The notes under the pieces are model-generated. The model ran no database searches, was not told the origin of the DNA, and worked only from the letters and a program-made list of their open reading frames with translations. Below are positions 1 to 41,648 of a stretch of DNA of 41,648 nucleotides, one piece after another. Each line of letters begins with the position of its first letter. The stretch's first letter is position 1. This DNA is from Promethearchaeota archaeon (GTDB lineage: Archaea > Asgardarchaeota > Lokiarchaeia > Sigynarchaeales > SOKP01). Both the position numbers and the translations under genes were made by a program. The stretch is from the NCBI GenBank assembly GCA_019058515.1, contig JAHPYY010000143.1:1-41648 (forward strand), read 5' to 3'.

Positions 1-146
1 ACCAACTTAACGACTTTTTAAAAATGGCGGCAACGGACATCGTAGTATACTGCCCTTACTGCTACAGGGAAAATCTCGAAGCCGATTATACAAATTGTCC
101 TGAGTGCGATAGCCTTAACCCTCTGCGAGAAGGAGGATTTATTTAA
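1..146 (+). CDS. C-terminal zinc-ribbon end of a protein cut by the window edge
   Basis: The frame is open from the left edge and ends at TAA 144-146. About 47 residues are visible. The tail carries a CPYC pair and, 16 residues later, a CPEC pair, a classic four-cysteine zinc ribbon, and ends shortly after it in NPLREGGFI. The rest of the protein lies outside the window, so no function can be given. A T-rich run follows the stop directly and could end the transcript. The ATG at 24 is in frame but too close to the ribbon to be convincing as the true start. The short open frame on the opposite strand here has no recognisable content. Confidence 0.55.
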   Translation, partial: QLNDFLKMAATDIVVYCPYCYRENLEADYTNCPECDSLNPLREGGFI

Positions 147-310
147 TTTTTTTTCTTTTACCTCTATTTCCCATCTATTCATAGTTTTTGAAAAGTATAA
201 CTGATCGTATGTATCAAACAACTGCGTTTAACTTTGAAATATATCTTTGCGAGACTCAGCGATTGCGTTACCTCTGACGATTTAAATAACGCAGATTCCT
301 ACTAAATACA

Positions 311-318
311 TTTAAATA
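311..318 (+). promoter_or_regulatory. TATA box of the 341-784 gene
   Basis: TTTAAATA lies 23-30 bases before the ATG at 341, the standard spacing for an archaeal promoter giving a leaderless or nearly leaderless message. No ribosome binding site is visible in front of the ATG. Confidence 0.55.
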
Positions 319-340
319 CCATTTTAACTATTACGAAAGT

Positions 341-784
341 ATGTCAGAACTAGGGTATTCTCAACTCAAAGGGAAAGGACTCTTAGTGGGAGAATTCACA
401 AAAACCTTTCTAAAGGAGATCGCGGGTACGAATATACGGATAAAGGAAATGTCGAACACAGCGAACGAGATCGCCCTTAAAATGTCTACCTCGCATTTTA
501 CTAAAGGTTTATTTCACGCGGTAAACAACAACGGAGATTTAGACTATATTTGTTTCATGGATTTCAACGAACGCCTTGTTAAGAAATTAGAGTACATCTT
601 TTTTCCCTTCGCACTAATAAGTATACCCTTGTTTCTGTTTGGACTTTTCTTTTTAGGATTATTCTTTTCCATTCCCTCTACATTAGGATTAATTTTCTTA
701 TATATATTAGACAATATTAAAAAACCCGAGTTTCGTCAAATCCCCAAGGCTCTGGATTTTGCGTTAAATGAGATAAAGCATTGA
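341..784 (+). CDS. Small membrane protein of unknown function
   Basis: 147 residues. I do not recognise the family. The first ~85 residues are soluble and mixed in character; residues ~88-125 form a long hydrophobic stretch (FFPFALISIPLFLFG and FFLGLFFSIPSTLGLIF) that fits a two-helix membrane hairpin, followed by a short charged tail. The soluble part is therefore probably attached to the membrane through its C-terminal third. The start follows a well-placed TATA box. The gene stands alone, convergent with the FmdE-like gene. The stop codon lies inside the first copy of a 15-bp repeat (see 780-839). Confidence 0.65.
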   Translation: MSELGYSQLKGKGLLVGEFTKTFLKEIAGTNIRIKEMSNTANEIALKMSTSHFTKGLFHAVNNNGDLDYICFMDFNERLVKKLEYIFFPFALISIPLFLFGLFFLGLFFSIPSTLGLIFLYILDNIKKPEFRQIPKALDFALNEIKH

Positions 785-839
785 GAAAATAACTCACGGC
801 AGTAGGAAAAGTGGACAAAAAGATATTGAGAAAATAACT
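780..839. repeat. Pair of 15-bp direct repeats between convergent genes
   Basis: ATTGAGAAAATAACT occurs exactly at 780-794 and again at 825-839. The first copy overlaps the TGA stop of the upstream gene. Nothing else in the gap suggests a function; a small local duplication is the simplest reading. Confidence 0.6.
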
Positions 840-848
840 TAATTAACT

Positions 849-885
849 TTATTTTTTTATTTATTCCTATTTTTTTTTTTTTCTT
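849..885 (+). terminator. T-rich probable transcription terminator
   Basis: Runs of T (7 and 12 bases) follow the 341-784 gene on the plus strand. Archaeal RNA polymerase ends transcripts at such U-tracts without needing a hairpin. It sits just before the end of the convergent FmdE-like gene. Confidence 0.4.
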
Positions 886-886
886 G

Positions 887-1330
887 TTAAATCTTGATAA
901 TTTGCATTCTAAACAGTTCCGAAGCTTTTCTTTTAACCAATCCTAGACCAATTTTCTCTAGTTCAGAATCCCTGGCCCCTTTAGGGATATTAGGGGGTTT
1001 TATCAGATTAATACTTAGTTTTTCTTCGCCTAGAGAGAATATCGCTCTCAATTCCGTGTCATTTATCAGCTGTATATTTCCTTTACCTAGCGTGCATCCG
1101 GAAAAGAATTGTATTCCGTCAACAACGCACGATTGAGGGGGCTTGACCCCAGTGCGCACAATAACGGTTTTTTTAAAAGGATCATCTCCTAGAATGTCGT
1201 TGCTAATAATGGCTATTTTAGCTCCGATTATTAAATATGGACCAATATGACCGTGGAACTTCCTTAAAATATCAATATTTTGAGTAATTGCATCGTAATT
1301 ATCACTAATTCTTTCGGTCAACATTAACAA
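887..1330 (-). CDS. FmdE-like protein (formylmethanofuran dehydrogenase subunit E family)
   Basis: 147 residues with the FmdE-family core: FHGHIGPYLIIGAKIA at residues ~25-40, with the conserved HGH, and further on a CVVDGIQFFSGCTLGKGNI-like stretch containing the conserved cysteines and the GCTxGKG signature. The zinc-finger C-terminus found in many methanogen FmdE proteins is absent, so this is the short single-domain form. Such stand-alone FmdE proteins are common outside methanogens; a tie to formylmethanofuran chemistry should not be assumed. No other fmd/fwd subunit is nearby. Translation may begin at either of the first two ATGs (residues 1 or 3). The gene diverges from mre11 across ~110 bases. 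Confidence 0.75.
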   Translation of the reverse strand: MLMLTERISDNYDAITQNIDILRKFHGHIGPYLIIGAKIAIISNDILGDDPFKKTVIVRTGVKPPQSCVVDGIQFFSGCTLGKGNIQLINDTELRAIFSLGEEKLSINLIKPPNIPKGARDSELEKIGLGLVKRKASELFRMQIIKI

Positions 1331-1438
1331 CTCTGTATTTAATTAGAATTTTTCAAAGTATTCACTTTTCTTAGGGGCTACTTGTTTTTAAAAATTGCTA
1401 ATGGATTAATTCTTTATCATAAAACCTTACATGTATTG

Positions 1439-2629
1439 ATGGAAATAACCTCTTTTTTTAAGGCTGTAGATCCCGATGACAAGTCGAAGAAGACTGAAAA
1501 GTATAATAACCACTTTAAATTCATTCACGCTAGCGATATTCATTTAGGAACAGCCCAATATAGTAATAATTCCAGAGCAGACGATTTCATATGGGCGTTT
1601 AACCAAATTCTTAATATAACAATCGAACAACGGGCCGATTTTCTATTATTGGGAGGGGATGTATTCACATCGTTAGAAATGTTACCCGGAAAATTTCTGA
1701 AGATCCTCGAAATTCTCCAGATATTTCACGAATGCACAAAAAACAAGGTCCCTATTATTTGTATCGAAGGAAACCACGATATACGGCGATTTTCTCGAGG
1801 GACAAGGTTTGAGAAGAGAGGTCAATCTTGGTTAAAAGTTCTTTCCAACTTAGGATTAATTGTTCTACTCGATGCTAGTTTCGATTCACCACCTAATCAA
1901 TTGTTTCCCAAATACGATTTTTCACTTCGAAAGGGGGGAAAAATAAGGATTAAGGATGCTATGATTTACGGAACTAGATACTTAGGAGAAAAACCCATAT
2001 CCGAATTATCTAAAATAAGAAAAGCAATCGATAAGGATAACAGGTGTTTTAAAATTCTAATACAACATTTCGGGATTGAGGGGCAAATGGAAAATGTTCC
2101 GGGAATAAAATTAGATTACGTGGAACCGTTAAGACACCGAATACATTATCTTGCTTTAGGGCACTTTCACAAGCAATATATCATTAATAACTGGATTTAC
2201 AATCCAGGTTCTTCCGAAGCGACGTGTTCTATAGATAACTCGTTTAAAAGAGGGGTATTTTTAGTAGAAGTCGAGCGTATTGAAGATGACTACGAAAAAA
2301 AAGTAACCACAGTTAGATTACAAAATAGAAGTTATATTTGGTCCACGATCCGGTTAACGACTTATTTTAAAAATAGGGAGGAGATCTATTCGAACATTAT
2401 AAAAGCTTTAAAGGAAAGATTAAGGTTGACTCCCATTCATTCAAACCAAACTAATTTAAGAGAGCCTGTGTTATACTTAAAGCTATGTGGGAAACAACCG
2501 TCTAACCAATCTAAAATCAACAAGAAGTCGTTGATTCAAAAGATTGTTGATAATTTTCCTGTGGTCGACTGTCGTATTTACGAAAAATACGACAATAGAA
2601 GCGTGTCTATTGTGAATTACATAAATTAG
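1439..2629 (+). CDS. mre11: DNA double-strand-break repair nuclease Mre11
   Basis: 396 residues from the ATG at 1439. An upstream TTG in frame would add 19 residues, but they match nothing typical, and TTTATCATA at 1412-1420 is a suitable TATA element for the ATG. Calcineurin-type phosphodiesterase motifs are in order: DIHLG (D33, H35), GGDVF (72-76), GNHD (111-114), QHFGIEGQ, and GHFH near residue 240. These bind the two metal ions used for 3'-5' exonuclease and endonuclease cutting during DNA end resection. The partner ATPase Rad50, usually next door in archaea, is not in this window; nor are HerA or NurA. The C-terminal third is divergent and would hold the Rad50-binding part. It ends in TAG. 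Confidence 0.9.
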   Translation: MEITSFFKAVDPDDKSKKTEKYNNHFKFIHASDIHLGTAQYSNNSRADDFIWAFNQILNITIEQRADFLLLGGDVFTSLEMLPGKFLKILEILQIFHECTKNKVPIICIEGNHDIRRFSRGTRFEKRGQSWLKVLSNLGLIVLLDASFDSPPNQLFPKYDFSLRKGGKIRIKDAMIYGTRYLGEKPISELSKIRKAIDKDNRCFKILIQHFGIEGQMENVPGIKLDYVEPLRHRIHYLALGHFHKQYIINNWIYNPGSSEATCSIDNSFKRGVFLVEVERIEDDYEKKVTTVRLQNRSYIWSTIRLTTYFKNREEIYSNIIKALKERLRLTPIHSNQTNLREPVLYLKLCGKQPSNQSKINKKSLIQKIVDNFPVVDCRIYEKYDNRSVSIVNYIN

Positions 2630-2680
2630 AAGATTTCGTATTTTGAGACGATAACAATTAAATTTTTTTTATGACTCATT

Positions 2681-3856
2681 CTACGGAATTCTCCTTTTTC
2701 TAATATAAATAAGCAAAAATAAAGATACAGAGACTACTGAAACTAATCCTATCGCCAAGTAAATTAATGAATTACTAATATAGGGTACCTCCGTAGACGC
2801 AAGTATATAATCAAACAACAAATTAGGAAAATTATAATTGGAACTGCCGGTAGACACTACAATCATTTTCAAATCAGGAACAACGGTAATATATTGTTCG
2901 TATGAACCTAAAGCAGTATATGCATTATATCGGTTATAAATCCACCATTGATACCCATAACCAGAACCATGTCCTTGATGAAACTCAATATTTATAGAAG
3001 AGGTGGTAGATTCGATAATCCAGTGTGATGGTACGAGCTGTGAGTTATTCCAAAGTCCATAATTCAAATAAAGGTACCCAAATTTCGCCATATCTCTGGG
3101 AGTGAGATACAACAATGTTCCTCCTACAGGCACACCCATACTATTTCTTCTCCATAAAAAATTCGTAATATTTAATGGAGTGAAGATTTTCTTTTTTGCA
3201 TAATCGTATGTTCCTTTTTCTGTCACCCTGTAAAGAATTTCAGCCAAAAGTTGCGAGCATCCCGTATTGTAATTCCAAACAGAACCTGGTTGATGCTCCA
3301 TTGGTTGATCTAATACATATTGAACCTAGTCATCCGCCCTCTGCATTTCGTAAAAATTTACTTGATCCGTCCACACAAGTCCACTCGTCATAGTAAGGAG
3401 ATGTTTAATTGTAATCGATTGCTTTCTAGAATCCATGTTTTCAAAAGTTTTATCAGGAAAATAATCAATCACACGCTCTTCAACGCTATCTATTAATCCT
3501 TCTTCAATAGCAATACCTATTAACGCAGAGGTAAACACTTTGGTACAAGAATATAAGTGATGCCTTTTACTTTCGTCGTAATTAGTTGATGGATATGACT
3601 CATAAACCAAATATCCATTACGGATTACTAGAATTGAATCAATTCCATTTACTAAGTTATTAAACTCCATATATGTTTCCATCTCGCTAAATTTCTGAGA
3701 GTTCAATTCTTGTTCCTCTGGAGAGGAGGGTTTCCATCCAGAGGAAGGCCAATAATCCTGATCAGCTGGTTTGAGTTGTATTTCGACTTCGAAACTATTG
3801 GAAGGAAAAAGGATAATACATAGGATGAAAGAGAAAATTAATAATCTGGAGTTCAT
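2681..3856 (-). pseudogene. Membrane-anchored beta-lactamase-family serine hydrolase, interrupted by an in-frame TAG
   Basis: Two open frames (3326-3856 and 2681-3301) lie in the same frame, separated only by TAG at 3326-3328; between them the codons VQYVLDQP read through without a break. The joined product is 391 residues. It has a signal peptide (residues 1-21), the class C beta-lactamase/penicillin-binding motif SxxK (SCTK, near residue 104), a second-motif stretch WNYNTG soon after the amber, a later GSYEQY segment, and a C-terminal membrane helix (LIYLAIGLVSVVSVSLFLLI) followed by RKRR. It is thus an extracellular hydrolase with a membrane tail. Relatives have a tryptophan where the TAG is (DDWVQYVLD), so TGG to TAG explains it. 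It is either a recent pseudogene, a sequence error, or a read-through gene. Substrate unknown. Confidence 0.8.
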
Positions 3857-3990
3857 TTTTAAAGGATTAAGTTTAGAATAGGGTATTCTATTAAACTTTT
3901 AAAACTTTAGTAATCTGTTTTCTAAATTAGCGTTTTCTAAAAAATTGGGAAAAATGTGGAACTTTAAAAAAAGCAGTGATTTCATTGCAG

Positions 3991-4752
3991 TCACATTTTT
4001 GTTTTAGTTTTTACGCTTTCAACGATTTTTGGTAGCACGTCTCCAATTTTATCGTGTATTACCACATCAGCATTGTTATCCATATCAGTTTCCATGATAT
4101 TTATAATAATTACTGGAACACCTGCGGCGAGTAATTTGCGCGGGTAAAACGTAACCGGATATACAGTTAACGAGCTGCCTAATACAAGAAGTAGGTCGCA
4201 AGTTGCCAACATCTTGTCTGCTTCAAATAAAGTCGAGGACTCAAGTGGTTCTCCGAAGAAAATAGCATTGGGTTTAAGCAAACCGTTACATTCACTGCAA
4301 GAAGGTGACTCACCTTTAATAACGCTGTTTATCATTTTTGTGATTGGGAACACCTTGCCACATCTCATACACTTAGCTTCGTGCGCCGTTCCATGAAGTT
4401 CTACTACATTTTTAGTCCCAGCCCTTTTATGTAGACCATCGATGTTTTGCGTAAGAACGCCTTTTAGTTTCCCCAGCTTCTGTAATTGAGTTAGAGCTTT
4501 GTGTCCTTTATTAGGTTTTGCCTTAAAGATCTTCATACCCATCTCGAGCATGAAGTTAAGGTTTCTCGAAGGATTTGCTACATAGGAGTGAATCGTCCCA
4601 AATTCGTCGGGATCGACTTTAGTCCACAATCCCGTGTCAGGACTGCGAAAATCGGGGATTTCCGATTCCGTACTCATCCCTGCTCCGGTTAATGCTACAA
4701 CATTGTGAGACTGTAGGATCAATTTCACCGCTTTCTTGATACCTGAGGACAT
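3991..4752 (-). CDS. Sir2-family NAD-dependent protein deacylase (sirtuin)
   Basis: 253 residues, the usual length for prokaryotic sirtuins. NAD-binding GAGMS at 23-27 followed by IPDFRS, TQNIDGLH at 101-108, catalytic His120 in ELHG, zinc ligands Cys128, 131, 152 and 155, then GSSLTVYP for the second half of the Rossmann fold. Sirtuins remove acetyl or longer acyl groups from lysine using NAD; in archaea a classical target is the chromatin protein Alba. The gene is single, flanked by its own gaps, with no partner acetyltransferase beside it (a GNAT gene is 12 kb away). The residues that select succinyl over acetyl groups cannot be judged safely here. Confidence 0.93.
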   Translation of the reverse strand: MSSGIKKAVKLILQSHNVVALTGAGMSTESEIPDFRSPDTGLWTKVDPDEFGTIHSYVANPSRNLNFMLEMGMKIFKAKPNKGHKALTQLQKLGKLKGVLTQNIDGLHKRAGTKNVVELHGTAHEAKCMRCGKVFPITKMINSVIKGESPSCSECNGLLKPNAIFFGEPLESSTLFEADKMLATCDLLLVLGSSLTVYPVTFYPRKLLAAGVPVIIINIMETDMDNNADVVIHDKIGDVLPKIVESVKTKTKM

Positions 4753-5026
4753 AATAACTTTTATTAGGTTGTGTACCGTGATTGAATTTTAAAAATCTAA
4801 CTACGTTACTAAGTATTCTATCTCAGCATTTATATAAGTGAATATAAAAAATCAATGGAATACATAGTTTTAAAATAAATTAATTTTATTAAAAGATCAT
4901 AATTATATTCATACAATTAATCATATAACTTACCTATTTAATACAGAGTATAAATATCCTAGTGTTGAGGATAATAATGGTATATGATTTTATAACAATG
5001 AAATAACCTAAAATGGTGAAAAGATC

Positions 5027-5566
5027 ATTTCGAAATCGTTTATCTACAAATTAGCAATTGTTGGCGACGGTGGTGTAGGCAAGACTTCAATGGTATTAAG
5101 ATACTGTGAAAACTCCTTTAAAGAAAATTATATTATGACCATTGGGAGTAATTTTTCAACTAAAACCGTGAATTTACCAGATTACCCGGATTTTGTGGTT
5201 AAATTACAACTTTGGGACTTAGCAGGACAAAAACACTTTAGTTTCGTTAGACCACCTTTTTATCGAGGAGCTGCAGGGGTAGTTTATGTATTCGATCTTA
5301 CAAGGCGGAGTTCGTTTCAAAACATGCCAAATTGGAAGGAAGAGGTGGAAAAAGTCGTTGGATTGAAACCTAGTATGCTTGTGGGAAACAAAATTGACCT
5401 CGTCACAGAAGGAAAGCGAGAAATAAGCTCACCAGAAGGGGAAGCGTTAATGACGGAGATAGGTTCTTTAGGGTATTACGAAACTAGTGCTAGAGAAGGT
5501 ACTAATGTAGATGATCTTTTTACTCAAATAACTTTGTCCATATTAAAAGCTTCGAATAAGATTTAA
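5027..5566 (+). CDS. Ras/Rab-like small GTPase with a non-standard start
   Basis: All five G motifs are present (numbering from ATT 5027): GDGGVGKT 13-20, a switch I threonine in TIGSNF, WDLAGQ 63-68, NKID 121-124 and SAR around 154. The gene encodes ~179 residues, a full Ras-superfamily domain, and the C-terminus lacks the prenylation cysteines of eukaryotic Rabs. The frame has no ATG, GTG or TTG between an upstream stop (TAA 5009-5011) and the P-loop; the first ATG (5090) falls after GKTS and would destroy nucleotide binding. ATT 5027 lies 7 bases after GGTGA (5015-5019), the binding site used elsewhere in this window. The alternative is one A missing from the run at 5019-5022, which would join ATG 5013 to this frame. 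Expansion of such GTPases is an Asgard hallmark. Confidence 0.88.
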   Translation: MSKSFIYKLAIVGDGGVGKTSMVLRYCENSFKENYIMTIGSNFSTKTVNLPDYPDFVVKLQLWDLAGQKHFSFVRPPFYRGAAGVVYVFDLTRRSSFQNMPNWKEEVEKVVGLKPSMLVGNKIDLVTEGKREISSPEGEALMTEIGSLGYYETSAREGTNVDDLFTQITLSILKASNKI

Positions 5567-5666
5567 ACCGTTTTATTTTCAGTATTTTCAGAGTTCTGGT
5601 TTTTATAAAATATTTAAAAAAATTATAAATTCTATTCTTAATTAGAACCTAATATACCAATAGTAC

Positions 5667-5676
5667 TTTAAAAATA
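5667..5676 (+). promoter_or_regulatory. TATA box of psmA
   Basis: TTTAAAAATA ends 23 bases before the ATG at 5699, the expected archaeal promoter position. It gives psmA its own promoter although it follows the GTPase gene in the same direction. Confidence 0.45.
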
Positions 5677-5698
5677 ATATAAACGAGATAAAGTTATA

Positions 5699-6421
5699 AT
5701 GTTTGGACAGGGAGCAGTTAAGTACGACCGAGCTCTTACCGTATTTTCTCCAGAAGGTCGTTTATATCAAGTAGAATACGCTTTAGAAGCTGTGCGTAGA
5801 GGAACCCTAGCAGTTGCAGCAAAATCCAATGCCGATGTGTGCCTTGCTGCTCAAATTAAGGTTCCAACGAAATTAATGGACGCGGACTCAATCGATAAAT
5901 TATTTCAGATTGATGAACATATCGGGGTAGCAATTTCAGGACTTCACGCAGATTCTCGAGCTTTAATAAATCATTCTCGCGTGCAAGCTCAATCGTTCCG
6001 ATTAACTTACGAGGAACCTGTTAGATTAAACATGTTAGTAAAAACTATTGCCGATACCTATCAAATGTACACTCAATATGGAGGTATACGTCCTTTTGGT
6101 TGTGCATTGTTTTTTATAGGAATTGACGCAGGAGGCCCTCAGATTTTTACGACATCTCCAAGTGGCATATATAGATCCTTTAAAGCGTATGCCTTAGGAA
6201 ACGGAGAAGCTACCGCACGCGAATACTTAAAAGAAAATTATAAGCCAGATTTATCTTTTAATGATTTAGTAAAATTAACACTAAGAGCGTTAATAGAAAC
6301 AATGGAAGAAGAGCCATCTAAAGATAACATTAGATTAGCCTTCATAAAATCGGAAGACAAAAAGTTTCACGCGTGTTCTAAGGACGAAATTGAAAAGTTT
6401 TTGGGAACTTTACAGGAATAA
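5699..6421 (+). CDS. psmA: Archaeal 20S proteasome alpha subunit
   Basis: 240 residues. The N-terminus MFGQGAVKYDRALTVFSPEG followed by RLYQVEYA is the near-invariant proteasome alpha signature (gate helix H0 region). The body has the family segments for the ring contacts, with GIRPFGCALFFIGID near residue 140 and the GNGEATAREYL region. Alpha subunits form the outer heptameric rings and gate of the 20S core and dock the AAA regulators; they have no catalytic threonine, as here. No beta subunit, PAN or other proteasome gene is in the window, so it is probably transcribed alone from the TATA box upstream. Confidence 0.96.
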   Translation: MFGQGAVKYDRALTVFSPEGRLYQVEYALEAVRRGTLAVAAKSNADVCLAAQIKVPTKLMDADSIDKLFQIDEHIGVAISGLHADSRALINHSRVQAQSFRLTYEEPVRLNMLVKTIADTYQMYTQYGGIRPFGCALFFIGIDAGGPQIFTTSPSGIYRSFKAYALGNGEATAREYLKENYKPDLSFNDLVKLTLRALIETMEEEPSKDNIRLAFIKSEDKKFHACSKDEIEKFLGTLQE

Positions 6422-6752
6422 AAACTAATGATTGAGGATTTGAAGTAATTTTCTTTACACAAGTCAAACTTAAACGCCAGAAGAGAACTAATCCTTTAAG
6501 TTTGGCAATCTGACCTCATTTAATTCGAAATTCATTCTCAATTTTTGTTATCTTTTATGTAACGGAAAATTCAGATTAAAAAAAAAATAGGGTTTCTTGT
6601 ATTTAAAATTGGAGAATATGGTCTATATAGTTCTCTCACTTAGTAATTACCTAATAGGACTTCCTTATGTACACTTAATTGAGTGAGCATTAATTAAAGT
6701 TGATGTGCTTCTCTGTGATTTAAAGAAAAATAAAGAAAATTGTAAAAAAAAA
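6422..6752. other. 331-base gap between convergent psmA and the UPF0182 gene
   Basis: No open frame of note and no RNA gene recognised. It holds several A and T runs suited to transcript ends on both strands, and a weak self-complementary CACTTAATTGAGTG. I see nothing else. Confidence 0.5.
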
Positions 6753-9700
6753 TTAAGTTACTTCGATTGTCATTTCGGTGGGAGTGTTGAAAATTTCTCC
6801 ATCGACAATTACATACCATTTATATCTTAGAATCACATCAGCGGTATTAGGTTCAACGAAGCCTGTAAGAGTTAATCCTTCACCAAAATATAAGTTGGTA
6901 TTTACGACTGTAAAGTTGTATCCATTATATCCATCGAATGAAACAGTAGACTTAGAAAGAGGCTCGTATTTAGAAGGTACAATTAGATCGACATCAACGG
7001 GAGCAGCAGAGTAAACGGACAATACAACTTGGATATTTAACGGATTTGAATTATAGTTAGTGTTGTCGTTTTTTAGAATTATTTCAAAACTCGCTAAATC
7101 GTTTGGAAAATCCATTGAGGATTCCATTTCCAAAGAATAAGTCAATTGCTTTTCGATATAAGGGGCTCCTCCCTGTATATCTAAGTTTTCATATGCTTCA
7201 ATCGCATTCGAACCATACCCTACCTCACGCGTAAACGCTTCAACGAATCCTGCCAACTTTAACTCTTGAAGGTCTCCCGCTCGACTGTAGGTTGGTATGT
7301 AATAATATACTGATCCTCCAATTGGGTAAAGTAGAGTATTTCCATTTCTCGCGTTTGCAATTAACGAGAAATCTTGCGTCGCTTCAGATTGATAGGTGTC
7401 TCTCGCAGTATTTGGTCCAATCAAATTCACATTCGAACCTCGAGTGTAATAGAAGATAACCTGACCAAAATGGGATCCATGCCTTACGACATACATCCCT
7501 GCCAATAATTTCGCTTCTTGACCGACATATTCAACTAAATCGATTCCCACATATTCGATACCTTCTCCTAAATCAGATTCTATGTAGAATAAATCTCCCT
7601 CGGCGGGTCGTTCCTGAAAATCATCTGCTCTCTTCCAAGTCGTTGGATCTTGAACATGGTAAATGTAGCTTGCAGCAAGCTGAAGTTCAAATAAAGTTTC
7701 TGGATATCGTAATTGTGCTCTTAACCAGCTTGGAGCTGTTTTCCAATTGTATTTAGTAAAATAGATGCTCCATAGTGGAGCCGTTGGATCCCCAATGCTG
7801 GAAAGCGCAGGATTCTTGTAAAATTCTAAATCCCCGTTTAATAGATCAATTAAACATACCCCTAAAAATCTTAAAATGCGAGAATTCGAATATGCACCAA
7901 CATTTATGTAAGTAAAGATGGAGACAACATAGTACATTTTACCTTTCGATATATCAAATACAAGGTAGGGATCGTTATCTATTTCCAGTCCGGGAAGTAA
8001 AATCGCTTCGACCCTCGTTTTAATGTTCCTATTAATTAAATAATTTTGCGCTTCGGGAGAACTGGAATATGCAAATAAGCCTAGGTTTACTGTTTTCCAG
8101 AAGGCTTCTAAACCAATCAAAGAACCGTCGGGATCTCCCTCGTATCGATACACATTGTTTGGGATGCCTTTAGCCCATTCTGTGCCTAATAAAATATCGG
8201 AGTCGTAAGCTCCTACAGCACCACTTAGACTACCGTATAAATCTTCTTCAGAATCTGTATACGTTGTTTGTATATACTTTTGACTCTCGCTTTCGCCAAA
8301 AAATATAGGGTAATTTTCAGAAATGTTAAAAGCTGTTCCTACATTTACTAGATCTCCAGTAAAGGTATCCATGGCTAAGAATCCTTCAACATGATCGTAT
8401 AGTTCCGTATTAGTTTGAACCGCATCCCCCTGTATTTGCGAGAATCTCACGGTTTTTGGAGCGACCCAATATTCACGATTATTGATATAAACGATATCAG
8501 AATCTGCCAATCCCTCGTAAGTGGACCCTATTGAAGCTGCAAGGTATTGAACAGCGAAATCCTGATCGTACTGGCGAACCTGACTTACCATTTGCTGATC
8601 TGGTGTTTGTGAAGACTCGGAGAAATCGGTTATGGGCTTTTCTTCAAACATTGAAAGCCCTGCACAGGTTCTAGTCCATGCAATTTGCCTTTGAATTTTT
8701 TTATTCCAAACTTGTTCCGTCCATACGGACGCATCTCCAAGAAGTACATATGGTCCAGCACTAATAAAAAGAGGAACTAAAACTATGATTAGCACTCCTA
8801 TTCCCATAATCATAACCTTTTTCCTCTGAGCGTCGAAAATGATGTAATTATTTGGATTATCGGAGATTTTTGCTTTTCCATAAAGTAAAATCACGATACC
8901 TAAAATCAAAAATCCAAAAAATCCAAAAAATACAGCCCAGATTTGAATTAATTGCACACCATCTAAAGCTAATGTTGGAAGGGAAAATATTCCAATTCCA
9001 AAGAACATACTGATAAGAATGAAGAAATACGAGAGTAGGTTAAAATCATTTCTTTGGACATAAAGATTTTGAATTAACTTCAGGATGATTCTAAAAATAA
9101 TTACTCCAAAAATAAATCCTACAATCGGTAATACAAGATTGGTGTAGACGAATATCGTAACAATATCCATGTTGTATCTATTGAATAATACATTAAAAGC
9201 ATCGGGAATCAAAGTCGTCACATCTATGCTAATTGAACCATTTTGGATCAAGTAAATCGTCCAGGAAAATTGGTTGTCTGCATCAATTAGTTGACCAAAT
9301 AAGTAGAAAAGACAAAATCCTGCGGTCCACCAAAATAAGGCGGATTTAATCCTAGAGGGTTTTCCAAACCTAAGCCGCGTACCAACTATTGTCAATAGTA
9401 CTCTATCTGGAGGAATCGACATTATTACGCACCCGATTATTGCCCCAATTAGAGCAGTCTTATTAAAGAATACTCCGTTAGACCAAAAATCTAAAAAAAG
9501 AAAATCGAAGTAATCTACACCTCCCGCTTTTGAGTTGTATAACTGTTGCTGCAAGCTAACAGACCCAAACCACGCAGGCCAAATCCAAAAGATTGAGATC
9601 ACTGCAATCAGAGCAGCAATGATTAAAATGTAAGGAAAAACCTTTCTAATTCCTCTCCGACTACTCGATTGAATATATCGGTACCTTTCAGGAGGTTTTC

Positions 9701-9791
9701 CGTCAGGTAATTCTTCCTTTATCCTTCGTTCTATCTTTTTGCGTTGTTCCTCAACCATTTTTTTGTATCTTTCTTCTCGATCTTCGCTCAT
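6753..9791 (-). CDS. UPF0182-family giant membrane protein
   Basis: 1012 residues. The charged N-terminus is cytoplasmic. About seven membrane helices follow in residues ~50-350, and the remaining ~650 residues form one large extracytoplasmic domain. Features typical of UPF0182 (COG1615) proteins are the WxxWF-like end of the first helix (WPAWFGSV), a QYDQDFAVQYLAASIGSTYEG-type block after the last helix, and the RYPETLFELQ followed by YHVQDPTTWKRADDF block near residue 700. The family is well known from actinobacteria, cyanobacteria and some archaea but has no settled function. The C-terminal ~120 residues look like a beta-sandwich. It diverges from a small winged-helix-like gene across 102 bases and probably has its own promoter there. 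Confidence 0.88.
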   Translation of the reverse strand: MSEDREERYKKMVEEQRKKIERRIKEELPDGKPPERYRYIQSSSRRGIRKVFPYILIIAALIAVISIFWIWPAWFGSVSLQQQLYNSKAGGVDYFDFLFLDFWSNGVFFNKTALIGAIIGCVIMSIPPDRVLLTIVGTRLRFGKPSRIKSALFWWTAGFCLFYLFGQLIDADNQFSWTIYLIQNGSISIDVTTLIPDAFNVLFNRYNMDIVTIFVYTNLVLPIVGFIFGVIIFRIILKLIQNLYVQRNDFNLLSYFFILISMFFGIGIFSLPTLALDGVQLIQIWAVFFGFFGFLILGIVILLYGKAKISDNPNNYIIFDAQRKKVMIMGIGVLIIVLVPLFISAGPYVLLGDASVWTEQVWNKKIQRQIAWTRTCAGLSMFEEKPITDFSESSQTPDQQMVSQVRQYDQDFAVQYLAASIGSTYEGLADSDIVYINNREYWVAPKTVRFSQIQGDAVQTNTELYDHVEGFLAMDTFTGDLVNVGTAFNISENYPIFFGESESQKYIQTTYTDSEEDLYGSLSGAVGAYDSDILLGTEWAKGIPNNVYRYEGDPDGSLIGLEAFWKTVNLGLFAYSSSPEAQNYLINRNIKTRVEAILLPGLEIDNDPYLVFDISKGKMYYVVSIFTYINVGAYSNSRILRFLGVCLIDLLNGDLEFYKNPALSSIGDPTAPLWSIYFTKYNWKTAPSWLRAQLRYPETLFELQLAASYIYHVQDPTTWKRADDFQERPAEGDLFYIESDLGEGIEYVGIDLVEYVGQEAKLLAGMYVVRHGSHFGQVIFYYTRGSNVNLIGPNTARDTYQSEATQDFSLIANARNGNTLLYPIGGSVYYYIPTYSRAGDLQELKLAGFVEAFTREVGYGSNAIEAYENLDIQGGAPYIEKQLTYSLEMESSMDFPNDLASFEIILKNDNTNYNSNPLNIQVVLSVYSAAPVDVDLIVPSKYEPLSKSTVSFDGYNGYNFTVVNTNLYFGEGLTLTGFVEPNTADVILRYKWYVIVDGEIFNTPTEMTIEVT

Positions 9792-9851
9792 TTATAATCT
9801 GACAAAATTTTAATTAGATTTGAAAACTTTATGTTAAGCTTAATAATCTTA

Positions 9852-9885
9852 TTACACTTAATAAGCTTAAGCTTACACTTAATAA
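9852..9885 (+). promoter_or_regulatory. Two 13-bp direct repeats, 21 bp apart, before the 9894 gene
   Basis: TTACACTTAATAA is exact at 9852-9864 and 9873-9885. The 21-bp period is two helical turns, so a dimer or tandem protein pair would bind the same face. The palindrome TTAAGCTTAA lies between the copies. The second copy ends 8 bases before the ATG. Confidence 0.5.
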
Positions 9886-9893
9886 CTGAAACA

Positions 9894-10292
9894 ATGGGTA
9901 AAAAGAAGAAAATTAGGGAAGAATTCGATGCCATCTTCAAATCAGGCGATCAACCGAGAATCAAACAAATGTTGAAGAAAAATCCTTGGCTTCTTTCAGA
10001 GCTTTCTTCAGAAATGAGCAAAGATATTGAGGTGCAACACCAAGTAATAGCAGCAATAGGAGTCATGGAAGATGAGTTGGGGCATTCTGTTAAACCATCC
10101 GAAGTAGTGACGAGTTTGAAAAGTGATTTTGGTATTAATAAAACAGTTCAGGAGATAGAAAAAATATTAATTGATATAGGAAACCTTGGATATGTTGAGA
10201 ATGCAAAACTTGGATGGAGTTTAACTGGAGAGGGGGAAATTATTTGTGACGAGTATCTGAATAAGTTTCTAAGAAACGCAGAATACAATTAA
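9894..10292 (+). CDS. Small protein with a probable winged-helix C-terminus
   Basis: 132 residues from ATG 9894; the longer frame from 9831 would translate the repeat region into a hydrophobic low-complexity leader and is not credible. The N-terminal third (GKKKKIREEFDAIF, then MLKKNPWLLSELS) is helical and charged. Residues ~60-125 have the rhythm of a winged helix: helices around IAAIGVMEDEL, VTSLKSDFGI and IEKILIDIGNLGYVE, then a beta wing LGWSLTGEGEII. I do not recognise a named family. It could be a DNA-binding regulator, and the phased repeats next to its start make autoregulation possible. That is an inference. Confidence 0.65.
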   Translation: MGKKKKIREEFDAIFKSGDQPRIKQMLKKNPWLLSELSSEMSKDIEVQHQVIAAIGVMEDELGHSVKPSEVVTSLKSDFGINKTVQEIEKILIDIGNLGYVENAKLGWSLTGEGEIICDEYLNKFLRNAEYN

Positions 10293-10628
10293 AATCGAAA
10301 ACACTTTAAGTGTTTTGAAAAAGATAGGTAATTATTTTATAATATTTGGTATAAAATCTAGTCGAAATTATTATATTCATAGGTTTAAAATCGAAGTAGG
10401 ATGGTATGTTTAAATTCAAATGTATTTAATATCCAATAGATAAATTTAAAACAATCAAACACTTGAGAGAATTGATAAATGAAAAGATTTTTTACTGGTT
10501 TTATACATAACATCTATGTCACTGTTGAATGTTACATCAAGTTCATAATTAGATTCTCCAGAATCAATTTACCTGTAAATTACAATAAGTTATTTGATAG
10601 CTAGTAATATCTTGAGGATGAGAATATT
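10293..10628. other. 336-base AT-rich gap before the giant repeat protein gene
   Basis: Apart from the inverted repeat at 10298-10316 it has no open frame and no RNA gene I can identify. The end of the gap supplies the Shine-Dalgarno-like GAGGATGAG at 10614-10622 for the GTG start at 10629. TATA-like AT runs are too many to pick one. Confidence 0.4.
10298..10316 (+). terminator. Perfect inverted repeat just after the 9894 gene
   Basis: AAAACACTT and AAGTGTTTT pair across a single T, six bases after the stop codon. On the plus strand the right arm ends in a T run, so it may end the transcript or protect its 3' end. Confidence 0.4.
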
Positions 10629-13600
10629 GTGAATGAATCAAATAATCATGAGAAAGAAATTGATATTGATGCAGAAGAATTACTATTTAAAGCAAATGAG
10701 TTTCAAGTGAATCACGATTTTGATTTAGCTATTGAAGAATACGACAAAGCTTTAAATTTTTACAAATCACAACATCTCACTGAAGAGATCGAGAGGGTTA
10801 ATCACCTAATCGACCAATGTTATGAGCAAAAATCTGAATATCTTACTACAATTCCTCTAACAACGACGGATGAGGATGTTGGGGGAAAAAGAGAAGAATT
10901 ACCTGAGAAAGTTAAGCAATTCGAAGCTTTAAAGCTTTCTGAAGAAAGTTTTCAACTCCAAATAGCCAAATTGGTGGATGAAGCTGAGCGTTTGGATAGG
11001 GAATTCGATGTCGACATGAAAAAATCCTTTAAAGAGGGAGAAATAGCCCAAAATCCTCCTTATTTAAAAATGATAGAAATTTACGAAGAAGTACGAGAAT
11101 TGCTGTTAAATAAAGGTTGGCTCGATAAAGTGGAAATTTATTCAAAGCAGATTGAACTTTGCAACGATAAACTGAATAAATATGAAAAATTGAGCGAACT
11201 TCACGAGAAGAAGGCTCAAGAGACAACAGTTTCTATTAAAATCTACGAACAGACTAAACCAGAAGAAACTATTAAATTAATTAAGGCATCAGATAGGGTT
11301 CATAAAGAGCTCGAAGAAAAAGAATTAGAGAATTATATTGCTAAACTAGTTGATAAAGCAGAAAATATCGCGAGAGAATATGAACTTTCTATGAAACAAG
11401 CAATCAAAGAAGGGAAGTTAGTTGAGCAATGTGCTTATCCAGAAGTAATAGAAATTTACCAGAAATGCCAAACTATCCTGAAAGACCAAGATTGGGTTAA
11501 GCAAGCTGCAGTTTATGCGAAGCAGGTGCAAATTTATAAAGAGAAAATGGAAAAAGATAAGAAATTAAGAAAAATCGAAGAGGAAAAAGCTAATAAACAA
11601 AGAGAATTCGAAGAATCTCTAAAAAAAGTAGAAACTGAGGGTATTCCTAAAGAAGAAGAGAAAGCCGAAAAAGTTCCTACAGAAGAGGACTTGTTAAAAG
11701 CGAAAATTGCAAATTTGGTTAATAAGGCCGAATCGATGGCTAAAAAATACGAATTTGCATTAAGACAAGGCAAATTCGAAGAAGATTGCCCTTATGAAGA
11801 AATAATTCAAATATACAAGGAATGCAAGAAGTTATTAATTGAAAAAAAGTGGATGGATCAAGCAAGAATTTACTCAAATCAAATCGAAATCTATGAAAAA
11901 AAGTTGGAGAATGACAAGAAATTACGGGATATTGAAAGACAGAAAGTTCAAAAGCAAAAAGAGTTTGAAGAGTCTCTTAAGCTAGGAAACATAAGGCAAA
12001 TTAAGACCTCTCTTAAACCAACCAAAGACAAATTATCAAAAGAAGAAGAAGATTTTAACCAACAAATTTTAGAATTGATTGATTCTGCCGAGAAACTAGT
12101 AAGAGATTTCGATAGTATTTTAAAAAGAAAAATAAAAGAGGGTAAAATTCACACGAATATCGAAAAAGTCGACGAAGCGATCCACATTTACGAAAATGTA
12201 ATAAAACTTATGAATAAGAAAGGTTGGGTAACACAATCTTTGGAGTTTCGAAACCAAATAAGTTTACTCGAAGAAAAGAAAGAAAATGTAAAAAGATTAG
12301 CCGATATTGAGGTAAGCAAAGCAAAACGAGAGCAAGAAATTAGCGAAATGCTAAAAGTTCATAAAACTGACGATACTAAAAAGATTCAAAAATTAGAGGA
12401 ATTAATGCTACGACGAAAAGAAACGGAAAAAACATTCGAAAGCGCTTTAAATTTAGTTGAGAAAGCCGAATCACTAGTCAACGAGTACGAGACAAATCTT
12501 AGAGAAGGAACCTACGACGATATAAGTCCTTACCCAAGAGCGATCGAAATATACTCACAAGCTATAAAAATCTTTGAGAAAGCTGGATGGGAAGAGGAAG
12601 CAAAAAAGTTGGAGAATACTAGAAAACTTTATGATGATAAGAAAATTAAAGATGAAAAATTACGAACTTTACGAGCTGGTGGAGTAATTCAGGATCTTGA
12701 TTCACATACATTTTCTGATTTAACTGAAGACATTTTAAGTAAAAAGATGATCGAGCTTAAAGAAGAAAGAGATAGGAAAGAGAAGTTGAACCTTGCGAAC
12801 GAGCTATTACAAAGATTAAAGGAGGTTGACGCAAAAGCCAAAAAATATGAAACTGCTATAGAGGAAGATATATTAAAAGTGGAGGCAAATCCGTATGAAG
12901 AAATAATTGAAGTTTACAACGAAGTAAAATCTGAATTCGAGAGGATCGGTTGGAGGGAAGAAACTATGCGAATGCAAGAATCGATCGAGTATTACAAAAG
13001 AAAATTGGAAGAAGATTTAGAAATCCGGGAAAACAGGAAAAGATGGCGAGAGGATAACAAATTAAAAGAACGAGGGTACACTTTAATGGAGAAAGCATCC
13101 GCAGCTCTTGAAAATAGAAATTATGACGAAGCTGAATCGATATATACTAATGCTAGTCGTATTTTTGAAAGTATAGCTAGCACTTTTGAGTTAGAAAAAA
13201 TAAATAACGCTTTAAAAACAATAGGTGACATTCGAAAAAGTCTTGCAGAAGAAGAAAGAAAACAAAAGGAATATGAACAGACCAAAGAGAAAGAATATAA
13301 ACAACGAAAACAGTACCTGTTGAGGGAAGCTGAACAGAAAAGGTTAGAAGCGGAGAAACTTACAAAACAGGAGTTAATAGAAAGATTATCTAAAGAAGAA
13401 AAAAATAAAAAAGCTCAAGAAATTATGGAAATGATCGAAGAAGCCGAACAGATAGTTAAAGATTACGAAAAGCAAATTAAGAATGGCGAAATCCCTGTAG
13501 AATGCCCATATAATAAAGTCATTGGAATTTACTCCTTGGCAAAAGAGAAATTTCAAGCAATGGAATGGCAAAATTATGTAAAAAGCATGGATGAAACGAT

Positions 13601-14981
13601 TGAACACTACAAATTTAAGCTCGAAAAGGACAACCAATTAAGAATAGACATTATCGAAGGAGAAAAACAACTCGAAATTGAAAAGGAAGAGCAAGAAAAA
13701 CGCATTATGGAATCAATTAAACAAGCGGAAGAAATAGAGAAGAAAAAGCAACTAAAGAAAGCCCGTAGAATTGAAAAAGAACAACAAGTTCAACAACAAA
13801 AGGAAAGAGCGTTTGACTTAATTGAGCTAGCTAATTTAGAATTATCAAACAATCAATTTCAAAAAGTTATTGAGCTTTATCAAAAAGCCAAGGAAATTTT
13901 CGATAATATTGAATGGAAAGAAGGAGTATTAACTGTTCAAGACTCTATTGAACTCGTTATTGAGAAGGAGAAGGAGTTCCAGAAAGAACAGGCACTTTTA
14001 AAAAAAAAAGAAGAAGAACAGTCGTTGTACGAGAAATATCTTGAAGACGAGTTGAAACGCATTCAAGCTATTAAGAAAATCGAAGAAGAACAGAAACTTA
14101 AACAAAAAAAAGAAATTGAAAAAGAGCGGAAAGCTCAAACTGAAATATCTAATAAAGCTTATTACTCAATTGAAGAGGGAGTGCTGTTAGTTATACGCAA
14201 GGAGTTTCAACAAGCAAGAGAAAAATTTAACCAAGCAAAACAAATATTTGAATCGCTAGAATGGGAAAGCGAAACTAAAAGAATTTCGGAGGAGCTTATC
14301 CCAATGTTAGAAAAAGAAGAAATTCGAGAAAAGGAAATTCTAAAAATCAGAGGAAGAAGAAAAGAGGAAGAAAAATTACTTCAAGAATATCTTAAAAAAG
14401 TAGATCTAGAAAAAGCCGAACGAAAAGAGAGAAAGAAGCAAAAACGTGCTCAAGTAGTAAAAAAGAGGTATAAAGAGAAACTTAAAATTGCACAGACTTT
14501 AATAGATGATTATCGATACAATGAAGCATTAATTGCACTTTCTAAGGAAAGAGTAAAATTAGAAAGAAGTAATAAGGTTGACGAACTTGATGAAATCAAT
14601 TCAATGATCAAAATAATAGAAGAGAAATCAGAAGTTCCATTAGTTACTTCGATATCTTTTAAACACATACAAGAAAACTCCCATTTTGTTAACGCTTATA
14701 AGGCAATAGACGATGCTCATATATCTATAAAAGATAACAATATTATGAGAGCAATCTCGCTTTTGAATGAAGCTTTGTTCCATTTTTTTGAATTAGAAGT
14801 GGATGGAGTGCTAACCCGTAATATCGAAAACAAAATTAACTCTCTAAAATTACAGATTCAAGACGAGAAAAGAGTCAAAATACCCAAGATCTCAGAAAGA
14901 AAAGAAGATAAAGGGAAGAGTATCCTTGAGGAGATCGCAAGGCGAAGGAAAGAACGACGAAATAAATTAAAAAAGTTATAA
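10629..14981 (+). CDS. Giant coiled-coil protein with seven ~100-residue internal repeats and TPR-like units
   Basis: 1450 residues, extremely rich in Glu and Lys. Starts at GTG 10629 with GAGGATGAG just upstream. A TPR-like helical hairpin opens the protein (residues ~15-70). Seven related modules follow, starting near residues 114, 238, 361, 481, 607, 727 and 934. Each has the pattern L-V-x-K-A-E then a helix, a short loop that often contains C/xPY, I-E-I-Y, an aromatic W, and a long charged coiled coil ending in KKLRDIE-like text. TPR-like hairpins (DEAESIY, KVIELYQKAKEIF, QAREKFNQAKQIF) sit near 812, 1059, 1174 and 1283. There is no signal peptide or membrane helix, so it is cytoplasmic, with an extended rod-like shape. 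A structural or scaffolding role is an inference; no enzymatic motif is present. Confidence 0.85.
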   Translation: MNESNNHEKEIDIDAEELLFKANEFQVNHDFDLAIEEYDKALNFYKSQHLTEEIERVNHLIDQCYEQKSEYLTTIPLTTTDEDVGGKREELPEKVKQFEALKLSEESFQLQIAKLVDEAERLDREFDVDMKKSFKEGEIAQNPPYLKMIEIYEEVRELLLNKGWLDKVEIYSKQIELCNDKLNKYEKLSELHEKKAQETTVSIKIYEQTKPEETIKLIKASDRVHKELEEKELENYIAKLVDKAENIAREYELSMKQAIKEGKLVEQCAYPEVIEIYQKCQTILKDQDWVKQAAVYAKQVQIYKEKMEKDKKLRKIEEEKANKQREFEESLKKVETEGIPKEEEKAEKVPTEEDLLKAKIANLVNKAESMAKKYEFALRQGKFEEDCPYEEIIQIYKECKKLLIEKKWMDQARIYSNQIEIYEKKLENDKKLRDIERQKVQKQKEFEESLKLGNIRQIKTSLKPTKDKLSKEEEDFNQQILELIDSAEKLVRDFDSILKRKIKEGKIHTNIEKVDEAIHIYENVIKLMNKKGWVTQSLEFRNQISLLEEKKENVKRLADIEVSKAKREQEISEMLKVHKTDDTKKIQKLEELMLRRKETEKTFESALNLVEKAESLVNEYETNLREGTYDDISPYPRAIEIYSQAIKIFEKAGWEEEAKKLENTRKLYDDKKIKDEKLRTLRAGGVIQDLDSHTFSDLTEDILSKKMIELKEERDRKEKLNLANELLQRLKEVDAKAKKYETAIEEDILKVEANPYEEIIEVYNEVKSEFERIGWREETMRMQESIEYYKRKLEEDLEIRENRKRWREDNKLKERGYTLMEKASAALENRNYDEAESIYTNASRIFESIASTFELEKINNALKTIGDIRKSLAEEERKQKEYEQTKEKEYKQRKQYLLREAEQKRLEAEKLTKQELIERLSKEEKNKKAQEIMEMIEEAEQIVKDYEKQIKNGEIPVECPYNKVIGIYSLAKEKFQAMEWQNYVKSMDETIEHYKFKLEKDNQLRIDIIEGEKQLEIEKEEQEKRIMESIKQAEEIEKKKQLKKARRIEKEQQVQQQKERAFDLIELANLELSNNQFQKVIELYQKAKEIFDNIEWKEGVLTVQDSIELVIEKEKEFQKEQALLKKKEEEQSLYEKYLEDELKRIQAIKKIEEEQKLKQKKEIEKERKAQTEISNKAYYSIEEGVLLVIRKEFQQAREKFNQAKQIFESLEWESETKRISEELIPMLEKEEIREKEILKIRGRRKEEEKLLQEYLKKVDLEKAERKERKKQKRAQVVKKRYKEKLKIAQTLIDDYRYNEALIALSKERVKLERSNKVDELDEINSMIKIIEEKSEVPLVTSISFKHIQENSHFVNAYKAIDDAHISIKDNNIMRAISLLNEALFHFFELEVDGVLTRNIENKINSLKLQIQDEKRVKIPKISERKEDKGKSILEEIARRRKERRNKLKKL

Positions 14982-15007
14982 AATAAACTTGATCTATATT
15001 CCTGTCT

Positions 15008-15214
15008 TTAATATATTACATTTTCTTGATATTCATTACCCGCTTGATTATTTAATTCGTTTAACTTTTTGTTATTTTTTACAGAGTCTTCGATGAGATA
15101 TTCAGTTTTTATTAAATCTCTTATTGCCATTCTTATTGCTTCACTTCTATTGGGAAACTTACCTTGAGCCACGAAATGTTCGAGTATTCTCAAATAATCC
15201 TCGGGTAAATTCAC
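15008..15214 (-). CDS. Ribbon-helix-helix (CopG/MetJ-type) transcription regulator
   Basis: The core IKLISVNLPEDYLRILEHF, then FPNRSEAIRMAIRDLI, is the RHH fold: a beta strand that lies in the DNA major groove, two helices, and the SRSEAIR-like turn. The acidic, Asn-rich tail is probably flexible. The start is uncertain. A GTG at 15277 gives 89 residues but lies only 7 bases after the TATATAAG arm and so would be upstream of the expected transcript start. AAGGAG at 15241-15236 points to a start near 15229-15214; GTG 15214 is the only conventional codon there, and ATT 15229 would keep more of the strand. Its promoter is a palindrome, suggesting that it represses itself. Confidence 0.75.
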   Translation of the reverse strand: MNLPEDYLRILEHFVAQGKFPNRSEAIRMAIRDLIKTEYLIEDSVKNNKKLNELNNQAGNEYQENVIY

Positions 15215-15260
15215 GGATATTAACTTAATTATAATCTCCTTGTGTAATTTGATGATTGAT

Positions 15261-15292
15261 TTATATAAGGATATCACCTTGGTCTTATATAA
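15261..15292 (-). promoter_or_regulatory. Palindromic promoter/operator of the RHH gene
   Basis: TTATATAAG (15261-15269) and CTTATATAA (15284-15292) are perfect inverted 9-mers, 14 bases apart. Either arm can be a TATA box for the leftward RHH gene. A dimeric RHH protein binding here would block the promoter. Confidence 0.5.
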
Positions 15293-15435
15293 AGTTTCAG
15301 ACGAAATGACCCCAAGAAAACCGACAAATTAAATTAGTGAACTTTAAATCACTGCTCCGATTGGTATAAAATTGGGTATCATGATTAGGATGATTTAAAA
15401 AAAGATAGATAATTTCTTTTCCGAAATCTATATAT

Positions 15436-15471
15436 ATGTAACATTACATGTAACATATAACATATAATATG
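15436..15471 (+). promoter_or_regulatory. Cluster of ATGTAACAT-type repeats upstream of the 15515 gene
   Basis: ATGTAACAT occurs at 15436-15444 and 15448-15456 (12-bp period); ATGTAA/TTACAT also forms an inverted pair (15436-15441 and 15444-15449), and TAACATA is repeated at 15452 and 15459. It lies 45-80 bases before the ATG, where a regulator could bind beside the promoter. Confidence 0.35.
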
Positions 15472-15514
15472 TAAAAGAAAAAAAAAAGCATAATAAAATA
15501 GAGTTCGAAAATAA

Positions 15515-15838
15515 ATGACTGATATTCAAGCCCAGTTAAAAGAACATTTAAAAAATGGTAAAGAATGGGAAAAAATGGAAACACCTATTCCTGGAGTATT
15601 TGTCGTTAAAGTTCCTGGGACAAAAACGCGACCAGCGTTGTTATTTTTAGAAATTAATCCCCTAAACGAAAAAGGGACTCCAATGAAGAAAAAAGGATTA
15701 TTTGTAGGTGACCAAGAAATGTTGATTAAATTTGCTGAAGCACTCCAAGATGATAAAGTTTACCAATTGATAAAAGAACTTGAAGATATCAATCCAGAAA
15801 GACATACAAGCAGTGGTCGTAAAAAGTTAAAAATGTAG
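15515..15838 (+). CDS. Conserved-looking small protein of unknown function
   Basis: 107 residues. Hydrophilic and soluble, with no signal or membrane segment. An N-terminal helix (MTDIQAQLKEHLKNGKEWEK) is followed by a beta-rich middle (IPGVFVVKVPG, PALLFLEINPLNEKG) and a helical end with a basic tail (GRKKLKM). I do not recognise a named family, though the compact, evenly composed sequence with clear start context argues that it is real. It ends in TAG and stands alone between a regulatory repeat cluster and the zinc-ribbon gene. Confidence 0.6.
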   Translation: MTDIQAQLKEHLKNGKEWEKMETPIPGVFVVKVPGTKTRPALLFLEINPLNEKGTPMKKKGLFVGDQEMLIKFAEALQDDKVYQLIKELEDINPERHTSSGRKKLKM

Positions 15839-16011
15839 TATGATAATCAAGAAATTTTAATTGTAAAAGTATTCCTTTAACTATTTATAATCCTTTCTCA
15901 AAGATTAAAATTTAAAAGGTATTTAGTTTATGATTATTTTAAATAAGGTTACTTTTATATAAGATATATTTCAAACAAATTTCATTTGTAATATATTAAA
16001 AGGTGTAAGTC

Positions 16012-16281
16012 TTGGCAGAAAAAAAATGCGCGGTATGCAATGGAACCGTTTTTAGAGTAGCACACGATGAGTGGATGCGTAGAACCTTCAGATTTGTTGA
16101 GAAGGGTACACTTGAGATGTGCGAGGGGTGTGGGGCAAAGTATCTCGTTTGCAAGAACTGTGGTGGTCATTATACTAGAGTACATCCAGCACTTGAACCT
16201 TGGGAAGTTCCTAAGTCTTGTCCAAGCTGTGGGGCCGTAGATGAGGAAGTTAAGGCTTGGGATGGAGTATCTGCGAGATAA
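16012..16281 (+). CDS. Small double zinc-ribbon protein
   Basis: 89 residues from TTG 16012, which follows AAAAGGTG with a five-to-six-base gap, a good archaeal ribosome binding site. Eight cysteines in four CxxC pairs (CAVC, CEGC, CKNC, CPSC) make two zinc ribbons, the first split by a longer insertion with a conserved-looking DEWMRRTFRFVEKG. Such proteins often act as nucleic-acid-binding or adaptor modules in transcription or translation. The exact family is not recognised. Confidence 0.75.
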   Translation: MAEKKCAVCNGTVFRVAHDEWMRRTFRFVEKGTLEMCEGCGAKYLVCKNCGGHYTRVHPALEPWEVPKSCPSCGAVDEEVKAWDGVSAR

Positions 16282-16504
16282 TTTCACAGCTATTAAAATT
16301 GTTTTTTGTTTTTCTATTTTTAAAATTAGCTATCAGAGATGTCACCTCCATAAGAGTTAAGGAAAAGTCTCAAAGGAATAATAAGAATATTTTAAAAGGG
16401 TAGTAAACATTAAAATTAATACAGTAAGTAAGCGTTTACAAAGATTTATTTTTTTAAATATAGATTATTAGATAAATTAAAAGTAATTATTATTCAGAGA
16501 GATA

Positions 16505-16981
16505 ATGACTAATAGTATTAAAGTTGAAATCGCTTCGCTCGAATCAATAGAATCGCTAAAAGATTTAACAAAATCTTTAGTGGAGGAGTTAGGGCAAAAC
16601 TTTGAACCAAAGAGATTTGATTGGGGAATTAGGAGGAGATTGTTTGATCCTTTACAACGACATGGAATACTAATTGCTATCGAGGAAGATAGCAGTCAAG
16701 TAGTTGGCATGATAGTCGCGGAGCTTAGAATTGATCCTTTTGGAAGTTCAGAAGGTTACATCAAGCAGTTATATTTACAAAAAGATTATCGCGGAAAAAG
16801 AATAGGACATTTAATGTTGAAGAAAGCTTTAGAACACCTAAAAAAGATCAAGGTTGAAAAAGTAAAAGTTAATATTCGAGAAGAAGCTAAAGCAGCTGCT
16901 AAATTATATTCTCAAATGAACTTTAAGAAGGTTTTCGAAGTTTTAGAACTTGACCTTACAGACGGAGATATTAGTGATTAG
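16505..16981 (+). CDS. GNAT-family N-acetyltransferase
   Basis: 158 residues. The acetyl-CoA-binding motif A is clear: IKQLYLQKDYRGKRIGHLML, with the R/Q-x-x-G-x-G/A form as RGKRIG. Motif B follows as AAKLYSQMNFKKVFEVLEL, where the tyrosine is the usual general acid. The N-terminal part (SLESIESLKDLTKSLVEEL) is the acceptor-binding side, too variable to say whether protein, amine or antibiotic is acetylated. The gene stands alone before the RFC cluster and ends in TAG. Confidence 0.85.
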   Translation: MTNSIKVEIASLESIESLKDLTKSLVEELGQNFEPKRFDWGIRRRLFDPLQRHGILIAIEEDSSQVVGMIVAELRIDPFGSSEGYIKQLYLQKDYRGKRIGHLMLKKALEHLKKIKVEKVKVNIREEAKAAAKLYSQMNFKKVFEVLELDLTDGDISD

Positions 16982-17123
16982 GATAAAATAATCCAAATTT
17001 AACTATCTTGTTATTTACCCTTTACGCTTTTTTAACCTTTTGAGCCATGAGAATAAGAAAAAACCACTTTTATCTCAATATCCTTTCATTTAATATGATT
17101 AATGAATAATACGAATTAAGAAA

Positions 17124-18095
17124 ATGACTCCTAACATCGAAATTCCTTGGGTTGAAAAATACAGACCAAAAGATTGGCAGGACATTGTAAGCCAAAATAT
17201 TGCGATCAATAATCTAAAAAGATTCGTAGAGAGCGGAGATATGCCACATTTGATATTTACTGGTCCAGCGGGCACGGGAAAAACGAGTACTGCTATGATC
17301 GTTGCTAAAAACTTAATTGGAGAAAAGAACTATTACAGATCTCTTTTAGAATTAAATGCATCAGATACAGTAAGAATGGATTATGTGAGAAAATCTTTAA
17401 AATCATTCGTAGATCAATCGCTGTTTTTGGACGGATCGATAAAAATCGTGATTTTGGACGAAGCGGATAACATTCCCTCGCAAGTACAGCAAGCCCTTAG
17501 GAGAATCATAGAAAAATCTTCTAGCAATGTAAAGTTCATCTTATTATGTAACTACATTAACAGAATAATTGATCCAATTATCTCAAGATGTGCAGTATTT
17601 AGGTTCGTTAATTTACCTAAGGACAAAATAATCGATCAATTAAAATATATCGCTAAATGCGAAAAGATTAACATTCCAAAAAATTCAGAGGATAAGTTTT
17701 TCGAAACTCTATTTTTTGTCTCGGGAGGAGATTTAAGGAAAGCTATTAATTCGTTTCAAATGTCGGTGGCATTAGAATTGATAGAAAATTTGGAAATTTC
17801 AGAAATTTTGAAGATCTCAGGTTATGTGGAACTTAGTATAATAACTAACCTAAAAAATGCGATACAAGAGAGAGATCTTCAATTAGCAATAGATATCTTG
17901 CATTCTATTAAGCATTTTGATAGCAGAAACTTCTTGCGACAAATAGTTTCAATACTTCCTGATCTAAAGCTTTCGAAATCAATGGAAGCATATATTTATT
18001 CGGAAATAGGAGAAGTGGATTATAGAATCAGTCAAGGCTCCGATAAAGAAATTCAACTTAGTAGCCTAATCTCTGACTTATTAAGATCAATATAA
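17124..18095 (+). CDS. rfcS: Replication factor C small subunit
   Basis: 323 residues. RFC box WVEKYRPK at 9-16, Walker A GPAGTGKT at 47-54, Walker B DEAD near 112-115, and the arginine-finger SRC near 154-156. This is a fully active AAA+ clamp-loader ATPase, which with RFC-L opens the PCNA ring and loads it on primed DNA. First gene of a tight three-gene run, 14 bases before the second RFC-type gene. Length matches archaeal RFC-S. Confidence 0.95.
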   Translation: MTPNIEIPWVEKYRPKDWQDIVSQNIAINNLKRFVESGDMPHLIFTGPAGTGKTSTAMIVAKNLIGEKNYYRSLLELNASDTVRMDYVRKSLKSFVDQSLFLDGSIKIVILDEADNIPSQVQQALRRIIEKSSSNVKFILLCNYINRIIDPIISRCAVFRFVNLPKDKIIDQLKYIAKCEKINIPKNSEDKFFETLFFVSGGDLRKAINSFQMSVALELIENLEISEILKISGYVELSIITNLKNAIQERDLQLAIDILHSIKHFDSRNFLRQIVSILPDLKLSKSMEAYIYSEIGEVDYRISQGSDKEIQLSSLISDLLRSI

Positions 18096-18109
18096 ATAAG
18101 GATATAAAT

Positions 18110-19168
18110 ATGACGAACCAGGAGATTCCAATTTGGAGGATAAAATATTATCCTAATACATTGGATGATGTTTGCGGGAGAACTCAAACTATCCTCAGGT
18201 TAAATAAAATAATAGAGAGTCAGAATTATCCGCATCTAATATTCGCAGGACCAAAAGGAATAGGAAAAACTACCATTGCGAAGTTATTTGCTAAAACTTT
18301 TTTGGGAAAATATTATGATGCAAATTTTAAAATCATTTATGCTAATGTACCTTTAACAGAACGCGAAAGGGAGTTAGCTAGATCTGACGCCTACATCTCG
18401 ACGTCGAAAATAGGTAGTTTGGCGGGTAAAAAAATAACAACTCCTGCCTTTCTAAGAGTAAGAGTAAAACCATTTATTGAGCTAAAAGCTCTGGGTGGAG
18501 CTCCCTTTAAAATACTTATTGTAAAAAACTTTGAATCGTTAGGTTCTAATCAACAAGGATTTAGGAGATTAATGGAAATTTATGGATCTAATTGCCGCAT
18601 GATCCTCATAACCACTAAAATTTCAGGTATAATTGATCCTATTTTAAGTCGCTGTCAAGTTTTCATAATCCCACAAGTTGATTTTAACGCCTTCCAAGAA
18701 TTAATCCTAAAGATTGCTGAAAAGGAAGGATTTACCATTAAAAACGAAGTAATCAGTTATTTATACAAACTTTCTGAAGGAAAAATAGCAAGAGCAATTG
18801 ATTTCCTCCAATTATGTAGTATAAAAACTCAAGATGTTAGCGTAGAATTAATCTATGAAGTTGCGTCTAAATTTAGAAGCACTAATTTTGAAGCAATCTT
18901 AGAACATTGTCTAAAAAAGGAGTTTACAAAAGCAAGAGAATCTTACCGGAAAATCATTTCTGAGATGAAATTTTCTACAAGTGAATTTCTATTGGAATTC
19001 TTGAACGAAATAAATAAAAGTTCGCTTTCAACGCCCCTAAAAATTGAACTAACGAATTACATAGCAGAAACAGACTTTAGATCATTGGATTCAAGAGACA
19101 GTGATATACAAGTCTCAGCGTTATTATCTAAAATTTGTTTATTAACTGAAAACATAAAAAAAGCGTGA
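18110..19168 (+). CDS. Second RFC small-subunit paralogue with degenerate Walker B
   Basis: 352 residues, AAA+ clamp-loader fold. Box WRIKYYPNTLDD replaces WVEKYRPK, Walker A GPKGIGKT at 47-54 is intact, and SRC at 180-182 keeps the arginine finger. The Walker B acidic pair is gone: the expected DEAD reads KNFE near residue 138. About 25 extra residues separate Walker A from Walker B (the stretch with ERERELARSDAYISTSKIG). This subunit should bind ATP poorly or not hydrolyse it, yet can still offer its arginine finger to a neighbour, like bacterial delta-prime or eukaryotic Rfc5. Co-transcription with rfcS and rfcL suggests a heteromeric loader. Confidence 0.9.
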   Translation: MTNQEIPIWRIKYYPNTLDDVCGRTQTILRLNKIIESQNYPHLIFAGPKGIGKTTIAKLFAKTFLGKYYDANFKIIYANVPLTERERELARSDAYISTSKIGSLAGKKITTPAFLRVRVKPFIELKALGGAPFKILIVKNFESLGSNQQGFRRLMEIYGSNCRMILITTKISGIIDPILSRCQVFIIPQVDFNAFQELILKIAEKEGFTIKNEVISYLYKLSEGKIARAIDFLQLCSIKTQDVSVELIYEVASKFRSTNFEAILEHCLKKEFTKARESYRKIISEMKFSTSEFLLEFLNEINKSSLSTPLKIELTNYIAETDFRSLDSRDSDIQVSALLSKICLLTENIKKA

Positions 19169-19175
19169 AGAAACT

Positions 19176-20549
19176 ATTTCTGATGCAAAAGCAGGTAATA
19201 ATAAGACTCAAGTTCCATGGGTAGAAAAATATCGCCCAAAAAGTACAAAGGAAATGGCTTTGCCAACAGCTAAAGTTGGCAGTCAAAAAGTAGATTTGGC
19301 TCTGGATTTAAAGAACTTTATTATTTTATTTTTCAAAGAGAGAGAAAAAATCAACGAAGAAAACAAAGAAATCAGAAGATTTAACAGAACCGCCTCGGAA
19401 AAAGAAAGAAAACGGTTAAAAGAACTACCTTCCAATAAAGTAGCAGCTCTGCTTGAGGGACCTCCTGGAATAGGAAAAACCTCTATGATTTATGCATTAG
19501 CTAACGATATGAATATGGAGATCCTCGAAACAAACGCTTCGGATACAAGGACTAGAGATAGCTTAGAAAGGATGCTAAAAGAGTCTTCGAAGACAAAAGG
19601 CATAATGGATTTTGTTCAAGCTACTCGAAAAAAAATCATTTTAATCGACGAAGTCGATGGCATTTACGGAACCAAAGATAGAGGAGCAATCCCCGCTATA
19701 CTCGATCTCATTCACAAAACGCAATTTCCAATTGTAATGTGCTCAAACGAGTATAAAACTAATCTTCAATCGCTTTATAATAATGTTAGGAGGTACGAAG
19801 TGTCTCCTTTAAGCGAAGAAGAGGTAATGAAGATTGGAAAGAAAATTCTTAATAAAGAAGGGATAGAAAATATTTCCCCTAAAATCCTCCAGAAAGTCAT
19901 CGAGAAAAACGCTGGCGATTTAAGAGGAGTCATAAACGACCTACAAGGATTAAGTCAAAGTAGTGAGATTAGCGAAAACGACGATTTACTAGCTCAATTA
20001 GGCAGAGACACCACGGAAGAGATCTTCACTTTAATAAGAAATCTCTTTCAAAATGTAAACACCTTATCCGAAGCGCGAGCTCTTACTAACAAAGCTGATG
20101 TTGACTACAATTTCTTGTATAAGTGGGTTAACGAGAATTTGCCTACTTTTATCTACGATAATCACGATATAAAGGACGCTCTAGACAATTTAGCATACGC
20201 TGACGAAATTTTTGGACGTATCAGAAGAAACATGTATTGGTCACTCCTACCGTACTTCTACGATCTCTTTGCGGGAGGAGTGGCTTTATCGATAAAGCGA
20301 GGGAAAAAAACCAAAGGATTTAGACGAGTAAAGTTTCCTAGGTATTCCAGTTCCTCCTTTTTCTCTCTTAATTCTGCTCAAAAAAGCCTATATGATAAAT
20401 TGTCTAAGTTCTACGATATTTCAGAAATAGAAGCTGTTCAGGATTTTTACCCTTTTCTAAAATTACTCGCATCTAGTTCAAGAAAACAACTTAAACTATT
20501 ATCAGATTGGCTTGAATTAGATGCTAAAGAAAGAAAATTATTAAAATAG
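19176..20549 (+). CDS. rfcL: Replication factor C large subunit
   Basis: About 457 residues from ATT 19176. RFC box VPWVEKYRPK at 13-22, Walker A GPPGIGKT at 95-102, Walker B IDEVDG near 157, and a helical clamp-binding C-terminus. About 35 charged residues (EREKINEENKEIRRFNR region) are inserted before Walker A. The frame has no ATG, GTG or TTG after the upstream TAA (19155) until ATG 19254, which would remove the RFC box. ATT 19176 lies exactly 7 bases after GTGA (19165-19168), where the end of the previous gene supplies the GTGA. A missing A near 19168-19170 or in the AAAA at 19187-19190 would instead put GTG 19165 or ATG 19183 in frame. No C-terminal PIP box (QxxLxxFF) is seen. Confidence 0.9.
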   Translation: MSDAKAGNNKTQVPWVEKYRPKSTKEMALPTAKVGSQKVDLALDLKNFIILFFKEREKINEENKEIRRFNRTASEKERKRLKELPSNKVAALLEGPPGIGKTSMIYALANDMNMEILETNASDTRTRDSLERMLKESSKTKGIMDFVQATRKKIILIDEVDGIYGTKDRGAIPAILDLIHKTQFPIVMCSNEYKTNLQSLYNNVRRYEVSPLSEEEVMKIGKKILNKEGIENISPKILQKVIEKNAGDLRGVINDLQGLSQSSEISENDDLLAQLGRDTTEEIFTLIRNLFQNVNTLSEARALTNKADVDYNFLYKWVNENLPTFIYDNHDIKDALDNLAYADEIFGRIRRNMYWSLLPYFYDLFAGGVALSIKRGKKTKGFRRVKFPRYSSSSFFSLNSAQKSLYDKLSKFYDISEIEAVQDFYPFLKLLASSSRKQLKLLSDWLELDAKERKLLK

Positions 20550-20796
20550 AAAACTTACTCCAAAATTGAGTAGGATTTATATCAGAAATTGTAGTAGATT
20601 ACAAGTATTATCTCTACAGATTTAAATAACAAACCAATTTGGAGTAAATTATTTAACTTTATATCAAAAATTATAATAATTCTCTATTTTTTAGCCTCAA
20701 ATAATTCGGTGTTCAAAGATCCTTCTTACCCAAAACCTTTAAATATTTCTATGATCTTCTAAACTTAAAAATTATTAATAAGACCTATTATAAATT

Positions 20797-21447
20797 ATGT
20801 CGGGATTAGAGAAAAGTGATCCAGAAATCATAGATCTAGGCGATTTAGAGGAAAAAAAAACCGTAAGATCTAAGGAATCGAATCTGATCTTACAAATTGC
20901 TGGAGCGGCTATATTTGGAGCGTTATCAATAGTGTTATCGTTTCTTTCTCCAATATTACCACGAGTTCCGCAAGGAATTGCATTTTTTGATCCAGTTTCT
21001 ATTGTGTGGATGTCATGTTTTTTAATATTTGGACCATTAGCGGGATTATTATGCTGCGTTATTGGATTTATTGGGCTTATTCCCTTTGATATGTCAATTC
21101 CAGTAATTGGACCATTGATGAAATTTTGTGCCACAGTACCTTTAATTATAGTACCAATTGTATTATTAAAGTTGTATAAACGGCGGGGAAAAGAAGGATT
21201 AGCTAGTAAAAAGTTAAAAAAACCAAGAAATTACCTAATAAGCGGAATTATAGGTGTAGCTTTAAGAACAGTAGTAATGGTAATTCTGAATACTATCGTT
21301 TATTTATTTTTTTTTGGAGCGGAAGGATTAGAATTATGGCTAATTATGATAATTATTATCAATCCAATTCAAAGTATATGGGATTTATTAATCCCCTATT
21401 TGATTGTCTTTGGCTTAAAATTAGACGAAAGGTTTTATATTTGGTAA
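20797..21447 (+). CDS. ECF-transporter S-component-like membrane protein
   Basis: 216 residues. After a charged N-terminus there are about six hydrophobic segments with the small, proline- and glycine-rich helices of vitamin-binding S components (GAAIFGALSIVLSFL, FDPVSIVWMSCFLIFGPLAG, IPVIGPLMKFCATVPLI, and IWDLLIPYLIVFGL near the end). S components bind a vitamin or metal and work with an ECF ATPase module, which is not in this window. The substrate cannot be told. A decayed second copy lies 1.4 kb downstream, so the locus was tandemly duplicated. The start ATG at 20797 follows AT-rich promoter-like sequence. Confidence 0.7.
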   Translation: MSGLEKSDPEIIDLGDLEEKKTVRSKESNLILQIAGAAIFGALSIVLSFLSPILPRVPQGIAFFDPVSIVWMSCFLIFGPLAGLLCCVIGFIGLIPFDMSIPVIGPLMKFCATVPLIIVPIVLLKLYKRRGKEGLASKKLKKPRNYLISGIIGVALRTVVMVILNTIVYLFFFGAEGLELWLIMIIIINPIQSIWDLLIPYLIVFGLKLDERFYIW

Positions 21448-21745
21448 AACATTTCTTATCACTTTATAAAAATAAGTCTAATATAGTAAATAGACTAAAT
21501 CAATAGCTATTATAAAAATCAATTAAGATCTTACTTTGTGAAGATGAGTCGAACTTGGCTAAATCTCTACCAAAATTGCCAAAACTATACTTCATTTTTT
21601 TTAAAATAATTTTTTCTCTAAATATATAAAAATCCATAATTATCGCTGTTTATTCCTGCGAATTTCGCGGTTAATTTTAAATAATATAATAAATTTATCG
21701 AGATTAGTAGAAAACCAAAGATTTCAAATAAATAATTAAATCCAT
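21448..21745. other. 298-base AT-rich gap with no recognised feature
   Basis: No open frame, RNA gene or clear repeat was found. T runs near 21595-21615 could end a transcript. It sits at the left side of a stretch with several broken genes. Confidence 0.35.
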
Positions 21746-22079
21746 ATGCCAGATAGGATCATAGATATCCTTGAGAAGAAAACTCAAGGAAAGAACTCAA
21801 GAAAGGAAAGAACTCAAGAACTCAACTCAAGAAAACTCAATTAAACTTCTTCAAAATCATAATTCAATAGAATCTAAGTACAAATTAGAAAAAATTACAA
21901 AATTGAGTAAAAAAACTCTTGAAAGGCGAATCAATCTATTGCGAGAACTCAGTTTAATCTTACTAAAAGAAAAAAAAAATTCTCGAAATCCCATCTCAAT
22001 TGAATTAACTGAAAAGGGAATTGACTTGAGTATAAAATTAACTGAAACAATTGATATGATGGAAAGAATTCTAGAATGA
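21746..22079 (+). pseudogene. Small winged-helix regulator frameshifted within an AACTCAA repeat tract
   Basis: From ATG 21746 the frame reads MPDRIIDILEKKTQGKN and stops at TAA 21842-21844. The C-terminal wHTH part (KITKLSKKTLERRINLLREL, then ISIELTEKGIDLSIKL) is in another frame, open from a TTG at 21771. Between them (21781-21840) AACTCAA occurs six times at uneven spacing. Slippage in this tract would move the frame, so the protein may be off in this copy. The TTG-started version (102 residues) could also be translated directly but opens with a very basic low-complexity leader. DNA binding is the likely role. Confidence 0.55.
21781..21840 (+). repeat. Six irregular AACTCAA repeats
   Basis: Copies start at 21781, 21794, 21811, 21819, 21824 and 21834, often followed by GAA or GGAAAG. 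The spacings (13, 17, 8, 5, 10) are not multiples of three, so adding or losing a unit shifts the reading frame of the wHTH gene. Confidence 0.65.
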
Positions 22080-22215
22080 TATGATTTTCAATTAAATATA
22101 TGGATTTGATCTACTAGTTGATTGATTCCCTGCATTCTTTAAATATATAAAAAAATAACCTATTCACAACTAAAATCTAATTATTATTAATTAAAAATTT
22201 ACTAAAGGTGGAAGT

Positions 22216-22722
22216 ATGAAAAAATCCAATTTAATATTTTCAACTTTGACATGTACTTTTATTTTGTTTTTAATTACAATAAGTGCATATGGATTCAAAC
22301 CTATGTCATTACCTGGAGAATGGATCGTCGCGAATAATTATACGGTAATAAGAGGGGAGGAAGTTGGCTCAGGATGGATTGGTGATACTTATTATTATGG
22401 TGCTGGTGATCCCTACGATTTTTTAGTTTTTAAGTTAACATATATACAAACAGCTAGAATTTTTTTTGGATTTGATAATGTTCATGCAGATAAAATAGGA
22501 TTCTATGGTTGGGGAAATATATTTAACCTAGTCGATATTAACATTTATGTATATTATACTGATGGATCTCATACTGATTGTATGATTGTTCCGGAATATA
22601 CACTAAACATATATAATCTTAATTCTCAAAAAGTTGTGGATTTTGTTATAGTTTATTTTGGAGCTTGCATTGATAGCCCTTATGGATATGTGGATTACAT
22701 TAGAATTTATACAAATCCTTAA
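22216..22722 (+). CDS. Secreted beta-rich protein of unknown function
   Basis: 168 residues. A signal peptide is clear: MKKSNLIFSTLTCTFILFL with small residues (ISAYG) around 23-27. The rest is rich in Tyr, Asp, Gly and alternating hydrophobic residues, the pattern of a beta sandwich (INIYVYYTDGSH, VVDFVIVYFG, GYVDYIRIY). Two cysteines (in DCMIV and GACID) may form a disulfide. ATG follows AAAGGTGG, a good binding site. I do not recognise a family. T-rich sequence behind the gene looks like a terminator. Confidence 0.7.
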   Translation: MKKSNLIFSTLTCTFILFLITISAYGFKPMSLPGEWIVANNYTVIRGEEVGSGWIGDTYYYGAGDPYDFLVFKLTYIQTARIFFGFDNVHADKIGFYGWGNIFNLVDINIYVYYTDGSHTDCMIVPEYTLNIYNLNSQKVVDFVIVYFGACIDSPYGYVDYIRIYTNP

Positions 22723-22755
22723 TTTTTTTTATCATTAAATTTTTTTTTTTTACAA
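22723..22755 (+). terminator. T-rich terminator after the secreted protein gene
   Basis: Two long T runs, one directly after the stop codon and one at about 22740-22750, fit archaeal U-tract termination. Confidence 0.45.
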
Positions 22756-22800
22756 ATAGACATTACACATATTAAAATCATCTATAAAAGAAGATAAATA

Positions 22801-23217
22801 ATTATTACCTTGTTCCCGTTTGTTCCATTTTCTCTAATTGGTCCAGTGATGAAATTTTATGCTACGATTCCTTTGTTGGTAATCCCAATGCTCCTTTTAA
22901 AGTTATATAAATCAGATAATGAATTTAAAGGAAACCAAAAAATTAAAAATCCAAAAATTTTGTTACGACGGAAGCAATTGGCGTACTTCTGCGAATAATT
23001 ATAATAGTTGGATTCATTAGTTATTGTTTATTACTTATTTGCAAATTCTTTATCTGATATTTCCTTACAATTCATCGGTTTACCTAATATTTCAGGTTGG
23101 ACTGCTGTTGTACTCGGAGTAATAATAATTAACGAAGAAACTAGCGTTTGGGATTTGTTAATTCCTTATTTGATAGTTTTTGGATTAAAATTAGACGAAA
23201 GGTTTGATTTTTGGTAA
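22801..23217 (+). pseudogene. Truncated, frameshifted second copy of the ECF S-component-like gene
   Basis: The remnant starts in the middle of the protein (LIGPVMKFYATIPLLVIPML, matching IPVIGPLMKFCATVPLI in the copy at 20797-21447). It changes frame after LKLYK..NPKI; the continuation TEAIGVLLRIIIIVGFI lies in a different frame. It then returns to close identity at the end (SVWDLLIPYLIVFGLKLDERF). The last ~69 bases (23149-23217) are nearly the same as 21379-21447. The N-terminal half is missing. This is a dead tandem duplicate, not a functional transporter. Confidence 0.8.
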
Positions 23218-23338
23218 CCTTTTTAATTGTTCTTTTTTTAGCAAAGCTTCTGTACCTCCAGATTTCTAATATTTTAAACTAATTAAGGAGGAATCATTTC
23301 AAGAGATACTCCCAAATAACAAGAGAGTATGAACCCTA

Positions 23339-24138
23339 TTGAAAAAAGAATGTTTTAAATATATCGAATTCGTCAACGAAGGGAAATCAGCACTAATCAA
23401 ATTAAACAGACCAGAAAAGTTGAATGCTCTAACCTATCCTATGATTATGGAGATAAATACTCTTCTTGAATCCATCAAAAAAGAGAAAAAAATTAGAGCT
23501 ATTGTCATTGAAGGGAATGGTGATGGGTTCTGTTCTGGAGATGATTTAGATAGGATGAGACCTGAGGGGATTTAAGTTTACTCCATTGGAGGATGGGTTG
23601 CAAATGCCACATCAAAAAATGCTTCAAATGATAACTACAATACCAAAACCTGTAATCGCACATATTCATGGATTTTGTTTCGGTGTAGGATTTGATCTGG
23701 CTTTAGCTTGTGATTTCAGAATTGCTTCGGATACTATGACTATCGAAGATCGTAGAATTAAAAGAGCTATAGCTGTTCTTTGTGGAGCAACTTGGTTACT
23801 TCCCCAGGATAGTAGGACTCGGGAGAGCAATTGAAATTATACAAACCAGAAAACATCTAAGTGCATCTGAAGCGCTAAGTATAGGTTTGGTAAAAAGGGT
23901 TTACGAGAACGAGAATCTTCCAGAAAACTCTAACACATTCATAGAATACATTGCAAACCTCCCAACTAAGTGTTTCGGATACAACAAACAAATGCTACAC
24001 TACTCGATTCATAATGACTATAAAGCTTCCATCAAACACGAGTTTCGGCTTTATTGTAAAAACATGGCGTCCAGGGATTTCTGGGAAGGGGTAAAGTCCT
24101 TTCAAGAAAAACGAGATTCAAACTTTATAGGAAATTAA
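23339..24138 (+). pseudogene. Enoyl-CoA hydratase/isomerase, broken by two +1 frameshifts
   Basis: Three pieces in three frames join into one crotonase of about 265 residues: 23339-23572 (IKLNRPEKLNALT, FCSGDDLDRM), ~23572-23795 (KPVIAHIHGFCFGVGFDLAL, then ACDFRIASD) and ~23795-24138 (PRIVGLGRAIEI, HLSASEALSIGLVKRV). The joins fall in GGGG (at PEG) and CCCC (at LLP); removing one base from each run restores the family sequence exactly. The oxyanion-hole segments CSGDDL and HGFCFGVG are intact. The first segment begins at TTG 23339; an ATG at 23329 is out of frame. The family hydrates or isomerises enoyl-CoA thioesters. True pseudogene or homopolymer errors cannot be separated here. Confidence 0.85.
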
Positions 24139-24191
24139 TTCATAGCAATTTTGTACCATCTATATTAATTATCCAAAATTATAGAATAATT

Positions 24192-25448
24192 ATGTTAACG
24201 GAAGAAATAAAAATTTTCTTACGGGAGTCAGCATTACAACGATTTCTAAGATATGTAAAAGTTTGGACTACTTCTGAAGAAAATTCAAATAAATTCCCGT
24301 CTACTGAAAGACAATTTGATCTCGGTAAAATTTTAGTTAACGAAATGAAGGAGTTGGGTTTTGCTGATATTGTCCATGATATATACGGATATGTTTATGG
24401 TAAGTTACCAGCCAGTAGAGGATACGAATATTCAACTACTATTGGATTTATTGCTCATTTAGATACTTCAGGTGCAGTTTCGGGTCAAAATGTTAAACCA
24501 GTAATACATAAAGGTTACAATGGAGGTGTTATTAATTTCGAGTTAGATAAAGATCTTACATTAACCCCCGAAAATTCACCTGAACTAGAAAATTATCTTG
24601 GATTAGACATTATTACAGCCAGTGGAGATACGCTGCTTGGTGCTGATGATAAAGCAGGGATTGCAGAGATTATGGCAGCCTGCGAAACGTGGAAAGTCTA
24701 TCCAGAGCTTATTCACGGACCAATAACAGTATGTTTCACCCCAGACGAGGAAACAGGTAAAGGTACTGAAAAAATTGACTTGGAAAATCTTCCCAAATAC
24801 TGTTATACCGTCGATGGAGGGGAATTAGGAGAATTTGAATACGAATGTTTCGACGCATGGAAAGCGAGGTTAAGGTTTAAAGGATTGAGTGTCCATCCGG
24901 GTTACGCTAAAGGGAAGATGATTAACGAGATTAACATAGCCTATCGCTTTTTGAGTCAACTACCCGAGCAAGAATCTCCGGAATACACTGAGGACAGAGA
25001 GGGATATTATTATGTCACTAAGATTGAAACTCACCACGAAGAGCTAATTGCGTACATGTTAATACGCGATTTTAAGATAGATAATAACCAGAAGCGAATG
25101 AAGTATTTAAGAGATTTAGCAGACCTATTTAAACTTCGCTATCCTGGAGTCGAAATTGAGATTGATTTTGAGCACCAATACGAAAACATGATAAATTATT
25201 TTGAACAGTACAAAAAAGTATTAAAATACGCACAGAAAGCAATCGAAAAAGCGGATTTAGAAGTTAAAATGCACCACATCAGGGGTGGTACTGATGGATC
25301 TCGATTAAGCGAGAAAGGCATCCCTACACCTAACTTATTCACTGGAGGGTTGTTATTTCACTCGAGGAAGGAATATATACCGATTACAGCCTTGCAAAAA
25401 GCGTCTGAAGTGATAATTCATTTAGCTAGCATGTGGGCTACAGAATAA
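24192..25448 (+). CDS. pepT: Peptidase T (M20B tripeptide aminopeptidase)
   Basis: 418 residues, full family length. Metal-site residues are present: AHLDTS (H89, D91), GADDKAG (151-156), PDEETGKG with catalytic Glu and ligand Glu (E186, E187), VDGGELG, and a C-terminal HSRKEYIP histidine. RGGTDGSRLSEKGIPTPN is the substrate-side signature. PepT is a two-zinc aminopeptidase that removes the N-terminal residue from tripeptides, finishing protein breakdown in the cytoplasm. The gene is intact although it directly follows the broken enoyl-CoA hydratase gene. ATG 24192 with AT-rich upstream sequence. Confidence 0.94.
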   Translation: MLTEEIKIFLRESALQRFLRYVKVWTTSEENSNKFPSTERQFDLGKILVNEMKELGFADIVHDIYGYVYGKLPASRGYEYSTTIGFIAHLDTSGAVSGQNVKPVIHKGYNGGVINFELDKDLTLTPENSPELENYLGLDIITASGDTLLGADDKAGIAEIMAACETWKVYPELIHGPITVCFTPDEETGKGTEKIDLENLPKYCYTVDGGELGEFEYECFDAWKARLRFKGLSVHPGYAKGKMINEINIAYRFLSQLPEQESPEYTEDREGYYYVTKIETHHEELIAYMLIRDFKIDNNQKRMKYLRDLADLFKLRYPGVEIEIDFEHQYENMINYFEQYKKVLKYAQKAIEKADLEVKMHHIRGGTDGSRLSEKGIPTPNLFTGGLLFHSRKEYIPITALQKASEVIIHLASMWATE

Positions 25449-25465
25449 CATTTTAAAAAAAGCTC

Positions 25466-27385
25466 TTATAACTGTACAAAAATATGTAATACAGCACCAA
25501 TTCCAAGAGCATTTGATAGTACCGCCGAAAAGAAGAGTTGAATAATTTCAAAAGAACTTATGGCAACTGAACCAAACGATCTCGTGTGTTGAAACACTAT
25601 CGTATTTAGAATTACGACGATCAGAAAAACCGCATACATAAACAACATTGAAGGAAAAAACGCCCACGACCAGGTTAGAGCGACAAGATTAATTTGAACG
25701 TAAATCGCTAATATGATTATAATTAACGATTTTTTCCTTTCAGATTTGACAAATGTTAATTTAGGGTAAATTACTTTTCTATAAAGAATTTCTAAGGAAA
25801 AATAGATCGGAAAGACTATAACTGTTAAAACGTAATCTACAAAATTTGATGGCCACATAAACGCAAACGGGTAAAAAAATGAGAAAGTAAGATATACGAA
25901 AATGAAATAAAACGCGCTTAATGTTGCAAAAGCTAATACTTTATATTGGCGTTTATCTTTTAAATAAGATTTTAAGTTGAAGGTTCTAAGGTCTTCCCTA
26001 ATTTGTTTATACTTGTATATATAGATAAGTACGCCATAAGTAACCGTTAAAATCGTAAAGATAATTGTTATTACTATTAAGATTGGAACTAAAACTTCGA
26101 TAAACTCGTAAGTGTTTACAGTGGGGAACACGTAGGATATAATTATAAAGTACACATCGTAAACGATTAGGAAAAATAAAGCTCTCACATCGAGGAGACT
26201 CCTATAGTCAAATTTAATACCATCCGTTAATATGCGTTTTATATGATTAAGTAGATAGATAAGAAGGTAAATAAAGGTAATAGCAAGCGAGGCGTAAAAT
26301 ATTCCTATAATCCCAAAAAATGTAGTATAGAGTTCCCAATTAAGCACAAAAAGGACGGAATAAAACGCGATTTTAATTACTTGTTTTATAATCTTAGATT
26401 TTCTAATATTAACTTCATATCCTATTTTTGATAGATTTAATTTAGGTTCAATACTAAAAACCCGCGCCGAATAGGATACAGAGGAAAGGACTAATAAAAA
26501 GAGTAGTATCATGGTCAAAAAAATACTTGCGTAATCGTAAAGGAAAGTAATGGTAATGGGACCATTTACTAATGTTGAGCCAAAAAAATGAGATTCAAAC
26601 CAGTTAATCGACTTCACTATCACCTGATTTGAGAAAAGTTGATGGCCACCGCCTATTAAAGGTTCGCTTAATAAGTACAGACTGCAGTTTGTGAGTTCAT
26701 AGGCTTTCAAAGCTTGTGTTCTGTAATCAAGCGCCCTGTCATCGGTATCCATAATTATTAGTAGATTTTTAGTATTTGTGGAGTTTATTACATTTATTGG
26801 GTAAAAAGGCACGAATCGTTCCTCGAGAAACATTCCCACCTCGCTGGGGTCTACTAACGGAGCCCAGGCTACCGAAACTTTGAATCTATTGTCGAACGCT
26901 TGATTTAACATTATTACCATTCCCCCAAGCGAATGACCTATCAATCCTATCTGGCTCCTGTTCACAAAGGAAAAGAATGGTAATGTTTCAAGCTTATCCA
27001 ATAGGTTCGAACAATCTTCAGCAAGAGCAAGCTTTCCCGTGTTCTCATTAAAATTATAAATATTCCCTCCACTCTCTCCATGTCCTTGATAGTCTAGCGC
27101 GGCAACGAAAAATCCTCGTTTAGTAAACTCCAATGGCACTCTTAGATCAAAATCTCTTTGAGAACCGATTCCATGACAATAAATTATTAGCGGGACCTTT
27201 GTTTGAAATGAAAGAGAATGTGAAGGAAAATACAAATTAGCGTATAATGTTGCTCCACTCGATTCGCATTGCACTCTTTCGTATTTATAATAGCTCTCGT
27301 TTTTTGTTACATACAAATATGTAAGTGAAAAGATTAACGCAATTACCAAAATTAATAACTTGTCTTCTTTTGAGATTCTACTCAT
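25466..27385 (-). CDS. Alpha/beta hydrolase with an N-terminal membrane anchor and multi-span C-terminal domain
   Basis: 639 residues. A helix at ~9-27 anchors the protein. A serine hydrolase domain follows (~40-265): oxyanion HG at 71-72, DYQGHGESGG near 98-107, nucleophile elbow GHSLGG at 150-155 with Ser152, acid Asp213 or Asp216 in MDTDDR, and His248 in GGGHQLF. From ~280 to the end there are roughly nine hydrophobic helices with no recognised family. If the first helix runs inside to outside, the catalytic domain faces out. Esterase, lipase or peptidase activity is possible; the membrane part suggests a lipid substrate or a built-in transport/sensor function, an inference. It diverges from the coiled-coil gene at 27450 across 64 bases. 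Confidence 0.85.
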   Translation of the reverse strand: MSRISKEDKLLILVIALIFSLTYLYVTKNESYYKYERVQCESSGATLYANLYFPSHSLSFQTKVPLIIYCHGIGSQRDFDLRVPLEFTKRGFFVAALDYQGHGESGGNIYNFNENTGKLALAEDCSNLLDKLETLPFFSFVNRSQIGLIGHSLGGMVIMLNQAFDNRFKVSVAWAPLVDPSEVGMFLEERFVPFYPINVINSTNTKNLLIIMDTDDRALDYRTQALKAYELTNCSLYLLSEPLIGGGHQLFSNQVIVKSINWFESHFFGSTLVNGPITITFLYDYASIFLTMILLFLLVLSSVSYSARVFSIEPKLNLSKIGYEVNIRKSKIIKQVIKIAFYSVLFVLNWELYTTFFGIIGIFYASLAITFIYLLIYLLNHIKRILTDGIKFDYRSLLDVRALFFLIVYDVYFIIISYVFPTVNTYEFIEVLVPILIVITIIFTILTVTYGVLIYIYKYKQIREDLRTFNLKSYLKDKRQYKVLAFATLSAFYFIFVYLTFSFFYPFAFMWPSNFVDYVLTVIVFPIYFSLEILYRKVIYPKLTFVKSERKKSLIIIILAIYVQINLVALTWSWAFFPSMLFMYAVFLIVVILNTIVFQHTRSFGSVAISSFEIIQLFFSAVLSNALGIGAVLHIFVQL

Positions 27386-27412
27386 TCTTAGGATCTAACA
27401 TTAACGGTAAAA

Positions 27413-27420
27413 TTTAAATT
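27413..27420 (+). promoter_or_regulatory. TATA box for the coiled-coil winged-helix gene
   Basis: TTTAAATT begins 37 and ends 30 bases before ATG 27450. A second candidate CTTAAATA (27431-27438) is too near the ATG. Confidence 0.4.
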
Positions 27421-27449
27421 CCTACGATAGCTTAAATACCTTGAGTTCC

Positions 27450-28118
27450 ATGACTGAAGAGAAAAATACTATAAAGGTAATAGACGACACCATCGATGCG
27501 GTACAAAAAATTATCGAAGCCCTAAATACCGCAAAAAGCGAACTGAACAAATTAGAACAAGAAAAAGAAAAATTAAGCAATGACACAAAATCACTCGAAA
27601 ATGATAAAAATAAGTTAGAAGCTGAAAAAAAGCAATTAGAAGAAGATAAAAAAGCCCTCGAAGAAGCTACTAAAAAGCTAGAACAAGAAAAAGCCGAAAG
27701 GGATCAAAGAATTGGTTCCTTAACTGAGGAACAACAGCGATTACTAAAAGAATACGAGAGTTTAAAAGTTGAACTCACAAAAATTGCAAAAGTTGCTGAG
27801 CAAGCAGAGGAATCAGAGTTTAATTTCGAGAGAATTAAAGCATTGTTATCAATATATGCAGTATTAATCGACGAAATATGGCAAGGTCAGCCTCATTATA
27901 GAATTTTGCTTTCCCTTCACGGTGAACGAGAACAAATGACAAGAGATGATATTAAGATGACAACAGGAATTTCAGGAGTTATGGTTCTTCGAGCGATACA
28001 CGAACTTGCCAATATCGACCTTGTGGATTTCGACGAAGATACTGATGTTGTCAAATTGAAGCGAAGGTTGTTCGAAAGAGAAGCCTTAGAAGATAAAAAA
28101 GGGAAGAAAAGCGAATGA
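27450..28118 (+). CDS. Coiled-coil protein with a C-terminal winged-helix domain
   Basis: 222 residues from ATG 27450 (an upstream TTG at 27441 would add three). Residues ~10-115 are a continuous heptad coiled coil (LNKLEQEKEKLSNDTKSLEN and similar). From ~130 a helical segment leads into a winged helix: YRILLSLHGEREQMTRDDI, TGISGVMVLRAIHELANIDL, VDFDEDTDVVKLKRR. The domain pattern resembles coiled-coil DNA-binding or ESCRT-like wHTH proteins, but I cannot assign a family. Cytoplasmic, with no signal. It ends 4 bases before the convergent lipocalin-like gene. Confidence 0.7.
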   Translation: MTEEKNTIKVIDDTIDAVQKIIEALNTAKSELNKLEQEKEKLSNDTKSLENDKNKLEAEKKQLEEDKKALEEATKKLEQEKAERDQRIGSLTEEQQRLLKEYESLKVELTKIAKVAEQAEESEFNFERIKALLSIYAVLIDEIWQGQPHYRILLSLHGEREQMTRDDIKMTTGISGVMVLRAIHELANIDLVDFDEDTDVVKLKRRLFEREALEDKKGKKSE

Positions 28119-28122
28119 GTTC

Positions 28123-29181
28123 TTACTTTTTTACTTGTCTTACAATCACCATTTCGTGAAGAGTGTTTCCTTGTTCTTTGAATTTATTCCCGTTATATGC
28201 GATATCCAAATCGAACTTCGAATTTAACCTGAAATACCCTGGTTTAAGTCCCAAAACATTTTTGGCCAAAAAGCGTACAATCGGATTTAATTCCAATAAC
28301 AGGTTATCTGCGTCGATAATATCTTGAACTTCAAGAATTATTTTTTTATTATCTGAAATGACGAATTCTAATATTTTAGGGTATTCGTTATTTGCGTCTC
28401 CGTTAAAGATGTGATTTTTCTCAATTAATTCATATTCCCCTGTGCTTAAAAACACAGATTCCCCTTTTGCCAACATGAGTACCTTAATTGCGTAGTCATC
28501 CATTTTTTTATTACATTTAATATAGGCATAGAGCATCGTAAAATTTTCCGAGAAAATCCTGCCCCAATGCCAATAATCAACGATTTTCATTAAATTAACC
28601 GTGACCCAATTGTGATCGTGGTACCCCTCCCCATTTACAGTAATCGTCTCGCCGTTTACTTTAATTGTACCTTCTACTTTTGCTCGAGGAATCGCCACGC
28701 ACCAACCAAAATGCTCCATTTTGCCAAACTCAATTTTTCCCCTTCCAGGCATCCACGCTTGAACTTTAGGTGTGTACTTTAGGTGTATTCCGTATTTTCC
28801 CTCGTCTATGAAGATCTCGTAATTAGGTAACTTAGGATTTGCATTATCGACTTTTATGTAATTGCTTCCGACTTGCACATTAGCATTTTCCCGAGAAACT
28901 TTTAAGTCTGTACGAGAGTAATCGTAAACATTCTGTATTTTTTCTCCATCTGGCGTGTATATTGTTATTTCTACTCCCGTTTTTCCCGTTCGCTCGTGTT
29001 TAGCGCGAAAGAACGCAACCACAACATATCCATTGTCAAGTCGAGCGTCGAAATACCACCACTCTGTGTTTCCTCTCCTATTCATGTCAATGTGTAAAGC
29101 ATCGAATTTAGGTTCAAATTCGGTTATTACCTCATCTTTTTTGCCTGGACCTGTCCAAGCTTCTTTAATTTTTGAAGTCAT
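28123..29181 (-). CDS. CrtC/AttH-like lipocalin-fold protein (hydroxyneurosporene synthase family)
   Basis: 352 residues. The N-terminal lipocalin-like domain has the family signature TEWWYFDARLDNGYVVVAFF near residues 38-57, and the second half GEGYHDHNWVTVNLMKIVDYWHWGR carries the conserved HDHNW. CrtC adds water to acyclic carotenoids; AttH/Svf1 relatives bind lipids. No signal peptide, so cytoplasmic. It is the last gene of a leftward run (29 bases after the SCP2-like gene) and shares the locus with a CrtI-like desaturase on the other strand. A role in binding or hydrating an isoprenoid is plausible from context, not proven. Confidence 0.8.
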   Translation of the reverse strand: MTSKIKEAWTGPGKKDEVITEFEPKFDALHIDMNRRGNTEWWYFDARLDNGYVVVAFFRAKHERTGKTGVEITIYTPDGEKIQNVYDYSRTDLKVSRENANVQVGSNYIKVDNANPKLPNYEIFIDEGKYGIHLKYTPKVQAWMPGRGKIEFGKMEHFGWCVAIPRAKVEGTIKVNGETITVNGEGYHDHNWVTVNLMKIVDYWHWGRIFSENFTMLYAYIKCNKKMDDYAIKVLMLAKGESVFLSTGEYELIEKNHIFNGDANNEYPKILEFVISDNKKIILEVQDIIDADNLLLELNPIVRFLAKNVLGLKPGYFRLNSKFDLDIAYNGNKFKEQGNTLHEMVIVRQVKK

Positions 29182-29210
29182 AGCACCTTACATCTCGCTT
29201 TTTTTTATTT

Positions 29211-29645
29211 TTACTCTTTTAACATTTCAAATATTTTTAGTAATTTCAACAACTTAAAAAGACCCTTCATCTTTACCTTCCCAGTTAGCCATCGAACGCC
29301 AATTCCTATTACGGAAATTTTGTCCATGGCCAACCCTAAAAAGATTTGAGAGTCCATCGAAATAAGCCCATCCCATTTAAGCTTTTTTTTGCTCAAATTA
29401 GTTTTAGGTTTGTTAGGGATGCTCTTCACAGTTATCGTACCATTTTCTATAATCACTAACCCCGCGTGGTTCAAATTAGAAGCGTTAATTACATAGATTA
29501 ACTTTTCCTTTTTGTAATTTTCTTTAAATTTCGAATTATCGTTGAGGTTTGACATGATTTTTTCAATTAACGCCGCAAAACCACGAGGTTTAGAGCTAAT
29601 TAAGTTCTCACTAATTCCTTTAGTGGTCAATGATCCTTCACTCAT
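29211..29645 (-). CDS. SCP2-like sterol/lipid-carrier domain protein
   Basis: 144 residues, a single SCP2-type domain. The pattern is a beta sheet around LIYVINASNLNHAGLVIIEN, GTITVKSIPNKPKT, then a LKWDGLISMDSQIFLGLAMDK segment with the family's D...F.L.G spacing, and the closing GKVKMKGLFKLLKLLKIFEML. SCP2 domains hold hydrophobic ligands such as sterols or fatty acyl-CoA in a tunnel. It is cytoplasmic and lies 2 bases after the FAD oxidase gene and 29 bases before the CrtC-like gene. That makes a lipid-carrier job in the same pathway likely by inference. Confidence 0.72.
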   Translation of the reverse strand: MSEGSLTTKGISENLISSKPRGFAALIEKIMSNLNDNSKFKENYKKEKLIYVINASNLNHAGLVIIENGTITVKSIPNKPKTNLSKKKLKWDGLISMDSQIFLGLAMDKISVIGIGVRWLTGKVKMKGLFKLLKLLKIFEMLKE

Positions 29646-29647
29646 AA

Positions 29648-31219
29648 TTATGAATCTCCTCCTTTGGGGGAAATATAGTACCCCGAATCTGATATATCGT
29701 TGGGATCAAACGCTTGTTTGATTTTTCTCAACCAAACATGGTAATTCATCATATCAGGTCCGAATAATTCGTGCATACGATCACCTTCGACGAAAAAGGG
29801 AGCACCAAGATGTTTTACCAAGTCAAACTGATTGTTTTCCTGCATAAATTCCCCCATCCCTTCAACGCTTGTATCGTCGGTTTGATCGTACATTGTGAGA
29901 GATTCCATGTGAAAATAATGCCCAGACTCGTAGGAGTTTACCCAAACTCCCTCCCCGAAGTCATTACCAATTACCCCCTTTTTTATGTACTTCTTTTTTA
30001 AAGGTATGCTCTTTTCTGTGCTGGTAAGGCACAATCCAACCGTATCGCAACACCCTTTAACGCTTTGGAAACTTCCAGTTGCAATAAATCCGTGTAAGCC
30101 TAAATTAGCCCTTAACACTTCTGCGTAAAACAAAGGATCAATTTGAAATTTAGAACCTACAATATCTTCGAGATTTAATTCCTCTAAAACTAATTTCATC
30201 GCTTTTTTTTTATACTCAAACTCACCTTTTGTGCGCGCCGCTATTACAACAAGAACTGGAACCTTTAAGCTGGCAATTGAGAATTTTTCTAAAAGCTCTT
30301 CAATGGAATAGGAGAGAACCGCGCTTATACCGTAACCTGATAAATGACTGCATAAGAAGGACATCTCTTCTCTTTCTATCCTCAAAATAGCTCTTTCGAC
30401 GCCTTTATAAGAGCCACAATCGATGATATACGCTCGAATGAAATCAGGTACTTCAAAACGATATTTTGGAGAATTTCCACTTAATTCAAATTTAGTACTA
30501 CACGGATAAGGAAATAACTTAAGGGCTACTTTTGTAAATATTCCTAGCCCAGATTTCGCTCCCGCCCATCCTCTCATGATTCCTCGCAAACTAAATCCGG
30601 GACCGTCGCCAGAGAACCAATCTGAATTACCTTTAATACCCAATGAACCAAGCTGAAGTAGTTTTCCATCAGGTAACACCCATTCAACGGCTAAAACATT
30701 TCTGGAACTATGACCAGTTGAGGGAGATGTGAATCCAGGACCATTCATTGATGTTGCACTAGCTAGAGGACTCGTCATTGGTCCAGCACCGGGCATGTGG
30801 CAATTTAAATCATATTTCATTAATTCCGACTGCAATTGGGCTCCAGTTATATAAGGTTCCACTACGCAATACAAATTATTTTCGTCGATTTTCACGATTT
30901 TATTCATTCTGCGAAGATCGACAATTATCGAATTTTCGGTGGATGGTTGATTCCAAGGACCAAGGCCGGTAGATTGAGCTTTAAACTTTATTTGGTATTT
31001 ATTACACAATTTCACTATGTTTACCACTTCTTCTGTTGAAGAGGGAAGTATAACTGCTTTTGGTATTGGAGAAAACGGGATAGGCTCTTTATCTTCCATA
31101 TAGTTGGTAATTTCAACACACCAATTATATGCGTACGCATTAGTAATTATTTCTCCATCGTTTACATTATGTTCCCCCACCACTGCCTGAAACTCTTTTA
31201 ACACACTTTTTTCTAGCAC
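29648..31219 (-). CDS. FAD-linked oxidase (GlcD/AGPS-like)
   Basis: 523 residues. PCMH-type FAD-binding domain near the N-terminus: KAVILPSSTEEVVNIVKLC, then STGLGPWNQPS, IIVDLRRMNKIVKID and a GPMTSPLASATSMNGPGF phosphate-binding stretch, with DGKLLQLGS and GLGIFTKVALKLFP later. The C-terminal half is the substrate cap. Relatives oxidise hydroxy acids, aromatic alcohols or ether-lipid precursors. It sits between the CCG-type Fe-S gene (6-base gap) and the SCP2-like gene (2-base gap), so the electron acceptor is probably that Fe-S protein. It shares only the overall fold with the other FAD oxidase in the run. Confidence 0.88.
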   Translation of the reverse strand: MLEKSVLKEFQAVVGEHNVNDGEIITNAYAYNWCVEITNYMEDKEPIPFSPIPKAVILPSSTEEVVNIVKLCNKYQIKFKAQSTGLGPWNQPSTENSIIVDLRRMNKIVKIDENNLYCVVEPYITGAQLQSELMKYDLNCHMPGAGPMTSPLASATSMNGPGFTSPSTGHSSRNVLAVEWVLPDGKLLQLGSLGIKGNSDWFSGDGPGFSLRGIMRGWAGAKSGLGIFTKVALKLFPYPCSTKFELSGNSPKYRFEVPDFIRAYIIDCGSYKGVERAILRIEREEMSFLCSHLSGYGISAVLSYSIEELLEKFSIASLKVPVLVVIAARTKGEFEYKKKAMKLVLEELNLEDIVGSKFQIDPLFYAEVLRANLGLHGFIATGSFQSVKGCCDTVGLCLTSTEKSIPLKKKYIKKGVIGNDFGEGVWVNSYESGHYFHMESLTMYDQTDDTSVEGMGEFMQENNQFDLVKHLGAPFFVEGDRMHELFGPDMMNYHVWLRKIKQAFDPNDISDSGYYISPKGGDS

Positions 31220-31225
31220 CTTTAA

Positions 31226-32536
31226 TCATCCTCTCGTTGTTTCTGTCTCAGATGATAAATTTAGCGCCATTAGTATCAATTCACTAATGTCGTAATATTT
31301 TAATTTTGAACCTTTTGCTTGTATTGCCTCTTGTAGATTCGTAGAACAAAATGGACAAGCCGACACTATTGCGTCAGCTCCTGAGTCTTCCGCTTCTATT
31401 ATGCGAGATTTTGCCGTATTAAGAGCCATTTCTGGGAAAGCGGATTTTACTCCAGCTCCCGCACCGCAACAATACGCGTATTCTTTAATTCTTTCCATTT
31501 CCACAAACTTTAAACCGGGTATTTTACTCAAGATATTCCTAGGAGCGTCATAAACTCCTTTTTTCCCCGTTCTTTTTGGTTTCGGAGGGAGATTTATGGA
31601 AATTAAAGGCATCAACTTTACTTCGTCGCCCTCCCAATCCTCGTATCGTTCAGCGTTCCTCCCCAAATGGCAGGGATCGTGGTAAGTTACGGTGAGAGGA
31701 ACTTCGTTGGTAAGTTTTAATCTACCCTCGTCAATTAACCTATCGAAATACTCTACCGTGTGAAGGACTTCAAAATTATAGTCTCTGTGTAAAGAGTAAT
31801 CGACTTTAAATGTGTCGTAACACCCTGCGCAACTAAATACAACAGTATTAACTTTTTTAGACTCAATAACATCAATGTTTTTGTTTAGAATCTCGTTGAA
31901 AGTATGTACATCTCCTACTCGTAAAACTGGACTTCCACAACAATATTCATCTCCGTCTAATATTGAAAAATCTACATCTGCAGCATTCATTATTCTCGCA
32001 GCGGCAATAGCCATTTCCTTTCTTCGGTAAGAAGATGTACAACCCACGAAATATAATGTGCTTGCGTTCGGAGTTATTTTAACATCTTTCGATATCCAAT
32101 TTGCTCTATTTTCGTGAGGTTCGCTGTATGGATTGTTCAAATTACGCACAGATTCAATATATTTCTGTTGTTTTGGCATTGGCCCTATTCCACATTCCAC
32201 CAATTTCTCTCTTAATTTCACTATGATTTCGAGAGGCTCAAGCGTGTTCAGAAACTTGCATGCAATTGCACAGTTTCCGCATTCGGTACATTTATACACA
32301 ATATCTCGCAGTTCCTCAGTTGGTTTAATTCTTCCCATTTCCAACGCTAAGGCCAGAATTATTTTTCCTCCCCCGCTGTATGGATGAAAGTTATACATAT
32401 CTATGGAGGGACAAGCTCCTGCGTATTTTTTACTTTTGATTTGAACCTGAGGAATCCATTTACAAATAGAACACCTTAGACAACGCTTAATCATTTGCTG
32501 ATATTCATCTTCGGATAAAGTCATCTTGGTTATCAA
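31226..32536 (-). CDS. CCG-domain iron-sulfur protein (GlcF/HdrD-like)
   Basis: 436 residues. N-terminal [4Fe-4S] ferredoxin part with CLRCSIC and CTECGNCAIAC, then two CCG-type domains: CCGSPVLRVGD and SCAGC in the first, CCGAGAGVKS and CPFC in the second. In HdrD the CCG motifs bind special 4Fe-4S clusters that carry out disulfide or quinone chemistry; in GlcF they accept electrons from flavin oxidases. There is no membrane helix, so it is soluble or peripheral. It is between two FAD oxidase genes, which points to an oxidase complex rather than true heterodisulfide reductase. Confidence 0.9.
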   Translation of the reverse strand: MITKMTLSEDEYQQMIKRCLRCSICKWIPQVQIKSKKYAGACPSIDMYNFHPYSGGGKIILALALEMGRIKPTEELRDIVYKCTECGNCAIACKFLNTLEPLEIIVKLREKLVECGIGPMPKQQKYIESVRNLNNPYSEPHENRANWISKDVKITPNASTLYFVGCTSSYRRKEMAIAAARIMNAADVDFSILDGDEYCCGSPVLRVGDVHTFNEILNKNIDVIESKKVNTVVFSCAGCYDTFKVDYSLHRDYNFEVLHTVEYFDRLIDEGRLKLTNEVPLTVTYHDPCHLGRNAERYEDWEGDEVKLMPLISINLPPKPKRTGKKGVYDAPRNILSKIPGLKFVEMERIKEYAYCCGAGAGVKSAFPEMALNTAKSRIIEAEDSGADAIVSACPFCSTNLQEAIQAKGSKLKYYDISELILMALNLSSETETTRG

Positions 32537-32573
32537 TACAGATGTATTTTTTGCATTATACTCTTAAAATACT

Positions 32574-34049
32574 TTAATTTTTATCAAAACACATTACTCC
32601 CGGATTTAAAACATAGTTCGGGTCAAAAATATCCTTCACTTTTCTCATTGCGAGTACAATTTCTTCACTATGTCTATTAAAAACTTCATTTGCGCAGATT
32701 TTATAGGGACGAGAAAAAAAAGCTCCCGCGTCCAATAATTTGGGATATAAATTACTTAGTTTTATTTCAATTTCTTTTAATGATGCCTCATTATCTGAGT
32801 CATAGTAGATATCGAATTCACAGTGGTACGAGGTTCCTTGATTACAAGCTTGAATATACACCCCTACATCTCGAGATTGTTCGTTTTCAACCAATGAAAT
32901 AAATTCTGGCACATTTTCGAGAGACGATAGAAAGAACACATCTTGAAAAGCGTTTTTATATCTTAACCTCCATGGATTTTTAGTCTCGTAATTAATTGAG
33001 TTTAAAATCTCTACATCTTCTACAGCGTTAGAAGATTTTAATTTAGTGAAAGAAAACTCCTCGATGATGTCTTCAATGTCTTTCTCAAGGTATTTTATTC
33101 TTTCTTCAGCCAATTTACCCTTACCAGATATGACATAAATTAAATTCCATTTTAACAGAGAGTTGGATAAAACTTGAATTTCTTGGGGATTATTTTTTAA
33201 TAAACATGCTAAATTTAAATCGTTTAGAAGGAAGATCTCATCGCACAATCGATACTTTATTAATTTTTGTTGCAACTTCAGTAAATCCCGTAGATCTTCA
33301 GATTGGTAATGAAATACCTTCTGTATTGAAGGTAAATATTCTAATTTCAATGATGCCCATGTTACAATTCCTATACTCCCCTGAGCTCCCTGAATTATTC
33401 TGAATGGACTAAATTGGGTTGGTCCCATTGGATTTTTCTGAGCTTGATGAGTTTTTTTCTGTTCTTTTAACGAACCCGGTCCTGCAGCTGCGCCAGTACG
33501 AAATAAATCTCCCGTACCAAACACTATTTCTGTGCATAATAAAGGATCTGAACTATCCCAGTGATATCTGGGAATTGTAATTGGTTCTCGTTCTAATGCC
33601 GAAGTAACAACGGACTTATCAACAGTGGGATTTAAAGGCATAAGTAATCTAACACCTAATTTTCTTAATTTTGGAACTAGGTCAGAGAAGGTAACTCCTG
33701 GTTCTATCATAACTACACGATTTTTGGTGTCAATAGAGATGATATTTTTCATTTTCGACATGTTCATGATGATTGTGCGCTCTCTCTGAGGAATAGTATC
33801 TCCATGAAGTTTTATTTTGGAGCTAGAACTTACAGGAACGATATAGAACCTGTGTTGGTTCGCTGATTCAACGATTTTTGCTATTTGTTTTGTATTTATA
33901 GGCCAAACAATTAAAAGAGGAGTAATCCCATGAACAAAACTTAAATCGCTCATATATTCCTTCAGAATATTCTCATCGTCAGATATATTGCTTTTACCAC
34001 AGATCTCTATTAAGTTTTCTCGAATAATAGATACATTCTCGTCAAGCAT
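32574..34049 (-). CDS. FAD-linked oxidase (GlcD-like), first gene of the leftward operon
   Basis: 491 residues. FAD-binding pattern LLIVWPINTKQIAKIVESAN, VSSSSKIKLHGDT, TIIMNMSKMKNIISID, VMIEPGVTFSDLVPKL, then GTGDLFRTGAAAGPGS and QGAQGSIGIVTWASLKLEY. The C-terminus NPGVM with a preceding MRKVKDIFDPNY is the family's typical end. Followed 37 bases later by the CCG Fe-S gene. It shares an ~80-base divergent promoter region with the FixC-like gene. Two different FAD oxidases in one run suggests a heterodimer or two successive steps. Confidence 0.87.
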   Translation of the reverse strand: MLDENVSIIRENLIEICGKSNISDDENILKEYMSDLSFVHGITPLLIVWPINTKQIAKIVESANQHRFYIVPVSSSSKIKLHGDTIPQRERTIIMNMSKMKNIISIDTKNRVVMIEPGVTFSDLVPKLRKLGVRLLMPLNPTVDKSVVTSALEREPITIPRYHWDSSDPLLCTEIVFGTGDLFRTGAAAGPGSLKEQKKTHQAQKNPMGPTQFSPFRIIQGAQGSIGIVTWASLKLEYLPSIQKVFHYQSEDLRDLLKLQQKLIKYRLCDEIFLLNDLNLACLLKNNPQEIQVLSNSLLKWNLIYVISGKGKLAEERIKYLEKDIEDIIEEFSFTKLKSSNAVEDVEILNSINYETKNPWRLRYKNAFQDVFFLSSLENVPEFISLVENEQSRDVGVYIQACNQGTSYHCEFDIYYDSDNEASLKEIEIKLSNLYPKLLDAGAFFSRPYKICANEVFNRHSEEIVLAMRKVKDIFDPNYVLNPGVMCFDKN

Positions 34050-34106
34050 TTTTATATTTCAATAGGTTCGTTAGTATTAAAAATGATAGTAAATAAAACA
34101 AACTAT

Positions 34107-34124
34107 CTAATAAAAATATATTAG
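34107..34124 (+). promoter_or_regulatory. Short inverted repeat just before the rightward operon start
   Basis: CTAATA (34107-34112) and TATTAG (34119-34124) are inverted copies with a 6-base spacer, 6 bases before the GTG start. The gap between the two divergent operons is only 80 bases, so a regulator bound here could affect both. AT-rich context weakens the call. Confidence 0.3.
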
Positions 34125-34129
34125 AAAGA

Positions 34130-35545
34130 GTGGCGAAAATTGTGAAAGAATACGATCTTATTATCGTGGGAGCCGGACCAGGGGGTTCGATGGCTGCGAA
34201 AACCGCCGCGGAAAATGGGTTGAAAACTATATTTTTCGAGAGGGGTCGAAATCCAGGTGAAAAGAATTCCTCGGGATGTGGGTTAGGACCACGTATGTGG
34301 AAAGATTTTCCTAATTTGATGAAAGAATTAACACCCGAAAAATGCCCTTCATTAAGGGCGGGAGCTGCCGCTCGTAATTACTTTATTAATAAAGAAGGTA
34401 TAGTTGCTGGTTATATTATGAGTCGTCCAACTGAATCAGTATCTTATGAGCCTGCGAAAAGTTGGATTACAATGAATTGTTATCGCAGCGAGTTTGACCC
34501 ATGGATTGCTGAATTTGCATTAAACGCGGGTGCTGAATTAAAAACCTCAACTCTCATAGTATCCCTATTAAAGGAGAACGGTAAAATTTGTGGAGTAGTT
34601 GATGAACATGGAGAAAAATATAAAGCATCTATGGTAATTGGAGCGGATGGGGCTATCTCAATGGTTGCGAAACAAAGCGGATTAAGAACAAAATGGTCGC
34701 AGGACCAGATTACGGCTGTTCCCCAATATGATTTCTACGCACCTCCAGAAAAAATTGATGATATTATGGGAGATGAAGCGCTTGGGATCTGGTGGTCTGC
34801 CACATTTCCATCTTCCTATCAAGTTTTTTTCAATGATGGTTTTCATCAAGGTTTAGGAAACTGGTTGAATAAGTGGGATAAAAATCCATTGTTTTATCTA
34901 AACAAGATTATTAATATGAAATATTATCAAAGATTGTTGAAGATATTAGAGGCTAAACCGAGGGAACTTCAATCTCATCTTCTTCCATGGTTGCAATATC
35001 CGTATAATACGCATACAGATGGTGTTATCTTAATTGGAGATGCTGGAGGATTTCCTTGTCCTCTCGAAGCTGAAGGAATTTATCCAGCAATGGTCACAGG
35101 AAAGGTAGCAGCAGAAGTTGCAGCTGAAACAATTAGTTCCGGAGATGTTTCTAAACAACGGCTCTCTAAATTCGATGAGATGTGGCAAAAAACAAGCGTA
35201 GGTGAAGAATTCGAAGCAGGAGAAGAATTATATAACATATGGAAGGCTTTACCCTTTAGTCCTAAAGAAACGATGACATGGTTCGTACCAATGATTATGG
35301 AAGCACTGGGAGGAATTTTTGATTGGTCACAGCCTCATGCTAAACGAGTTCGACAAATTGCAGCTCATATTAAATCATATATGCCACAAGCTTTACCCTT
35401 TATATTGAAATATGTTTTTCCGCTTGTTGCTAAAATTTTTGAGGAGGATCTTGATGATATGATGGATCCTCAGAAATTGATGAAAGTGCTTCCAAAAGTT
35501 ATAAGTATGCTTCCGAAAAAGAAAAAGCGAAGGAGGGGATCGTAA
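34130..35545 (+). CDS. FixC/geranylgeranyl-reductase-family flavoprotein
   Basis: 471 residues from GTG 34130 (a second GTG at 34142 is possible). FAD-binding GAGPGG at 14-19, ERG at the end of the Rossmann strand, a CG pair (SSGCGLG) that often sits beside the flavin, and GVILIGDAGGF near 300 followed by PLEAEGIYPAMVTGKVAAEV, typical of COG0644. The next gene is a FixX ferredoxin, as in ETF-quinone oxidoreductase fix operons; archaeal geranylgeranyl reductases are from the same superfamily and also take electrons from ferredoxin. FixA/B (ETF) are absent. Role between quinone reduction and isoprenoid reduction stays open. The C-terminus has a basic KKKKRRRG tail. Confidence 0.85.
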   Translation: MAKIVKEYDLIIVGAGPGGSMAAKTAAENGLKTIFFERGRNPGEKNSSGCGLGPRMWKDFPNLMKELTPEKCPSLRAGAAARNYFINKEGIVAGYIMSRPTESVSYEPAKSWITMNCYRSEFDPWIAEFALNAGAELKTSTLIVSLLKENGKICGVVDEHGEKYKASMVIGADGAISMVAKQSGLRTKWSQDQITAVPQYDFYAPPEKIDDIMGDEALGIWWSATFPSSYQVFFNDGFHQGLGNWLNKWDKNPLFYLNKIINMKYYQRLLKILEAKPRELQSHLLPWLQYPYNTHTDGVILIGDAGGFPCPLEAEGIYPAMVTGKVAAEVAAETISSGDVSKQRLSKFDEMWQKTSVGEEFEAGEELYNIWKALPFSPKETMTWFVPMIMEALGGIFDWSQPHAKRVRQIAAHIKSYMPQALPFILKYVFPLVAKIFEEDLDDMMDPQKLMKVLPKVISMLPKKKKRRRGS

Positions 35546-35547
35546 AA

Positions 35548-35811
35548 ATGGATATAAATAGTTTAACTAATCATATTCCGGGAATGGGAGATTTTATTAA
35601 GATAGATCGAAATAAATGCAATGGATGCGGTATGTGTGTTAGAATTTGCATTGTAAATTTATGGGGAATAAAGGATAATATTGCGTTTATTAGAGATGAC
35701 TACAAGGAAAAATGTTTAGAATGCGGATGCTGTGGTCAAGTGTGCGAACCTAATGCTATTGATTTTAATTATCCTGCTGGGGGAACTGGTGTTATCTTCA
35801 AGAGGGGATAA
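35548..35811 (+). CDS. FixX-like 2[4Fe-4S] ferredoxin
   Basis: 87 residues. First cluster C24, C27, C30, C34; second C56, C59, C62, C66, with an extra C61. The end, DFNYPAGGTGVIFKRG, matches the FixX-specific tail of ETF-quinone oxidoreductase ferredoxins, which separates it from general ferredoxins. Starts 2 bases after the FixC-like gene and ends 1 base before the CrtI-like gene, so it is translated with them and probably passes electrons to the FixC-like flavoprotein. Confidence 0.9.
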   Translation: MDINSLTNHIPGMGDFIKIDRNKCNGCGMCVRICIVNLWGIKDNIAFIRDDYKEKCLECGCCGQVCEPNAIDFNYPAGGTGVIFKRG

Positions 35812-35812
35812 C

Positions 35813-37153
35813 ATGTTAAGCTACGATTATGACATAGTTATTATTGGATCAGGTTTAGGAGGACTAACAGCAGCGAGTCTTCTATCCCGCAAGGGATATA
35901 GAACTCTTGTAGTGGAGAGTAGAAGTCGGATAGGTGGGAGATTTTCCACTTTTGAGTATGAAGGGTTCAAATTACCCACTGGTGCGATTCTTATCCCGGA
36001 TGGGTGGGTAATAAAATTGCTTGAGGATATGGGGATTAGAACTGACAATTTAAGACCAATAACTCGAGTTTATTATAGAATTGATGGTGAAAGATATGAA
36101 ATCCCCCCTGAAATGGGAGTACCAAAAGCGCTTGACATAATAGATAAGCTTGAAAGAGAGGATGCAGAGAAGCATAAGCGTCCAGCGAAACCTGTCGAAT
36201 TAAGTAAAATTATGCGTGGTTATTACAAAAAAATGCGAGGAATAAACCGAGATGACATTATAACTGTGCGAGATTGGCTTCTCCAATATACTGAGGTCGA
36301 AAAAGTGCACGAAGCTTTTGATACTCTCTGTACAGGATTGATGATGGCTCATTCATGGGAGCTACCTGTATCAAAATTTTTCCTTTTCCAAGAAATGACG
36401 AAATTTTACATATCAGCTAGCGGAAACCTCAGCATAGCGGAAAAGCTTGCTAAATTTGTTGAAAAAACCGGCGCTGTATGGACCAATTCCCCTGTGAAGA
36501 AAATAAGAGTCAAAGAGGGAAAAGCTTCAAATGTAATTGTTAAAAAGGTGGGAAAACAAATTGATATAAAATGTAAGGTGGTAATTAGTAATGCAGGGGC
36601 TAAATCGACGGTATTTCTGGCAGGAAAAGAAAATTTTGAGAGTGAATACCTTGAAAAGATGCGGATAAAACTTCGACCAAGTCCTTGTTTACTGGTTCTA
36701 GTCGCAAGCGATAAACCTTTATGCTTGGAAGGAATACGCGATGGGCTGGAAATAATAATGGGATCTCGAAGAATTAAGAATGTTATTCCTATTAGTAATA
36801 TCTGTCCCGAACTTGTTCCCGCGGGGCAACATCTTTTTTACACTTCAGCTAAGTCCGAATCAACCTTACACCCTATGGATATAAAATACGAAATGCAACA
36901 AGTTAAACGCGATATTAGGGAATTTTTTCCAGATTTCGAAAAATACGGTCGGATTTTAAAAATGAGGGCGTGCGGTATTATCAACGAATGGCCTGAAGGT
37001 CGAACTTGGCTTGGTTATGGTATGCCATTAGAAACGCCGATACCAAATCTATTTAATGTAGGAGATTCATGCATCGAACCAGGTCTTATAGGAACTCCAG
37101 GTTCTGTAGAAAGTGGATACCGAGTGGTCGACATTGTTGAAAAGGTATTGTAA
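35813..37153 (+). CDS. CrtI-like FAD-dependent phytoene desaturase/carotene isomerase family
   Basis: 447 residues from ATG 35813; a longer frame from 35732 would overlap FixX by 80 bases and add a non-family leader. Dinucleotide-binding IIGSGLGGLTAASLLSRKGY, VVESRSRIGGRF with the second Gly-rich turn, and the C-terminal FAD motif NLFNVGDSCIEPGLIGTPGSVESGYRV. CrtI-type enzymes desaturate or isomerise long isoprenoids; relatives also act on other polyenes or amines. Placed directly after FixCX and opposite a CrtC-like gene, a isoprenoid-type substrate fits. No phytoene synthase (CrtB) is in the window. Confidence 0.85.
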   Translation: MLSYDYDIVIIGSGLGGLTAASLLSRKGYRTLVVESRSRIGGRFSTFEYEGFKLPTGAILIPDGWVIKLLEDMGIRTDNLRPITRVYYRIDGERYEIPPEMGVPKALDIIDKLEREDAEKHKRPAKPVELSKIMRGYYKKMRGINRDDIITVRDWLLQYTEVEKVHEAFDTLCTGLMMAHSWELPVSKFFLFQEMTKFYISASGNLSIAEKLAKFVEKTGAVWTNSPVKKIRVKEGKASNVIVKKVGKQIDIKCKVVISNAGAKSTVFLAGKENFESEYLEKMRIKLRPSPCLLVLVASDKPLCLEGIRDGLEIIMGSRRIKNVIPISNICPELVPAGQHLFYTSAKSESTLHPMDIKYEMQQVKRDIREFFPDFEKYGRILKMRACGIINEWPEGRTWLGYGMPLETPIPNLFNVGDSCIEPGLIGTPGSVESGYRVVDIVEKVL

Positions 37154-37184
37154 TCCAATTTGAAGATTTATAAAATTTGATTTT

Positions 37185-38309
37185 ATGGACATTAGTGATT
37201 TAAAGATAGGAAGAGAGGGAACATTTATACCTCCATTTAAAAGTAATATCGACACCGTTAAAAGCTATGAAAATGAGGGATATGATTCCATATTTTTTGC
37301 AGATCACATCTTAAATTGGATACCGGAATCTATCTGGACTCCAGATATTACTGATCTTGCTACAATTTATCCTAGTCCCCATCTAGTATATGATGTGTTT
37401 GCTATGATGACTGCTACTGCCTTAAACACAAAAAAAATTCACATTGGGACAGGAGTAACCAAAACTTTTAGAAGGAATCTCGCTGTACTTGCGCAAACTT
37501 TCCTGACTTTAGATGAGTTATCTAAAGGGAGGACGATATTAGGGATAGGAGCAGGTGGAAAAGAAAATACCGTTCCCTACGAAATTAGATGGGAGAATCC
37601 TGTAAGTAGATTAGAAGAAGCCGTTATAATCATTAGAAAATTATGGCAAAACGATGAACAAGTAAATTACAACGGAAAATTTTGGAAGTTAGAACATGCT
37701 TTACTCAGATTAAAACCTTTTAAAAAAGGAAAATTTCCCCCGTCATAGATTGCCACTCGTGGTAACCGAATGCTAGAAATAACTAGCAGACTAGGCGATG
37801 GTTGGTTACCCATATTTTTGAAACCAGATGTTTATAAAGAAAAAGTAGGGATCCTTCGAAATTACACACTGAAAGCTGGTAGAAATGCGGATGAAATTAC
37901 TCCAGCAGTTATTTTGGGAGTTATCATGGATGAGGATTGTGAGGAAGTCGAGAAAATGCTCAAAACCCCCGTTACAAAAAACACGTTAATTACCTTATAT
38001 CATGATGATTTCACCCCATATGGATTATCGCATCCTCTTGGAAAAAATGTTGACGGATCTTTAGAGTTTATCCCTACACATTACGATAGAGGGTCATTGT
38101 TGCAAATACTTGAAAAGATCCCTGTTGAAATGTGTCACGATTTTTACTTAAACGGTAGTCCTGACGAGATTATCGGTCAAATTGAAAATTACGGCAAAAT
38201 TGGTGCGAAACATATTATTCTATTTAATGTTTCAATATTATGTGGCCTAAAATATATTCCACGTTCAAATAAGTGTATGAAAAAAATAATTTCATACTTC
38301 AAAAACTAA
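37185..38309 (+). pseudogene. LLM-class (likely F420-dependent) oxidoreductase with an in-frame TAG
   Basis: The frame is unbroken from ATG 37185 to TAA 38307-38309 except TAG at 37746-37748. Before it: FADHILNW, IHIGTGVTKTFRRNLAVLAQ, GIGAGGKENTVPY, SRLEEAVIIIRKLW. After it IATRGNRMLEITSRLGDGWLP continues without a shift. Family proteins read P-P-x-Y-I-A here, so the amber sits where a tyrosine is usual (TAT or TAC to TAG). Full length 374 residues, the length of F420-dependent luciferase-like oxidoreductases such as phthiodiolone ketoreductase. Fourth in the rightward run, 31 bases after the CrtI-like gene. It may be a recent nonsense mutation, an error, or read through. Confidence 0.8.
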
Positions 38310-38358
38310 TGATCTAAGCGTTATTCTTTTTTCCAAAAATTTCCTAAAAAAAAATATC

Positions 38359-38369
38359 TTATAAAAATA
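38359..38369 (+). promoter_or_regulatory. TATA box of the amidohydrolase gene
   Basis: TTATAAAAATA ends 18 and begins 29 bases before ATG 38388, so this gene can be made independently of the genes upstream. Confidence 0.4.
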
Positions 38370-38387
38370 TGGAATTATTAGATCCTT

Positions 38388-39317
38388 ATGTCAACAAACT
38401 CTCAAAAAATAGATGTTCACCATCACATTGTACCTAAAGAATACCTTTCAGCTTTAAGCTCAATAGGCATCAAAAATGCTGTTGGCGAACCCTTCCCTCA
38501 GTGGGACATAGAAAATACTTTTACTTTTATGGATAGGCAAGGGATAGCTATAGCAATTAATTCAATTTCTGCACCAGGTATTTATTTTGGAGAGAGAGAG
38601 TTTACTCAAAAGTTAGCGCGCAAATGCAACGAAATTTCTGCTTGCATGGTGGATGAATACCCAAATCGCTTTGGCGCGTTTGCTATTTTACCCCTACCAG
38701 ATATAGAGGCATCCATAGTTGAATTGGAGTTTGCTTTAGACACCTTAAAATTAGACGGGGTTGTATTACTTACTAATTTTGGAGGGAAATACCTCGGAGA
38801 TGCTTATTATGATGATCTTTTTTACGAGCTAAATCGCAGAAAAGCTGTGGTGTTTGTACATCCAAGTACACCTCCTTTAGGTACATTTCCTGTGATAATT
38901 AAACCCGCGGTTTTGGAATTTGTATTTGATACCACAAGGGCAATTGTTAATCTAATACATAGAGGAGCAACAAAACGCTTTCCGGACATAAGGTTTATAT
39001 TCTCCCACGGAGGAGGAACTGCTCCCTTTATAGCTTGGAGAATTACTTTTGGTAATAAAAAGATAATAAATCAGTTAAAACGCTTTTATTACGATACAGC
39101 AGTATCAGCAACCCCTTATACTTTAAGTTCTCTGCTGAGTTTGGTGGAACCAACGCAAGTATTATATGGGAGCGATTATCCATTCTTGCCCGAAAGGGTT
39201 GTAAAACAAATGAACGAAGGTCTTCAAAATTACGATTGTGAAAGGGAAACACTCGCGAAAATTGTCCAGTACAACGCTATTTCTTTGTTTCCAAGATTTA
39301 AGGAAATATTGATTTAA
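38388..39317 (+). CDS. Amidohydrolase-2 family (ACMSD-like) metal hydrolase/decarboxylase
   Basis: 309 residues. HxH metal ligands H11/H13 in DVHHHIVP, FVHPSTPP, a metal His in FSHGGGTAPF, and the catalytic Asp in YGSDYPFLP. This is the COG2159 pattern shared by ACMSD (aminocarboxymuconate-semialdehyde decarboxylase), 4-oxalomesaconate hydratase and gamma-resorcylate decarboxylase. The TIM barrel length is normal. It is preceded by its own TATA box, so it may be functionally linked but not strictly co-transcribed with the LLM-class gene. Decarboxylation or hydrolysis of a carboxylated intermediate is the likely chemistry. Confidence 0.88.
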   Translation: MSTNSQKIDVHHHIVPKEYLSALSSIGIKNAVGEPFPQWDIENTFTFMDRQGIAIAINSISAPGIYFGEREFTQKLARKCNEISACMVDEYPNRFGAFAILPLPDIEASIVELEFALDTLKLDGVVLLTNFGGKYLGDAYYDDLFYELNRRKAVVFVHPSTPPLGTFPVIIKPAVLEFVFDTTRAIVNLIHRGATKRFPDIRFIFSHGGGTAPFIAWRITFGNKKIINQLKRFYYDTAVSATPYTLSSLLSLVEPTQVLYGSDYPFLPERVVKQMNEGLQNYDCERETLAKIVQYNAISLFPRFKEILI

Positions 39318-39357
39318 AATTTGTAAATAGTGTAATTTACCTAATAAAAGATGTGAA

Positions 39358-40215
39358 TTAAATATCAATTTTATTAGGATACCATTTTTTTGATATGTAA
39401 TTCACCATAAATACATTAATTACCGTTGGAATTAAGGTGTATCCAGTAAAAAGTAAGACGGTAAGGTGTACAAAAGGGTCAATACTTGGAGCATTGTAAA
39501 ACAGGAGACCAATCGCATCGAACAAGTAATGCGTAATTATTGCGGGTAAAAGGCTATCTGTTTTCACTGTTAGGTAAGCGAAAAATAACCCTAATATGGT
39601 GGTAAATCCAACCTGTCGCAAAGTCAAAATTAAACCAATTAATGTTGGATTGAAAATCAAATTGGTTAAGTGAAAAACACCGAATAAAACTGCGTCGATC
39701 AAAATCGCCTTTCTTACTGGAAACTTTTTAAGTAAAATAAAGAGGATTACGCCTCTAAAAGCAACTTCTTCCCATATTCCTGGCTTAAACGAGCTGAGGA
39801 GGGAATCCGATGTTGGTGGAAGAATTAAGGTAAGGTTAAATACATATAAACCCGTTAGTAGAGTGGAGATTAGCATGGATGCAAAAAATACTGCAGTGCA
39901 TAGGATTCCTAATAAAATATTTTTGCCAATTGGCGTCAAATGAGATAATTTAATGGTGTTTAAATATTGCAGGAAGGATTCTCGCCCGTTCGGTAAGTGC
40001 AATCCGTTTGGTACAATAAATAACCATAAAACCGTTATAATAGCAAAGTTAATTCCTATTATAAAGTAAAGCATAAGCCCTGATATTGATGGTCCAAATA
40101 ATAAAAACCAGATAAGCAAAGGAAATGCTAGAAACGCCACATATAGAACGAGTAAAATAATTATCGAAAGTAGAGGGCGCTCGCTTAAACCTTTTTTAGA
40201 TTCTTTTTCACTCAT
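39358..40215 (-). CDS. CPBP-family intramembrane metalloprotease (Rce1-like)
   Basis: 285 residues with about eight membrane helices. Catalytic motifs: EExxxR as EEVAFR (E149, E150, R154), FxxxH as FGVFH (178-182), and HxxxD as HYLFD toward the C-terminus. These glutamate-type membrane proteases include the CAAX prenyl-protease Rce1 and bacteriocin self-immunity proteins. The window's small GTPase has no CAAX box, so there is no sign that it is the substrate. It stands alone, convergent with the amidohydrolase gene. Confidence 0.9.
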   Translation of the reverse strand: MSEKESKKGLSERPLLSIIILLVLYVAFLAFPLLIWFLLFGPSISGLMLYFIIGINFAIITVLWLFIVPNGLHLPNGRESFLQYLNTIKLSHLTPIGKNILLGILCTAVFFASMLISTLLTGLYVFNLTLILPPTSDSLLSSFKPGIWEEVAFRGVILFILLKKFPVRKAILIDAVLFGVFHLTNLIFNPTLIGLILTLRQVGFTTILGLFFAYLTVKTDSLLPAIITHYLFDAIGLLFYNAPSIDPFVHLTVLLFTGYTLIPTVINVFMVNYISKKWYPNKIDI

Positions 40216-40476
40216 TGGATTTCGTTCATAAAGAATTGTATATTGAGGTATGATAATAAAAATATCGTTTTAAGATTTATCTATATATATTAGGATTTTT
40301 TTAATCCAATTTAGTCAAAACATTCCACAGGATTTTATTTTTTAGTAATCACATTATTAAAACTAAGACAAATGGGTAAAGCGCTTATCTTTTAAAAATT
40401 GAATAAATATAAATATCCCTATTTATATTGTTAATTCAATAATCAAACGGTATTTGAATATCTCGGTGAAAAAAAT

Positions 40477-41040
40477 TTGGCATTCGAAATTCCATTTTTA
40501 GTAACTCTATTTATTTTAATAGGGTTTGGTGCATTTTTTGTAGTTTTTATGATGTGGCTAAAAAGCCAATTTCCGCACCCTCTAATGATGAAAGTGCTAT
40601 CCACATTACACGCGTCACTCTTTGGATACGAAACGGCTCTAATCGAGTTAATTGGTTCGCGAGGATATAAATCTCACGTGTTTCCTAAGATTGTAGAAGT
40701 CATAAAAGAAATTCGTGGCGAAGATCCCCTAATTGACCAGTTATTCAAGGCTAAAACTGCAAAGGAAGCAATGTCCGGGTGGTTAGAAATATTAAAAGTG
40801 ACCAAAATTACAAAGGAAGGCAAAATTGTGGATAAGGGAAACAACGAGTACGAAATTCACATTCCAGATTGCGCGATGTGTGATCCTATACACGAGATAA
40901 TAGGGGATGCGAAGGGTATCTGTCCAATGGCGTTGATTTTGGCTTCAGCTAGTGCAATAGTAGAACAAGAAAAAGTGCCAGAAATTGAGTACAGTAAATT
41001 TCTTCCCACTGGAACGATTACCAATTTGAAGTTTGTATAA
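40477..41040 (+). CDS. Membrane-anchored protein with a C-terminal cysteine motif
   Basis: 187 residues from TTG 40477, 7 bases after GGTGA, so the start is well supported. An N-terminal membrane helix (residues ~5-28, FLVTLFILIGFGAFFVVFMMW) leads into a soluble domain with helices (LMMKVLSTLHASLFGYETAL) and, near 130-150, CAMCDPIHEI and GICPMALILA. This cysteine pattern recalls V4R/4-vinyl-reductase-like sensor domains, but the fit is loose and I would not name it so. It is followed by a longin/roadblock-like gene in the same direction 30 bases later, so the two may act together at the membrane. Confidence 0.65.
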   Translation: MAFEIPFLVTLFILIGFGAFFVVFMMWLKSQFPHPLMMKVLSTLHASLFGYETALIELIGSRGYKSHVFPKIVEVIKEIRGEDPLIDQLFKAKTAKEAMSGWLEILKVTKITKEGKIVDKGNNEYEIHIPDCAMCDPIHEIIGDAKGICPMALILASASAIVEQEKVPEIEYSKFLPTGTITNLKFV

Positions 41041-41070
41041 GAATCTTAATTACATTAAAGGTGAAAAAAA

Positions 41071-41648
41071 GTGATAAAGTCTTTTATGGTAATTACTAAA
41101 GACGGTATCCCGCTCTTTATGAAAAGTGACGAGAAGTTTCCCGACAACTCCTTGGTCTCTTGCTTTTTAAGCGCAATTCAGAGCTTTGCGGCTGAATTAA
41201 ATAACAGCTGTATAGATAAAATCGAGATGCAACCCAACACGTTCTATTACTCGGCTAAAGGTCCTATCTTCTCTATATGCGTAGCAGAACAGGAGGACGA
41301 AATAGACAGTCGAATATATAAGATTACTGCCGAGAGAATAAGCCGAGCATTTCTAGAAAAATTCCCTGAGCAAAAAATTGAAGAGCAAAAGGGCATACAG
41401 GATTACTTTGAAGACTTCTCGAAAGAGTACGATACGATAACTAGCGATATCCAAAAACTACAGAAACAAACCAACAAAGATTTCATACTTAAATACTTCT
41501 CTGAAGCTGCCAGTAACGAGAATATCGTCGGAATGATCGTGTTTGACTTAAAAAAGGATGAAATAATCGCAAGTGATATCCCAACAGACATTTCTGAAAA
41601 AAGTTTTGAATCCTTTAGCTCTATGCTATTTAATTTTCTGGATAGGCT
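41071..41648 (+). CDS. Longin/roadblock-like protein, cut by the right edge
   Basis: 192 residues visible, no stop in the window. GTG 41071 follows AAAGGTGA with six bases, a strong start; an ATG at 41086 is in frame. The N-terminus IKSFMVITKDGIPLFMKS, then SLVSCFLSAIQSFAAEL and FYYSAKGPIFSICVAE, has the strand-helix order of Asgard longin-like proteins. A second part, with IVGMIVFDLKKDEIIASDIP, resembles a roadblock/LC7 strand pattern. Such modules work with small GTPases in Asgard archaea and eukaryotic traffic regulators. The fold assignment is by pattern only and the C-terminus is not seen. Confidence 0.6.
   Translation, partial: MIKSFMVITKDGIPLFMKSDEKFPDNSLVSCFLSAIQSFAAELNNSCIDKIEMQPNTFYYSAKGPIFSICVAEQEDEIDSRIYKITAERISRAFLEKFPEQKIEEQKGIQDYFEDFSKEYDTITSDIQKLQKQTNKDFILKYFSEAASNENIVGMIVFDLKKDEIIASDIPTDISEKSFESFSSMLFNFLDR

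Follow-up and report, generated by a model that had tools for sequence, protein, structure and literature searches.

Parts of the locus studied here have counterparts in several described systems. GlcDEF has two FAD_binding_4 flavoproteins encoded together with one CCG/Fer4 Fe-S subunit, and EtfABCX/FixABCX includes a FixC- and FixX-like pair. In Methanosarcina acetivorans, geranylgeranyl reductase (GGR) is served by a ferredoxin from its own locus, and GGR-type enzymes with a ferredoxin are known as reductases (PMC10821996). Tocopherol cyclase (PF14249) occurs along with GGR in plants and cyanobacteria. The module described below shares each of these features: two such flavoproteins with a CCG protein, a GGR-family flavoprotein with a ferredoxin gene at the same locus and, in nine genomes, a PF14249 lipocalin within a module that has a GGR-type enzyme in other genomes.

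The window, namely the whole stretch of 41,648 nucleotides analysed from a Promethearchaeota archaeon, carries ten genes in two divergent runs, all found where the initial annotation had placed them. The leftward run (minus strand) encodes a CrtC-type lipocalin (28123-29181, 352 aa), an SCP2-fold protein that is a putative hydrophobic carrier (29211-29645, 144 aa), the VAO/PCMH-type flavoprotein FAD1 (29648-31219, 523 aa), a CCG Fe-S protein of the HdrD/GlcF-like electron-transfer type (31226-32536, 436 aa) and a second VAO/PCMH-type flavoprotein, FAD2 (32574-34049, 491 aa), with spacings of 29, 2, 6 and 37 bases. The rightward run (plus strand) starts with the GGR-type flavoprotein FixC (34130-35545, 471 aa) and the 2[4Fe-4S] ferredoxin FixX (35548-35811, 87 aa), followed by a CrtI-like flavoprotein (35813-37153) and an LLM-class oxidoreductase gene (37185-38309), at spacings of 2, 1 and 31 bases, and finally an ACMSD/decarboxylase-type amidohydrolase (38388-39317). 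FAD2 and FixC are separated by an 80-base intergenic region (34050-34129), a putative promoter; an alternative GTG start of FixC at 34142 fits the starts of its relatives better. A sequence scan also found a candidate promoter element, TATAAAAATA, at 38360-38369 before the amidohydrolase gene. Seven of the ten products are redox proteins. The window has neither tRNA genes nor Rfam matches at the gathering score.

This divergent redox cluster is genuine, and its retention in relatives exceeds what chance would give; one outcome that the initial annotation had named as refuting, a gene set kept together in no related genome, did not occur. Thirty Lokiarchaeota loci were collected via the CCG gene, and the other genes were counted only where the contig leaves room. 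FAD2 (26 such loci) and FAD1 (28) are never missing, the SCP2-fold gene is absent from one locus out of 28, and the counts for the lipocalin and FixC are 18 of 23 and 15 of 21, respectively. Across these loci and other Asgard genomes, which together retain the gene set, protein identity is about 40-60%. Another Asgard lineage has the genes on a single strand in the order PadR-FixC-FixX-FAD2-CCG-FAD1-CrtC, and in one genome (L051) FAD2 is fused to FAD1, beside CCG and CrtC. A FAD2-FAD1 fusion in Chloroflexi is indicated by protein names alone.

Pair linkage, defined as two genes at most 12 kb apart on one contig, was counted in the genomes holding both. FAD1 is linked to the SCP2-fold gene in 42 of 43 genomes and to CrtC in 39 of 41, and the SCP2-fold gene to CrtC in 26 of 27. 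FixC is linked to CrtC in 24 of 33 genomes and to FAD1 in 34 of 48, with FAD1 and FixC on separate contigs in the other 14. For these counts, SCP2 rows weaker than E 3.9e-52 were left out except those of G161 and G162, as were CrtC rows weaker than 5.7e-84 (from 55 to 46 genomes) and eight FAD1 rows weaker than E 8e-141, with the G003 fragment kept (from 71 to 70 genomes). FixC paralog rows between and below the kept fragments were likewise left out (from 60 to 49 genomes). All whole-genome counts of presence are lower bounds, because the first-look candidates scored were capped in number for each genome and the majority of the genomes are MAGs. Neither the SCP2-fold protein nor the lipocalin is indispensable, since both are missing from some lineages (L052). 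Ten regions around SCP2 paralogs (L031-L040) hold no second copy of the module. Altogether, the leftward run and FixC-FixX form a conserved module with lipid-handling members. These six to seven neighbouring genes, common to Lokiarchaea and several other Asgard archaea, are apparently undescribed; no description of the set was found in the open-licence papers searched, in line with the initial annotation, whose interpretation as a whole is partly supported.

FAD1 and FAD2 both match PF01565 (FAD_binding_4), and the CCG protein matches PF02754 twice in addition to Fer4, with its cysteines conserved. All 19 PDB sequences matching FAD1 at E<=1e-15 are of the VAO/PCMH type, over residues 50-244 only. 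FAD2 best matches 4-cresol dehydrogenase (E 1.3e-26), and the top 31 of its 39 PDB sequences are of the same type. The residues Tyr95, Tyr473, Arg474 and Arg512 of PCMH, which we take to be phenolate-binding, were compared: at the position of Tyr95, FAD1 has Pro and FAD2 has His, and FAD2 has Asn, Arg and Val opposite Tyr473, Arg474 and Arg512, respectively. The predicted FAD1 structure (pLDDT 62) leaves the active site unreadable, and Foldseek confirms the superfamily only.

FixC is nearest to the GGR and FixC families, as proposed earlier, and forms a clade separate from GGR. It scores 126.9 bits against the GGR model TIGR02032, under the cut-off of 158.8, and module copies from the ten genomes searched score 125.6-137.5 bits. 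The flavin-facing motif CGLG is invariant in 16 of 16 close sequences, and its Cys is kept in 12 of 14 in the wide alignment. In PxxYxWxFP, the first Pro, Tyr and Phe are kept, with Trp replaced by Val and the last Pro by Asn, Gly or Arg in all seven module sequences shown. FixX has eight conserved cysteines and Fer4 matches. FixC as the sole membrane-lipid GGR is ruled out by higher-scoring GGRs in 10 of 10 genomes; FixC is distinct from the likely membrane-lipid GGR, and in G001, G003, G004, G005, G006 and G007 the best-scoring GGR has a UbiA gene no more than 3 kb away.

The window lipocalin matches PF07143 with 35.4 bits (cut-off 22.5), and scores 23.5 bits against the carotenoid 1,2-hydratase (CrtC) equivalog, which has a cut-off of 400. 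In nine genomes a tocopherol-cyclase-type lipocalin occupies the CrtC slot, and none of the nine has a CrtC match; the L008 member matches PF14249 with 89 bits (cut-off 26.6). The two types exclude each other in one module slot. Comparison of the two profiles is suggestive only of a relationship (E 1.9e-4, probability 47%, shallow alignments). Distant tocopherol-cyclase homologs (L061-L064) have hydantoinase and enoyl-CoA hydratase genes among their neighbours and no module gene; many genomes with such homologs contain weak SCP2-profile matches. The protein annotated as an SCP2-like carrier has no match to the Pfam SCP2 family at E<=0.1, but its predicted structure (pLDDT 84.4) does have the SCP2 fold, matching UbiJ-SCP2 and sterol carrier proteins, with the alkylsulfatase C-terminal domains that share this fold scoring equally high.

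The three remaining genes, originally counted with the others, belong to a separate and rarer unit. The CrtI-like protein matches PF01593 and scores below the crtI_fam cut-off; among the best seven candidates per genome, close CrtI was found in at least 7 of 227 genomes and adjoins the module in two. The amidohydrolase matches PF04909, with 2f6k and ACMSD as its best PDB matches. This rarity, together with the trio standing alone in L077, rules it out as the module core. The LLM-class gene lies where it was annotated but is not intact: the Trp codon of its two aligned relatives, L017 and L030, is replaced by an in-frame TAG at 37746-37748; TAG is the stop of four of the 31 called genes. Codon comparisons bearing on a possible decay of the gene give the window copy the highest dN when it is compared with L017 and L030, but not when it is compared with L077.

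Our preferred reading, which we hold tentatively and at somewhat less than even chances, is that of a conserved Asgard module whose redox enzymes modify, without oxygen, a hydrophobic molecule of the isoprenoid type that is generally not a carotenoid. The complex formation, chemistry, direction and substrate that we infer are as follows. FAD2, CCG and FAD1 would form one complex by analogy with the GlcDEF architecture, in which the flavin subunits may take electrons from a substrate C-H or C-OH and the Fe-S subunit may pass them on. FixC, served by its own ferredoxin FixX, would saturate an isoprenoid double bond; the lipocalin would hydrate or cyclise one, depending on its type, and the SCP2-fold protein would carry the substrate. 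The linkage of the gene set, the single-strand operon, the fusion, the lipocalin swap, the predicted SCP2 fold, the GGR-like FixC and the known ferredoxin-served GGR of Methanosarcina acetivorans support this reading. Doubt stems from the FixC score and its Val for Trp, from the absence of FixC from 6 of 21 loci with room and its separation from FAD1 in 14 of 48 genomes, from the lineages that lack the SCP2-fold protein and the lipocalin, from the equal match of alkylsulfatase domains, and from the fact that no gene pointing to a substrate is linked to the module.

Phytoene/squalene synthase (PF00494) has no match in 67 of 70 FAD1 genomes among the matches listed, and therefore carotenoids are ruled out as the general substrate; it is present in at least three of the 70 (G157, G162 and G205), compared to at least 30 of 227 genomes overall. 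A carotenoid substrate is possible in the lineage represented by G050 and G051: both genomes contain CrtC as well as PF00494, and neither has a strong FAD1, with the fusion occurring in G050. The proposed quinone acceptor is doubtful as regards the futalosine pathway, with MqnA/D in 0 of 17 genomes among the matches listed.

An unlikely but serious alternative is catabolic: Asgard archaea would take up detrital hydrophobics (prenyl lipids, terpenoids or hydrocarbons), presented by the lipocalin and SCP2-fold protein and oxidised by FAD1, FAD2 and CCG, with electrons leaving via FixC/FixX or ferredoxin. The VAO/PCMH-type flavoproteins agree with it, as do an AMP-binding (acyl-CoA-synthetase-like) gene near FixX in L016 and L030 (the L016 member was tested), an aldo-keto reductase in L008 and, in 5 of 30 loci, a nearby amidohydrolase of the decarboxylase type. 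However, the 30 loci have no conserved neighbouring gene for uptake or beta-oxidation, and the reductase role of ferredoxin-served GGR-type enzymes speaks against it. Rather improbable is an ordinary GlcDEF- or D-lactate-type hydroxy-acid dehydrogenase whose electrons exit through FixCX, with an unrelated lipid task for the lipocalin and SCP2-fold protein. The subunit composition fits, and mitochondrial D-lactate dehydrogenase is the top Foldseek match of the FAD1 model, tied with VAO; nevertheless, VAO/PCMH enzymes rank first in sequence profiles, the lipocalin and SCP2-fold genes track FAD1 closely, and the glycolate and lactate equivalog scores fall far under their cut-offs (72.8 and 61.1 for GlcD against 567.9; 32.9 for GlcF against 333).

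There is a slim chance that anaerobic Asgard archaea use the module to synthesise or alter a prenylated ring compound, such as a tocochromanol- or prenylquinol-like lipid. The prenyl chain would then be saturated by FixC and FixX and either hydrated (CrtC type) or cyclised (tocopherol-cyclase type) by the lipocalin, with the VAO-type FAD2-CCG-FAD1 oxidising the ring side independently of O2. A carotenoid hydration and desaturation pathway of CrtC and CrtI is the least credible, as its resemblances to PF07143 and crtI_fam and the PF00494 of G050 and G051 are countered by the scarcity of PF00494 in FAD1 genomes and of CrtI overall.

Among known organisms, Asgard archaea are most closely related to the eukaryote host lineage, and little has been learned about the chemistry of their lipids. 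The conserved redox module, with its putative SCP2-fold carrier and interchangeable lipocalins, provides a short, defined gene list for assay and predicts an Asgard lipid to look for. The preferred reading, if true, would mean that a complex of the GlcDEF kind can act as one system with a GGR and its ferredoxin; the prenylated-ring chemistry, if true, would extend vitamin-E-like chemistry beyond photosynthetic organisms.

Compared to EtfABCX/FixABCX, the module lacks adjacent ETF alpha and beta genes; that identity is ruled out, as ETF genes are near the module in none of the 15 module genomes having ETF (two of 17 have no ETF match among those listed). Window FixC differs from the Methanosarcina acetivorans GGR (PMC10821996) in its separate clade, its score under the GGR cut-off and the replacement of the catalytic-motif Trp by Val. 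In contrast to plant and cyanobacterial tocopherol cyclase, the PF14249 lipocalin is a putative cyclase of anaerobic-type archaea, with no aromatic-precursor genes seen beside the module; the window lipocalin is of the CrtC type, unlike that of these relatives. The p-cresol methylhydroxylase/vanillyl-alcohol oxidase family provides the best solved relatives of the FAD1 and FAD2 profiles, but the phenolate-binding residues are mostly not kept, the FAD1 match is confined to the FAD domain and the partner is a CCG Fe-S protein. Finally, despite the shared composition, the module differs from GlcDEF in that its flavoproteins are nearer to VAO/PCMH, FAD2 and FAD1 are fused in one lineage, and the genes are linked to those of a GGR-type flavoprotein, a predicted SCP2-fold protein and a lipocalin.

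The places that the initial annotation gave to the genes at 28123..39317 were all confirmed in the window. The leftward run (-) has the order FAD2, CCG, FAD1, SCP2-fold protein and CrtC-type lipocalin, where FAD1 and FAD2 are flavoproteins and CCG is an Fe-S protein. The rightward run (+) has the order FixC, a flavoprotein of geranylgeranyl reductase (GGR) type, the ferredoxin FixX, CrtI, LLM and an amidohydrolase. The window CCG protein picked 30 Lokiarchaeota loci, whose CCG proteins are 69-79% identical to the query; presence was counted only at loci with sufficient sequence on the relevant side, by set thresholds. At such loci, FAD2 (26 of 26) and FAD1 (28 of 28) are always found, the SCP2-fold gene is missing once (27 of 28), and a lipocalin is present in 18 of 23. 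Mean column identity is 81% for FAD1 and 82% for FixC. FixC is present at 15 of 21 and missing at six (L007, L008, L009, L020, L027, L028), so FixC-FixX lies elsewhere in some Lokiarchaeota. Insertions split neighbours in a few loci, such as L012, where FixC and FAD2 are parted by an IS605-type transposase gene, with the set still together.

Three further features were observed around the module, which comprises the leftward run and FixC-FixX. A 225-residue coiled-coil protein (27441-28118, +), convergent with the lipocalin gene and present in 20 of 30 loci, has only weak coiled-coil matches in Pfam, and may be a regulator or merely a fixed neighbour. Locus L017 carries a tandem duplication of the CCG-FAD1 pair (6873-12826). 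In the chromosome-level MAG G003 (locus L024), the module is broken within FAD1 into two parts ~480 kb apart (G003:C1, 2300443-2307077 and 2783043-2785067), one holding the front half of FAD1 with CCG, FAD2 and FixC, and the other the rear half with SCP2 and a tocopherol-cyclase-type gene, by either rearrangement or misassembly.

A scan of the phylum of G003, a Lokiarchaeota record, covered 227 genomes and gave matches in at least 98 of them for the SCP2 profile (E<=1e-3), 71 for FAD1 (E<=1e-80), 60 for FixC (E<=1e-80) and 55 for CrtC (E<=1e-10). Counting only strong matches, and pairs no more than 12 kb apart on one contig as linked, FAD1 is linked to SCP2 in 42 of the 43 genomes with both genes, to CrtC in 39 of 41 and to FixC in 34 of 48; the corresponding values are 26/27 for SCP2 with CrtC and 24/33 for FixC with CrtC. 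In all 14 unlinked cases, FAD1 and FixC lie on different contigs. Loci L041-L043 have the single-strand order PadR-FixC-FixX-FAD2-CCG-FAD1-CrtC without SCP2 (PadR identified in L041 and L042), and L044 follows the same order from FixC onward, where its contig ends. The FixC of L046 is of the same type, and L052 has FixC-FixX-FAD2-CCG-FAD1 with no lipocalin or SCP2 match. The occurrence of the same set in both divergent and single-strand layouts argues for a shared function.

The 144-residue protein has no SCP2 match in Pfam, and its carrier fold is predicted from a model (pLDDT 84.4) whose matches include UbiJ-SCP2 and sterol carrier proteins. Scores just as high were obtained for alkylsulfatase C-terminal domains, which share this fold, so the fold does not reveal the ligand. 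The lipocalin slot is swapped in nine genomes (G133, G140, G145, G131, G123, G118, G003, G111, G117), where a PF14249-type lipocalin, 69-100% identical to that of L008, lies 3' of the SCP2 gene at 63-172 bases by match coordinates; the phylum CrtC search gave no match in these nine, and none of the 30 loci has both types. The two types share a weak mutual profile match (E 1.9e-4, probability 47%), with the loops GEGYHDHNW and GKGYMEKDWG at its end. Isoprenoid double bonds are the targets of known CrtC and tocopherol-cyclase enzymes; taken with the GGR-type FixC, this is the chief hint that the substrate is an isoprenoid. Elsewhere in the phylum, the tocopherol-cyclase-type lipocalin has distant homologs (42-44%) in L061-L064, which adjoin hydantoinase A/B and enoyl-CoA hydratase genes, and several of these genomes also carry a weak SCP2-profile match.

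FixC matches equally the FixC of EtfABCX (7koe) and an archaeal GGR (3oz2). Its flavin-facing Cys is retained in 16 of 16 close sequences, as CGLG, and in 12 of 14 of a wider set; the motif PxxYxWxFP keeps P, Y and F, with Trp replaced by Val. A tree built from 26 GGR-like proteins places the ten module FixC copies in one clade (100/100), separate from the PGGYIWYFP-bearing GGRs of G001, G002, G003 and G005, and pairs the window copy with the one from L017 (100/99). This pairing and the 30 loci picked by CCG mark the window as coming from a Lokiarchaeota-like archaeon. In G001, G003, G004, G005, G006 and G007, a UbiA gene is found no more than 3 kb from the best GGR, as expected for membrane-lipid synthesis. 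No ETF genes were found near the module in the 15 module genomes that have ETF, and FixX retains its eight cysteines. In Methanosarcina acetivorans, a GGR is known to be served by a ferredoxin of its own locus and hydroxyarchaeol is made by a phytoene-desaturase homolog (PMC10821996); a GGR homolog in Myxococcota reduces sterol C-24 (PMC12004948).

Our best reading, which we hold tentatively at somewhat under even odds, is a four-part mechanism. The predicted SCP2-fold protein would hold the substrate, the lipocalin would hydrate or cyclise it, FAD1/FAD2 would oxidise it with electrons leaving via the CCG clusters, and FixC would saturate it with electrons from FixX. The gene set, its order, the fusion and the slot swap are observed, whereas each chemical step is put forward by inference. 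A catabolic module running the same parts in the opposite direction would fit these data equally, and we rank it lower, as rather unlikely. That the module makes or remodels a tocochromanol-like or prenylquinol-like lipid is very improbable; it would matter, if true, because tocochromanols are reported to be made by photosynthetic organisms only (PMC5745509). A carotenoid is excluded as the general substrate, since PF00494 (phytoene/squalene synthase), detected in 30 of 227 genomes overall, was found in only 3 of 70 FAD1 genomes. MqnA/D was found in none of 17 module genomes. No description of the gene set was found in searches of an open-licence PMC library; its parts belong to known superfamilies, and the combination appears to be new.

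CrtI, counted by the initial annotation as a cluster member, is not part of the conserved core: a close copy occurs in at least 7 of 227 genomes, beside the module in two (G002, G005), and among the 30 loci also in L015. CrtI-LLM-amidohydrolase stands without the module alongside in L077, as does CrtI-LLM in L075 and L076. The amidohydrolase gene is present in five of 30 loci (L001, L018, L024, L029, L030), so a loose link to the module is possible. The window LLM gene is interrupted by an in-frame TAG at 37746-37748 (+), a codon that reads Trp in both L017 and L030; TAG is the stop of 4 of 31 called genes in the window. An in-frame TAG at 3326-3328 (-) also splits a class-C beta-lactamase-like serine hydrolase (ORFs 3326-3856 and 2681-3301), and sequencing error, decay or readthrough could account for both. 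A third damaged gene is enoyl-CoA-hydratase-like (~23339-24138, +), with a stop or frameshift seemingly disrupting it around 23571.

In L051, a 1071-residue protein joins FAD2 to FAD1: residues 1-486 match the FAD2 profile (E 4.7e-104), and residues 507-783 (E 2.4e-71) and 912-1065 match that of FAD1. The fusion gene adjoins a CrtC gene and a CCG gene, whose product (35% identity) has lost several cysteines from the first CCG motif. P0323 and P0324 apart, the 84 fusion relatives listed share at least 56% identity with the L051 protein, and the majority of those listed cover both halves. Two fusions, 72-75% identical to it, carry the taxon names Chloroflexi (P0266) and Anaerolineales (P0303), from transfer between domains or misbinned contigs. 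We infer that FAD2, CCG and FAD1 act as one complex. Among the best solved relatives, VAO/PCMH enzymes account for 19 of 19 at E<=1e-15 for FAD1 and, for FAD2, for the top 31 of 39, after which come D-lactate dehydrogenase, VAO and AGPS sequences; in the weak predicted model of FAD1 (pLDDT 62), D-lactate dehydrogenase and VAO tie as structural matches. The phenolate-binding residues of VAO/PCMH enzymes are mostly not conserved in FAD1 and FAD2, so the substrate is not readable from them. Although the window proteins score far below the equivalog cut-offs of GlcDEF, they share with it the make-up of two FAD_binding_4 subunits and a CCG subunit.
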